Shown here piece by piece: positions 1 through 64,000 of a stretch of 64,000 bases of DNA. Source of the stretch: Dolomedes plantarius. Taxonomy: Eukaryota > Arthropoda > Arachnida > Araneae > Dolomedidae. Under the pieces are notes generated by a model that saw only the letters and a list, made by a program, of their open reading frames with translations, was not told where the DNA came from and ran no database searches. The stretch lies in assembly GCA_907164885.2 (NCBI GenBank), contig OU015496.1, positions 106,082,315 through 106,146,314 on the forward strand. The letters are read 5' to 3'. The position numbers were made by a program, and so were the translations under genes. The stretch's first letter is position 1. Each line of letters starts with the position of its first letter.

Positions 1-135
1 TTAAATTTACTTATACCTAGGTATTCCTTGGCTGGATTTTAGTGAGATTGTTTTCCTTTTTTAATTCTGTGTCTGATTATATCGGGGATACGCATTCCAC
101 AAAATATGGCGCTGTTGTACGTCTTTTTATTATAT

Positions 136-290
136 TGAACTAGCTGAAAACCCGTACTTCGCTACGGAGTACATTCAAATTAAATACAACGGTCAATGTA
201 TGCAATTCATTCCAAATATATATATATATATTATATGATAAATACGACGATCAATGTATACAATTGATGTAATATATATATATATACTAG
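136..290 (+). repeat. Dispersed repeat module with AT microsatellite (copy 1)
   Basis: This stretch contains the hallmark CTTCGCTACGGAGTACATTC followed by a short (AT)n tract. The same module occurs inverted at about 20680-20815 and again on the plus strand at about 38505-38590. It looks like the end of an unclassified dispersed element. No coding capacity is seen. Confidence 0.6.
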
Positions 291-960
291 CTGAAGTACC
301 CGGCATTGCCCGGGATTTTAACAATATTTGTTAACCAAAATGAACACAGTATAAATAACATAGAAAAAGTATATGTGAAATGTTATACACATCTCAGAAT
401 TGAGGAATTTCAGCCTTTCATCATTGTAGCACTAAAATCTGAAAAGTAAAAATGTAAAATTGTCTAATGTTTGCTAACCAAAATTAATTTAAAACTAAAC
501 ACGTTATAAATAACATAGAAAAAAACATGTGAAATCTTATACACATGAATAAAATGAAAACCCAATAAAAAAATATATAAAATTATAATAAACTCCTCAG
601 AATTCAGCTAGATTTAGCCTTTTATCATTTGGGCAAAAAAAGAAGCTGAAATTACAGGTTTAGCAGAAATTTCTAATAGAACCATGATATGACTCTAGCG
701 TTGCCTCTTAAAAAATGAAGTGTTTGATTGAGGGCTGCAAACCATTCAACTCCTCTCCACATTAAACTCCTATAAAAATCCTCTACATATTAAATTCCTT
801 TTCTCTCCATAATAAACTCCTCAGAATTTTGGTAGATTCAGCTTTTCATCATAGTACCACTAAAACCTGAAACATCCTCTCCAGAAATATAAATTTATTG
901 ATTACAATAATTAAACTCACGCAAATGTATGAATTACATAAGTTTTTAACCAACATTTGA
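291..960 (+). repeat. Unclassified dispersed element body (copy 1)
   Basis: The stretch starts near CCCGGCATTGCCCGGGATTT. It repeats phrases such as GTATAAATAACATAGAAAAA internally and shares them in the same orientation with about 20940-21240. That makes it part of a dispersed, non-coding repeat family. I cannot assign the family from sequence alone. No gene is seen. Confidence 0.5.
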
Positions 961-971
961 ATAATTCGTAA

Positions 972-1673
972 ATGAAAAAGCATATGAAAATAAAGATAAT
1001 AAGAACTTCCGGAATCGAAATTAATTACCCTTAATTTTTAATTAATAAAAAACCAACATAATATGAATAAAAACGATAGTTGTTTAAAAGCATATGAAAA
1101 TAAAGCTATTATAAAGATAATAATAAAGAAAGCATATGAAAATAATGCTCGCGTATGAAGTTAACTTTATGATATAAAGATAGTAATAATAATATAAACC
1201 GCGTGCATAAAATATTTAGCTTTTCAAGCGAAATAAATTAATTTTTAGAAAGAAACTACTTTTAATCGAGAAATTAAATACATTGCACAAAATCCAATGG
1301 CACATATAAACTTCTCCATCGCATGAAAAAGCATATGAAAATAAAGATAATAAGAACTTCCGGAATCGAAATTAATTACCCTTAATTTTTAATTAATAAA
1401 AAACCAACATAATATGAATAAAAACGATAGTTGTTTAAAAGCATATGAAAATAAAGCTATTATAAAGATAATAATAAAGAAAGCATATGAAAATAATGCT
1501 CGCGTATGAAGTTAACTTTATGATATAAAGATAGTAATAATAATATAAACCGCGTGCATAAAATATTTAGCTTTTCAAGCGAAATAAATTAATTTTTAGA
1601 AAGAAACTACTTTTAATCGAGAAATTAAATACATTGCACAAAATCCAATGGCACATATAAACTTCTCCATCGC
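972..1673. repeat. Tandem duplication, 2 x 351 bp
   Basis: Copy 1 (972-1322) and copy 2 (1323-1673) read as identical by eye. The unit contains the truncated end of the piggyBac coding remnant (the part coding for GEVYMCHW) and AT-rich sequence beyond it. So the duplication happened inside the piggyBac remnant or its 3' flank. It is either a very recent duplication or a local assembly duplication. Confidence 0.85.
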
Positions 1674-1763
1674 ATCGGTAATCAAACTCTCCACGTTGAA
1701 ATTTCGATATTTCTTTAGCTGTTTTAAGAGAACATTGTCCCGTTCTGGAATCTCGCACTGTGC
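1620..1763 (-). pseudogene. piggyBac-like transposase, distal fragment
   Basis: Read on the minus strand, this encodes residues typical of the piggyBac catalytic region just after the GFKAIGT motif, including RGEFDYRCDGEV. It is the continuation of the fragment at 19290-19959. When one copy of the 4-bp duplication GTGC is removed, the two fragments join in a single open frame across the Gypsy insertion. Downstream of the CHW residues the similarity is lost and the C-terminal cysteine-rich domain is not seen. The fragment is therefore a dead, truncated transposase. What remains past it overlaps the 351-bp tandem duplication. Confidence 0.8.
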
Positions 1764-2215
1764 TGTAACGTCCTCGGTGGAAAAAGAAGACACGCGAGAG
1801 ACAATTTTGTAACACAGAGCTTGTATTAAACCAATAAAACTGTACTCTATGTACAAGACAGAGAGTCAAGGATCCTCTGCATATGAGAGGTTCTATAGGA
1901 ACCAAAATATCGTTTACAATAGCAGATGTATCTCTCCACTTGTAAAAACGGGAGCCGAGAGAGGAATTTTCAGGCCTTCGGTCCGCACAGCGCCCTATCG
2001 GCCCTGCTGTCGACGGACAGATGCGAGGCTCAATAATCAGCTACCTCTCTCCTTGCTTCCCCAAAAATCTCTGCGTCTCCTTTTCAGCCAGCTGGCCGGC
2101 GTGAGGGGGTTGCAGGAGCCACCCCCGATCGTTTCTTGGAAACGGGAAGAATTCGCAAAGGGATGGGCTTTTGCTTGGGTGGCCTTTTTCCCCCGAAAAG
2201 GGCCAAGACGTAACA
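1764..2215 (-). repeat. 3' LTR of the Gypsy element
   Basis: The 452-bp LTR has TGTTACGTC...GACGTTACA ends when read on the minus strand. It matches 18834-19289 along its whole length apart from scattered substitutions and homopolymer indels, so the insertion is not brand new. Open frames inside it (2037-2386) are spurious. Confidence 0.93.
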
Positions 2216-2216
2216 G

Positions 2217-2233
2217 TCTTTCCTTCCCCCTCC
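2217..2233 (-). other. Polypurine tract of the Gypsy element
   Basis: On the minus strand the purine run GGAGGGGGAAGGAAAGA lies directly before the 3' LTR. This is the expected position for the plus-strand DNA primer. It confirms the orientation of the element and the LTR boundary. Confidence 0.85.
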
Positions 2234-2594
2234 AATAAGTTTTCTTGCAGGGCTGGAAGAAAACTCGCTCACAAACACAAGAAAACTGCCCATGAAGATA
2301 TTCACGGTAAAAGCACTTAGCATTAAACATAAGGCAAGTGACCCACTAAAACATAATGGTACTAGTACTTTTACCATGCGAAACACATTATTAAGAAATT
2401 AAAAAATATATATTTATACACTCCACTTAACCTACAATTAACTTACTCCACTCTATATATATATTCAAGAACAATTTTTTACTCTTTTAAACATAAAAAA
2501 AACACAGTACACATTATTATTACAATTAATTCCTAAATTAATTTGTACATTAATAGGCATAAATTTTAGCGCGTCGATTGACATTGACATGAAT

Positions 2595-4367
2595 CTAATA
2601 AACTGCTGACCGGCTCAGACTGTCCGCGTTTTTGTTCAATCTACCAGGCCGATGTACAATCTCAAAGGAATACGGTTGCATTGCGAGAGACCAACGCATC
2701 AATCTTGGATTATTTCCCGAGTTTGTTTTCAACCACGTCAATGGGTTGTGGTCCGTTACCACCATAAATTTTTGCCCATCTAGATAATAATGTAGCCTTT
2801 TCAAGGCAAAAATTATCGCGGCACATTCTTTTTCCGTGGTGCAATAACGTTTCTCAACGTCGTTAAATTTTTTACTCAAGTAAATAATAGGATGTTCTGA
2901 TCCGCCCTCGTCTTCTTGAGTAAGCACTACACCCATTCCGACATCGGACGAATCCGTCTGCACTATGAATTCCCTTTTAAAGTTAGGCGCATATAACACA
3001 GGGGAATTCGTCAACTTATTCTTAAGTTCGGTGAATGCATTTTCGCATTCTTCCGTCCAAGTAATCTCCCCTCTTTTAGCCTTCCCTTTCAAAGCGTTGG
3101 TTAGCGGTGCGGCTAACGACGAGTACATGGGTATATATCGACTATAATAACCGACCAGCCCCCAAAATGCCCGAACCTGCGTTTTGGTTTTTGGGGTGGG
3201 GAAATCCAAAACCGCTTTAACCTTTGCCTCCGCTGGTTTTTTGAAGCCTTCCCCTACTATATGCCCTAAGTATTTGACATGATTTTGGGCGAAACGGCAC
3301 TTAGATGGTTTGATAGTGAGGTTTGCATTTGCGATTCGTTCTAAAACACAATTTAGATGTTTAAGGTGAGACTCCCAATTTTCAGAAAATATGGCAATAT
3401 CGTCCAAATAAGGGACAGCAAAAGCTTCGCATCCTTTCAATATCTGCGCCATTAATTTACTAAAGTAATAGGGGGCGTTTTTCAGTCCGAACGGCATGCG
3501 TAAAGGACGGTAGGTCCCAAAAGACGTCACAAAAGCGGCCAGCCTCTGAGCTTTAGTACTCATAGGTATTTGCCAATACCCTTTCGCCAAGTCTAAAATC
3601 GTAATATATTTTGCCGACGAAACCTGTTCTAACCTTTCTTCTATATTAGGCAGAGGGTAGAATTCTGTCCTAATGGCTTCGTTTAAGCGCCGATAATCGA
3701 TGCACGGCCGCGGATCCTTTCCAGGGGCTTCTACGAGAATCATCGGAGATGTGAAATCAGATTCTCCGACTTCTATGATTTGGAGATCTAACATCCTCTG
3801 TATCTCGACCCTTAATATTTCATTTTGTCTCAACGACAACTTATATGGCTTTGCCCTTATAGGTTGTTCTTTTAGGAGCTCGATATGGTGTTCAACCAAA
3901 TCGGCTCTTCCTGGCACATTAGAAAAAATCCGTGAGTAGCGTTTTAGCAAACTCTGTAATTCTGCGATCGATTCGGGAGCTAATTTATCAGAAAGCTTAC
4001 TCTCTTCCATTATTTGGGAAAAATCATAGATATTAGGATCTGTCTCTATGTAAGGGAAATCTATCTCTTGATCTATTACTTCTTTCCCCGCTTCACATCC
4101 CAAGAAATTGACGGCTTCGAGCCTCCTATAATACGGCTTCAGCATATTTACGTGATAAATTTGCGTTCTATCATTCCGGTCTGGCATCTGAACCACGTAA
4201 TTAGTTTCGGAGAGTTTTTGCCTAACTGCCCCTGGTCCTATCCATTGAGGTGCAAGTTTACTGGGTTTGGATACCGCAAAAATTAGCACACTGTCTCCCT
4301 CATGAAACTCGCGTTTTATAGCATTTTTGTCGTACCACCTCTTTTGCTTGTCCTGTACTTCCTCCAT
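2595..4367 (-). CDS. pol: Gypsy pol: integrase C-terminus, reverse transcriptase, RNase H
   Basis: A 590-codon open frame. Residues about 1-80 look like the tail of a Ty3/Gypsy integrase, ending at the HVNMLKPYY motif. A linker with an EHHIEL segment follows. The reverse transcriptase comes next, with the LDLAKGYWQIPM segment near 258-269 and the catalytic YLDD at about 320-323. RNase H occupies about 445-585, with QTDSS, TTEKEC, VTDHN and the terminal NADSLS motifs. After RNase H there are only about 360 nt before the polypurine tract, so no integrase lies downstream. The frame is intact, but the domain before residue 1 is in another frame (4316-5251), broken near an A run at about 4400. The first methionine is therefore probably internal to a longer polyprotein. 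Confidence 0.92.
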   Translation of the reverse strand: MEEVQDKQKRWYDKNAIKREFHEGDSVLIFAVSKPSKLAPQWIGPGAVRQKLSETNYVVQMPDRNDRTQIYHVNMLKPYYRRLEAVNFLGCEAGKEVIDQEIDFPYIETDPNIYDFSQIMEESKLSDKLAPESIAELQSLLKRYSRIFSNVPGRADLVEHHIELLKEQPIRAKPYKLSLRQNEILRVEIQRMLDLQIIEVGESDFTSPMILVEAPGKDPRPCIDYRRLNEAIRTEFYPLPNIEERLEQVSSAKYITILDLAKGYWQIPMSTKAQRLAAFVTSFGTYRPLRMPFGLKNAPYYFSKLMAQILKGCEAFAVPYLDDIAIFSENWESHLKHLNCVLERIANANLTIKPSKCRFAQNHVKYLGHIVGEGFKKPAEAKVKAVLDFPTPKTKTQVRAFWGLVGYYSRYIPMYSSLAAPLTNALKGKAKRGEITWTEECENAFTELKNKLTNSPVLYAPNFKREFIVQTDSSDVGMGVVLTQEDEGGSEHPIIYLSKKFNDVEKRYCTTEKECAAIIFALKRLHYYLDGQKFMVVTDHNPLTWLKTNSGNNPRLMRWSLAMQPYSFEIVHRPGRLNKNADSLSRSAVY

Positions 4368-5251
4368 GTTCTTAACTGCCGCTTCCTGGCATTTTTTAGC
4401 CGATTAATGAGTTTGAATATGTACTCAGTCACTGGTTCACTCTCCTCTGACGGATCTACCCACTGCTCATAAAGCAACGTCTCTGGGGTTCGCAAATTTC
4501 TCCCGTGAACTAATTCTGCAGGAGTAAACCTGGTTGACTCGTGCATGACCGTTCTTAGCGCGAATAAGGCTAACGGCAGATGTTTTTCCCAATCAGGGCC
4601 CGACTCTAAGCAAAGCGCCCTAATCAACCTTTTTAGGGTCCTGTGAAAACGCTCTACAGGATTTGATTGTGGGTGATGCACCGAGCTGTGCTTGGTCCGA
4701 ATTCCGAAACGCTCGAAAAATTCTGTCGTCAACGAACTTACAAATGAAGTCCCTTGGTCACATTGCACCTCTTTTGGAAATCCTAACCGACTAAAAATGT
4801 TCAGTAAGGCATCAGTAACGGAAATCGAACTTATGTGCTTTACAGGAATGGCGTCGGGATACTTAGACGACATACATATTGCCGTTATCAGGTAGCGCTT
4901 TCCACTAGGCGTTTCTGGTAGGGGACCGCACGCATCAACGTTAATTTTCGAGAAAACCTCTGTTATTATGGGAACAAGTGTTAGCGGTGCTTTCTTTTTC
5001 TCATTGGGTTTTCCCGCTCTTTGACACTGATCGCACGCGCGTACGAAGTCTTCCATCTCCTTGTAACATCCAGGCCAAAAGAAATGTTGCGTAAGTTTGT
5101 TTTTAGATTTAGTAAAACCTAGGTGGGCCGATGTTCCCTCATGACACAAAGTCATTACCCGACTTCTGAATTTTTTTGGCATTACAATTAGCCTTTTCAG
5201 TTTTCCCATATGGTCCTTCTGAAAACGAAATAATATCTCATTTTCCGTCAT
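4316..5251 (-). pseudogene. pol: Gypsy integrase (zinc-binding and catalytic core), frame-broken
   Basis: The frame encodes a retroviral-type integrase. The HHCC zinc domain uses H37, H43, C73 and C76. The catalytic triad is D106, D165 and E200, in VDACG, QCDQGTSF and NPVERFHR. Coding similarity extends upstream to about 5290. The frame is separated from the protease frame by a one-base shift at a run of nine A residues (minus strand) near 5288-5296. It is separated from the RT frame by a shift at an A run near 4400. The integrase lies upstream of RT, which is the reverse of the standard Ty3/Gypsy order. The last 27 or so residues of this frame are out-of-frame translation. Confidence 0.9.
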
Positions 5252-5294
5252 ATAGTACGGGTCGGACGTTAGCTCAGAAACCGGCGGTTTTTTT

Positions 5295-5957
5295 TTAATT
5301 CAAAGCTTGCAGACTAGGACATGATTTTTGCTCCTTAATCAAGTTCTCCCGCTTAACTTTCAAGAGCGTCAACTCGCCCGCGCTCTCCTCACTTGGGGGT
5401 ATTAGTATTTCCTCCCCTTTCGCTAACGGCTCGGGAGCTCCCACTAGCTCCGAAATTCTTCTCTGTTCAATCTCCACAGTGCCGTTCCCCCGCTGGTTTG
5501 TTTCGATTTCCCCTTCTCGTTTCCGTTGAGCGCGGGTTTGCACTGCGCACAAAATCGGCATGTCTTGGGGCGACAACTGGCTTTGTTTTGCCTTTCCGAG
5601 CAACTTTGCCGTACTATTTCCCAACAAATAACGCCCTCGGTCGAGATTTGCCGACGTCACTGCAGCTTGGGTCACTATTTTACCGAAGTCGCTCTCCATT
5701 ACTACCTGCGCGAGCGGCAAACACCTGGGGTATTTATCTAACGGTTGTTGTAACCACAGATTCTCTCCCGTAAACATTTCTGGATCGACGTATTTTCGGC
5801 TAACCAGATCAATCGTAGCTCCTGTATCACGTAAAATATCAATGGGCATACCGTTTACCTTTCCCCTTGTTGAAAAAGGCCTCAATAATTCTTCCTGGGT
5901 TTCTCCTGAAATTTGGTTTACAGCAGCCCTTCCCTTTTGAGGGCACTGGGGTTTCAA
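5295..5957 (-). pseudogene. pol: Gypsy protease region of gag-pol, frame-broken
   Basis: This frame contains an aspartic protease core with the DTGAT active-site motif in PIDILRDTGATIDLV. A protease-like body with LLGNSTAKLLG follows. The beginning of the frame (KPQCPQKGR) is the end of the gag zinc knuckle CYICNSPNHLKPQC at 5943-5984, so gag and protease were once read together. A charged linker leads to the integrase, where an A9 run breaks the frame. The first methionine shown is unlikely to be a real start. Confidence 0.85.
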
Positions 5958-6908
5958 ATGATTTGGGGAGTTACAGATATAACATCTGGGAAAATTCCGT
6001 TTTTCAAACCCCTTTCTGCTCCCGTTTTGTCCCCTCTCGCTGGCTCTTTCTTAACGAGTTTCGGTTGTGTGGGGCCCGTATTTTTCCCCCTGACTTCCTC
6101 ATAATTATCGAGCAGGTCAGCTAATTTGGAAGGTGAAGTTATACGAACCCATTGGTCGATGAAATGATCTCTAACTTCGGGTTTCACTCGTCGTTTCAGC
6201 TGCCCGGTAACCATCAGCTCTTTTAAAGCCTCGAAATCAGCTATTTTTAGACTCTCTAGCCAATTGTCTAAATAGACTTTAAGATCATATGCGAAGTCTT
6301 TCCACATAGTCTCAGCCGGCCGTTGGCTATTCATGAACTTCGTGCGAAAAGTTTCGGGTCCTAGTTTAAAACGATTTAACAGTATTTGTTTTATGTGATC
6401 ATAATCACGGTAATTCTCCTCACTTTCCCTTCCCAAAACTTCGGCTACCTCACGATTCAAACGCGACACTAAAACCGTTACCCAATCTTCTCTCTCGATA
6501 TTTAATAATTTAGCCTGTCTCTCAAACAATACCAAATATTTGGTTATGTCCCCGTCTTTAGAGTCAAAAGCCGGCAGAAGACTCATATCGCAACGCAATT
6601 TTTTCCCTTCCGATCTGGACTCATTACTATTTCTCGATATCGACCTAGCCTCATTTTCTATTCTCAGTCTTTCCAATTCAAAAACTCTGTCCTCCTGCCG
6701 TTTTTTTTCTGATAATTCCTCCTGACGTTTTTTCTCAAATTCCTCCCGAAAAGCTTCCAGACGTCCCTGAATCATTTCTTCGTCAAATTCGGGGCTTTTT
6801 TTTTATAAGAGCAATTATTTGAATGGATCTTTTATTTTCCGATTCAATCCCTAATTCTTGCGCGAGATGCGCCAATTCGTGGGGTTGTGCTTTATTTAAG
6901 AAAGCCAT
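5954..6908 (-). pseudogene. gag: Gypsy gag, frame-broken
   Basis: The likely start is the ATG at 6908 (MAFLNKAQPHELAHLAQ). The frame shifts at a homopolymer around 6798-6806 and continues as the long frame from 6775. The N-terminal part has a lysine/glutamate-rich coiled-coil-like stretch (EFEKKRQEELSEKKRQE). A capsid-type domain follows, with the segment NRFKLGPETFRTKF and a GQLKRRVKP stretch. A second shift just before the end puts the CCHC knuckle (5943-5984) into the protease frame. In function this would be the structural protein of the virus-like particle. The 5' leader of gag is interrupted by the palindromic element 105 nt upstream of the ATG. Confidence 0.85.
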
Positions 6909-7007
6909 CTTAAATTTAAAAACACCCGGAAACAAAATAAAATTTGCCTTTAAAATTCACAAATTAATTTAAAAGACCAGAATGTGTTATACAAAATACC
7001 CTCACAA

Positions 7008-7013
7008 TATACT
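7008..7013. repeat. Target-site duplication TATACT, left
   Basis: This 6-bp copy directly abuts the left end of the palindromic element and is identical to 18174-18179. It belongs to the host Gypsy leader. Confidence 0.88.
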
Positions 7014-7020
7014 AGTAGAT

Positions 7021-7140
7021 AGAAATTGGGGAATCACCAACAATCGGGGCGGGCAGCGGTGCACGGTGCAAGTGGGGCGTGGCCTCTTGATGACGTCACC
7101 GCTCCCTGGCGGCGTTTTTGAGTCAATCAGGAGAAGGCAA
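7021..7140. promoter_or_regulatory. GC-rich terminal module with a full CRE palindrome
   Basis: The arm tip is strikingly GC-rich (for example GGGGCGGGCAGCGG) in an AT-rich element. It contains TGACGTCA at 7091-7098, a perfect CRE/ATF site. The mirror copy lies at 18089-18096. It could be a promoter or a transposase-binding tip. Function is inferred from composition only. Confidence 0.4.
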
Positions 7141-7147
7141 TAATCTT

Positions 7148-7723
7148 AGCGCCCCCTTGCGGGAAAACCTGGAACCTTGTAGTACAGCAGAATCTTGAAG
7201 AGAGTATGTGCTCCGGGGAGCGCCACCTATAGGTCAAATATGGAACTAAATTACGTATAAGGTTACGGATCTATATTTTCAGTGCTGCCATCTATTTTAT
7301 AAAAACACAACTGAATTTTACATTTAATTTTACAGAAGATATATATTTTTAGAAGTTTGTCCTGAGCGGGGATCGAACTCTGGTCCAACAGGTCTCAAGT
7401 CCAGTGAGATAACCACTGGGCTGTCGAAGCTTGTCATTATACGGTATTATAAGGTATTTAAAGAGTGAATATTTTAAAGGGAACTTGAGAAATATGATAG
7501 AGGATTCTGCGGTATATTATTTGAATTAGTTAATTAATTAATTAATTATTTTTTTAATATAATACATACTAAGCACCCCCTAGCGGAAAAAACTTGAACT
7601 AAACTAGAACTTTAAATATTTAAGATTGTAAAACGATTTTACGCCGTTAGCAACATTAGTGATTAAATTTAACTTTTGAAAATATTCTTTAGGAAATTTT
7701 ACGCTGCAGGCGCCATCTATTGG
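7148..7723. promoter_or_regulatory. Cluster of five CTCF-like motifs, left arm
   Basis: Similar motifs occur at 7148-7162 (AGCGCCCCCTTGCGG), 7219-7233 (AGCGCCACCTATAGG), about 7283-7298 (TGCTGCCATCTATTTT), 7572-7586 (AGCACCCCCTAGCGG) and 7709-7723 (GGCGCCATCTATTGG). All point the same way. Their reverse complements resemble the CTCF consensus CCASYAGRKGGCRSY, with one or two mismatches for four of the five. A similar motif also occurs in other transposons in this window. Confidence 0.4.
7361..7425 (-). repeat. tRNA-like relic with pol III A and B boxes, left arm
   Basis: On the minus strand the stretch resembles a tRNA-derived SINE head. An A-box-like CAGCCCAGTGG and a B-box-like GTTCGATCC are spaced about 45 nt apart. 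The T-arm does not pair properly, so it is not a functional tRNA gene. Confidence 0.5.
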
Positions 7724-8062
7724 TAAAAATTACAACTACATTTAAAATTTAATTTTGTAAAAGGCTTTATTTTAGTTTAAATTCTAAATTAAAATATATT
7801 ATTAACTTACTATTTTTTTAACGATAGTAGTAATTAGTAAAAAATAATTATAATTACTTATTATTACTTTAAAGACATATCTAATTTATAAATAATATTT
7901 GAAAAAATATTCTATTAAAAGGAGTATTTACAAGTCTTTTAACATTAAATCTATAAGAGAAGATATTAACAAGGATATTTTTACGCATAAAATTATTCAG
8001 AACAGCTGTTAAATTTAAAATATCTTTAATTTTCATGCTAATATCAATTTCAAGTGTAATAT

Positions 8063-9330
8063 AATTTAGATATATCTTTAAACCCATTTAAACATAACTT
8101 GAAGACTTTAAATTATACAATTACCATCCAGAACCTGAAACTTAAAAATGTATTCGTCAATTTGATTATCTTTATACAGTTTATGTGCTGTTTTAAATGT
8201 ATTTTTTAAACCTTAAATGTTTTTAACAGATAAACAAAACTTGAAAACCATAAAGTAAAGGCGTACTTAATGCATTGAGAAATCTAAAACCTATATCTTA
8301 CTTTGACTAAAGCGTATGCTTTCTTCTAATGCATATACTAAAATGTCATACTAAAATTAAAAAACATTTTATAGAGATAAAGACTTTTGATAGCATTTAA
8401 ACATAAAATGATTTTGTTATCTTTAAACCCATTTAAACATAACTTGAAGACTTTAAATTATACAATTACCATCTAGAACCTGAAACTTAAAAATGTATGC
8501 GTCAATTTGATTATCTTTATACAGTTTATGTACTGTTTTAAATGTATTTTTTAAACCTTAACTGCTTTTAACAGATAAACAAAACTTGAAAACCATAAAG
8601 TAAAGGCGTGCTTAATGCATTGAGAAATCTAAAACCTATATCTTACTTTGACTAAAGCGTATGCTTTCTTCTAATGCATATACTAAAATGTCATACTAAA
8701 ATTAAAAAAACATTTTATAGAGATAGACTTTTGATAGGGTTTAAACATAAAATGACTTTGTTATCTTTAAACCCATTTAAACATAACTTGAAGACTTTAA
8801 ATTATACAATTACCATCTAGAACCTGAAACTTAAAAATGTATGCGTCAATTTGATTATCTTTATACAGTTTATGTGCTGTTTTAAATGTATTTTTTAAAC
8901 CTTAAATGCTTTTAACAGATAAACAAAACTTGAAAACCATAAAGTAAAGGCGTGCTTAATGCATTGAGAAATCTAAAACCTATATCTTACTTTGACTAAA
9001 GCGTATGCTTTCTTCTAATGCATATACTAAAATGTCATACTAAAATTAAAAAACATTTTATAGAGATAAAGACTTTTGATAGAGTTTAAACATAAAATGA
9101 CTTTGTTATCATTAAGCCCATTTAAACATAACTTGAAGACTTTAAATTATGCAATTACCATCTAGAACCTGAAACTTAAAAATGTATGCGTCAATGTGAT
9201 TATCTTTATACAGTTTATGTACAGTTTTGAATGTATTTTTAAACCTTAAGTTCTTTTACCAGATAAACAAAACTTGTAAACCATGAATATCCACTTTATC
9301 ATGTTTAAAAGATTCACATAAGTTAACTTC
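8063..9330 (+). repeat. Tandem repeat, about 345 bp x 3.6, left arm
   Basis: The phrase AACCCATTTAAACATAACTT recurs near 8081, 8426, 8769 and 9115 (once with a base change), a spacing of 343-346 bp. Each unit also contains an ATTACCATCTAGAACCTGAA-like segment. The unit is AT-rich and non-coding. The last unit is truncated and divergent. Confidence 0.85.
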
Positions 9331-11187
9331 ACTTTAGAAGTACGCATAAAATTATTCAAACAAAATGAGAATTCCCCAGTAGGGTTATTTTTTCCTTTTA
9401 ATATTAGAAATAAAAACTAAAATATGATTCAATCTTGATAATTCTTTAAATTAAATATACATATCATAACAATCCATACTATTAAATCTGCAAGAGAAGG
9501 TATCAAATTTGTCTCGCGATGTTAATAGAGAAGATTCTTACATTATCATAAATAATACAGACTTTATTATTTTTAGAAGATATTTACATGAGTTCATTTT
9601 AGAAGTAATTGAATCAAGGTTTGAATCCTACAGCAGTAAGGGGTATGTGCAAACATGAAGACTTTAAATAATACAATTTCCATCTAGAACCTGAAACTTA
9701 AAAATATATGTATCAATTTAAGTATCTTTATATAGTTTATGTACAGTTTTGAATTTATTTCAAACCATAAGCATTTTTAAAACTTTGAATCTATGTTATA
9801 AGTTATGACGCTTACTAAAATTAAAAACATTTTATAGAGATAAAGACTTGAAAGATAAAATTTACAAGTTTTAATCCTAAATATTATATCTTATCCAGAA
9901 ATGTAGACTATTAATATATTATTTTAAACCTTACATGTTTTCAACGATTACCTAAATTGCGATATAATGTTAAATTCCACAGATTATTTCACAGATTTTA
10001 AGATATTTATTTAACCTAAGATGTTTATAAATCCTATCCAAATTGGAATAGTGTTTGCGTATCATCATAAACAACTAAATATTATCATTTTCATGGGTTT
10101 TAAGGTTTTTATTCAACATAAGATGTTTATAAATCCTACCTAAATTGGAATAGTTTCTGCATATCAACATAGACTGCGTAAACAACCAAATATTAACTTA
10201 ATTTAAATAAGAGCATATAATTTCCTTTTTGATAACTTAAATATATATATATCATACATGTTGCTAAATTAAAATTCTTGTTATACTTTCGTATAAGATA
10301 GTTTTTTTACATACAAGAACAGAAATAATATAGACTTTATTATGTTTAGAAGATTTGCAGATATTTAAAGCAGTTCACTTAACTTTAGAAGTAAATGGAT
10401 CAGAGTTTGAATTCTACTGCAATAGAGGTAGTTTAACTTCACAATTATAATCTAAACAGATAACAAATCTTTGAAAAAAATATTCTATAAAAAGCAATAA
10501 AATATATTATGGAAACTTCAAATTAATTTATGATAGGTTTCATTAAATATTCTGCAAACGCTATGAAACATTTCGTATAGAAAATAATTACCATTTGATC
10601 TTACCTTTAAAATCTATAGTTTATGCACTTAATTCATATAATTTTTACAAAAACAAGCTTTAAACTGCATAAGAAGATATTATATTTGTCCCGCACATAC
10701 ATATAAACTTAAAACATATTAAAACTTACTAGTTCCCTTATAAAGGTTTCAAGATTTAAAAAATTTTTTACTATGTTTTAAATCTAATCTATAATTTTAC
10801 ATAGATATAACCATTAATAAATTGTTTTACATAGAAAAAAAGCATACATTGCACCTAAAATTTTAGTTTTCTTAACAAAATAACCTGCAAAACTTTCATC
10901 GAAACAAATGTTTATTATGTTAAAAAAATCAAACACCTATTGATATTACTTTGAAATATTATGCAAATAATAACTTTAAATAAGTTTTACATCAGAAATT
11001 ATTTTCCGACAATTGTTAAAAAAATTTATACTATAAGTTTAAAACGCTTCCTAACACTTAAAATTTTATCATTCTATAAGGAGTATAATTTCTTTTAAAT
11101 CATGCATAAACATCTATATATTAACATAATTTACATAATAGCATATGACTTCCTTTTAATAACATAAATATACATATCATAAATGTT

Positions 11188-12705
11188 GCTAAATTAAAAT
11201 TCATGATATACTTTCGTATAAGATAGTTTTCTACATGCAATTACCCAAAATATTTTATCCATACAGCAACAGATATAATACAGACTTTATCATGTTTAGA
11301 AGATATTTACATGAGTTCATTTTAGAAGTAAATTGACCAAGGTTTAAATCTTACAGTGGTAGGGGTATACGCAGACAATATTTTTATATGAGAACCTACT
11401 TACAATAGATCTTAAAATTAAAATAAGTTTTGTTAAGAATAAAACTCTGCTGTAGATTTTATAATCTAAGCATATACCACACTGTCATAGTTAACATTTT
11501 CAAAACTTAATGGTTTAAAATATATTATTATAAAACATATAAAATACTTACGGCATTAGTAGAAATATTCTGCATTGGAAAAAAATCTGGAGCTTATAAT
11601 TAGCCATACTTCTAAAACGAGACCCAATTGAAAAATATACAAGTCACGTTAGTTAATCTTGATTATCTGCGGTTAATTTTCCGTTACAGTCACAGTTATC
11701 TTCTCAAAATGAATCAATGATAAGATAAATAATTATTTTGCTATCATTTAACGAATCGTTCACGTTCCTTTTATTTTATTTGTCAAGAGTTGCCAAGAGT
11801 TGGCAACGATTGTAGAACGACTTTCAAAAATCTAACCCCTAGTGTTTACACAGGAAGTAGATTGTTATTATCTTATACACGAGAGTATACTGTGGGAAAA
11901 GATCAGATAATATGTTTAATCAAAGTTAAACAATTGATACACGTTTTGCTAACCAAAACTTTATTCGATAGGTTAATTTTCAAATCTGAAACAAGCTTTG
12001 CTAACTGTTAATACAGTTTATTAATGTTGTTAATAGAGTTTTTAATAACGAAGTTGTTCGATTAATGCTTGCAAAACTGCAACTACTAAGTTGATCGAAT
12101 ATATATTAAATTGTATTAAGTTAAAATTCTAGTTTTCACATGGAAAACATTATGCAACATAAGTATTAAAATTAAGTCTTTGAAATATTCTATAAAAAGT
12201 AATGAAATATACTATGGAGACACTTACCCATTGTTGCTAAGCTTGGCATTAATTAATAAAATAATTATAAAGATCTATTAATAATACTTTGAAATATTCT
12301 GTAAAAGGTAACTTAGAATAACTTTTAAACATGATTATTCTATAAAAAATACAATATTATCAGTAACAGCAGCAGATAGTATATTCAAGATTATTGAAAA
12401 CAACGTAACAGAGAATAAAATTTTAGATTATAAAGCAACAAAGGCTAATTTTCAAATGTACACTGTCAACGTCTACTATCACTATTTTACGATTCATTGA
12501 AGTGGAATTTATAGTTAAGTTCTTATTCTCACTTAACATTTTAATAACTTAAAAGTTTAACGTTGTATTGTACAACCGACACTTATCAGAATAATATAAA
12601 TTGCTAGTAATCTTATCTAATGACGAAATAAAATAAACTATGAGTCATAGAAACTTATCTTATCTGATATAGCGATTCATTCGACAAAAAAAAAAACCTT
12701 TTAAT
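11188..12705. other. Loop of the palindromic element, upstream of its gene
   Basis: AT-rich, unpaired sequence. Its first part (11188-11400) repeats motifs from the arms (compare 9530-9650 and 10258-10440), so the loop grew from arm-like sequence. The short frame at 11790-12011 has no recognisable similarity and is not called. Confidence 0.5.
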
Positions 12706-12711
12706 TCAGTC
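12706..12711 (+). promoter_or_regulatory. Initiator-like motif TCAGTC
   Basis: It matches the arthropod initiator TCAGTY, 70 nt upstream of the ATG. No convincing TATA box precedes it. It is a plausible transcription start for the loop gene, on weak evidence. Confidence 0.35.
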
Positions 12712-12775
12712 GCTTGCTAGATTTTCAATCGGAGAGGGCTGTTTTAGAGTGCTTGTGCTGTTTATCTGTTAGATT

Positions 12776-13735
12776 ATGAAACCTGCATTTAAAAAAATGA
12801 AGGAACAGCTTGTTCCCGAAAAAGATTGGTATGAGCAAAATTATGAAAATATAGATTTTTGCATGCATAATTTTGCTGAAGGAATCTTAAATGTTTTAAA
12901 AATTGAACAGAGAGAAAAAGAAGTTAATTGCTTCGGCCCATCAATGATAAAATATTTCAATCTTGGATGTAATATTCTTGGATGTAATGTTTTTGCAACT
13001 GTCCACATGCATATCAGTGGTGCAGCAGTCCACATCACTAAATTTAAAGAAAGTCACCTACATAAACTTCAAAGGGAAAAAGGAGTGTCAATGCATGGAG
13101 ATACCTGGATTGAATTTAATAAGAAACTTCCTACCATCTCAACTGAATATAAAGACACTTCATGTATTGCAAACAACGAAATAATCGCTATTATAGATCA
13201 GGAAGTGTGTATTCTACAGGGGATGTATCGCATGAAAAATGCTAATTATGACTTAGATTCCGGAATTAAGTTGAATAGATATGAACTAAAACAACTTTGT
13301 GATTATGCTTCAGACATTACAGACTGTGTCGAACACACAATTTTATGTCGTACTTTGCCTCACATTCTACAAGAAAATATTGCCGATTCCATCTCCGATT
13401 GTTTTAAAGAACATTGTAATGTAGATGATGCGCTTGAAAATTTTTTCAGATGTGTTAAACAAGAACTGTTCAATGTATGTCATAAACTGTTTAAATGTGA
13501 AGGATGTATTATGAACCACCCCTCCCAATATCAACATTTGTGTCTAAAAAGCAGTGCTTTAGAAAAATATAAGAGTCTTGGTAAAATACCAATTTTTCAT
13601 ATAAGTATTCAAGATATTGTTAAAAATATATGTGATACATATTGTACATGTGCATACATTAATACTGAAATTTTTAAAAATTTTTGCGTCGATGATTTTA
13701 AATACTATTTCGAAAACGGAATAGTTAAAGTGTAA
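12776..13735 (+). CDS. Unrecognised 319-aa cysteine-rich protein, cargo gene of the palindromic element
   Basis: A complete 320-codon frame, ATG to TAA, in AT-rich sequence where stops should be frequent. It is very unlikely to be open by chance. I do not recognise the protein. It has no signal peptide and no obvious membrane segment, so it is probably intracellular. Cysteines are abundant, with pairs such as CEGC in a CEGCIMNHPSQYQHLC stretch near residues 242-257 that could bind zinc. The C-terminal part has CDTYCTC. The N-terminus is lysine-rich. An initiator-like TCAGTC lies 70 nt upstream and AATAAA follows the stop by 82 nt, so it looks like a single-exon transcription unit. Being the only intact gene, it is either the element's own factor or captured cargo. 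It shows no motif of a known transposase, polymerase or capsid protein. Confidence 0.85.
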   Translation: MKPAFKKMKEQLVPEKDWYEQNYENIDFCMHNFAEGILNVLKIEQREKEVNCFGPSMIKYFNLGCNILGCNVFATVHMHISGAAVHITKFKESHLHKLQREKGVSMHGDTWIEFNKKLPTISTEYKDTSCIANNEIIAIIDQEVCILQGMYRMKNANYDLDSGIKLNRYELKQLCDYASDITDCVEHTILCRTLPHILQENIADSISDCFKEHCNVDDALENFFRCVKQELFNVCHKLFKCEGCIMNHPSQYQHLCLKSSALEKYKSLGKIPIFHISIQDIVKNICDTYCTCAYINTEIFKNFCVDDFKYYFENGIVKV

Positions 13736-13817
13736 ATACTTTTGGATTATTCTAATGATTTGAAATTTCACTCTAAGGAATATCTTCAAGAATTGTAAGA
13801 ATTTTTTAGATATGTTA

Positions 13818-13823
13818 AATAAA
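13818..13823 (+). terminator. Polyadenylation signal AATAAA
   Basis: It lies 82 nt after the stop of the loop gene. This is the expected position for its 3' end and places the transcript wholly within the loop, before the right arm at 13945. Confidence 0.6.
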
Positions 13824-15849
13824 GGTTGCTTTAAGAATGAATTATTCCTTTTTTTATGTCTATGTGTGTTTTAATGTAAATGATGTCTTAAAAATTATTT
13901 AATGATATCAAAAAATATTTATTATAATTTAAAGATATATTAATAACATTTATGATATGTATATTTATGTTATTAAAAGGAAGTCATATGCTATTATGTA
14001 AATTATGTTAATATATAGATGTTTATGCATGATTGAAAAGAAATTATACTCCTTATAGAATGATAAAATTTTAAGTGTTAGGAAGCGTTTTAAACTTATA
14101 GTATAAATTTTTTTTAACAATTGTCGGAAAATAATTTCTGATGTAAAACTTATTCAAAGTTATTATTTGCATAATATTTCAAAGTAATATCAATAGGTGT
14201 TTGATTTTTTTAACATAATAAACATTTGTTTCGATGAAAGTTTTGCAGGTTATTTTGTTAAGAAAACTAAAATTTTAGGTGCGATGTATGCTTTTTTTCT
14301 ATGTAAAACAATTTATTAATGGTTATATCTATGTAAAATTATAGATTAGATTTAAAACATAGTAAAAAAAATTTTAAAGTCTGAAACCTTTATAAGGGAA
14401 CTAGTAAGTTTTAATATGTTTTAAGTTTATATGTATGTGCGGGACAATATAATATCTTCTTATGCAGTTAAAGCTTGTTTTTGTAAAAAATTATATGAAT
14501 TAAGTGCATAAACTATAGATTTTAAAGGTAAGATCAAATGGTAATTATTTTCTATACGAAATGTTTCATAGCGTTTGCAGAATATTTAATGAAACCTATC
14601 ATAAATTAATTTGAAGTTTCCATAATATATTTATTGCTTTTTATAGAATATTTTTTTCAAAGATTTGTTATCTGTTTAGATTATAATTGTGAAGTTAAAC
14701 TACCTCTATTGCAGTAGAATTCAAACTCTGATCCATTTACTTCTAAAGTTAAGTGCACTGCTTTAAATATCTGCAAATCATTTCTAAACATAATAACGTC
14801 TATATTATTTCTGTTCTTGTGATGTAAAAAAAACTATCTTATACGAAAGTATACAAGAATTTTAATTTAGCACATGTATGATATATATATATATTTAAGT
14901 TATCAAAAAGGAAATTATAGCTCTTATTTAAATTAAGTTAATATTTGGTTGTTTTACGCAGTCTATGTTGATATGCAGAACTATGTATGTCCCAATTTAG
15001 GTAGGATTTATAAACATCTTATGTTGAATATATACCTTAAAACCCATGTAAATGAAATATTTAGTTGTTTATGATGATATGCAAACACTATTCCCAATTT
15101 GGATCAGGATTTATAAACATCTTAGGTTAAATAAATAATCTTAAAATCTGTGAAATAATCTGTGGAATTTAGCATTATATCGCAATTTAGGTAATCGTTG
15201 AAAACATGTAAGGTTTAAAATCATATATTAATAGTCTACATTTCTGGATAAGATATAATATTTAGGATTAAAACTTGTAAATTTTATCTTTCAAGTCTTT
15301 ATCTCTATAAAAAGTTTTTAATTTTAGTAAGCGTCTTAACTTATAACATAGATTCAAAGTTTTAAAAATGCTTATGGTTTGAAATAAATTCAAAACTGTA
15401 CATAAACTATATAAAGATACTTAAATTGATACATATATTTTTAAGTTTCAGGTTCTAGATGGAAATTGTATTATTTAAAGTCTTCATGTTTGCACATATC
15501 CCCTTACTGCTGTAGGATTCAAACCTTGAATTCAATTACTTCTAAATGAACTCATGTAAATATCTTCTAAAATAATAAAAGTCCTGTATTATTTATGATA
15601 ATGTAAGAATCTTCTCTATTAACATCGCGAGACAAATTTGATACCTTCTCTTGCAGATTTAATAGTATGGATTGTTATGATATGTATATTTAATTTAAAG
15701 AATTATCAAGATTGAATCATATTTTAGTTTTTATTTCTAATATTAAAAGGAAAAAAATAACCCTACTGGGGAATTCTCACTTTGTTTGAATAATTTTATG
15801 CGTACTTCTAAAGTGAAGTTAACTTATGTGAATCTTTTAAACATGATAA

Positions 15850-17110
15850 AGTGGATATTCATGGTTTACAAGTTTTGTTTATCTGGTAAAGAACTTAAGG
15901 TTTAAAAATACATCAAAACTGTACATAAACTGTATAAAGATAATCAAATTGACGCATACATTTTTAAGTTTCAGGTTCTAGATGGTAATTGTATAATTTA
16001 AAGTCTTCCAAGTTATGTTTAAATGGGCTTAAAGATAACAAAGTCATTTTATGTTTAAACTCTATCAAAAGTCTTTATCTCTATAAAATGTTTTTTTAAT
16101 TTTAGTATGACATTTTAGTAATGCATTAGAAGAAAGCATACGCTTTAGTCAAAGTAAGATATAGGTTTTAGATTTCTCAATGCATTAAGCACGCCTTTAC
16201 TTTATGGTTTTCAAAGTTTTGTTTATCTGTTAAAAGCATTTAAGGTTTAAAAAAATACATTTAAAACAGCACATAAACTATATAAAGATAATCAAATTGA
16301 CGCATACATTTTTAAGTTTCAGGTTCTAGATGGTAATTGTATAATTTAAAGGTCTTCAAGTTATGTTTAAATGGGTTTAAAGATAACAAAGTCATTTATG
16401 GTTTAAAACCCTATCAAAAGTCTGTCTCTATAAATGTTTTTTAATTTTAGTATGACATTTTAGTATAATGGCATTAGAAGAAAGCATACGCTTTAGTCAA
16501 AGTAAGATATAGGTTTTAGATTTCTCAATGCAGTAAAGCACGCCTTTACTTTATGGTTTTCAAGTTTTGTTTTCTGTTCTAAGCATTTAAGGTTTAAAAA
16601 TACAACTTTAAAACAGTACATAAACTGTATCAAGATAATCAAATTGACGCATACATTTTTAAGTTTCAGGTTCTAGATGGTAATTGTATAATTTAAAGTC
16701 TTCAAGTTATGTTTAAATGGGTTTAAAGATAACAAAATCATTTTATGTTTAAACGCAATCAAAAGTCTTTATCTCTATAAAATGTTTTTTAATTTTAGTA
16801 TGACATTTTAGTATATGCATTAGAAGAAAGCATACGCTTTAGTCAAAGTAAGATATAGGTTTTAGATTTCTCAATGCATTAAGTTACGCCTTTACTTTAT
16901 GGTTTTCAAGTTTTGTTTATCTGTTAAAAAGCTTTAAGGTTTAAAAATACATTTAACAGCACATAAACTGTATAAAGATAATCAAATTGACGAATACATT
17001 TTTAAGTTTCAGGTTCTGGATGGTAATTGTATAATTTAAAGTCTTCAAGTTATGTTTAAATGGGTTTAAAGATATATCTAAATTATATTACACTTGAAAT
17101 TGATATTAGC
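15850..17110 (-). repeat. Tandem repeat, about 345 bp x 3.6, right arm
   Basis: The mirror of the left-arm array. The inverted unit recurs near 16010, 16360, 16710 and 17050. Small unit-specific indels differ from the left arm, so the arms have diverged since the last homogenisation. Confidence 0.85.
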
Positions 17111-17449
17111 ATGAAAATTAAAGATATTTTAAATTTAACAGCTGTTCTGAATAATTTTATGCAGTAAAAATATCCTTGTTAATATCTTCTCTTATAGATT
17201 TAATGTTAAAAGACTTGTAAATACTCCTTTATAATAGAATATTTTATTCAAATATTATTTAATAAATTAGATATGTCTTTAAAGTAATAATAAGTAATTA
17301 TAATTAATTTGTTGTACTACAATTACTACTGATCGTTAAAGAAAATAGTAAGTTAATCATATTATTTTTAATTGTAGAATTTAAAAAACTAAAATAAAAA
17401 CCTTTTACAAAATTAAATTTTACATGTAGTGGTAATGTTTACCAATAGC

Positions 17450-18032
17450 ATGGCGCCCTGCAGCTGTAAACATTTCCTACAAGAATATTTTCAAAAGTTA
17501 AATTTATGTCACTACATGGTTGCTATACGGCGTAAAAATCGGTTTATACAATCTTAAATATTTAAAGTTCTAGTTTAGTTGTCAGAGTTTTTTCCGGCTA
17601 GGGGGTGCTTAGTATGTATTAATATTAAAAAAATAATTAATTAATTAATTACGAATTCAAATAATATACACGCAGATCCTCTATCATCATTTCTCAAGTT
17701 CCCATTTACAAATATTCTCACTCTTTAAATACCTTATAATACCGTATAATGACAAGCTTCGACAGCCCAGTGGTTATCTCACTGGACTTGAGACCTGTTG
17801 GACCAGAGTTCGATCCCCGCTCAGGACAAACTTTTAAAAATATATATCTTCTGTAAAATTAAATGTAAAATTCAGTTGTGATTTTTATAAAATAGATGGC
17901 AGCACTGAAAATATAGATCCGTAACCTTATACGTAATTTAGTTCCATATTTGACCTATAGGTGGCGCTCCCCAGAGCACATACTCTCTTCAAGATTCTGG
18001 TGTACTACAAGGTTCCAGGTTTTCCCGCAAGG
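17450..18032. promoter_or_regulatory. Cluster of CTCF-like motifs, right arm
   Basis: The mirror of the left-arm cluster. CCGGCTAGGGGGTGCT lies near 17595, AATAGATGGCAGCA near 17890, CCTATAGGTGGCGCT near 17955 and CCGCAAGGGGGCGCT near 18025. The innermost copy near 17452 carries a small insertion (CCAATAGCATGGCGCC). Four of five sites are kept in both arms. Confidence 0.4.
17761..17827 (+). repeat. tRNA-like relic with pol III A and B boxes, right arm
   Basis: The mirror copy of 7361-7425, oriented toward the element's right end. The A box lies near 17763-17773 and the B box at 17808-17816. Any pol III transcript from it would read outward through the arm tip into the flanking Gypsy leader. 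This is an inference. Confidence 0.5.
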
Positions 18033-18173
18033 GGGCGCTAAGATTATTGCCTTCTCCTGATTGACTCAAAAACGCCGCCAGGGAGCGGTGACGTCATCAA
18101 GAGGCCACGCCCCACTTGCACCGTGCACCGCTGCCCGCCCCGATTGTTGGTGATTCCCCAATTTCTATCTACT

Positions 18174-18179
18174 TATACT
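18174..18179. repeat. Target-site duplication TATACT, right
   Basis: This copy is identical to 7008-7013 and directly follows the right end of the palindromic element. Confidence 0.88.
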
Positions 18180-18833
18180 TAATAGTAATCCGATAAAACA
18201 GATTTTAGTAAAACCACAAGAGTAACTCAGTTAAAAATTAAAGCATAACTTTTAAAAATAACTTTAAAACTCTTAAACTAGCAGTTAAAACACAATCAAA
18301 TATCCTATTCTTAACATTTCACACAATAAAAAAAATAAAGAGAACTATCAGGTTTTAAATTTCAAATGGCCTAAAACACTGAAACATAACTTTCAATTTT
18401 GAACTGCAATAAGTTAGAACACAAAAAACATAAAATTTCCTATCCAAAATTTTAAAAAAAATGGTCACTGCCTTAATGATTAGCTAAGCACTTACCCCGT
18501 TTTGCAGAAACACATCAGCAGGACAGGCACCACACTTCTACTGAACAAGGAGACATTTCTTGTAAATTCAAATAACACCAAATTTTTTTTACAACGTTCA
18601 CGGCAACGCACAGTTTTTTTCTTTGTTGTTGAAGATACTTCGATGACACACAGGAACCAGGACTGGTGGCGTCCTCACACTTTTTCACGTAAGATGGAAA
18701 GTCGAAGAGTCGAAGATAGCACGAGAGGATAAGACTCTCAAACAGGACAGCGTCCTAAACACGTTCGAACTGAACACAAATAGATTCTTGCGTGATTTGC
18801 ACGTATCTCGCCGTGGCTCCTCCATTATAACTC
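18180..18833 (-). other. 5' leader of the Gypsy element
   Basis: Non-coding sequence between the 5' LTR and the palindromic insertion. It continues at 6909-7013 up to the gag ATG. The primer-binding site should begin next to the LTR. TGGAGGAGCCACGG lies about eight bases inside, but I cannot assign its tRNA. The plus-strand frame at 18502-18732 has no recognisable similarity. Confidence 0.55.
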
Positions 18834-19289
18834 TGTAACGTCCCTCGGTGGAAAAAGAAGACACACGAGAGACAATTTTGTAACACAGAGCTTGTATTAA
18901 TCCAATAAACTGTACACTATGTACAAGACAGAGAGTCAAGGCTCCTCTGCATAATGAGAGGTTCTATAGGAACCAAATATCGTTTACAATAGCAGATGTA
19001 TCTCTCCACTGTGTAAAACACGGGAGCCGAGAGAGGAATTTTCAGGCCTTCGGTCCGCACAGCGCCCTATCGGCCCTGCTTGTCGACGGACAGATGCGAG
19101 GCTCAATAATCAGCTACCTCTCTCCTTGCTTCCCCAAAAATCTCTGCGTCTCTTTTTCTGCCAGCTGGCCGGCGTGAGGGGGTTGCAGGAGCCACCCCCC
19201 GATCGTTTCTTGGAAACGGGAAGAATTCGCAAAAGGATGGGCTTTTGCTTGGGTGACCTTTTTCCCCCGAAAAGGGCCAAGACGTAACA
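18834..19289 (-). repeat. 5' LTR of the Gypsy element
   Basis: The 456-bp copy of 1764-2215 with the same TG...CA ends. It directly abuts the duplicated GTGC at 19290-19293. An AATAAA-like stretch occurs near 18901. Frames crossing into it from the piggyBac fragment are read-through artefacts. Confidence 0.93.
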
Positions 19290-19959
19290 GTGCCGATTGC
19301 CTTAAAGCCATCGTTAGATAAATCTGTCAGCGAGCTGTACGATGTAAAAAAAGTATCGAAAAATATTTGCGTTCTTCTCTGGATTGTCAATAAAAGATAA
19401 TAGTTCGGAGACAACTTTTGATTCAAGTGGCAAATTTTCATTTTTCGAACTTTTTCCACCGTAGATAGACATAGCATAAGGATAAACCATTTGCTGAGCA
19501 GATTCATCCAACTTTGGAAAACAAGCGGAATTGGCTTTCCACGTATGAACACCTAGAGCCAAACGAGTCCATAACACGGAAACCATGGATTCATCGATAC
19601 TCATATTTTCAATGAAAAAAATCCAAATTGACGAAATTTTTTTCCCAACCTCTTTATAAAAGAGAATTTTCTAATTTATCGCCTGGTTCCAATTTACTAT
19701 TATCAACAATGTGGAAATACTTTTTTAACATCCGAAATTTATTTCTGGGCATTGTATTGTTAACAATTAGGATATGCAAATCTTCCTGAGAGCTCCAATA
19801 TGTATTTTCATCAGGTACTGAGTGGTAGCCACTAAACAACAGTAATCCAAGAAACTGCCGAATGTCATTTGCGTCGACGTCTAAAGAGTCTCCTTTTTGC
19901 AGGGCATACAGCTTTGTAAGTTCGGCTGAATTTTCTAAGTAATCAGACGGCAGAATCAC
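19290..19959 (-). pseudogene. piggyBac-like transposase, proximal fragment
   Basis: The minus strand encodes pieces of a piggyBac transposase. IRQFLGLLLFSGYHSVPDEN and WSSQEDLHILIVNNTMPRN come first. A frame break follows, then MSIDESMV, a degenerate segment, and FFTSYSSLTDLSNDGFKAIG at the insertion point. The order matches the family's catalytic domain. The N-terminal acidic region is missing and at least two frame shifts are present, so it is dead. The Gypsy element inserted inside the GFKAIGT codons, and the rest is at 1620-1763. Confidence 0.88.
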
Positions 19960-20373
19960 TGATCACGTGTGATATCACTGCTTTTGTATATCGTTACATG
20001 CCAATGTTCCTTTTTTGGAACATTGCATTTTTAAGCAGTCTTGAGGAAATATTTCTTGTTATTATTTTAATTTATTTTATTAACTCGTTAAACTTGTCCT
20101 TTGCAAGTACGATGGGGAAATTTTTGGGTGGATTTGAATTTTTAGGAATTTTATAGAATTTTTTTTCTTACGTACTGTAAAAATTGTGAAAAAAAGCTGA
20201 TTTTTAGAAATTTTTCTACGCTAAAATATTCATATTTGAAAAAAAAAAGTCAAAAAATCAATCATGCCTTCTATAATATACGGTAATTTTTTCAAACTGA
20301 CAGATATCACAGTTTATTTTAAAAAAAATATTAAACATGGTGTTCCAAAAAAGGAACATTGGCATGTAAAAGG
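19960..20373 (-). mobile_element. 5' terminal region of the piggyBac-like element
   Basis: The element end is CCTTTTACATGCCAATGTTC on the minus strand, directly beside TTAA at 20374-20377, the piggyBac target site. A second inverted-type copy of the CATGCCAATGTTCC motif lies at about 19998-20028 as a subterminal repeat. The opposite end of the element was not found near 1-1620. Confidence 0.65.
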
Positions 20374-20377
20374 TTAA

Positions 20378-20530
20378 TTTATTAAACGCTGACCACGTGA
20401 TTTCTTTTTCTGTTACTTTAAATAAATTTATCTTCACATAACAACAAAATAGGCAAAAAAGTACTTTTTTTCTTGCTAATGCGGCAGACGATTGGACATT
20501 ATTCAAAAAAATATTAAAATAATGTAAAAG
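20378..20530 (+). repeat. Dispersed repeat fragment, inverted with 22280-22435
   Basis: It shares long, gapped similarity with the reverse complement of 22280-22435, including GACCACGTGATTTC/GATCACGTGATTTC and GGACATTATTCAAAAAAATA. The piggyBac-like element inserted at a TTAA inside this repeat family. Non-coding. Confidence 0.6.
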
Positions 20531-20679
20531 ATATGTTCCTCAAACTGAACTACATTAACTGTACTATATTCTTTAGCATGTCCTATGAGATTTAATTTGA
20601 ATATTTTCTTCTACATTATTTTGTCTATAAAAATATCACTTACGATTTTTTTATTAATATATTTTTTTGTTTTTTTTAC

Positions 20680-20710
20680 ATCAATCGTATACATTGATCG
20701 TCGTATTTAT

Positions 20711-20742
<32 letters not shown>

Positions 20743-20815
20743 TGGCATTAATTGCATACACTGACATTGTATTTAATTTGAATGTACTCCGTAGCGAAGT
20801 GCGGGTTTATGCTGT
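20680..20815 (-). repeat. Dispersed repeat module (copy 2, inverted)
   Basis: The reverse complement of the 136-290 module, with the same CGCTACGGAGTACATTC core and (AT)n tract. It is oriented opposite to copy 1, so the pair brackets the whole nest. Confidence 0.6.
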
Positions 20816-20929
20816 TGGTTTATGGAATACTAAAAGTTTAAAATAGCGGCGCCATCTATTGCACATCTGTGAATCGAGAAACGCATCCTTCAAAAATTGT
20901 TGGTTATCCTAATTGTTAGCAATACAATG

Positions 20930-22102
20930 TCCAGAAATAAATTATTGATGAATGTTTGTTAACCAAAATCAATTTTAAAACTAACACAGTATAAATAACA
21001 TAGAAAAGATTTAGCCTTTATCATTGGAGCAAAAAATCCTGAAAAGTAAAACATAAAATATATAAATTTATAATAAACCTACCAAAATCCATTCAAAAAC
21101 TAAACACAGTATAAATAACATAGAAAAAAAGCATACGAAATGTTATACACATTAATAATATGAAAACCAATTAAAAATATATAAATGTATAATAAACTCC
21201 TCAGATTTCAGCTATATTCGGTCTTTCATCATAAAAAAGCTGAAAAAAAAATAATTAAAAAAAATAATAAAATAAAATAAAAATAATAATTTAAAAATAA
21301 TAAAATAAAATAAAAATAACAATTAAAATAATAATAAAATAAAAGCTGAAATAAAAAAGCCTTCATAAAAAGCTGAAAATACAGGTTTAGCAAAATTTGC
21401 ACGATCCCATACTCGAACCCGAGTCTTAAGGGGTACCAAATGAACCGTTTTAATGAATGCGCCACAATGACACACAACACTGTTGAGTAAAGTAAAAAAT
21501 ATACGCAATGAGTTTTTTGGAAAGTTGCTATGGGTTGGTGAATATACATACATTTATGGAGTAAGAGGAGTTTTAAGTGAGAAATAAGTTAGCAGGATAG
21601 AAGCTTAGTCTTTAACTCTTCAATAGACACAAAGACATAAGCTAGGGGGATTGCAGTAGCGATTAAAAAAGATCGTGACACTTAGTGTGGATGATTCGAA
21701 TTTTCCATCGCGTGTGAGAGTGTCAATATGCCGTTGGATCCGATTTATTTTAGAGTATAAAATCTGACTTGAAAGATTATTATTTTCATTTATTATTCTG
21801 GTTTAATATATAACTTGAAACTTTTTGATTTTATTTATTTTTATCTTTTCGCTCGCTGTTTGCCAGCTAACCCTAACGTGGATGCCATATTCAGAGGGGT
21901 GATTCCACAAAGTGTAACAGCTTACATTTAGTTTCAAAATTGTTGGTTTTTTATTAATTAAAAATCAACGGTAATTAATTTCGATTTTTCAAGTTCTTCA
22001 GACCCTCGGCTGTTTTTAAAGACGCCTGTATGTAAAATTTCACGATCGTTGCTCCTAAACTGCGGATTTCTATACAATTACAGAGAGACAAACATTCATT
22101 TT

Positions 22103-22145
<43 letters not shown>

Positions 22146-22790
22146 AAAGAAAGTCGTAAAGGATAATTTTATAGATAAAATAATGTAGAAGAAAATATTC
22201 AAATTAAATCTAATATAAAGACTACTAATAAGATATAGTACAGTTAATATATAGTCAGGTTGTAGAGACATTGTCTTTTACTGTATTTTATATTTTTTTG
22301 AATAATGTCCAATTCGTCTGCTGCATTAGCAAGGAAAAAAAAAATATTTTTGTTTATTTAGTTGTTATGCACTGACGATAAATTTATTTAATAGTACCAG
22401 AAAAGAAATCACGTGATCAGCATTTAATAAATTAAATTCTAAAATTAATCTTTAAAAATTCACCAAAAATCAGGAAATGGAGGTAAGATTCGAAAAAAAT
22501 TTCATTTAAAGGAATTTTTATGATCTTTCTTGTGATATAAATTTTATAACCCTTAAGTATTATTTTAAATGCAAACGTAAAAAAAGTTAAAAAACAGCTT
22601 AAAAATTTAATTTAAAAAATCTAATCTAAAAAGAATTTTTGAAAAATCTTTCTTAGTGCACCCCTACACTATAAGAAGAATCGCCATGCCAAATTTCAGC
22701 CCTTTAGGTCCAGCGGTTTGATCTGTGCGTTGTATGTCAGTCAGTGAATGAGTCAGTTACGGAACTGTTTTATATATATAGCTATAAACA
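20930..22790 (+). repeat. Degraded dispersed element(s) with low-complexity tracts
   Basis: The stretch begins with the TTGTTAACCAAAAT family shared with 330-600. It includes (AAAAT)n-like low complexity at 21240-21350, an (AT)n run at 22108-22143 and the inverted fragment at 22280-22435. It ends near 22785 with a GTCAGTCAGTGAATGAGTCA-type tail before a short (TA)n run. Frames here are low-complexity artefacts. No gene is seen. Confidence 0.45.
21402..21470 (-). repeat. tRNA-like SINE head
   Basis: On the minus strand TGTGGCGCATTCATTA resembles an A box and GGGTTCGAGT at 21411-21420 matches a B box. It looks tRNA-derived but not like a functional tRNA. Confidence 0.4.
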
Positions 22791-23950
22791 GACTTGTAGT
22801 TTTTAGATTATATAGCTCACGCGTATTGATCTTTGCTTACAGGTCATCTAGAGTAATCTTTTAGATTTATTGAGACTAAATTTAAAGAAAACCTGGACTG
22901 TATTTTCTTAAATAATTACTGCATTATTATTTATTTTTTTAAATTCGAGTTTTAGACGATAGTGTACATATTTAATTTTACCTATACTTAACATACATCA
23001 AATTATGCGGGGAGACAATTCCATTGGGAGAATCCTTGACTCGCTGGCGATCAGCGTATTATTTTGTTTAGATATCATTAGGTTACACATCTATTTCGGT
23101 AAAATGCGGTTATTGAATAATCGGTTCTACCTTCATTGTTTATAAATAAAAATTGGAAAAGGGGGGAATGTGAAATCTTCGTGAAGCTTGGTGAAGAGGC
23201 ATTAGAACCTGTATGGAGCCTGTTAACTGACTCAGAATTAAAAAAAAAAATATTGCTTGGCGAAAAAAGATGCTTTCGAAATAGGTAAAGTAAAAAAAAA
23301 GGGCATTAAGCTCCAGGAAGAGGATATTGATATTTTTGGGATTTAAAAAAAGGACTATTTTGATTAAACCTTTTGAAGAAAAAATTGCCGAGGAAACGGA
23401 ATGAAAGGACGAGTATAGAGGCTCAAACAATTTTTGGCTTGGGATTGAAAAACGATTTCAATGAAATCTTTGGTGGAAAAAAAAATAGCATTTCCTATTT
23501 TCCTCCACTAAAAGGAGATGTAAAGGAGTAAATCTGGCCTGTTTAAGTATTTTAGAAAATGTATTTTTCTGAGAATGTACTCAACTTTACAAAGTGAAAT
23601 CGGGTTATTTAAATAAATATAACTATGTTTTCAGTTTAAGGCAAGTAAAGAATTTGTACCCGATAGCGATGCTGTCGTTTGGAATTGTTCGAAGAACTGG
23701 ATCGAATTGTTTATTCAATGAAATAATCGGTGACGTGCATATTTATATTTTTGTAAATTTGTTGAAATGTAAACGTTATTCCACTTTTTTAGACTGTTAT
23801 CGGATTATGATTGTTAACAGTTTTTAAAGCAGATGCTTCAAGCAAAGTTTTAATCATTTCATTGAAAATCAAGATAAAAAGACTTCATTCACATTAACAT
23901 AAATATTGGAATATCGTGTGTTACTTGCGAATCTTCCTTTAGATCTTACT
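22791..23950. other. No supported feature
   Basis: AT-rich sequence with short frames (23140-23430 and 23594-23827) that I cannot link to any family. Nothing convincing is seen. Confidence 0.5.
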
Positions 23951-23954
23951 AATT

Positions 23955-24417
23955 TTTACCATGTTTTTATTAACTCGCTTTCTTGTTTGTTTGTTTGTTT
24001 GTGTGTGTGTGTTTGTCCGTACAAATCTTGCAATCGATTTTAAACTAACTTCCCGATTAGCTAGGCATTTGAAAATTTTAGAATAGCTCAGAACACGATG
24101 ACAATGCATTTTTTAAAATGCTTTTAGCCATTTTTAAGCAGATTTGAATTCTTTTCCAGTTAATTTTGTTTTGTAGACTGTTGCAGCCATCTATCAGCCG
24201 GGACGGGAACGAAAAGTTAAACGCAAGTTAACTTCCAATAACTTCATTTTCTTTCAAGTTGGTGGGGATAATTCATCAAAAAATTTTTTTTAAAGTATTT
24301 ATTAATACATAGAATTGTCAAGTTTATATTATCAACAGAAAATTTAAAAAACATGATATGTAAAAAGTTCTTTTTATCTTGTAATTTATATCATTTTCTC
24401 ATAGTTTTGTTAGTGAA
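23955..24417 (+). repeat. Repeat related to the non-coding 5' part of the 42.4-44.5 kb piggyBac element
   Basis: It contains a TTTG/GTGT microsatellite followed by sequence matching the reverse complement of 43860-44005, then of 43256-43385, in the same order. It is probably a deleted relative of the piggyBac-like element at 42398-44458. The outer BEL element inserted at its right edge. Confidence 0.5.
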
Positions 24418-24422
24418 CTTGA

Positions 24423-24785
24423 TGTTCCGGCAGCCAGCAGACCGATAGGGGGCGCGAACGTCTTTGACAACATAGGACGAGAGAAGCGAGATAGAAACGG
24501 GACAGAACCGTAATGGACGGAATGAAGATAGAGAGACTCGTATAATCTTAATGTGTAAACGCCTTTGTTTAATTGTTAGTGTAGTTTGTAGTAAATGTAA
24601 CGTGTAACGTATTATTAAATGTTCGTTAATTGTTAGTTGTAGAATGATTTCGAGTCCTGATTTAATGTCTGAACAACAGAAACGGATTTGAGAGCCAGCG
24701 GCCCTTAGCACGAACTCAGAAGGGTAATGGAAACTTACTTACCTAATAATTAAAATAAGAAAGTAGGGTTTATAGTCTCTGCACA
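24423..24785 (+). repeat. 5' LTR of the outer BEL element
   Basis: 363 bp, TGTTCCGGCAGCC...CTCTGCACA, matching 36263-36624 with small indels. It contains a GATAGGGGGCGCG motif that resembles the CTCF-like motifs elsewhere in the window. Confidence 0.9.
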
Positions 24786-24924
24786 CTAAATTTTTGGCGC
24801 CCCAACGTGGTGCCGCTTGGTTCGTAAAATGTATAAAATTAAAGTTCTCTCTAAGAACAGAGGAACGCTTCGCGCCTCTGTAACGAAACTAATAAACACG
24901 ATTAAAGAAAGGTACAGAACTTAA

Positions 24925-25502
24925 TAATGAAGATCACGCAATTGAGGATTCTTTAGCTTGCTAATTGACAAAGAAAACAACTATAGAAACTCGATAAAGA
25001 AATTTGTGGGTTAATTAAAGATGACAAAAAGAACTGGATAAAGAAATTGATAGTACTATGATAGATAGAGATGACATGTGTTATGTAAATCCAAAGTACC
25101 CGATATATAAGAAAATTACATGCAACTAACGAATCGAAACAGGACGTTCAACTCGAAAGAACAATAGAGATTAATGAGGTGTACAGATAAGAATCAAAAG
25201 GTTAATTCTTTTGGTGTAAATCTCCCCAAACTATCCAGCAATAAATTCAGAGGAGATGTTGCGAGTGGCAAATTTTTGGGCACAGTACCAGTCTGCCATT
25301 CATGATAACGAACCCTAACAAGAAGTTGAAAAATTTAATTATTTGAAGAACATTACTGACTGATTCCGCTCTAACATCTATTTCGGGTTTGCCATTGATA
25401 GCTGAAAATTATACTAAAGCGGCAAAAATCCTTACGGATCGATTTGGAAGCGGGAAAATTTGATATCAGCTTTTATGAATAGACCTATTAATATAGAACC
25501 CG
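24925..25502 (+). pseudogene. gag: Outer BEL gag, 5' part
   Basis: Degenerate gag coding sequence. Readable pieces include KFNYLKN and the ISAFMNRPINIEP stretch at the break. These fit the DUF1759-type gag of BEL/Pao elements. Reading continues at 31649 after the inner element. Several stops and shifts are present, and the start codon is uncertain. Confidence 0.6.
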
Positions 25503-25743
25503 TGTAACGAAATTAGTTGTATTTTTCATGTGTAGAGGGCGTTAGTCGTCCAGTGTTCTATGTGACATTCAACAATTGCTTTTGTCTTTAATATTCTTCA
25601 GTGTTAAAAAGTTTTTCTTTGTATTGACCACCGATCTGAGTATGGACGTCCGTTAATGGGGCGTCATATAATAAATGAGTTATTAACCAGGATATAGTGG
25701 CAGATTTTATTTGAGTCTGCTCTGGTTAAATATTTTAGTGAAA
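25503..25743 (+). repeat. 5' LTR of the inner BEL element
   Basis: A 241-bp copy of 31401-31643. Differences are mostly one-base indels in runs plus a few substitutions. The right border is fixed by the TGG of the primer-binding site. Confidence 0.88.
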
Positions 25744-25970
25744 TGGTGCACATCGCCGAAGTAGTTAGTTACATAATGTGCTAAATAGGGGTGAGTTAAC
25801 ATTTGTTTTGTCATTCTTTCTCCAGAGATGTTCATTTTTGTGCTGTATTGAAATTTTTTATTGTTTTCTATGGTGATAGCTCTGATTGCTTTTTGGGTTC
25901 TGATTGTGTTATATTTTTGATTTGGTTTTTTTCCGTTATTATATTAATTGTTTGAAAAATTGAAAAATAA

Positions 25971-27240
25971 AATGGATGATACGGATAAGCTTAAATAAAC
26001 GAGCTGTATTAGACAGTTAATAACTAAAACAAGAATAAAATTGATGATCAATTATTAGAGCAGGATAATGAAAACAAAAATGATAATTTGAATGATTCTT
26101 GAATCAATTAATTGATAGGAATAATAGTTTAAAATCGCTTGACTGGATAGTGAAGCTGTTTTCACTAATCCAAATGAATTTGAAGCTGAAATTATTAGAT
26201 CCGAGGAAATATCAGGATAAATTTATATTGTTAAAGGAAAAGTAGAAAGATTTTTAAAGAAATCCAAGATGGCTCAGTCTAGCCAAGGTTAATGTTACGA
26301 ATATCAAGTTCCGATGGTATAGGGGAATCCGAAATAAGTTCCCTGTTTGCTAATGTAGTGAAATTGCCCTAAAATTGAGATTAAGAAAATTTTATGGTGA
26401 GCATCTGTATGGTATAATTTTTGGAATACTTATAATATTTCCATACATACTAATGATAGTTTAAGTAAGATACAGAAATTTAATTATCTTAAAATGTATT
26501 TAGGTGGTAATGCTTTAAATGCTATTTCCGGTTTCGCATTGACTGAGAGCAATTAGGATTCTTCATAGAGTTACTTCTAGGAGATTTGCGCGAACTGACC
26601 TATTATAATCGAGTCACATCAGCAAGCTCTTATCAATGATCCCGTTAGAAATTCCTTAAATACGAAAGCGTTACGTAAATGTATGATGAGATTGAAATAC
26701 ATATTCGTAGTTTGCAATCTTTAAATGTTACGGCTGGCAGCTATGGTAATTTATTATGTCCAATTATTTTGCAAAAATTACCAGATGATTTGAGCTTAGA
26801 TTATAATCGAAAACGGAATTCAAATACTGATTTGACATTAATGAGCTGATTGAGTTTATAAGAAAAGAAATTGAATGCAGGAAGCTTCATCTATATTATC
26901 TATGGGTGTTAAGAAATTCAGTGGTAATTTCGACTACCCTGATAAAGAGCGATCGGAATGCCAAAACCAGAGGAAGCCAAAATCGAAAGTTTGCTTCCGC
27001 TTCTGCTTTGGTTACAACTCCTAATGCTATTTTTTGTGTCTTTTGCAATTGTAATTCTCACGATTCTAAGAGTTGTACACTTAAATATTGACAAAAAGAA
27101 ACAATCTCTAAAAGACCATTTCCGGTGTTTTCGTTGCCTAAAACGAAATCATGTTTCTAAGAAAATTAGGAGTACATATTTATGTAAGTTTTGCAAAGGA
27201 CCTCATAATAATTTAATTTGTGATAGAGATAAATTATCAG
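25971..27240 (+). pseudogene. gag: Inner BEL gag and zinc knuckles
   Basis: A plausible gag start is the ATG at 25971. The body is broken into many frames. The gag-type segment around 26450-26900 (FNYLKMYLGGNALNAI) can be followed across shifts. At about 27035-27220 there is a cysteine array typical of BEL gag: CVFCNCNSHDSKSC, then CFRCLKRNHVSKK and CKFCKGPHNNLIC. Non-functional as it stands. Confidence 0.75.
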
Positions 27241-27364
27241 ATACAAGGAAACTACCCATAATCACTAAGGATACCGATGTTTTGGCATCCGTATCGGCCT
27301 CATGTGTATCAAAGAGAAATATTAATGAACCTGTTTATTTACAACATCCTTAGCACATCTGGTA

Positions 27365-27990
27365 TCTAAAAAAAAGGTGTAAATTAGTTCGTATTCTGTA
27401 TGATTCAGGTAGCCATTGTTCATTCATTAAGAGGAGTTTGTGTAATGAGTTGAACCTTGAGACCATTAAAAAACTGAACGGTTGCAAATATGTTGGGTTG
27501 GAGAGGAAAATTCTAAACAATGTTCATATGATTTGGTTGAAGTTAACTTCAAAACAAAACCGATAGCAAAATGAATATTTCTCTTGAAGCACTTGTAGTC
27601 GGAGAGAATAACATACGTGCAAGATTTCTGCTCCCACTGAAGAAATTCGGCAATTAGCATGGGAAAAGATGTTTTTCTTTCGGATACAGGGGGAAATACT
27701 TGACGTAGACGTTTTGATTGGCTCTGATTACATGTTTGATGTTCTCTTCGATACATCTGTGCGATTAGATAAGGGATTAATTGCAACCGATAGTTTGTTT
27801 GGTTTCGTGGTACAAGGTAGATGTTTGGAATGAGTATAATAACATCTGTAGTGTTGTGAACAATACTGTTTTATGTGAAGTTGATTATAAACTATTTTGG
27901 GAATTAGAAGGTCTAGGAATGGATACTGCAAATGAGGACTCTATTGATAATGAATGTACAATTTTAAGTAAATTCAAATCTGACTTACAG
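27365..27990 (+). pseudogene. pol: Inner BEL protease region
   Basis: The motif LVRILYDSGSHCSFIKRSL at about 27385-27440 is the BEL-type aspartic protease (DUF1758) active site. Downstream, VLIGSDYMFDVL and a stretch around DYKLFWELEGLGM lead into the RT linker. Several frame breaks are present. Confidence 0.75.
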
Positions 27991-28012
27991 TTATGATAAT
28001 AATAGATATTGT

Positions 28013-28730
28013 GTGCGACTTCTCTGGAGACCTGATACAAAACATTTGTTAAATAATAACTTTGAATTGGCTTCAGAGGGATTCGATAGATTGAAAAGGC
28101 GTTTAAGAATGATCCGGAATTATTTAAAGAATATAGTAGAAATTATTGAAACTTATGAAGATGAGGGTATTATCGAAAAAAGTAGTAAGCGATGACAAAT
28201 CTAACACATCGCGCACGCACTGTTATTTACCTCAGACAGCTGTTGTTCGCAAGGATAAAATCAACCAGTAAGGTGAGAATAGTGTTCGACGGCTCCGCGC
28301 ATAGGAAAAATGAGCTCTCTTTGAACGATTGTTTGTTTATTGGACCGAACTTATATCCCGATATTTTTGCGTTGATACTCATCATTTCGAGAAAACAAAT
28401 TGCTTTTACAGCCGATATTAAACAGGCATTTCTACAGTTAATTATCCACGAAGAAGACCGTGACGTAACTAGATTTTTGGTCAGAAGACCCATGGAACGA
28501 CTCTTCAACAGTTATATATCGCTTTTGTCGGTATTATTTGGCATTAATTATAGTCCGTTTCTTTTGGCTGCGACCATAAAGAGCAGAATCAAAAAGTACG
28601 CAGAATCGAAACCACTTGCATACGACCTGTTAAACCGAAGAGTTTACGTTGATGACGTCATAGGTGGATGTGATGATATCGATACAGCATTACAGTTAAG
28701 TCTGATTGCGTAGATATTTTTCGAGATGCT
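28013..28730 (+). pseudogene. pol: Inner BEL reverse transcriptase
   Basis: RT motifs are clear. VRIVFDGSAHRKNELSLNDC (near 28270-28330) is followed by ITADIKQAFLQL-type residues (FTADIKQAFLQL) and then YVDDVIGG (near 28646-28670) as the catalytic motif. One stop separates the N-terminal linker (28013-28195) from the RT core. Broken after about 28713. Confidence 0.85.
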
Positions 28731-28879
28731 GGTAATGTTGTTAAGAAAATTCCAAACAAACAACAGAGAATTACGTGAGCTGTGGAAGCAAATCGGCATA
28801 AATGTTGAGGAAGAAAAGGAAAGTAATAGGTCAGTCAGCTTTCCCGTTTAAAAGTTTTAGGAATTTGTTGGGATTCAGA

Positions 28880-29600
28880 TAAAGGATTCATTTTATTTTG
28901 ATTCTGATGATTTGTCAAAGTTAATTAACAAACAAGAGAACTCGAAACGATTTATTTTGAAAATCGTGGTCGTATTTTTGACCCAGTTGGGTTTTTAGGG
29001 GCCTTTCACTATTCTCCTGAAGCGTTTGATACAAAATATTTGGAAAAGGGGCTTGGAGTGGGATCAAAAGTTACCGTTAGACTTAGAACAACAGTGTGTG
29101 ATATAAGTCAACAATTCAAACAACTTAACGACTTAACAGTGCCGCGTTACTATTTCTTAGGATTCAGTAAAGATAAATTAACATTGTATCAATTGCATAT
29201 CTTCTCTGATGCCAGCTTGAAGGCTTATGGTACAGTAGCTTATCTTAGAAAGAAACTAGTGATGGACTCATATCTACAAGTTTTGTTGCAGCTAAGAGTA
29301 GAGTTGCGCCCTTGAAAGTGATAACGTTACCAGACTGAACTTCTTGGTGCCCTCTTATCTGTCAGGCTGTATAAAATAATCATACGAGCTTTGAAACAGC
29401 CTTGTGAATTTATTTTGGTCCGACTCTCAGCAATCGTGTGTTGTGGCTACAACTCCTGCCATAAACTTTAAACAGTTTATGAGAAATTCGGGTGTCAAAG
29501 AAATACAGGAAATTTCTCGTCCAAAGGACTGGCACCATTGCCCTGGGAAGGACAATCTGCTGATCTTATCAGTAGAGGAACCTCCATCAATGTTCTGATA
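28880..29600 (+). pseudogene. pol: Inner BEL RNase H region
   Basis: The pieces LYQLHIFSDASLKAYGTVAY (about 29185-29245) and the later RPKDWHHCPGKDN are typical of the BEL RNase H and connection regions. Frame shifts separate the pieces. The PTTYFLG-like segment just upstream matches the same position in the third BEL element (near 62890). Confidence 0.75.
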
Positions 29601-29889
29601 AGTTCCCCGTTTGGTGGAGGGGGTCCAGTAGTGGTTATCTCTTCGAATGAGATGTGGCCCAAGACAGAATTAAGAAGGTAAATGAGACAGAGATGGAATA
29701 TCGGAAATGTATTTTCAGTGATGGAATGTGTTCCTCAAGAAGAAGATAAAATTATTGAATATTGATAATTATAGTAAATTGAGCAGAATTATTAGGAGTT
29801 GTGGCTTGGATGAAGCGATTTTTAAGTAGATTAAAAAAGGTAAAACCTGAGGCTAAAACTCTGACAGCTAATGAAGTGAAAAGCCGCCG

Positions 29890-30900
29890 AAGAGACTCTA
29901 ATTATGCTAATTCAGTCCCACTTCTACAAAGGTGAGTTGCAAGCTCTCCATAATATTCAAAGATTTCACCAAATCGGACATTTTCCAACTTGTTCCATTC
30001 TTGATGATAAAGGCATTTTAAGAAGCAAGGGAAGATTTAACGAGAGTGACTATTCCTTTGATGAAAGAAAAACCGATTATTATTCCCAAACATTCCAAGT
30101 TCGCCGAACTACTTGCAAAGCAAGAACATGAAAATATGCTGCATTCAGGTGTTGAAAGCACGTTAGTACAAATCCGAAAAAGATTTTGGATACCAAAGGG
30201 CCGGCAGCTTGTGAAAAGGGTAATTTCAAAGTGCTTGACTTGTAGAGATATGCTGTCAAAACCTTCGAATCAATTGAGCGGAACGGTTTCCAAGGGATCG
30301 GATGGGTGAAACTCCTCCGTTCACTGTTATCGGTACCGACTTTGCTGGTCCGATTTATGTGAGGTACGAAGATGGTACTAAAAAATCGTACGTTGCTTTA
30401 TTCACCTGCGCTGTGACGAGAGCGATTCATCTTGAACTCGTCACGGATATGTCGACTGCAAAGTTCGTGCTGGCTTTTAGAAGGTGCCTGTCAAGAAGTG
30501 GTACATGTCACACTATTTACTCCGACAATGCGAAATCATTTAAATGTACCGATAAGGAGCTTCAGAGACTATTGATATTTTGGAAAGACTCTGAATTTCG
30601 AGATTTTCTGACATCCAAACGTATAACATGGAAATTCATTGTAGAACTTGCCCCATGGTGGGGAGGTTTCTATGAGAGACTAGTCAGAGTGTTAAGGAAC
30701 CACTGAAGAAAGTTTTACGAAGGGCTCTACTCAGCTTTGAGGAGATGACCACTCTTCTCTCCGAGATAGAGACTGTTGTAAATCTGAGACCTCTATCTTA
30801 CGTTAGCAACGAGATAGGAGAACCTCAGCCTTTGACTCCAGCACAATTTTTGTTTCCAGGAAGAAATCAGGTCGAATACCCAGTTCATTTCATAGAAAAC
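29890..30900 (+). pseudogene. pol: Inner BEL integrase
   Basis: The zinc domain is seen as HENMLHSGVESTLVQIRKRF...CLTC at 30120-30245. The catalytic core begins at TVIGTDFAGPIYVRYEDG (near 30325) and continues through IYSDNAKSF (near 30520). The conserved APWWGGFYERLVR stretch (near 30650) ends the core. Several one-base breaks split it into frames. Confidence 0.85.
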
Positions 30901-31237
30901 CCTTCACAGGGAATCTACTAAAGGTGCTCTTACCAAAAGACGAGAGTACCAATCTCGATTACTGTGCCAATTATGGAAAAAATGGAAAGAGTTGTACTTA
31001 CTTAATTTGAGAACAATGAACAACATGACAAGTCCAAGTTCCGTTGAGTGCATTAAAAAAGGAGATGTTGTTCTGTTAGAGGGCACCAGTAAATCTAAGC
31101 TGCTGTGGGACATAGGTGTTGTCAAAGAAGTGTTTCAAGGGCGTGACGGACTTGTACGTTCCTGCATAGTTCATACTTCCAAAGGAGACTATAAAAGACC
31201 TGTACAATTGATCTATCCACTCGAACTCAAAGACTGA
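30901..31237 (+). pseudogene. pol: Inner BEL integrase C-terminal domain (DUF5641-like)
   Basis: Contains GDVVLLEGTSKSKLLWDIGV and RRPVQLIYPLEL-type residues (KRPVQLIYPLEL) near the end. This is the usual C-terminal domain of BEL/Pao polyproteins. A stop follows at 31237, 163 nt before the 3' LTR. Confidence 0.8.
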
Positions 31238-31400
31238 ATTTTAGGAAACTTTACTATTGAACATATTTGTTATTATTGCATTTATATATATATGTGTGAT
31301 TTTTTATTTTATGTAAAAGCTTTGATTTTATTCTTAGTGTCATTTAGGTAAATCATCTATTCTTTAACTTCAGTAAACTCGTTCGAGTTTAGATGGGGAG

Positions 31401-31643
31401 TGTAACGGAAATTAGTTGTATTTTTCATGTGTAGAGGGCGTTAGTCGTCAGTGTTCTATGTGAATTCAAAATTGCTTTTGTCTTTAATATTCTTCAGTGT
31501 TAAAAACGTTTTTCTTTGTATTGAACCACCGATCTGAGTATGGACGTCCGTTTAATGGGCGATCATATAATAAATGAGTTATTAACCAGGATATGAGTGG
31601 CAGATTTTATTTGAGTCTGCTCTGGTTAAATATTTTAGTGATA
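31401..31643 (+). repeat. 3' LTR of the inner BEL element
   Basis: 243 bp, preceded by a purine tract and followed by the duplicated ACCCG at 31644-31648, after which outer gag resumes. Confidence 0.88.
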
Positions 31644-31648
31644 ACCCG

Positions 31649-32345
31649 TTAGAAGATCGGATGATCTAAAAGCTTTAAGAAATTTGTATGATAACTTAGA
31701 AATCCAAATAAGAAGTTTAGAAAGTCTTAAAGTTACTGCAGACTCATATGGTTGTTTATTGGGTCCTCTTCTACTTAAAGCAATACCGAAGGATTTAGTT
31801 CTAGAATTTAACCGTAAAAAGGATTCCGAAAGTGAAACTTCAATTACAGATATTCTTAATTATTTGAGGAAAGAAATAGAGTCACGCGAGCAAACATTTT
31901 CTCAAAGCGTACAGAAACAAAGTAAAACTTTTCCAACCCCTGTATCGAAATTCTCATTTATCCACGGCATAAAGAAATTACGAATAGATTCGAAAGAAAT
32001 AATCTGCCCGCCGCGGCGTCATTAAATGTAAACACAGTAAACCGAAAATGCTTATTCTGCAACAGCAAAGAACATACGCCCGACCAGTGTTCGATGAGCG
32101 TAGATGAAAAAAGGAATTCGTTACGTAATGCAGGCAGATGTTTCAAGTGCTTAGCGAAGTACCATATTGCTTCAAAGTGTGAAAAGAAAATAAAATGTAA
32201 AAATTGCAACCGGGATAATCATAATACGGGCCTTTGCTTGGCGCCGACAAACGAGGATGCTTTGAAGGAGACTGTAGTCTCGTCAGTTACAGAAATCAAA
32301 ACACAAAGCTGTGCGTCCTATTTATTACAAACTGTTAGAGCTCGA
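31649..32345 (+). pseudogene. gag: Outer BEL gag, 3' part with zinc knuckles
   Basis: Continues the outer gag after the inner element. The frame from 31684 has SLESLKVTADSYGCLLGPLL and ends in a charged region. After a frame break, 32050-32235 carries CLFCNSKEHTPDQC, CFKCLAKYHIASKC and CKNCNRDNHNTGLC, three CCHC knuckles of BEL type. Defective. Confidence 0.8.
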
Positions 32346-33000
32346 ATAATAACAAAATGACAGGGTCGCTCACAGAACGTGCGAGTTCTTCTTGATTTAG
32401 GTTCTCAACGAAGTTTTCTTATTAATGATGTTTATGGCGAAGCTAGATTTGCCGATCGTTGGGCAGGAAGAAATAAAAATATTCGGATTTGGTAGTTCAT
32501 GTTCCACACCGCACAAAAGATAAATCGCGTTGACTTAGTTTACAGAGTATTGAAGAGAATGACCTAAATGTGAAAATTGAAGCTTTGGTTACACCTGTAA
32601 TTAGTGAAGCTTCTATTCAGTTGCCTGGGTATGAAATTACAGAATTATGTAAAAGAAAGGAATACGATTAACAGAAAATTTTAATAGGAAAAATGAAAGT
32701 TTGAAAATATCTTTACTTTTGGGAGCAGATTTTTATTGGTCGGTAGTTAAAAATCGTGTGAGAAGATTATCAAATTCATTGGTTGCGGTAGACACCAAAT
32801 TAGGTTGGGTAATAAGTGGAAGTGAAAATATGTACGCCACAAGTACCAGTACAGTAAATAACCTGAATGTCGTAGTAGCTGATACAAATAAGATTGAAGA
32901 TGCCACAACGTCTGAATTGATTAAGAAGTTCTGGGATCTAGAAACAATGGGTATAACACATTACGAATCAGACAATATAATAAACTTGAAAACGATTTAA
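32346..33000 (+). pseudogene. pol: Outer BEL protease region
   Basis: VRVLLDLGSQRSFLI near 32382 is a protease active-site relic in which the usual serine/threonine after the catalytic D is replaced by leucine (DLG). Downstream, LLLGADFYWSVVKNRVRR and TKLGWVISG are typical of the BEL protease-RT linker. Frame breaks near 32440 and 32650. Confidence 0.7.
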
Positions 33001-33029
33001 TATTGGATAATTTTGGTCAATCGGTAAGA

Positions 33030-34140
33030 ATTTAAAGATGGACGGTATATTGTTTGTTTTCCCTGGAATCACAATGAAAGTGAATTAAGTGATAATTTAG
33101 AAGTGCTAAAACTATTTAAAGGGTTATTCGCAAATTAAGAGGGATCCAAATTTCTACGAAAGATATAGAAACGTTATTGACCAATACTTACAAGAGGGGA
33201 TAGCAGAAGAATCCGACCTTGAGACTACTGGAAAAACGTATTTTCATGCCTCATCAGGCAGTGATAAGAGAAGATAGGGATACCACCAAGTTAAGAGTGG
33301 TTTACGACGCGTCGTCACACGCTGAAAAATAGCATGTCACTCAATGACTGTCTGGAGATAGGTCCCAATATGTATCCAGAAATTTTGCACTTACTTCTAA
33401 GATTCCGTGAGAACCGAATAGCTATCACTGCTGATATACAACAAGCATTCTTACAAATTTCCCTTGCCGAAAAAGACAGGGACGCAGTTAAGTTCTTGTG
33501 GAAAGATGACTTGGACAATTCCGAACCGAAAGCACTTAGAATGACTCGAGTAATATTTGGGGCAAAGTCTAGTCCATTTTTACTCGGTGCAACACTTAAG
33601 GTACACATTGAAAAGTATCAAATACAATATCCAAAAGAAGTCGCTTTACTAAAGGAAAGTTTATACGTCGATGATCTAATAGCAGGAACTGATACAGCGG
33701 ATGAAGCACTAAGATTTTGTGTAATTATCAAGGACATAATGAAGCAAGGGAACTTCAACATGCGTAAGTGGAAACGAATGACGAAACAGAATATGGAACT
33801 TAGAAGACGATGTAGTAGATGAACCAAGCTACTGTAAGGTTTTAGGTTACCTGTGGAACAAATCGCAGGACACATTTTCTATAGATGTTAAGGGTATAGA
33901 AAAGGAAAACGAGAAATGCAGAACTGAAGTTACAAAACGTGAAGTTTTGAGTATCATCGGAAGGCTGTACGATCCGATAGGGTTCCTGAATCCATTTACG
34001 ATTAAAGCAAGAATACTCTTGCAAGAAATATGGAAACGTGGCATACTTTGGGAAGCTGCACTGCCCGAAGAACTTTTCATACCGTGGAAAGATTGGTGTG
34101 ATGAATATCTTTTATTTCTAATATCGAAATACATAGACAC
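33030..34140 (+). pseudogene. pol: Outer BEL reverse transcriptase
   Basis: The frame from 33334 has MSLNDCLEIGPNMYPEI, ITADIQQAFLQISLAEKD and VIFGAKSSPFLLGATL. The catalytic YVDDLIAG lies near 33663. A frame break near 33810 leads to the thumb/connection segment IIGRLYDPIGFLNPF (near 33953). Otherwise well preserved. Confidence 0.85.
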
Positions 34141-34990
34141 CAATTCGAAGGTATCCGAAAGGAGAATATCCAGAACCTCATCCATCTTCATTGCTTCTGT
34201 GACGCAAGCCAGAAGGCTTATGGCGCTGTTTTGTATTTGAGATACGAAGTGGACGGAAGATTTCATAGAAGTTTTGTAACTTCAAAGTCACGAGTAGCTC
34301 CGTTGAAGAAGTTATCTATTCCACGTTTGGAATTAATGGGAGCATTAACTGGATCTCGATTGGTAAAATATGTCGAGAAAGCCTTTAAGATTTGAAGCTA
34401 GTGAAACACTTCTGGACTGATTCAAAAATTATTTTACATTGGATACAAAGCGATCCAAAGAAATGGAAACCGATCGAAATCGAAAGAATCGAGTTATTGA
34501 AATACAGAAGAATGCTCCACCAGAGACATGGAGGCATTGTCCAGGAAGTGAGAATCCAGCAGATTTATTGAGTAGAGGAGAGAAAATCGAAAATCTTGAA
34601 AATAATAGCTTGTGGTGGACAGGGCCTGCGTGGCTTAAAGAAAGTGAAGAGAATATCTTAGCACCAGAAGAAATTGAAGTAGACAGCTCAGAATGCATAG
34701 ATGAAGAATTGAGAAAATCATACAAGGAAACAACCACCAATGCATGCATTACCCATTCAACTGATGATCTATTCCAGATTCAAAATTATAGCAACTTAAC
34801 CAAAATTTACCGAATTAAAGCTTGGTGCTTGAGATATCTGAATAATCTCAGAAACTCAACTAAACTATCTGGACCATTGGCAACGGAAGAAATTGAGTCA
34901 GCAGAGAAATATTGGATAAAGCGTATACAGAATGAACATTTCCAGGAAGAAATTACAAGCCTTAAGGAAAACAAACCATTGCGACCAGAA
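34141..34990 (+). pseudogene. pol: Outer BEL RNase H and connection
   Basis: The sequence reads CDASQKAYGAVLYLRYE near 34200 and SKSRVAPLKKLSIPRLELMG near 34290 across a frame break. The stretch TWRHCPGSENPADLLSRG (34530) and the WWTGPAWL motif follow. This is the usual BEL RNase H to integrase arrangement. Confidence 0.8.
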
Positions 34991-35725
34991 TCCAGAATAA
35001 GACTCTAAATCCATTCCTTGATGAAGACGGTATCGTCAGGGTTGGTGGAAGACTACAAAATTCCAATTTACAGTTTAGAGAAGCACACCCAATCGTGCTA
35101 CCCGATAAAGGGCATTTCATCGATTTAATTATAATGTATAACCATAAAATAGTAGGACACGGAGGAATAGCAGACACTTTATGTCAAATTAGAGAAAATT
35201 TCTGGTTATTGAGATCACGAAAGAAAATTAAAATTGTGCTATACAACTGCCACACTTGTAAGAAATTTCGAGTCAAACCAATAGAACAAGACATGGCACC
35301 ACTCCCCCCAGATCGCTGTCGAGAAGCATTCCCTTTCGAGATCACTGGACTTGATTACGCTGGTCCGTTGTATGTTAAAGATGGAAAGGATCACGTAAAA
35401 GGTTATGTACTCTTATTCACTTGTGCTGTTACTCGAGCGGTTCATCTAGAGCTGACATCTGACATGACCACAGAAACATTCCTGCTAGCTTTCCGACGTT
35501 TTATCGCCAGACGAGGATTATGTAAAGTTATTTTTTCGGATAACGCGAAGACATTTAAACTGCAAAAAAAGAAATTGATCTCCTGAACCAAAGCACGAAG
35601 GGAGCACAAGATTATTTTGCTCAGAAAGCAATACAGTGGAAATTTATCATTGAAAAAGCAGCATGGTGGGGAGGTTTCTGGGAGAGGGTAGTCAAATCAA
35701 TAAAACATGCTTAAGAAGAATTTTA
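34991..35725 (+). pseudogene. pol: Outer BEL integrase
   Basis: The zinc domain (HKIVGHGGIADTLCQIRENF...CHTCKKF) lies at about 35140-35265. The catalytic core (ITGLDYAGPLYVKDGKD and IFSDNAKTFK) runs to 35560. A frame break follows. AAWWGGFWERVVK near 35660 ends the core. Confidence 0.85.
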
Positions 35726-36315
35726 GGGCGATCATCCTTGACCTACCGAGAGTTAGAAGCTGTTCTTTTAGAAGTTGAGGCTATACTAAACTCTAGACCA
35801 CTAACGTTCGTTTATTACGATCAAGCAGAGCAAAACCTCTGACTCCAGGACACTTTCTCATTGGTCGACGATTGTTGTCATTACCATCATATCAGACAGC
35901 GACTCACATCACTCCTACAAATTTTCATCGACGGTGGAAACACCAAGAGTTAATGACTCAGAGACTTTGGAAGGTGTGGAAACATACATACCTAATGGAT
36001 TTAAGATCGGCACATCACAACAAAATGATCGGTAAGGGTTCCGACTTACAAGAAGGAGAATTAGTGCTGGTCCACGAGGAAAAATTGCCTAGGCTGATGT
36101 GGAAGATGGGACGTGTCATCAAAACATTTGTCGGGCGGGACAAGAAAGTCCGTGCCTGTGCTGTTCGTCTGCCGAATGGCAAAGAAATCAGAAGACCTGT
36201 GCAGTTATTGTTTCCTTTGGAACTAACCTTAGGAAAGAACATTCGTCTTCGGGGCCGGAGGATGTTCCGGCAGCCCAGCAGACCGATAGGGGGCGCGAAC
36301 GTCTTGACAACATAG
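35726..36315 (+). pseudogene. pol: Outer BEL C-terminal domain (DUF5641-like)
   Basis: Contains GSDLQEGELVLVHEEKLPRL and RRPVQLLFPLELT. The frame runs on through the purine tract into the 3' LTR and stops at 36315, so the pol C-terminus would overlap the LTR by about 53 nt. Confidence 0.8.
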
Positions 36316-36624
36316 GACGAGAGAAGCGAGATAGAAACGGGACAGAACCGTAATGGGACTGAATGAAGATAGAGAGAACTCGTATAATTTTAATGTGTAA
36401 CGCCTTTGTTTAATTGTTAGTGTAGTTTGTAGTAAATGTAACGTGTACGTATTATTAAATGTTCGTTTAATTGTTAGTTGTAGAATGATTCGAGTCTGAT
36501 TTAAATGTCTGAACAACAGAACTGGATTTGAGAGCCAGCGGCCCTTAGCAAGAACTCAGAAGGTAAGTGGAACTTACTTACCTAATAATTAAAATAAGAA
36601 AGTAGGGTTTATAGTCTCTGCACA
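36263..36624 (+). repeat. 3' LTR of the outer BEL element
   Basis: A 362-bp copy of 24423-24785, preceded by the purine tract GGGGCCGGAGGA and followed by CTTGA. Confidence 0.9.
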
Positions 36625-36629
36625 CTTGA

Positions 36630-36786
36630 TGCAGCGATAACACAAAAAAAAAGGATTTTTTTTTTCTGCTTATCAATTCTTGTCAGAGATAATATCTAGT
36701 CCTTCGCACTATAAAGATTCAGTAATTGAGGCCTGGTTTTTGTTAAATTAATGATTACAAGAGATTTCTTCACGAACATTCCATTT
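36630..36786. other. No supported feature
   Basis: Short AT-rich stretch with poly-A and poly-T runs. Nothing recognised. Confidence 0.4.
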
Positions 36787-36907
36787 CATTTCACCTGTAT
36801 TAGTCACTGAATCACACTATGTCATTTGCACTTTTTATTTATTTATTTGAAACTAAAACACGTGAAAGTTCATCTACAACAGGGGTGCCAACCCCTGTAA
36901 AATATAG
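36787..36907 (+). repeat. Inverted partner of 41712-41826, truncated inside a hAT end
   Basis: It matches the reverse complement of 41712-41826, including the ATCTACAA target site and the first bases of the hAT end (CAGGGGTGCCAACC). The hAT insertion is therefore shared by both copies and is older than the inverted duplication. The left copy is cut off just inside the hAT. Confidence 0.7.
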
Positions 36908-39316
36908 AATAGATAATTTCATACACAAAATTTAGTATTACTACACATATCTTAATTTGGAGCATATTATTATTTAAACATATGAAATCGAAGAATTAAA
37001 TACAGATCAAATATATTTGATCAAGGATCTAGGTGAGGTTAGCATGTAATACCAGTCACTTTCACAACATTAATGAGAGGGCTGGTACTGTTTGTCCTTG
37101 ACATGTTTTTGAATATTAGGTTGTAACTGTGACAAAGCACACCTCAGATCACTTTCAACTTCCAGACGTACGACAATTATCGTGTTCGTGTTCGTATGTC
37201 GAAAATATGTTACGGTTACATTGTGACCGTAAAATTGAGTACAGTAAATTACAGTTAGTTTTAACTTTTTTTTAAACTCACGCCTCCCTTGAAATTCTTC
37301 TACGCCCCCCAGGTTAAGAACCGCTGCTCTAAAAGACAGCCAGGCACCACAAAAACACAAACGGAAGTAATTGTAGAAGGGGAAAGACTACATTAAATGT
37401 ATAGAATTAATGGATGGTAGGGCAATATTATTACTTACTTATACACACACACACTTACACTCATATACATACATATATATATATATATTATATTATATAT
37501 ATATATTAATTAATGATCTACTGACCATTAGGTCTAAACTGTTGATTATAAAAGAAATAAAAAAATGTTTCATTCATTAATATCGTCATTAGTTGCCACT
37601 ACGTGAGTAATTGAAAAAAAACAAAAAGTGTTTATGATGATATTTTACAAGTAGCACCATGTGTGACATTGCGATTGAGAAAATAAGAGACGGGAAAGAA
37701 ATCACATTTCGTCGCCATACAATCTTCGCTGTATAAAGTTGAACGAGCACAGTACACGACGCATTTGCTTCTCCAGGTGAATAAAACAATGAAAAGGAAC
37801 ACATAGCTGGTAAGACACCGTTATTATACAGTGCTAAGTCAATATCTATTGACGGGGAAAAATGAAAAGTTTGTTTTTCTTTGATTAACAAATGTAACAA
37901 ATTATTACGTGAAGGGTAGATAAAAAGTCCCCGGTAAACGAAAGGCAATTCGGATTTCAAAAGTTGCTGAAAAGTAGAAGTAATAAGTGGCAATTTAAAA
38001 AATAAAATATTTCAAGATAAAATTTGAAAAATCAGCAGTAAAATACATTTAAGAAAATTAGAAAGAATGATAAACATAAACAACTTCATTCTAACCTTGG
38101 AAGTCATATACTGATTTGTCACGTATTCTATCGTGACTCTAATGCGTGAGAAGTTTATAGTGTGCGACTCCATGTTTCTACAAAACCTTCCCGGTAACAA
38201 GTTTGGCGTGTTTGGGAACTATTTATTGCAATAGGTGTCAGTTTCCATTTTTGAGAACGAGAATGATTAAAATAGTTCCCAAACTGGAATTAATGCATAT
38301 CGTTTTCACGAAAAACGTAAAATCATGACTTAAAGCATGTGCTAATCGCAATGATTTTCTGAACCGCTGATTACACCTGTTAACGTTTTTTTTAAACAAA
38401 TCAAAAGAATGCCTTTTTCTGATCGAGTCTGCAATGACATGCATCCGTTCTGCAATGTAAATATCTTATTGACAATAAATTTTACTCGTTATATACAAGT
38501 ACTAGCTCAAAACCCGCACTTCGCTACGGAGTACATTCAAATTAAATACAACGGTCAATGTATGCAATTAATGCCAAAAAAATTAATATATATACAGATT
38601 GTATTTTTTTCGCTTCATAAATTACGAAGTATATTGCTGCCGAGAGTGTGCTTCATTCATTAGACTGAATGTGGCCTGCGTAAGCTTATGAATTTATGGA
38701 TTTGGTCCTCTGACACGAAAAGTTTTAAACATGTAAGGAAATGTAAGCCATGTTTACTAATTTATGGCTTGATAAAAGAAAACAACCTTTTTGGCCTTGA
38801 AAAGGTTCAATATTCACCAATGCTCCATATTTGATCAGTAGCATTCGACAATATCCCTAACTTTTAACAGTTAACTAAACTAACTGTGCGTTACTCACTA
38901 TTTACTAGTTATGAAGAATTCAAGATAGTGTCTATATTTATAGAAGTGAAATATTGTTTTAAGATAATTAAAAATTTCATTCTATTCATTGATAATTCAA
39001 AGACCGTTATATATTATTCCTTATTTTGAGAAGTCTGAACTCAAGAGAGTGTTTCTGATGACATTTTGCTTAATTTAACATCTTCAAGCAATACTTAAAA
39101 CTTTCTCTTTTCTCTGCTTAGAGTTGCATTATCGAGCTAGCCACTGTATCTTTGAAAAAAAAATGTTTTGCTGTAAATAAAACATTACATTTTCAGCCAA
39201 CAGATTTTAGGAATGATAATTGGGTTGTTGTTTCCAACGCGGCAGGCAACAGGCCAACAGGAGAAGAGTTACTACGTTCCATGGGCCATGCCCTCCAACG
39301 TAGGTATTGCGTAGAA
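36908..39316. other. Mostly unannotated, with repeat fragments
   Basis: A hAT-type end (read in reverse, AGCGGTTCTTAACCTGGGG) lies near 37310-37326, with the opposite end not found. AC/AT microsatellites lie at 37441-37508. The GCTACGG dispersed module recurs at about 38505-38590. Short frames (37070-37360, 37589-37993) have no recognisable similarity. Confidence 0.45.
38505..38590 (+). repeat. Dispersed repeat module (copy 3)
   Basis: Contains CTTCGCTACGGAGTACATTC, as at 136-290 and inverted at 20680-20815. Confidence 0.6.
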
Positions 39317-40264
39317 CAGGGGTTCCCAAAGTGTGTGCCGCGGCACCCTGGGGTGCCGCGAAGCGCCCATGATCTCCAATCTAACCTATTGTTAAGAACT
39401 ATTCAGATATAACTCCAAGGACCTATTACTCCAAAAGACCTCTGTATTGCAGCAGTACATGGTCTGTAGTGGAGAAAAGGTTTCACATAGCATGCTGACA
39501 GTTTTCACAGAGCACCTATCACAACTAACTGACTGGTTCGCAAAGTACTTTGCAGAATACCAAACCGAGAAGTTTGCGTGGATCCAAGATCCATTCAATG
39601 TTGAAGCTCCAAAAGAATTCACTTCACAAGAGTAAGAAAATCTAATTGATTGACAAAAGCCGATCGAGCCTAATCGAGTGACAAAAGCCTGAAAAACAAA
39701 TTCGCTCGTTGGATTTGACGGAGTTTTGGATATCTATAAAAAATGAGTATCCCATTCTAAGTGCAAAAGCTGTAAGGTTTCTCATTCCCTTGCAACTTAT
39801 ATCTGTGCAAAGCTGGGTTTTCAGCAGTTGCTGTTATAAAGAGCAATATCGTTCGAAAATTAATGTCAAAAAATAAATGAGAGTAGCTGTATCAAGCTTA
39901 TTCCATGATTCGAACAACTGTGCAGTGAGCAGCAGGCTCACCTGTCACTCTAAAACTAAACACACATATACCACAGCATTTAGAAGGTAATTTTATTATT
40001 AATTTTATTAATATTTTTTCCTTTTTATTACAATTTAAGTACTTACGTGATTTTTAAAACGCAAGTTGAATTAATTTATTAATGTTCTTACCACTTACTT
40101 CTCTAATTTTCTTCTTCACAGTCGTACAAATATGAAATATATATATTATACATAATATATATACAATATATATACCAAAGATAGATATTATATGACAAGG
40201 TGCCGGGGAAAAAAATCTAATTCTCTTAAGGGTGCTATGACTTGGATAAGTTTGGGAACCCCTG
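39317..40264 (+). mobile_element. Deleted hAT transposon with transposase C-terminus remnant
   Basis: Terminal inverted repeats are CAGGGGTTCCCAAA and TTTGGGAACCCCTG. The 8-bp target duplication is GCGTAGAA/GCATAGAA (one mismatch) at 39309-39316 and 40265-40272. Inside, 39447-39635 encodes a piece of a ZBED5/SCAND3-like hAT transposase (WFAKYFAEYQTEKFAWIQDP). Across frame breaks to about 39950 the C-terminal dimerisation region (EFWISIKNEYPILSAKAVRF) can be read. The N-terminal and central parts are deleted, so it is non-autonomous. Confidence 0.88.
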
Positions 40265-40272
40265 GCATAGAA

Positions 40273-41009
40273 AAAAAAAACCATGACGAAAGATGAACGA
40301 TGATTGGTTAGTAGAAAGCTAGGGAAAGTAGCATTTGGATCCGAGAGTTCTAACAAAACTGTGTAGCTGATCCCCGAAGGAATCATCACATTTCTGTTGG
40401 CGAGAATAATAATACTAGAGAGAAGAGAGTTTAGGCATAGGATTATTCAATAATAATTTTTATGAATTTTCAAGTATTTACATGGTTTTTTTCTTTCTCA
40501 AAAAGAGAGATACAGAGTAATACAGGACACTACTTAAAAACAGTGAACGGTTCTGCCTCGCAGGCAATTTGTCTATTACGACATCTTCCAACAAACCCGT
40601 CCTTCGTCCAAACTCCATGGTAAATGGACCTTGAAATTTTATTAAAAATCGTTGTAGTTCTGATCATTTACCGTTTATATATTACTAGAAGAGGGGGTAG
40701 GGAGTAATTTACCCTAAAATTTGGCAATAGAATTTTATTTTGTTTTGTAAGGAGGATTCCTGATTTTTCCTTGGATAATCGTTAAAAAATTTGTACAAGC
40801 GTAAAAAGTCGCTAAATAGTCACAAATATGTACTAGAGCTTTAAAAATACCCATAATTCGGTAACCTATGAACAGATTTTAAATGAATTTGTTTTATTCG
40901 TTTCTACTTATTTCCAAAGTATTCAAAGAATTTTGGTGCTATTATGCTTCCCCCTTTTTTTTTCCGTGCTGGTAGTATTACAGACAAGCAAGTTCAGGAT
41001 TTAAGTATA
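40273..41009. other. No supported feature
   Basis: AT-rich unannotated DNA without recognisable coding or repeat structure. Confidence 0.45.
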
Positions 41010-41017
41010 TTGTAGAT

Positions 41018-41737
41018 CAGGAGTGTCCAACCTTTTAGCTTCCTTGGGCCATATTGAAAGAAGACGAATTGTTTTGGGCCACACAAAAAATATACCTTAC
41101 ATTAAAAATAGTTGAATAGTAAAAAAAAGTATAATATATATAGTTAACATATTTATTTCACTATAAATTTTATTCATCATTATAAAGATAACTATAGGAG
41201 TTATAAAATTGATGTGATATTTGGCATTGAATTTGAGAGACTAATTTAATGCATCAATATCTGGGTCAATTGAAGGGGTTGCAATTCTCAGAGAACTCTC
41301 AAGATTTTCATCCGATATTTTGGTTCTAATTTGACTCTTAATGTGCTTCACTCGTGAAAATAGTTGTTCACCCATGTACATACTTTCAAACAATGATGAC
41401 ATTAATAACGCATGATTATGCAGTGAGAGATATTTATCTCTGGGCAGGTATGATTTACAAAGTCCTACAAAGAGACTTGATTCAATTTCTCTTAAGTTAG
41501 ATATCAGATTGCAAATCTATGCATTCCATTTGTAAAATTTCTGGCAGCATATCTATATCGACTGTAAATGGAGTAGCAATGATGTAAAACAACTGTTTAT
41601 TTTTCAACAAAGCGGGATCTGTAATGTGCCTGCCATCATCGCCTAGGAGGGCTATTGATAAATTTTTTTTCGCTCTCTTCCTGGGCCGCACTAATACTTG
41701 CTTTGGGCCGCATGCGGGCCGCGGGTTGGCACCCGTG
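41018..41737 (-). mobile_element. Deleted hAT transposon with GTF2IRD2-like transposase remnant
   Basis: 720 bp, with ends CAGGAGTGTCCAACC and (inverse) CACGGGTGCCAACC and an exact 8-bp duplication TTGTAGAT at 41010-41017 and 41738-41745. GGGCCGCATGCGGGCCGCGG-like sequence lies at the right end. The minus strand from 41691 encodes LPEILQMECIDLQSDI. After breaks, EQLFSRVKHIKSQIRTKISD-like residues follow to about 41270. This is the C-terminal part of a hAT transposase of the ZBED5/GTF2IRD2-like type. The rest is deleted. Confidence 0.88.
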
Positions 41738-41826
41738 TTGTAGATGAACTTTCACGTGTTTTAGTTTCAAATAAATAAATAAAAAAGTGCAAATGACATA
41801 GTGTGATTCAGTGACTAATACAGGTG
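41738..41826 (-). repeat. Inverted partner of 36787-36907
   Basis: Flank of the hAT element. Its reverse complement matches 36787-36890. Confidence 0.7.
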
Positions 41827-41829
41827 AAA

Positions 41830-42393
41830 TACTATACTATCTATGTATTGATAAATTAGTTAACTAAAACTATTTATCTTTCCATCATAGAGAGCTCGTT
41901 TTCATTACATGCATTTCTAATCCAAATTTCTCAGCATCCCACCACACAATCTGCTTTTACTTTCTCAATTCGACAAGAGATGGCAATAGTAGTCCGTTCG
42001 ATACTCGGATGTCGTTTTTGTAGAAATTTGTACAATTTAAATTTGGCTCTGCCAGTCAAGCAAACTCTGATCAGAGTAAATGGAAAGAAATGAATTCCAA
42101 CATCTCTTGAGGTCGAACCTTTAATAAAAAAAGGCGATTTTTTCTTCTTTGAGTTCTTATCTATTCTAAAATATGAATAAGGTCGAGTGCAAAACAATTC
42201 GAGAACTTTCATGCGATAATGTTTGCAAAGTATAATATTTTTTTTTAAGTGGTAGATTCAAAAATAAGTAATAAGATGTCGAAGTTGATAGAAACATGGT
42301 TATATTGCCTAACATCTACCGTGTCAAAATGTTTTTGAATAAGTGCCATTTTCAGGCCTGTGCATCGAAAACTGTACGCGCAATAAAGTTTGA
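41830..42393. other. No supported feature
   Basis: Unannotated. The minus-strand frame at 41931-42212 has no recognisable similarity. Confidence 0.4.
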
Positions 42394-42397
42394 TTAA

Positions 42398-44458
42398 AAC
42401 CCATTTAAGACCGCTCCATGTTTCCTTTATTGGAAATGCACCAAACAGTTTTTTAACCCTTCTTAGAACATTAATTACACAAATAAGTTATTTCCATAAA
42501 ATTAAATTTATATTTACGCATCAGTCCAAAACGATATAAAAACTTTTTTGAAACATTTCTTTCACAAGTCATTCAACATTTCAACATTTCACAAGTCTTT
42601 GAAACATTTCGCATTAAGAGGTGCATTACACTTATTACATACAGTAATTGTTTGACTTTTGCATTGTTTACATCTTTTTTGTTTATTTTCACTATTTTTA
42701 GTAATAATATGGTCCATACGGTCTTTTCGAGTTTCGTTGAGAATTAGATTTCAAATTGAAGATGGTCCTTCCAATATGTGAAGTTTCAGGTAAAACAGAA
42801 TTCATCTGCATTTCTTCAAGCCTTTTTATCAAAGATATGACTCTCTCAAAGGTATAGATCTCTTAAACTCTAATAAACTTATTTTAGAATTCATTACATC
42901 CATGTAGAGTCTCCATTTTTCCCATACAAAATGCTCCTTTTTCTTACTATATTGCTTACTTTTACATTTATTAGAAAAAAAATATCGATTTCACCTACAA
43001 TGTCTTTAGGTGATTCGACATTTTCACATAAAAATATCATCATCAATAGCTTCTTCATCCGTCAAATCATCCGGATCTGGAGGGATAATGACGAATTATG
43101 GTTCATCATTATCTTCTGTTGAGGACGATTCTGAAAAATTATCATCATCTAGCTCATGAAAATACTCCAATGCCTCTTCCAATGTCAAAAATCGCTTTTT
43201 TCTAGAGACAAACTTATCTGAAATTCAAACAATACCAATTTACTGCATAATAATTACAAGATAAAAAGACTTTTTATATACCATGTTTTTAAATTTTCTG
43301 TTTAATCCTATAAACTTGACAATCCTATGTATTAATAAATACTTTTTAAAAAATTTTTTGATGAATCATCCCATCAACTTGAAAAAAATGATGAAATGCG
43401 TAATAAAGAGAGCAATTATATGAACTTTTCAAACATTTATTTATCGAATAACATATATAAACACATTAACCGAATAATTACAACAATATAATAACCACCC
43501 CACCCTCCTTTCATTAAACAAACAAAAAAAAAAAGAAAAGAAATGTAATTTACATGCAGCTTCTTCATGAGCTGCAAACGAATTCGCATCTTCCATAGTT
43601 AATTATGGATTTCAAAATTATAAATTATAATCTATAATTTGAAGGAAAAAAATCAATGAATTTCGCAGAGAAAATATCGAAAATAGCATGTGGGCATAAA
43701 TAAAAATTATCTCATTGTAATGAAACTGTAATATGCTTGGTTCACTATTACGTTATTAGATGGCGCCAGTAGCGCAGTTACTTTTGGCTTCAGACGCCAC
43801 TCGTATTTTTTCGTAATGGATTTTAAAATATGGAATGAAGATGGCTAAAAGTATTAAAATAATGCATTGTCATCGTGTTCTGAGCTATTCTAAAAGTTTC
43901 AAATGTCTAGCTAGTCGGGAAGTTAGTTAAAAATCGATTGCAAGATTTGTACCAGACAAACACACACACAAACACACTCACACACAAACAAGAAAGCAAG
44001 TTAATAAAAACATGGTAAAAAACTAGGCAGCACTAATAATACACATTGGAATTAAGTAATAGACGTTGGACTGATGTTGCGTTTTCGCAACATTTTTAAA
44101 AATATGAATTGAGAAACATAAAATCAAAAATTATGCCTTACCTGTTTAAGCCATTTTGTTCTTTAGTCTCTAGTAAACTCGGAACAAGCATCAAATCGGA
44201 AATTTAACTTGTGCTGCTATCTACAGTTATTATTTGAAATTAGTCATTTTTTTCCCTTTCAAAACACCAAAAAAAAAAAAAAAAACCAATTTTTTGCAAG
44301 TACTAAAAGCTGGCAAATGTGGAAACAAAAAATTTATTATGAACAGTTAAGTATACAGAATAAAATAAAAATGTTGCTTCGGACGTACAAAACTTAGAAC
44401 ATGCCTTCAAAAAATACAGAAATTAATGTTACGTTTCGCAACGCCAGTCTTAAATGAG
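42398..44458 (-). mobile_element. Deleted piggyBac-like element with intron-containing transposase remnant
   Basis: TTAA lies at 42394-42397 and 44459-44462. The ends share CATTTAAGAC inverted, with two extra A residues on the left. A GTTGCGTTTTCGCAAC-type motif occurs at the 5' end (44070 and, in variant form, 44430). The coding remnant is split between N-terminal exons (43596 to about 42990) and a C-terminal cysteine-rich end (about 42640-42575). The middle of the transposase is deleted. Confidence 0.72.
42575..43596 (-). pseudogene. piggyBac-like transposase remnant with a candidate spliced intron
   Basis: Exon 1 (43554-43596) starts MEDANSFAAHEEAA. A GT...AG intron of 336 bp (43218-43553, GTAAAT...TTTCAG) follows. 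Exon 2 continues in frame with KFVSRKKRFLTLEEALEYF and an acidic stretch (ELDDDNFSESSSTEDNDE), typical of piggyBac N-termini. An in-frame TAA follows at about 43096, then PPDPDDLTDEEA. The catalytic core is missing. The C-terminal cysteine cluster CNKCNAPLNAKCF lies near 42600-42640. The intron was deduced from splice signals and frame only. Confidence 0.65.
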
Positions 44459-44523
44459 TTAATATACAAATAATATAAAAAAAATTATCTTTTCTTTATG
44501 AGCTGGAAATTAATGTATTAGAG

Positions 44524-44652
44524 CAGGGGCCTCCAAACTTTTTAGCTTAAGGGCCACACTGACTACTCCACTAAGTCCTGACTCCTCCACCACCGGATTG
44601 GTGGTGTTCGCGGGCCGGTGTTGGCCCGTGGGCCGTAGTTTGGAGACCCTTG
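44524..44652. mobile_element. 129-bp hAT MITE
   Basis: Inverted ends CAGGGGCCTCCAAAC and GTTTGGAGACCCTTG. The exact 8-bp duplication TATTAGAG lies at 44516-44523 and 44653-44660. Non-coding. Confidence 0.9.
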
Positions 44653-44879
44653 TATTAGAGGAATAAATATTGAAACTATAAAATGCGCAAAGTAACAAAC
44701 AATTACTGGTCTCATCCGAAAAGCGAGAGATTTCTTTTCCACGAGGGATCGAAAATGACAAAGACGAAGGTCAACGGGATCTCATGCCCTTATCCTTGCC
44801 GAAGTTCATGATGGTGTGGAGGAGATTGTCGCCAACCATCTCCTACTTTTAGCCAAATATCGGCATTTGCCCCAAGGAA

Positions 44880-45940
44880 GAGTGGCAACTGGGGATGCGA
44901 CATCGATGTCGATGTTTTCAAAACATTTTTTTCAACATCGATGTTTTGTGATCGATGTTTTACGTTGTCTTGATTTTTTTAATGAAAAATTACCATAATA
45001 AAAAAAATTAACCTCGTAGCATAAATTTCACACTCAATAAATGTAAATCTGAATTCTAAAAAGGACGAATACAAAAGGGGGAGCAATTCCCTAGCAACGA
45101 GACAAATGGCAATCAACAACCAATGAATAATCATTATATGGCCCACTAATTGTTATTTACAGTAAAGAAAAAATAAACTTGTTCAGTTTTACCCCATAAG
45201 CTGGTTTTGCATCAGTAATTTCAAATTGGTACAAATGTATGTAATTTTCTTTTGTATTATTTTATTTGAAAATAAACATTTGTTAATAAATTGTTCTTAT
45301 TAAATTTTTTTTTAATAAAAATCTCTGTTCAACCAAACTCAAAAATTCTTTTGAGATAAATGATTTTGCCTTATATTCTATTAATATGAAACCAATCCTT
45401 TTGTCTTGTGTTAAAGTCATGAACTTCAGAATTTTTTTATACTAAATTATTTAAGCCTCCTGGAAGTATATTATTCTCCAACTTGTAAATAAATATGACT
45501 TGATATTTACAATAATTTTTCACATTCAACCAATTTAAATTAGAAAACATCACGGATATTTCTTTATGGCTTTGGTTCTATCAATTGCTTTTATAGCAAT
45601 AATTTCTTCCTCAATTTTCTGGTAAAAGTAATAAAATGTATCATGGAAATACTGTGATATGCGCTGACTCTAGCAACCAAGTTTTTGTCATTTGTGTCAG
45701 TCCAATCAGAGAATAAAATTACCCCCCCCCCCCCACCCTACGTATTACCGAAGTAACATTAATGTTAGAGGTTACCAAACCAGTTAAAAATAATGGAAGT
45801 TCAAAAACATCGATGTTTAAAAACATCGATGGTTTGTGGGCGATGTTTTATTAGCATCGATGTTTTAATATTGAATATCGATGTTTCAAAATATCGATGT
45901 TTTGTTGTCGATGTAGCATCCTTTGTGGCAGTGTCGAACT
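44880..45940. mobile_element. hAT-like non-autonomous element with ATCGATGT subterminal repeats
   Basis: The left side has GGCAACTGGGGATGCGACAT followed by several AACATCGATGTTT motifs (44900-44970). The right side has a cluster of at least six such motifs (45805-45920), then TGTAGCATCC and GGCAGTGTCG in inverse. This looks like short inverted ends plus multiple subterminal binding sites. The exact termini and target duplication could not be set. The interior is AT-rich, with a C15-type run near 45721. Confidence 0.5.
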
Positions 45941-45944
45941 GGTG

Positions 45945-48810
45945 TCTCTATCTGCCGATGGGTAATGGTTTACCCTAAGAAAAAGCAGTGTTTACAGGAG
46001 ACAAATGGGGAAGAAAACACACCTGTTGCTAATAATGGAAAGGAAATTTTCAACTCTATGCGTATTGGAACATTATCTGCCGTGATTATAATCAAACTTT
46101 TAAATGCTGATTTCTTAAGTCTATTTTCTAAGTTCCAAATTTGCAACTAAACAAAACATCTTTTTCGTTTTTATTAAACTTTAAAACTGGCAAAAAGTAC
46201 GGCAAACAGAAACCAAGTTATGAGAAAATACTTCACAGAGGATGAAATTGGAGTTTGGCGAAATTTTCCCCCATTCGAATTGCGGGAGATGCAAAAATTT
46301 ATGAAGTGTTGAAAAAATTAGTAAATCTGCATGTGATTTTTCAGCGGAGGAGATGTCATAAAGTTTCTTTCGTCGGAGTTTCTTTGGTCGGTAAGTTTCT
46401 TTCAAATCGGAGCGATAATATAGTGTATGCATGTAATCACTGTCCTTATACAAACTATTTAACATCTTTTTATCTTCTATTTTTTTTTGTAAGAATGGTA
46501 AAACAAGGGAATTATATCAGTTAATCCATAAATACAATCAAACTGGCAAGGGGAATTAATTTCTAAAGTTGAATTGTTCTCGTGTGCTAACCTTTTTCTG
46601 TTTTCTCCATTATTTTATTTCAAAATGCATTGCATTTTACTTGATAATTTCGATTTATGTTCTCTTTGTCTATGCCTTTTTTCCCACGATAATACTAATC
46701 AGTCATTTGCAAAGTAAATGTACCCTTGCTGAATTGCCCAACTGACAACTCTACGGCGCATGTACACCTTCATCGGCGCTTACCAGAAAAAAGGCCCTCC
46801 TTTTGTGCTGCGAACATCCATCATAGGACATGCAACAGTGATGCCAACAATTTTTCTTGTACTTTATCAGTCAATGACAAAAATATCACTATGCCTGAAA
46901 ATGAATTTCCGAGTCTACCATTTTCGCTACACTGTGAAACGGTACGTCCTAAATGCTTATTAGGTAAATGTCCAATATTTTTTCTACATCAAAAAGCGTT
47001 ATAGCTGTTTGAGAATTCCGTTTAAATGCCATGCGAAATTCCAGTTTGGCATTTGGGAAATATTTTTTCATCTCAGAAAACTAACAGAAAACTAACTGAA
47101 CAGAAAACTAACTGTAATGAATGGAAAAAAATCGATCTTTTAAAATTTTTTTTCTCTTAGCTTGATATATTTTCAAAGATTTCGCTAGCAGCCAGTCCCC
47201 CCCCCCCCAAAAAAAAAAAATATAAAAAAAAATTCAGTGCCATAAATTGCTAATCTCCATTTATGCAGAATTTCTGTTCGTCGTTTTTTTTCCACTGGCA
47301 AATTTTTTAGTAAATTTTTACTTACAAATTTTTTTTTTAGTTACTCCTTTCGTTCTTTTTAACTCTTTTTGAAAATTATTTTTGATTACTGCAACCACTT
47401 ATAGTCCGGAATTTTTTGTTACCGTATATATAACAGGCAATAAATGCATACTAGTTGGTACCCGTCAAAACATGACGGCTAGATAGTAAATAAATGTACT
47501 AATACACAAATTATACTCAACACATTATTGGCAAATGTTGAAAATCATAATAATGCGCAGAAACAAATTAATGTGTTTAAAGGGTCTCGTGCTTAGTGAG
47601 TATCTAAAGCCAGCATGATTTAAGCATGTCACTGAGCATGCGCAGAAAGCAATTTTTTAAAATTTTTAAATTATCGCTAAATAAACGGCGCGAAATAAAC
47701 CATTTCCATCAGGTTGAATCTTTATTTCACAAACATAATTGAATCTTTATTTCACAAACATAATTATCACAAAATAAAAATGGCAGAGAGAGATCTAGAG
47801 ATACTCCTCGGAATAAACGTGTTTATCTTTAAAACATGTCACTGAGCATGCGCAGAAACAGTGAGTATCTAAAGCCAGATTTAAACATGCCACTGGGCAT
47901 GCGCAAAGAGCAATTTTGAATTGTAAATTATCGCTAATTAATACAAATTGCGGTTACAAAAACCAAATTTGACAAACCTACAGATTACAATCTTTCGTTT
48001 AAGACCAAAATGAAGTAAATTGATGCAGTAGTTTTCTCTCACGGACTGCCCAAAAAGTCGATAGATTTTTTCCAACATCTTGTACCGAAAGCTATGATGT
48101 ATTATTATACCATTGCGCCTATGAGATCAGGTTTTTCTCTTTTTTTGACTGGGTGTTAATGTTAGGGGCTGACAATGTTCTAGGCGTTTGATATCAAGCT
48201 TTTCTTCTTGCTCAGTCTCGATAAAGATGCCCATAACAGTTTGTCCATCGAATTCATTTCTAACTTCTGAAAGATTTAATGGTCAGGGACAGAAAATTTT
48301 ACCTTTTGTTGTGTTGATAATTACTGGTATAGTAAATAATTAACGTTTATTATAATCTCGGTTTTTTAAGTAATTAACCATAAGTAAAAGAATGCTTTGT
48401 ATAAATAAATTTATTAAACCTCTACTAAATAATTCTTCTGTTTAAACTTGTGGTGATCGAATATTCATTTATTTGATTAATGTCATCACATTTGGAGAAG
48501 CGTACGCAAGTTTCTCGAAATGTTTCGACATTATGAAGAATTAAATTGAAGGAGATCATCACACGTTTTACCTTATTGTTAAAATTTTGATAATTTAATG
48601 AGCCTCAATTTGAAAATAATTGTAAGGTGGTTGGGAATTATTTTGGCTGGAGAATTTTGGTCTCCTTAAAAAAAATTTATACATGTTTAAATCCTTAATT
48701 TTGGCGTGGTTATTTTAGTTCGTTTCTTAAAATGTTAAGCTTTCTATTTGAGATAATTCCCCTCTAGCAAAAAATATAATATGTTCACATCCGGTATTAT
48801 ATTCTATAGT
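45945..48810. other. Unannotated, with a local duplication
   Basis: No supported gene. A roughly 85-bp segment (GTGAGTATCTAAAGCCAG...GAGCATGCGCAGAAAG) recurs at about 47596-47680 and 47858-47945. A 25-bp phrase (TTGAATCTTTATTTCACAAA start) is tandemly doubled near 47715-47762. Poly-C/poly-A runs lie near 47195-47220. The frame at 46726-47004 has no recognisable similarity. Confidence 0.45.
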
Positions 48811-48814
48811 AGTA

Positions 48815-49155
48815 CTAGTTCGGATAGACGGGAGTTCGGAAAGACGGTACCATTTTCTATTTCAAACAATATAGAGTTCAAAGACGGCAACAATTCTATC
48901 ACAGTATTGTTCAGATACGGTACCAATTTTTCTGTAGCACGAGAATAGTTCAGTACACGGAAATAGGTTCATATACGGCACTATATAGACTGTAGTAGAA
49001 AAGATGTTCTTTACGGTAGGGAATAGTTCGTGTACGGTAAAATATTGTAGAGGACAGTTCTACATGGCAACACGGTAAAATATTGTAGAGGATAGTTCTA
49101 CAAAGCAACATAACTTGAATAGGATGAACTTACAACACGGTAACGTACAGTTCAT
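48815..49155 (+). repeat. Degenerate minisatellite with GTTC...ACGGTA motif
   Basis: About ten loosely spaced repeats combine GTTC(G/A)NNNACGG with AT-rich fillers. The best pair is ACGGTAAAATATTGTAGAGG, present twice (about 49037-49056 and 49072-49092). Non-coding. Confidence 0.6.
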
Positions 49156-51833
49156 AAGACACTACCCGGTAGAAGAAATGACTCGTTGCATAGTCTACGT
49201 CGACTTTAAACACTAAGTAGAAGGGGCGTGATCGTTCTGGGCTATTAGCAACGCAAAGAAATTGATGATGATGATGATGGCCTGAAGATCCGAATTAAAC
49301 AGATGTCTCATATACTACTAACAGACGTACAAAAGTCTGGAATGATGAACATCATGAAAGACATAAAGGATTATGACTCGGCGCAGTATTGGCGCTTCTA
49401 ATAATTAAGGGGATGGCAGGACATTATACGTTGTGGCGCAATAAAAAAATGGTTCTCAATTCTGCTATCAATTGCTGTATAAAAATAAAAACAAAGCTTC
49501 ACACAAATAGATGAGAAAACTAGTTTGGTTAAATTATTTCGAAGATTTATTATTATAAAAAAAAAACATAGTTCTAAGATATTCTAGGTTAAAAATATGA
49601 AGGCAGGTCGACATGACCATTCAGGTCTGTAGATGATTTCATAGTCATAAAATACGAACTCTTGCTCTAACACATACACGCAGAATCAAGAAAAATAAAA
49701 TTGTAAGCTCCCCTCACCAAGTACCGGTTCGAGAGCCGTACCCTCGGTTTAGAGGACCAGCAAAAATACTAACCAACAGGTAGCAAAAATTCAAATCTCT
49801 CTGAGTATCTTTTTTTAAGCCCTGGACAGCGTGAGGAGAGACAAGGGTTGCAATAACTTTTCAAACCCTCCAAACGCTTAAAAAGAGAAGAGAGGAACGC
49901 TACCTAAACCGTGTGTAATGAAGCGTTTTCAAAAATTAAATTAAATTTTAAGAGAAACTAAAATGTTCGAAAGCTTGCTTCATTACATTTTGTGGTAAAG
50001 GTCGGGAACGTCTTTAATGCCGACGAAATTATAGGGCAAAGCGTTTGTCGGCAACATTAGCCAATTTACGAAAGTTTTATGAGCCTAGCGTATGTGGGGT
50101 CTGTGATTCCAGAAGCAGATAAGCGGTGGATGGCACCACTTGTGACATTATTCAACAATGACTCTTTGTGGGAGATTGATAGCGGGATTCGTTGGTAGAC
50201 CACGAGGGTTAGCGGTTTGTCTTGCGGGTGGTCATCAGCTGTTTGAAATGTTACGTAAGAGGGGAGTCTTTGGATAAGAAAGAATATAGCGAATGAGAGG
50301 AAATTAAGTGTAGAGACTCAGCAAATCAAAAGATGTGAGTTTCCTGAATGGCTGAAGAAATGGTTTCGGAGGCTGGAACTGTGAGAGAATTAAGAAAAAA
50401 TTGAAGTGAGTTTTTTAGGAGACGTAAAAAAGTCAGTCGGAGTCCAGGAGGCCCGAACCTGGGTCGGCCGAAGACAGTCTGTTCCTGCTTTACTGCCCAT
50501 AGCCCGGTCGACTCTTCCTTGAGCTAGTGTCAATTTCGGGTAGAGAACAAATTATACGAAGAAGTTTTACACGTAGAATCTCGGTGGATCATTTCCGAGA
50601 TAGAAAGCCTGTGTGGCGTGGACACCGGTAGATTGTTCCCGGAGATTTAAATTGCCCGATGAGGAAAGATTGCGAAGAAGTGCATCACTAAAAGAGGTTC
50701 CTGCGATATCTACTAAAAGTTTCCTGACGACCTGTAAAATGACCTCCAGTGCCCCATCATTGACGAGAGACCCCTCGACCGGAGAGGAGATTTGACAACT
50801 AACCCCAGTGATGCCCTCAACTAAAGGACGTGAGTGCTTTATCTTGTTTTTGTCTGGTTCAGATCCCACTGGTGTTTATGAAGGTTAGTGCGGGTTTAGG
50901 TGATTGGTATATAGTTTTATTAGATAGGAGATTTTGGAGGTCAGATTAATTAGTGTTATGCTCCCTGAATCGAGAAGGTAAATTAGATAAAACCCTACTT
51001 TATTAAGTACTAAGATTTCATGCTGGTGTTTTTGATAATTAGTAGACCAACTAATATGTTAGTAAATTTCATAAGAAGAAAATGTAAATAGCAGAATATT
51101 GTAAATAAATAAGTTTTTTGTGTTATCGTAAACCATGAATCAGTGTTATTTATCTGCTGTGTGTTTACTTATGAGCGAAGTTGATTGGTAGATCAAACTG
51201 GTTTTAAATTGTTCGTTATTGCTAATCACGTCCAGAGCTTTGGGTTACAAACAAATAAAATTTTACACAACGCACCCAACTACCCCTTTCTAAAATATAA
51301 AAAATGTACTACCCCAAATAATCACGCCCAATAAAATAAACTTGGACGAGCAATACGACACCGTACCAACTACTTTGCGTCTAAAAATAAAAGCGCGTAA
51401 ACATCGCCAAAAAGGAAGCCCCAACGTAGCCAAGCCGTGACCTTCGAAACTCGTGGGTTTCGAAGGTCACGGCCAAGCTGATCGCGTAGAAGTCATAAAA
51501 GTCAAACAGGACCTTGATTGGCTAATTCTGACCAATCAAATAACCGCTATCAGAAGCGAACTTCAACCTAGGAGAGAAATTCTCCCAGGGTTCTCGGAAA
51601 CTCAAATTGCCTGTAAAGCATCGAAAATATTCTTCCCATGCAGTAGGGGGATATGGGAAAACGCTTTTATCTTGAAATATGATGTTCCTCTGAGCTAAGT
51701 CCAGGCAATTAGAACACCAACAATGCATTCCGTGGACAACACGGCGACAGGGGATAAAAGGCTACTATTTTCTGGACACAACAGCAGGCAATTAAACTAT
51801 GCACATGAAAAGGAAGAGGAATTTTTACGACGG
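49156..51833. other. Unannotated, with one hairpin
   Basis: A short (GAT)n lies at 49263-49281. A B-box-like CCGGTTCGAGAGCC lies near 49724. Overlapping frames on both strands at 50567-50869 (100 and 60 codons) have no recognisable similarity. Nothing else is supported apart from the hairpin at 51434-51473. Confidence 0.45.
51434..51473. repeat. Perfect 17-bp stem hairpin
   Basis: GCCGTGACCTTCGAAAC and its exact inverse are separated by TCGTGG. The stem is GC-rich in AT-rich DNA. It could be the fused ends of a DNA transposon or a structured RNA, but neither is shown. Confidence 0.7.
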
Positions 51834-51837
51834 TTAA

Positions 51838-53646
51838 GGGTTGATTTATACAGGCACGTAAAGGGAACGTAACGGGAACGAGCCGAGCCCGGGCGCCGGC
51901 TGCAAGTGTTTATACAGAGACGGGAGTAGAAAGTGGCGGGAACGTGTTTCATTAGTTGTGAAAGATTTGTAATGTCATGGCGCGGTTTCATTTTTCAGTT
52001 AAAGATTTAGCCATTATCACACTTTTGTTAGAGGAGAGCCAGGGCCGTGCTTAGGGATGGACAAACTGGGTAACCGCCCAGGGCTACCATTTTTATTTCT
52101 CATAGCAACACTTTTCTAAATGTTACGGGTTTTTAAAGAAATCCCTCATTTTTCGCGGTTTCTATAATTCAACTTATAAAAATATATATGTTTCGATTTT
52201 TTCTAAAGAATCACAGAAAGAATCTTAATTGACAAACTACCCTTTTCGTTCGAAAAATTTCTCGGTTAAAAAAACATGATTTATCTTCAATTCAGTTATA
52301 GTAAACCCTTGATTATCAATCCTTTTTTTCAATATCAGTTTCTACTATCTGTCAGTCATTACATACAGTCATTTGAAGAATTATAAACCGTTTTGTCGGA
52401 CTTTGTTCGTTTTCACGAAATAGTTGCAAACTGAGAAAAACGTGAACATATCCTCGTGAACGAATACTAATACCATTTGGTCAAATGTTTGCTCTATTCA
52501 AAGCAAACAATAGACAAGACATTTCTCCAGGGAGTGTAAGACAAATAAGTAAATTCGCTCCAAACAGGGCCTCCCAGAGACTTTACGGGGCCTGGGGCAA
52601 ACTTCTGTTGGGGGCCCCAAGAAATCTGATTAATCGAATAATTTATTTTTTATTTATTTTTTTTTGTGGGGGGGGGGGGTTTCAGGAGATTATTTTGAAT
52701 TTTGAAGTACGGTACAAGTTTCAGAATTTTCTTTCGGAGGAAATCTAATAAATAATTTTAAAAAAAAATTTTGGGGCCCCTCCGGCAGTTGGGGGCCTGG
52801 GGCAAAGTGCCCCAGTTGCCCCCCCCCCTCTGGGCGGCCCTGGCTCCAAACGTGTTGGGAAGAAAGGGGTTTGAAGGCTGAAGGTGTGAGGTAAACAAAA
52901 AATGGCTTTTACTCTCTATCATTATAATGGATTTTATTTCCCACTTTTCCCACAAGAATTGAAAATATTACAAAGCAGGTACAATCAGAATGCTTTGAAT
53001 ACGGATTGTACGCCTGTCCTTGGCAGTTATTTCTAATGAAATTGATCTCTCATCATCTTTGGACTTTTCACTTTTAATATACAATTTTGCTGCTCAGAAA
53101 GCAAGAAAAATTGCTTTATAACCAACAAATCCAGACATGTAAGTATTTGTTTTTAACAATTTACACTTTCTAAATCGTGTAAATAATTTTCCCATTGTTT
53201 CATTATTCATACAAATTGATAAATTTTATATTTTAGTGAACCAATTGTAATTTCAAGTATAATTTTCTCCTATTGCCTTCCGAATTGTCATATTGAACTT
53301 TGGATTCATGTATTTTGATGGGCCAAATCGTACAAAACCTCTCACCAGCTCAATGAGTTTTCATCATCCATATTAAATATCAAACATAAATAACAGTATG
53401 TAATTTATATCTTGAATAGCCACTTTTTACTTTCTGCCATGAACGAGAGACGGCCGAGCAGTGAACGACTTCCTGCTTCGAATCGTTCGCGCCGATTCTC
53501 GGCCGGGAATCCGCCGAGAATCGGACGTGTCACGGCGCAGTATAAACAGTTCCGTTGAAAAACAGGGAGGAAATGATTACGACGACTCGTCGCGCGCTCG
53601 GCTCGTTCCCGTTACGTTCCCTTCACGTGCCTGTATAAATCAACCC
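51838..53646. mobile_element. TTAA-flanked DNA transposon, non-autonomous
   Basis: 1,809 bp between TTAA at 51834-51837 and 53647-53650. The inverted ends start GGGTTGATTTATACAGGCAC and agree for about 60 bp with one or a few differences, including GGGAACGTAACGGGAACGAG. The TTAA target points to the Kolobok or piggyBac superfamilies. No transposase is present. It is interrupted by a hAT MITE at 52565-52842, and a truncated hAT-like end lies near 52043-52090. Confidence 0.8.
52565..52842. mobile_element. 278-bp hAT MITE
   Basis: Ends are CAGGGCCTCCCAGAG and (inverse) CAGGGCCGCCCAGAG. The exact 8-bp duplication GCTCCAAA lies at 52557-52564 and 52843-52850. GGGGCCTGGGGCAAA-type sequence occurs at both ends, with a G10 run inside. 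Confidence 0.9.
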
Positions 53647-53818
53647 TTAACGTTCCGTCCAGATGTTTAAGGGGACAGTGGACCTTCAAACTTAACTTTT
53701 TTTGTTTTCAATGGATTTGCTTGAAATTTGAATATGTGATTAGTACCATAGATATGTAAAAGTGGTTAAAATTTAATGATAAAATATTAATAATATATGA
53801 ATTATGAATTATTAATTA

Positions 53819-54192
53819 TGTTGGACTTTGTCCGAAGGCGTGCAGATTCGTAGATGTAGAATATTAAAGGTTTTCTTACCTTTGGTATGTTGTCAAAAAA
53901 GGTTGAGAGATCTCTTGGTGATACTGGATTCACAGGAATGAAAGATAGCTAATCTTGTGGACGTAAGAAAAGAAATCTTTATTAAACAAAAATTAACATT
54001 ACTGACTATCTGAGTAAATAATAAAAGAAGAAGCATTCGTTGAATCCATGCGACACGTTAGCCGCGTACAACACACTCGCTAACCGTCTCTTAGGGAAGA
54101 GCAGTTTTTTGGTTCATTTATCGTAGTGCAGTAGCGCTACCTGGTGAGTCAAGTTTCAGAGCAAAATCTGATATCCTTGTTCTTTCCCAACA
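53819..54192 (-). repeat. 3' LTR of the Copia element
   Basis: TGTTGG...CCCAACA. The inverted terminal motif TGTTGGRAA-like is typical. The end of the pol frame lies inside this LTR. Confidence 0.95.
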
Positions 54193-57100
54193 TATTTCCC
54201 CCTTTTGCGATAGAAACTTGCACCAACTGCATATGATCTCTGCAAATTTGAAACTTTGGTTTCGGAAGTGGTTTCGTTAAAATGTCTGCAGTCATTTTTT
54301 CAGTAGGAAGGTAAAACAAATCAATTATGTTTCTTTTGTATAAGTCTCGTATGTGATGATACTTGGTATCGATATGTTTTGTGCGGGAGTGATGTTTCTC
54401 AGACTCTATAAGTTTAATCGTCGACTGGTTGTCTTCAAAAACTTTTATGGGTAGTCTCTGTGAAATATTTAAATCGTCAGTCAATTTTAATAGCCATGAC
54501 AGTTCTTGCATTGCCTGTGACAACGCCACATATTCTGCTTCTGCACTTGAGAGTGAAACACAAGTCTGTTTTCTCGATGACCACGCGATGCATGACTTTC
54601 CCAAAAAGAAAATATATCCTGATGTTGATTTTCTGTCTTGAGGATCTTGTCCCCAGTCAGCATCCGAGTACACGGAGAGGTTAGGAAAAGATCCTGACGC
54701 TATCCGTAAACCAAGATCTTCTGTCGTTTTTAAATATCTAATTATTTTTTTAACTCCGTTCCAGTCCTTTTGTCTAGGATTATTGTTTCGTCTACTCAAG
54801 ATATGGGTAGCGGCAGCTATGTCTGGACGAGTAACTGAAGAAATATAAAGCAGTGTTCCAACTGCTTGTCTATATTGATCGTTTGAAGTCAGACGATTTT
54901 CTTCCTTCTGTTGGCCATAATAATTAGTCTCCATTGGTATATTAGTAGGTTTTGCATCTTGAAGCTGGAATTCGTTCACAAGTTGATTGATCTTTTTTCT
55001 TTGAGATAGTAGAAAGCTTCCGTCGTCTTCTCGAATTATCTCAATTCCTAAGAAATGTTTTGCTTCTCCTAAATCTGTTATCTCGTAGTTTTTCTTTATG
55101 TCCTCAATGACTTGACGAATTAAATTTTCTTCTTTAGAACTTATGAGTATGTCGTCGACATACACAATTAAATTTATTCTGTCATTGTTACTTCCTTTAA
55201 AGAACAGGCAGGGATCAGCTTCGCTTTGTACAAATTTTAGATTTTTGAGCGTTTTTTCTATTTCTTCATTCCAACATCTCGCTGCTTGTTTGAGTCCATA
55301 GATTGACTTTTTTAGTTTGCAAACTCTGTTGTCTTGTTCAAAAACATCCGGTTGCTTCATGAAGATTTCCTCATTCAAATTTCCATTTAGAAACGCTGTT
55401 TTTATATCGATTTGATGTACCTTTGCTTTATTATACGCTGCCCATGTAAGAAAACTTCTTATAGTGGTGTCTTTTACCACTGGAGAAAAAGTCTCGTCAT
55501 AGTCTGTTCCATATTTTTGTGTGAAACCTTTAGCAACAAGTCTAGCTTTGTATTTAATTTTGCCATTATCACCTCTTTTTCTCTTGAATACCCACTTATT
55601 TCCAACTACGTGCTTTCCATTAGGTAACTCTGTTAGCTCGTAAGTGTGATTTCTCTTTAGGGAGTCTAATTCATTTTGCATGGCTTTGAACCATTCTTGT
55701 TTTTCTTCTTGTGGCAAACATAATACCTCATTATAGGACTGTGGATCTTTGTTTTCAGTTATAAACGCTTGAGATTCATTTTTTATTTTATAGCCATACC
55801 TTTCAGGTGGAATTCCTTTGTTTTTTCTTTCGGAGCTTCTTGTTGATTGTGTAGGTATTTCTGAATCTCTATTTTCATCTTCGCTTCCCTCTTCAGGAAT
55901 ATCGTCATTATCATCATGTTGAGGTTGTGGGAGATTAAATTGAACTAAATCGTAGCGTCCATTGGAATTTTCATTGTTCGAATGTGATGGGTTAGAATTT
56001 TCTAAGAACTTTACGGTTCTGCTGACGACTATTCTTCGTCCTCCTGTATAGATTCTATACCCAGTACTTCTCAGGTCGTATCCAACGAATACCCCTTCTT
56101 CTGCTTTCTCATCCAACTTTCTTCTCTTTTGTTTATGGATATGAAAATATGCTTTGCATCCAAATTTTTTTAAATGGCTTAAATTCGGTCTTCGACCGTT
56201 CCACATCTCATAAGGTGTTTTTTCAGTAGACTTCGTTGGTAGTCTGTTTTGTAAATACACCGCAGTTGCTGCTGCTTCTGCCCAAAAAGTTTTCGGCATG
56301 TTTGCATCAATCAATAGAGCGCGCGTCATCTCGACTATGGAGCGGTTCTTCCTTTCTGCGACACCGTTTTGTGCCGGAGAATACGGAACTGTGGTTTGTG
56401 CAGCAATTCCAAGTTCCTTTAGGTGACGATCAACGGCTTCATTGCAATATTCTTTTCCGTTATCGGATTTAACAGCTTTAATTGTCAATCTAAATTTATT
56501 TGTGGTTGACGCAACATACTCTTTGAGTTTGTCAAAAACTTCCTTTTTCGATGACATAAAGTATATTTGAGTGTATCTCGAAAAATCATCGATGAAAGTT
56601 ACAAAGTATCTCATTCCCCCTAAACTATCAACCTCCATAGGACCACACACGTCTGTGTGTATTAAATCCAAGACTTGTTCAGATCGATGTGACGGATATT
56701 TTGGGTACGGTTTTTCGCTCAGTTTGGCTTTAATGCACGTTGGGCATTCTAAACTGTGAGAGCAATTATTAATGGTTATTCCCCAAACTAAATCTTCCCT
56801 TACAATTTTCTTAACAGTTTCCAAATTTCTATGGCCTAATCTTTTGTGCCATTTTAAAATACAGTTATTATTTGTGCATAACACAGGTGTTTCGGAGACA
56901 GAAAACAATTTTTCTTCTACGGGTTTTATATTTATTCTATATAAACCTCTACCAAATCTCGCGTCAATTATTATTTCATCACCCTTTCTAACTGTGCACA
57001 CGTCATCCTCAAAAGTTACTACATATCCTTTATTGGCTACTGCCTGCACTGAGAGTAAATTAGAATCCAACTCAGGAACATATAAAACATTTACAAGTTT

Positions 57101-58225
57101 TATTTTTCTTACAATTCCTTCTAAAGATTCGCACTGAAAAGATATTTCACCGATCCCTTGCGAATTAAGTTTTGTTCCATCTGCAATAGTTACAACTTGT
57201 TTGTGTTTTTCATTTAACTGAGAGAAAAAACTCTTGTCATAGAACATATGACTTGTAGCACCACTATCAAAAATTACGGTATATTTGCATTCATTTTTCT
57301 CACTTGCTGTTAGCACAAAGTGGTCTGCGGAATTTATCCCCTCTTGCTTCAAAACTTTTTCGTCCGATTGATTCTTTTTATTTTGTTTCCCACTGATATC
57401 CGAAGATAGCTGCAATTCAGCTTGAAATAATTTATGATTATTTTTTGACGTGCTAGGTGGCGGCGGACGATGATATTCCGAGTCATTTCCTTTTTGAATT
57501 TTGTGGTTTTGATGCACTCGATTTCCGGTTTTATTGCGTTTCAGATAAAAGCATTGCTCGCGATCGTGACCTTTCCGGTTGCAAAATGTACAGAATTTTA
57601 ATTTCGTTTTCTCACTATACCCCTTTAATGCGAGTGAATCGAATTTTTGGTTAGCTTGTCTCATTTCAACGCGTCTGGAATATTCATCTATCAATTTATT
57701 TTTCACATATTCTAGCGATAACTCTTGTTCAGATTTGCTTTCGATAGCTGTAATTAAGGGGTCATAAGAAATTGGTAGCGAACATAACAGAATCGCGATC
57801 AAATTATTTTCTTTTATTTCTTCCCCTATACTGCGTAATTTCTCATGTAAAATCAAAACTTCCTGGATATGTTCTTGCATTTTGGTTGTTTCTTTATATT
57901 TAATGGAGTATAATTTTCTCAGAAGAAAAAGTTTATTTGTTAAATTTACTCGTTCGTGTACTCCTTTTAACTTTTGCCATGTTTCTCGAGCAGATTGAGC
58001 ATGCAATACATGAATTATTTGTGAATCCGAAATATTTAAACATATTAACGCCTTGGCGTTTCTGTCATTTTTTAACCATGCAGGAGTTTCGGTTTCCGGT
58101 TTCTCTTCAAATACAACGTCGTAGAGACCCTCTTTTATTAGAATCTGTTCTATTTTAAATTTCCACACAGAATAATTATTATCAGTAAGCTTATCAATGA
58201 GATGATGGTCTTTTAAGCTCGACAT
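54149..58225 (-). CDS. Copia gag-pol polyprotein, 1358 aa
   Basis: The first ATG is at 58225 (MSSLKDHHLIDKL). The frame is unbroken to the stop inside the 3' LTR. Gag (about 1-230) ends with a CCHC knuckle (C212, C215, H220, C225). The protease has DSGATSHM near 320. The integrase has HHCC residues H460, H465, C494 and C497 and a D525, D588, E624 triad with 35 residues between the last two. The GYDLRSTGYRIY segment follows. RT carries IDIKTAFLNGNLNEEIFM near 939-956 and catalytic YVDD at 1022-1025. RNase H includes SDADWGQDPQDRKSTSGYIF and FEDNQSTIKLIESEKHHSRT. The order protease-integrase-RT-RNase H is the Copia order. Gag and pol share one frame, so their ratio would need splicing or processing rather than frameshifting. 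Confidence 0.97.
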   Translation of the reverse strand: MSSLKDHHLIDKLTDNNYSVWKFKIEQILIKEGLYDVVFEEKPETETPAWLKNDRNAKALICLNISDSQIIHVLHAQSARETWQKLKGVHERVNLTNKLFLLRKLYSIKYKETTKMQEHIQEVLILHEKLRSIGEEIKENNLIAILLCSLPISYDPLITAIESKSEQELSLEYVKNKLIDEYSRRVEMRQANQKFDSLALKGYSEKTKLKFCTFCNRKGHDREQCFYLKRNKTGNRVHQNHKIQKGNDSEYHRPPPPSTSKNNHKLFQAELQLSSDISGKQNKKNQSDEKVLKQEGINSADHFVLTASEKNECKYTVIFDSGATSHMFYDKSFFSQLNEKHKQVVTIADGTKLNSQGIGEISFQCESLEGIVRKIKLVNVLYVPELDSNLLSVQAVANKGYVVTFEDDVCTVRKGDEIIIDARFGRGLYRINIKPVEEKLFSVSETPVLCTNNNCILKWHKRLGHRNLETVKKIVREDLVWGITINNCSHSLECPTCIKAKLSEKPYPKYPSHRSEQVLDLIHTDVCGPMEVDSLGGMRYFVTFIDDFSRYTQIYFMSSKKEVFDKLKEYVASTTNKFRLTIKAVKSDNGKEYCNEAVDRHLKELGIAAQTTVPYSPAQNGVAERKNRSIVEMTRALLIDANMPKTFWAEAAATAVYLQNRLPTKSTEKTPYEMWNGRRPNLSHLKKFGCKAYFHIHKQKRRKLDEKAEEGVFVGYDLRSTGYRIYTGGRRIVVSRTVKFLENSNPSHSNNENSNGRYDLVQFNLPQPQHDDNDDIPEEGSEDENRDSEIPTQSTRSSERKNKGIPPERYGYKIKNESQAFITENKDPQSYNEVLCLPQEEKQEWFKAMQNELDSLKRNHTYELTELPNGKHVVGNKWVFKRKRGDNGKIKYKARLVAKGFTQKYGTDYDETFSPVVKDTTIRSFLTWAAYNKAKVHQIDIKTAFLNGNLNEEIFMKQPDVFEQDNRVCKLKKSIYGLKQAARCWNEEIEKTLKNLKFVQSEADPCLFFKGSNNDRINLIVYVDDILISSKEENLIRQVIEDIKKNYEITDLGEAKHFLGIEIIREDDGSFLLSQRKKINQLVNEFQLQDAKPTNIPMETNYYGQQKEENRLTSNDQYRQAVGTLLYISSVTRPDIAAATHILSRRNNNPRQKDWNGVKKIIRYLKTTEDLGLRIASGSFPNLSVYSDADWGQDPQDRKSTSGYIFFLGKSCIAWSSRKQTCVSLSSAEAEYVALSQAMQELSWLLKLTDDLNISQRLPIKVFEDNQSTIKLIESEKHHSRTKHIDTKYHHIRDLYKRNIIDLFYLPTEKMTADILTKPLPKPKFQICRDHMQLVQVSIAKGGNMLGKNKDIRFCSET
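54193..54207 (-). other. Polypurine tract of the Copia element
   Basis: AAAAGGGGGAAATA on the minus strand, directly before the 3' LTR and overlapping the pol reading frame. Confidence 0.8.
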
Positions 58226-58368
58226 TTTCAAAACAGTTTATAATTAACAGTTCAAAAAGTTGATAAAAAAAAGTTCAAGAATCGAAACTGTATAAAAAAC
58301 ATAATGCACTTCAATATACTGTGGAGATTATAAAGGTTCAGTTCATCGATTCAGTCTCATAATCAAAA

Positions 58369-58742
58369 TGTTGGACTTTGTCCGAAGGCGTGCAGATTCG
58401 TAGATGTAGAATATTAAAGGTTTTCTTACCTTTGGTATGTTGTCAAAAAAGGTTGAGAGATCTCTTGGTGATACTGGATTCACAGGAATGAAAGATAGCT
58501 AATCTTGTGGACGTAAGAAAAGAAATCTTTATTAAACAAAAAGTAACATTACTGACTATCTGAGTAAATAATAAAAGAAGAAGCATTCGTTGAATGCATG
58601 CGACACGTTAGCCGCGTACAACACACTCGCTAACCGTCTCTTAGGGAAGAGCAGTTTTTTGGTTCATTTATCGTAGTGCAGTAGCGCTACCTGGTGAGTC
58701 AAGTTTCAGAGCAAAATCTGATATCCTTGTTCTTTCCCAACA
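58369..58742 (-). repeat. 5' LTR of the Copia element
   Basis: The same 374-bp sequence as 53819-54192, with two base differences noted (AAATTAACATT versus AAAGTAACATT, and GAATCCATG versus GAATGCATG). About 143 nt separate it from the gag ATG. I could not assign the primer-binding tRNA. Confidence 0.95.
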
Positions 58743-58747
58743 AATTA

Positions 58748-59148
58748 TATCAAAAATTGGCCTACTTAAAAATGTTCCATGCGCATTTCTTTTGCATATA
58801 ATATCGTAATTTTTATTTACAGGACACCTTATAGAACTAACAATGAAACTTATTGCTTATTTTAAGCATTCATTAAAAATATAAAGAGAAAAAATAATAA
58901 CAGTGAAAACGCCCTTTTAATTAAGCAAAATACCTCTAAATTTTCAAGTACAAAATTTAGAAATTCTGAGCTACGAAGCATAATTATTTTCAATAAGATT
59001 TATTTGATATACAGTTAAGTATATAAAACTTAAATTTCAAAGCAATACGATACTTAGAAATGCGCCTGGAGCAGTTTGAATATTCGTATGACATGAAAAT
59101 TTTTATTTTGAGGAAAACACATTTAAAGTTATTGCTATTAGTAACCAC
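58748..59148. other. No supported feature
   Basis: AT-rich spacer between the Copia and the third BEL element. Nothing recognised. Confidence 0.5.
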
Positions 59149-59375
59149 TGTAGAAAATTGTATCGAGAGGGCGCTGCGACGCCCGTAGAGAGGGAGAAGT
59201 TTTTCGCTTCTCAGTTGGTCCCTCGCTCTCGTAAAACAGGGTCATGTAACCCCCCATTGGAATCCCTATCTGGGGAAACATTTTTCTATTTATGTTTACA
59301 ATTGTTTAATGTTACAAATAAACCGAAAAAGACAAAGCTTCGTAGTCGTCAATTTGTAGTAGTTCGTCATAAATT
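59149..59375 (+). repeat. Probable 5' LTR of the third BEL element
   Basis: It begins TGTAGAAAATTGTATCGAG and is followed by a TGGTGTGTCGGCCGG sequence that fits a primer-binding site near 59381. AATAAACC near 59320 may be its polyadenylation signal. The matching 3' LTR is not in the window, so the borders are approximate. Confidence 0.55.
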
Positions 59376-59801
59376 CGATAGTGGTGTGTCGGCCGGAAAT
59401 TTCGTCTACCCAATAGTCGCCTTCTACTACTAAATAGTGTCAAGAAAATTTGTTGTCGTTCCACGTTAAAAATTCGTTAAGTGGACATTGTGCCTTTGTG
59501 TTGAATCGGGATTGTCGTAATTGGACTTTTTTTGTGCTCATCGGTGTTCGTTTTCGAAGTGTGTTCAAGTCGTCGTTTTGGGTGAGAAATTTTTGTTGAA
59601 ATTTTTGTTGAAAGTTTTGTTGAATTGGTTTATTGTGACATTGTTTTGATTGTCGTTAGTTATTTTGTCGACTTTGCCATTCTGTTTTCGTTAGTTTGGT
59701 TTCGTTTAATTGTTAGAAATTGTTGTAGTAATTGTGTTAGAAATTGTTGTAGTTGAGGTTGATTTTGTAATATTTGTTGCTTTGTGTTAGCGATTGTCAA
59801 A

Positions 59802-60971
59802 ATGTCGAAATTGATAAAGCTCAAAACCAAACGGGATGTTCATAGAGAACAATTAACAAAGATAATTGACAAAATTGATAATTATTTGTTAGAACCGGAT
59901 CTGAATCCTGATGTCTGTGAGTCTTTGTTTGAACAGTTAATTAGTAAAAGTGAAATTTTGAGTATGTTAAATGATGACATAGATAAACTAATTAATGATG
60001 AGGATGAAATAAGGGCTGAAGTTTTAACTGTAGACGAATATTGTGAAAAGGTAATTTCTGCAAAAATTAAATTGCAAAATAAAATTAAATCGTTAAACTT
60101 AAATTCTACCACTGAACATAGAACCACTGAAAATTCGTTACCATCGAAAACTCGTGTAGAAATTACTGCTAAACTTCCCAAATTGTCTATTGCAAAATTC
60201 TATGGAGAGCCGTCCGAATTTCTTGAATTCTGGAATCAATTTGAAAATTCAATCCACAATAACCCAAATTTAAATGAAGTTGATAAATTTTGCTATTTAA
60301 AGTCCATGTTAGGCGGGAAGGCTCTCTGCAGCATAAAGGGGTTTTCAATTAATAAAGAAAATTACGCGCAAGCAATTAAGTTGATTTCTGAAACTTTTGG
60401 CGAAAGGGATATTTTAATAAACTCGCACATCTCAAATTTGCTTAATATTAAACCAGTCAAAAATTCTTCTAACGTTCAGGCTTTGCGTAACTTGTATTTC
60501 GATTGTCAAACACAGATTCGGTGTTTGCAAAGTCTGGGAATAGATTCCGAAACATACACTACTCTTTTGACAAACATAATCTTGAAAAATCTCCCACATG
60601 ATATAACGTTAGAATTTGCTAAAGTCAGCTCAGATAAATGTCATGATCTTCAAGAGTTAATGAGCTTCTTGTACAAAGCGGTGAGTGCGAGGGAAAAAGC
60701 TCAGCGAATCCAAGGTCACTCCACCCCTAAATTCTCCCCATTGCTACTCAGAGGGGGGTCCAACTCTCAGCCGAATCGCATGAATAAGTCAGCTTTGGAA
60801 CTTCACGCCAATGTTTCGAAGAGCGCGAATTCTAGCAGGTGTCTTTTTTGCAATGACTCACAGCATGGGAGCTCAGAGTGTGATATTTTGACTCTCCAGG
60901 AGAGGAGAGATCAGCTAGTCCGTGAAAAACGTTGTCTGATGTGTTGTAAGATTAACTGTTTCGTAAAATGA
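59802..60971 (+). CDS. gag: Third BEL gag, ending at a premature TGA
   Basis: The first ATG is at 59802 (MSKLIKLKTKRDVHREQL), giving 389 codons. The N-terminal third is charged and probably helical. The central DUF1759-type gag domain starts at LPKLSIAKFYGEPSEFLEFW and includes MLGGKALCSIKGF and HISNLLNIKPV. The first zinc knuckle CLFCNDSQHGSSEC lies near the end. TGA at 60969-60971 truncates the second knuckle. The same frame stays open to a TAG near 61162 and encodes CSFCKGRHAKAIC, so the stop is a point mutation in gag rather than its natural end. Confidence 0.88.
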   Translation: MSKLIKLKTKRDVHREQLTKIIDKIDNYLLEPDLNPDVCESLFEQLISKSEILSMLNDDIDKLINDEDEIRAEVLTVDEYCEKVISAKIKLQNKIKSLNLNSTTEHRTTENSLPSKTRVEITAKLPKLSIAKFYGEPSEFLEFWNQFENSIHNNPNLNEVDKFCYLKSMLGGKALCSIKGFSINKENYAQAIKLISETFGERDILINSHISNLLNIKPVKNSSNVQALRNLYFDCQTQIRCLQSLGIDSETYTTLLTNIILKNLPHDITLEFAKVSSDKCHDLQELMSFLYKAVSAREKAQRIQGHSTPKFSPLLLRGGSNSQPNRMNKSALELHANVSKSANSSRCLFCNDSQHGSSECDILTLQERRDQLVREKRCLMCCKINCFVK

Positions 60972-61154
60972 TACAAGGGGCCAACATGTAGCTTTTGTAA
61001 GGGTCGCCACGCCAAAGCCATTTGCTTTAAACTCGAGAATGACAAGAAGCCGAGAGTGGAGGTTGAGAATGACGTGTCATTAAACCATGTGGTGAATGAT
61101 TTGAGTGGGGTTTTGTTGCAGTGCGTTAAAGCAGAAATAGTGGTTGGAAAAAAT

Positions 61155-64000
61155 CGAGATTAGCCTTAGTTTTGTTTGATAATGGTGCACAACGTAGTTT
61201 TATCCGAAAAAGTGTGTCGGAGAAACTAGGTTTAAAGGTTTTGGGTTCCGAAAATTTGAAAATTTATTCGTTTGGTGCTAAGGCTCCTAGTACCGAAATT
61301 TGTAGCAGAGTAGAGATAGTTTTAAAAAATGTGTTGAATGGAGAGGAGTTTATCGTTGAAGCGCTAGAGGTCGAGGAAATATCAAACGCTGTTGTGAAAC
61401 TTCCTAGTAAAGAGGTGTCGGAAAAAATGAAGTCTAAGGGATTTGTGTTGACATGTTCAGATGAGTCATCAGACAAGTCTATTTCGCTATTGATAGGATC
61501 GGACCACTACTGGAATTTAACTAGAGGGGTAGAAAGGTTGAATTCTTCGTTAGTGGCAGTTGAAACTTGTTTAGGGTGGTCGCTTCATGGGAGATATGGT
61601 GAGGCTGACGAACTTACATCTGTCAATCTGGTCCTCAATCAAGAAGAGTCAATTTCGGCAGAATTGAGAAGGTTTTGGGAGTTGGAGAGTTTAGGTGTAC
61701 AGGATTGTGACTCAGGTGTTGATATTAGGGATCAGGAGATGATTAGAGAGTTCAATGAGTCGATTCGTTTTGTTGATGGGCGCTATCGTGAAATATTGCC
61801 GTGGAGGTCGGGTGTGAAGGATGGTTTAGAGGATAATATAGGAGTTGCTCGTAAACGGTTTGAGGGATTGACTCGCAAGTTTAAGATGGATAGCAGGTTT
61901 TTCGATGAGTACAAAGGTGTTGTTGATGAATATTTGAGAGAAGGTATCGTTGAAAAAACTTCTCTAAAAAATCCGGAAGAAAGATCATTTTATTTGCCCC
62001 ATCATGCTGTCATACGGAAAGACAAAACAACTAGTCGAGTACGCATAGTATTCGATGGATCTGCACATGACAAAGAGAAAATATCTCTCAATGACTGTTT
62101 GCACGCAGGTCCGAACTTGCATCCCAACATATTCGAATTGCTTTTGAAATTTCGACAGAATGCTGTTGCGTTCACAGCTGATGTAAAGTCGGCTTTTCTG
62201 CAAATTGAATTGGATGAATCAGATCGTCAATTCACTCGTTTCTTCTGGGTTGATGATCCTAATGAACAACCATTTGTGCTCAACTTCACGCGGGTTCTCT
62301 TTGGGCTAACATCGAGTCCATACCTTCTTGCAGCCACTCTGAAGTACCATTTTCAGAAATACCACGAACAACTGCCAGCTACATCGAATCTACTTTTGAA
62401 TTGTGTCTACGTCGACGATCTAGTAGGAGGAAGAGAAGAGGTTTCAGATGCTCTGAAAACCTCATTAGAAAGTGTAAAAATATTCAGTGATGCTGGAATG
62501 GTACTCAGAAAGTGGACAACTAATTCATCCGAACTTCGTGAATTGTGGAGAGCCAACATTCAAATCGAACAGCCGGACACTCTTGTTCGTTCTGGCTTAT
62601 CGTCGAAGGTCTTAGGTTTGGCCTGGGATCCAGATAGTGATACGATATACTTTTCCACCACAGAACTTATGAAATTCGTATCTCGCAGAATAGACACCAA
62701 ACGTTTTATTCTACAAATTGTCGGTAGACTCTTCGACCCGATTGGTTTCCTCGGACCGTTCATTGTAAGGGTGAAGTGTCTACTTCAAGAACTGTGGACA
62801 TTGGGTTTGGACTGGGGCCAAGAATTGCCAGACAAACTGACTCATAAGTGGCACTTGTAGTGCAAGGATGTAGAACAATTGACCAATGTCAAGATTCCAA
62901 GATATTATCTTTTCGAGCTTAATTGTGAATTTGTATCATTTGAACTTCATTGTTTTTCAGATGCATCGTTAGCAGCTTATGGAACTGTGCTGTACTTGAG
63001 AAGTGTTTCTGCTGACGGTAAGGTAATCACAAGTTTCATATGCTCAAAGAGCAGGGTAGCCCCATTGAAAACTATAACCTTGCCGAGACTGGAATTAATG
63101 GGAGCATTGTTATCTGCTAGGTTAGTTAAAGACGTGAAAGAATGCTTGAAATTTGATACTAAATGTTTTTATTGGAGTGATTCTCAGATAACACTTTTTT
63201 GGATTTAGGGTAAATCTAGCAAATACAAACCCTTTGTAAAAAATAGGGTTGAAGAAATCCAATCTTTAACTGAACCTGGCAGATGGCATTTTTGCCCTGG
63301 TAAACAGAACCCAGCTGATGTGCTATCTAGGGGTATGTCCGCCACAGACTTGGCTGAAAGTTCATTGTGGTGGTATGGACCGCCGTGGTTGAGACAACCA
63401 CCAGAATTTTGGCCCCCGTGTGAAAAATTTGATTCTGAATATTTTGAACCTAATTGTGATCTTGAATTGAGAAAAAACTGTGAAGTAATTGTGCAAAATA
63501 ATTGTATTTCAGAGAACGAAGGGTTTATTTTGAATTTGAACAATTTTTCTAATTTAATGAAAGTTTTAAGAATTACTGCATTGGTTAATCGTTTTATCGC
63601 GAAATTGAAGCATTTAGAATATGAAAATGGTCCACTTACTGCAACTGAATTAGAAATTGCAGAAAATACTTGGATAAAGTTCGAACAGTCTCTAGCCTAT
63701 CCTTCGGAATTGCATTGTTTGAAAACTGGCAAGCCAGTTCCCACCGAATCGAAAATCTTTAGCTTAGCCCCATTCTTAGACAATAACGGAATACTTCCTT
63801 TAAAGGGGAGGATTGAGCAGGGTGAATTATCTGAGAATGAAATTCATCCTTTTATTTTGCCTAAATCAAAATTTGTAGAATTATTGATAATTAGAGAACA
63901 TAGCAAAATTTTACATGGTGGGGTGTCAGCTACTTTGGCAAAAATTCGTACAAAATTTTGGATTGTGAAGGGTAGGCAAGAGGTAAGGAAAATTTTGAAT
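61155..64000 (+). pseudogene. pol: Third BEL pol: protease, RT, RNase H, integrase start
   Basis: The pol frame begins after a one-base shift at an A run near 61149-61154. The protease active site is LFDNGAQRSFIRKSVSEKLG. The linker has LLIGSDHYWNLTRGVERL. RT (VRIVFDGSAHDKEKISLNDC, FTADVKSAFLQIELDESD) has catalytic YVDDLVGG at 62408 onward. A TAG at 62858 interrupts before RNase H (HCFSDASLAAYGTVLYLR, LPRLELMGALLSARLV). A second TAG lies at 63206. Beyond it the frame is open to the window end through RWHFCPGKQNPADVLSRG and the integrase zinc-domain start HSKILHGGVSATLAKIRTKF. With only two in-frame stops, this copy died recently or is affected by read errors. Confidence 0.9.

Follow-up and report, generated by a model that had tools for sequence, protein, structure and literature searches.

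Perfect palindromes of great length are considered unstable. Foldback and Galileo elements, which belong to the P superfamily, carry a P-like transposase and duplicate more than 6 bp of their target. Symmetric (palindromic) defective genomes exist in adenovirus and other linear replicons, and in parvovirus rolling-hairpin replication a dimer palindrome arises from copying around a hairpin. For Polintons, the available part of one source gives target-site duplications of 6 bp (PMC10045372), and the literature listings that we searched showed no palindromic Polinton family.

Here we describe an element from a window of 64,000 nucleotides of the spider Dolomedes plantarius (assembly GCA_907164885.2, contig OU015496.1, positions 106,082,315 to 106,146,314), together with its relatives in the same genome. 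Like Polinton/Maverick elements (polintoviruses, adintoviruses), these palindromes have a 6-bp duplication and one homologous gene, and their AGTAG tips are those of two Polinton families from the spider, but the element is a complete inverted dimer, and the frames tested gave no match to polymerase, integrase, ATPase or protease. Very long inverted repeats that contain tandem repeats are a feature they have in common with Foldback/Galileo elements, from which they differ in the 6-bp duplication, the Polinton tips, a gene inside both arms and the lack of a transposase domain in the frames tested. As in adenovirus-type symmetric defective genomes, two copies of one genome end are arranged as an inverted dimer, whereas the spider palindromes are integrated, number scores of copies and retain one gene as well as a conserved spacer. 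Formation of the dimer by copying around a hairpin, which we propose for the spider palindromes, would parallel the parvoviruses, from which they differ in their Polinton-type ends and in that no rolling-circle nickase was identified.

Results

Structure and host of the window element

The element is an 11,160-bp insertion at positions 7014..18173 of the window (no strand assigned), with inverted arms of about 4.2 kb. Its tips read AGTAGATAG...CTATCTACT, with AGTAG...CTACT termini, and it is flanked by exact 6-bp duplications of TATACT (7008..7013 and 18174..18179, plus strand). The outer left arm (7014..11187, plus strand) pairs with the right arm (13945..18173, minus strand) at 96.66% identity over 4,252 columns, with 41 mismatches and 93 gap openings. 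These observations bear out the first-pass annotation, which had described an 11.16-kb element with these arms, tips and duplication. Each arm holds 3.5 copies of a tandem repeat, with a unit of 345 bp on the left (8073..9284, plus strand) and 348 bp on the right (15861..17074, minus strand).

Between the paired arms lie the inner left arm and the centre (11188..13944, plus strand), which are unpaired, their partner in the right half being missing. In intact copy J, the inner arm aligns with window positions 11103-13950 at 96.3% over 2,857 columns, and the 35-mer of the centre spacer is present exactly at 13904..13938 (plus strand; C6:106096218-106096252). What appears as a loop is the unpaired inner left arm, because one half of the element has lost about 2.65 kb. 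The window element is a damaged or decayed member of a palindrome family, and the single gene previously placed in its loop is an effect of this deletion, the gene being present once per arm in intact copies. The companion suggestion, in which the arms form the main body, holds in a stronger form, as intact copies are arm throughout.

A minus-strand LTR element, with GTGC outside each LTR, serves as the host. Its 5' LTR (18833..19291, minus strand) and 3' LTR (1763..2217, minus strand) are 96.5% identical, differing at about 12 of 466 columns, and its integrase frame with H2C2/rve lies at 4316-5251. The palindrome was inserted between the 5' LTR and a frame at 5954-6775 that we take as a putative gag.

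A dispersed family of palindromes

A genome search places the window copy in a dispersed, many-copy family. Intact members are tip-to-tip palindromes of 13-15 kb in which each arm carries the gene and a short spacer separates the two arms; the order is tip, arm, spacer (about 42 bp in most of the copies that were read), arm and tip. The first-pass annotation had named different ends or a missing 6-bp duplication in other copies as evidence that would count against it; in the 17 copies with both tips read, the 6-bp duplication is exact in 16, mostly with different sequences, and has one mismatch in the other. The spacer 35-mer has 75 exact places in the genome, against 0 for its reversed control. 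It lies between the two gene frames in 30 of 39 pairs, its exact form is absent from 15 of 40 tip pairs, and the unique spacer was found mid-element in 19 copies. Spacer-to-tip distances range from 6,612 to 7,692 bp across intact copies, and the two arm lengths are equal within 0-3 bp in 10 of the 19; two further copies, judged by lengths only, are lopsided by an amount similar to that of the window copy. The 125 scored gene matches included 39 convergent pairs, with no divergent and no tandem pairs.

Relationship to Polintons

Searching the genome for full Polintons with the same tips, as had been suggested, yielded a 19.3-kb element (C6:78060177-78079480) that has a 1,269-aa frame matching PolB and an rve integrase-core match (E 2.1e-15). 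This element has the 15-bp tip of the palindrome family at both ends, its first 40 bp are those of palindrome copy D, and it is flanked by a 6-bp duplication, TACCCT. The palindromes have two segments in common with it: a terminal segment (7014..7174, plus strand; 75-82% over about 160 columns in the copies compared) and a segment that matches its inverted repeat (7356..7451, plus strand; 91.7% over 96 columns). By BLAST, the window element matches this Polinton at element positions 45-162 (77%) and in the 15-bp tip. In addition, a second, PolB-bearing Polinton family has subterminal sequence in common with the palindromes as well as a homologue of their 319-aa frame, and two of the genome's Polinton families have AGTAG tips. 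Outside the outer 0.45 kb or so, patches to about 2.9 kb and the gene, the palindrome arms had no match in the Polinton pieces read. Of the 168 tip places, the first 100, on contigs C1-C7, were compared with PolB matches, and the 19.3-kb element alone had one within 30 kb.

Because the tip, the duplication length and a gene homologue are common to PolB-bearing Polintons, the palindrome element is, as judged from its sequence, a non-autonomous Polinton derivative with one Polinton gene. This was one of the options first raised for the locus, and it is supported by the 19.3-kb element, which combines polymerase and integrase with the shared tip and a duplication of 6 bp. The accompanying statement that Polinton genes are all absent is incorrect: the selected palindrome frames tested had no Pfam match to polymerase, integrase, ATPase, protease or capsid, but the 319-aa frame does have a Polinton homologue.

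The 319-aa gene

The 319-aa frame (12776..13735, plus strand) matches its homologue in the PolB-bearing Polinton at 39% over 251 aa (tblastn, E 5e-54). Its C-terminal Cys/His residues are conserved, and its N-terminal region weakly resembles PC4, a single-stranded-DNA-binding protein: with profile A3 against PDB (E up to 10), 6 of 7 matches were PC4 or MoSub1 chains, representing two proteins, all weak and the best at 0.025. Profile A1 had no match in PDB, and no frame tested matched PC4 in Pfam (E up to 10). As a whole, the 319-aa frame had no relative in Pfam, PHROG, PDB (single sequence), the protein database or viral contigs, and the L057 frame and the Polinton homologue had none in the protein database. 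The 319-aa and L057 frames are not significantly similar by BLASTP; shuffling yielded 2 of 1000, and the Polinton homologue connects the two (tblastn E 3e-10). A reading of the frame as an HUH nickase, based on HMH and YxxK motifs seen by eye, was rejected, as the Polinton homologue does not preserve these residues. No stop interrupts 117 of the 125 scored gene matches. The gene dN/dS was 0.23-1.14 in 14 of 15 pairs and undefined in one, values that rest on few changes and are not clearly below 1, and conservation of the gene region does not clearly exceed that of the remaining inner arm.

Arm symmetry within and between elements

When one arm is aligned with the other, copy A has 0 mismatches and 2 gaps over 6,975 columns, copy J has 0 mismatches and 6 gaps over 7,240, and copy E has 2 mismatches and 3 gaps over 7,259. 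Using the best HSP per pair, arm-arm substitutions were 0.00% in A and J, 0.02% in E and H, 0.16% in D, 0.53% in C, 0.56% in I, 0.80% in B and 0.96% in the window copy, and substitutions between elements were 0.24-8.7%. Two copies show no arm mismatch over some 5,000 columns. Differences between elements recur in both arms (13 in both and 2 in one for E-J; 95 and 0 for J-A; 55 and 1 for H-A). These shared differences require that the arms were homogenised after the elements separated. Gene match scores differ by a mean of 2.2 within pairs and 11.9 for random pairs, and among the five gene pairs that contain a stop, three have it in one arm only. Divergence along the arm is patchy in the window copy and J, and copies therefore probably exchange sequence. 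One arm probably serves, during the replication cycle, as the template from which the other is recopied, or against which it is corrected in a hairpin.

Discussion

We consider it likely that these elements are a satellite family of Polintons, an inverted dimer in the intact state, and that their arms are re-matched during the transposition cycle. The shared tips and 6-bp duplications suggest that full Polintons would supply a protein-primed polymerase and an integrase in trans. The strand displaced in replication would fold at the spacer into a hairpin of about 7 kb, and the arms could be made identical by copying around the hairpin, by second-strand synthesis from a half-length template or by mismatch correction in the stem. 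Differences between copies do sit in both arms; re-matching would take place before insertion and via the hairpin. The linear duplex would then be inserted, presumably by the Polinton integrase, with the 6-bp duplications seen at the copies. After insertion the arms diverge, and one half can lose parts next to the centre; the window copy shows this. The family probably began when a Polinton end snapped back during strand-displacement synthesis, an origin that would be comparable to the symmetric defective genomes of adenovirus. We also put forward, tentatively and with slightly less than even confidence, a more specific version, in which the satellite, a heritable palindromic dimer, would adopt the form of a half-length hairpin once per cycle, with its spacer as the turn-around point and a self-encoded PC4-like protein acting on single strands. 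If so, each new insertion would start with perfectly matched arms, and hairpin (parvovirus-like) replication would have evolved on a protein-primed transposon, a new type of replicon.

Arms could also be kept alike by chromosomal gene conversion after insertion, as in sex-chromosome palindromes, which would leave no role for the transposition cycle. Palindrome-arm conversion is a well-known process, identical arms are a possible product of it, and the patchy divergence in the window copy and J is in keeping with it. However, arm divergence is graded among copies (0 to 0.96%) and all 95 A-J differences counted are in both arms. Furthermore, the window arms diverged inside a host whose LTRs have themselves diverged, and conversion is therefore not keeping the window copy identical. 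Conversion soon after insertion would be compatible with all of these observations. We regard conversion as an unlikely explanation.

Far less probable is a foldback-type transposon (Galileo/Foldback-like, P superfamily) or an element of another integrase-like superfamily (IS3EU, Ginger2) moved by its own transposase. The very long, internally repeated inverted repeats resemble those of Galileo in the available part of PMC3573991, and the parts available of PMC10045372 and PMC2836005 give usually 6-bp duplications for IS3EU and 6-bp target sites for Ginger2. These same parts also give tips of TA..TA for IS3EU (PMC10045372) and TGTNR for Ginger2 (PMC2836005), in contrast to AGTAG...CTACT here; the 319-aa frame is without a transposase domain, and the palindrome tip is also found on the PolB/integrase element.

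Long palindromes are difficult to assemble, and the right arm of the window copy has more extra bases (gap events 40 in the left row and 13 in the right), but chance, like a fold-back artefact of assembly or sequencing, is hardly credible given different flanks with exact duplications in 16 of 17 copies and one unique spacer central in 19. Inheritance of the dimer as a fixed structure, with arms alike only from the extreme youth of all copies, would suit the several copies with arm substitutions of 0-0.02% but is extremely improbable, as elements at least 0.24% apart keep near-identical arms, with 13 of 15 E-J and 95 of 95 J-A differences in both, and the site patterns of copies A, E, H and J contradict it.

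Arm-arm divergence may act as an internal clock for each insertion. Despite the instability attributed to long perfect palindromes, a large eukaryotic genome here contains many that measure about 14 kb, and in several of them the arms are identical or nearly so. They would make it possible to study, in a natural system, the way in which symmetric defective genomes arise from a protein-primed transposon, what lets palindromes persist or leads to their trimming, and the role of an unassigned Polinton gene.

Additional features of the window element

Positions 7345-7440 look tRNA-like by eye, a resemblance that ARAGORN and Rfam did not support. The single match of the 18-bp tip in viral contigs (L001) lies inside a phage-like frame and was taken as chance. 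A 92-aa open frame at 11733..12008 (plus strand), a candidate only and of no known family, is open in most of the copy pieces read.

A palindromic family with common tips

In the genome of the window (2.78 Gb, 390 contigs), the terminal 300 bp of the element gave 758 candidate matches, and the 40 that were scored are mostly inverted pairs. The 15-bp tip occurs exactly at 87 + 81 places, compared with 10 + 5 for the reversed pattern, and the first 100 of these 168 places (contigs C1-C7) form 41 inverted pairs; among the pairs listed, 24 span 13-17 kb and one is a 19.3-kb Polinton. Each of the 17 copies read at both tips and flanks, the window copy included, carries the tip AGTAGATAGAAA, and the 6-bp duplication is exact in 16 of them and has one mismatch in the remaining one (copy D), which extends to these copies the ends and duplication that the first-pass annotation had described in the window. 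This set leaves out copy G, whose match stops short of the tip, and three pieces read at one end only (L055-L057); its size outliers are copies F (2.5 kb) and B (24.1 kb). Copy B contains a 704-aa frame (L026:4802-6913; C3:65114001-65122262) with a sub-threshold Retrotrans_gag match (2.6e-4), and a nested LTR element possibly explains its size. The tip is shared by two diverged or shortened relatives, L057 (C7:120041495-120051494) and L055 (C1:16950324-16960323); the 3.5-kb element in L055 has a right end closely similar to the 19.3-kb Polinton (94.7% over 284 columns).

Intact copies are palindromic over their whole length, tips included. Aligned piecewise, arm against arm, identity is 99.97% over 6,975 columns in copy A, 99.93% over 7,259 in E, 99.92% over 7,240 in J, 99.94% over 5,276 in H and 99.63% over 5,728 in D, and by blocks it is 98.7-99.6% in I and C. 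At the centre lies a short unique spacer that occurs in both orientations among copies; most copies read have about 42 bp of it, E and J some 20 bp more. A spacer 35-mer matches the genome exactly at 75 places (reversed control, 0). The exact spacer is present in 25 of 40 tip pairs and absent in 15. Nineteen of the 25 are 13.2-15.4 kb long with spacer-to-tip distances of 6,612-7,692 bp; in 10 of these the two sides of a copy match to within 0-3 bp, in 7 they are 13-40 bp apart and in 2 they are 104-118 bp apart. The remaining six are asymmetric, including the window copy (6,907/4,252 bp from spacer to tip), C3:21380461 (4,555/7,129) and C7:97905823 (4,305/6,818).

The window copy and its host

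The host of the window insertion (window 7014-18173; 11,160 bp) is an LTR element on the minus strand that has a frame for rve integrase; the insertion lies between the 5′ LTR and a putative gag frame (window 5954-6775). Its outer arms (window 7014-11187 and 13945-18173) are 96.66% identical over 4,252 columns, with 41 mismatches and 93 gap openings, and TATACT flanks it on either side, in agreement with the earlier description of an element of about 11.16 kb with inverted arms and a TATACT duplication in an LTR host. The host LTRs (window 1763-2217 and 18833-19291) are 96.5% identical; over 466 aligned columns they differ by about 12 substitutions, of which some lie at padded edges. Because the left half aligns with intact copy J to just beyond the centre, the window copy has a complete left half, and about 2.65 kb next to the centre is missing from its right half.

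Extra bases are commoner in the right arm (gap events: 40 in the left row, 13 in the right), and private indels occur in its tandem units, with few in left-arm units; decay could explain this excess, as could a less accurate consensus in one arm of the palindrome. A DDE_Tnp_1_7 transposase fragment (PF13843, piggyBac-type; window 19654-19959) adjoins the LTR element.

Polinton ends and a Polinton gene

Polintons typically begin with AG, as do both Polinton families of this genome. The genome has at least 53 matches to the polymerase model PF03175, counted among 91 scored candidates of 188; 17 lie in open frames of at least 1,000 aa. The 19.3-kb Polinton (C6:78060177-78079480) carries the 15-bp tip at each end and has the duplication TACCCT; its inverted repeat is 551 bp long (99.6%), and its first 40 bp are identical to those of copy D. 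A 1,269-aa frame near one end matches PolB, and an integrase core (E 2.1e-15) lies near the other. A polymerase- and integrase-bearing element with the same tips, which the first-pass annotation had named as support for a Polinton origin, is thus present. A reverse-transcriptase-like frame, recognised by eye, is nested within it (L064:2272-3387).

The second Polinton family (two copies sampled, one end reached per copy) starts AGTAGT, is 80-86% identical to positions ~90-280 of the palindromes, and encodes a 1,208-aa PolB frame; further matches are to a packaging-type ATPase (Pox_A32, 4.7e-8) and, weakly, to adenovirus protease (5.4e-4, under the curated cut-off), and none of the frames tested in it matched integrase. 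This family further carries a homologue of the palindrome gene (window 12776-13735), a 364-aa frame (L061:4764-5858; 39% over 251 aa, E 5e-54) that is broken in L058, the second copy sampled; a shorter homologue is present in the diverged relative L057 (E 3e-10). The shared tips and subterminal sequence, together with this homologue, indicate that the palindromes have Polinton ends and one Polinton gene.

Against Pfam, the palindrome gene has no family above chance level at E up to 10, the PC4 model included, and protein searches gave no relative. Its N-terminal region was likened to PC4 by eye and then by profile search: of the seven PDB matches that a four-sequence profile (A3) gave at E up to 10, six are PC4 or MoSub1 chains (best E 0.025, profile 78-140), and a profile without the Polinton homologue (A1) matched nothing in PDB. 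In the C-terminal half, Cys and His residues are kept between the window gene and the Polinton homologue. From sequence, the product is possibly a PC4-like single-stranded-DNA-binding protein.

Two PolB-rich loci were also seen. At C9:18628174-18655813, five PolB matches on one strand, spaced 5.4-10.7 kb and each with one TAG, may be a tandem array of a Polinton fragment; the small contig C311, with nine matches at seven sites, is possibly Polinton-rich.

Equal arms and their origin

In best HSPs (lengths ~750 to 5,000), arm-arm substitutions within a copy are 0.00% in A and J, 0.02% in E and H, 0.16% in D, 0.53% in C, 0.56% in I, 0.80% in B (748 columns only) and 0.96% in the window copy, compared with 0.24-8.7% between copies. 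Four-way alignments place differences in both arms versus one arm at 13 to 2 (E-J), 55 to 1 (H-A) and 95 to 0 (J-A); one-arm differences number 83-93 in the window copy, 20-24 in C and 3-8 in D, inflated by poorly aligning tandem repeats. Since nearly all differences between copies lie in both arms, mutations reached the opposite arm after the copies separated. The two arms have equal numbers of tandem-repeat units in the window copy, A and D and unequal numbers in C and I; no arrays were detected in E, J or H. Among the 125 scored of 963 candidate gene matches, 39 pairs are convergent, none divergent or tandem, and 47 matches are unpaired within this set; scores are equal in 20 of the 39 and differ by a mean of 2.2 bits within pairs versus 11.9 in random pairs.

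The joint explanation that we consider probable is a Polinton satellite, an inverted dimer whose arms are equalised in the replication cycle. Polinton enzymes would supply replication and integration in trans. Strand-displacement synthesis would release a self-complementary strand that should be able to fold at the spacer, so that a hairpin stage, with one arm serving as template for the other or correcting it, would be the simplest account of equal arms and a spared spacer. We infer that equalisation occurs before or at insertion because arms diverge afterwards, as in the window copy, which sits in a host with about 12 LTR substitutions and has the highest arm divergence of nine. Conversion within the chromosome, possibly early, could also make arms alike and seems unlikely overall, but stops, seen in 8 of the 125 scored matches, slightly strengthen it and slightly weaken the satellite reading, as they occur in a single arm in three of five stop-bearing pairs and in both arms in two (stop presence only). 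Snap-back defective genomes occur in adenovirus, and by analogy such a genome may have founded the family.

Polintons, foldback elements and defective palindromic virus genomes are already known. In the parts of the literature surveyed, including PMC2836005, PMC6431247 and PMC10045372, we found no Polinton satellite that is heritable, high-copy and palindromic throughout.

Along window 9345-13950, divergence from the genomic piece L039 is uneven, at 0-9% per 200 bp with 14% in the final bin, which lies at the centre, and this patchiness suggests recombination among family members.
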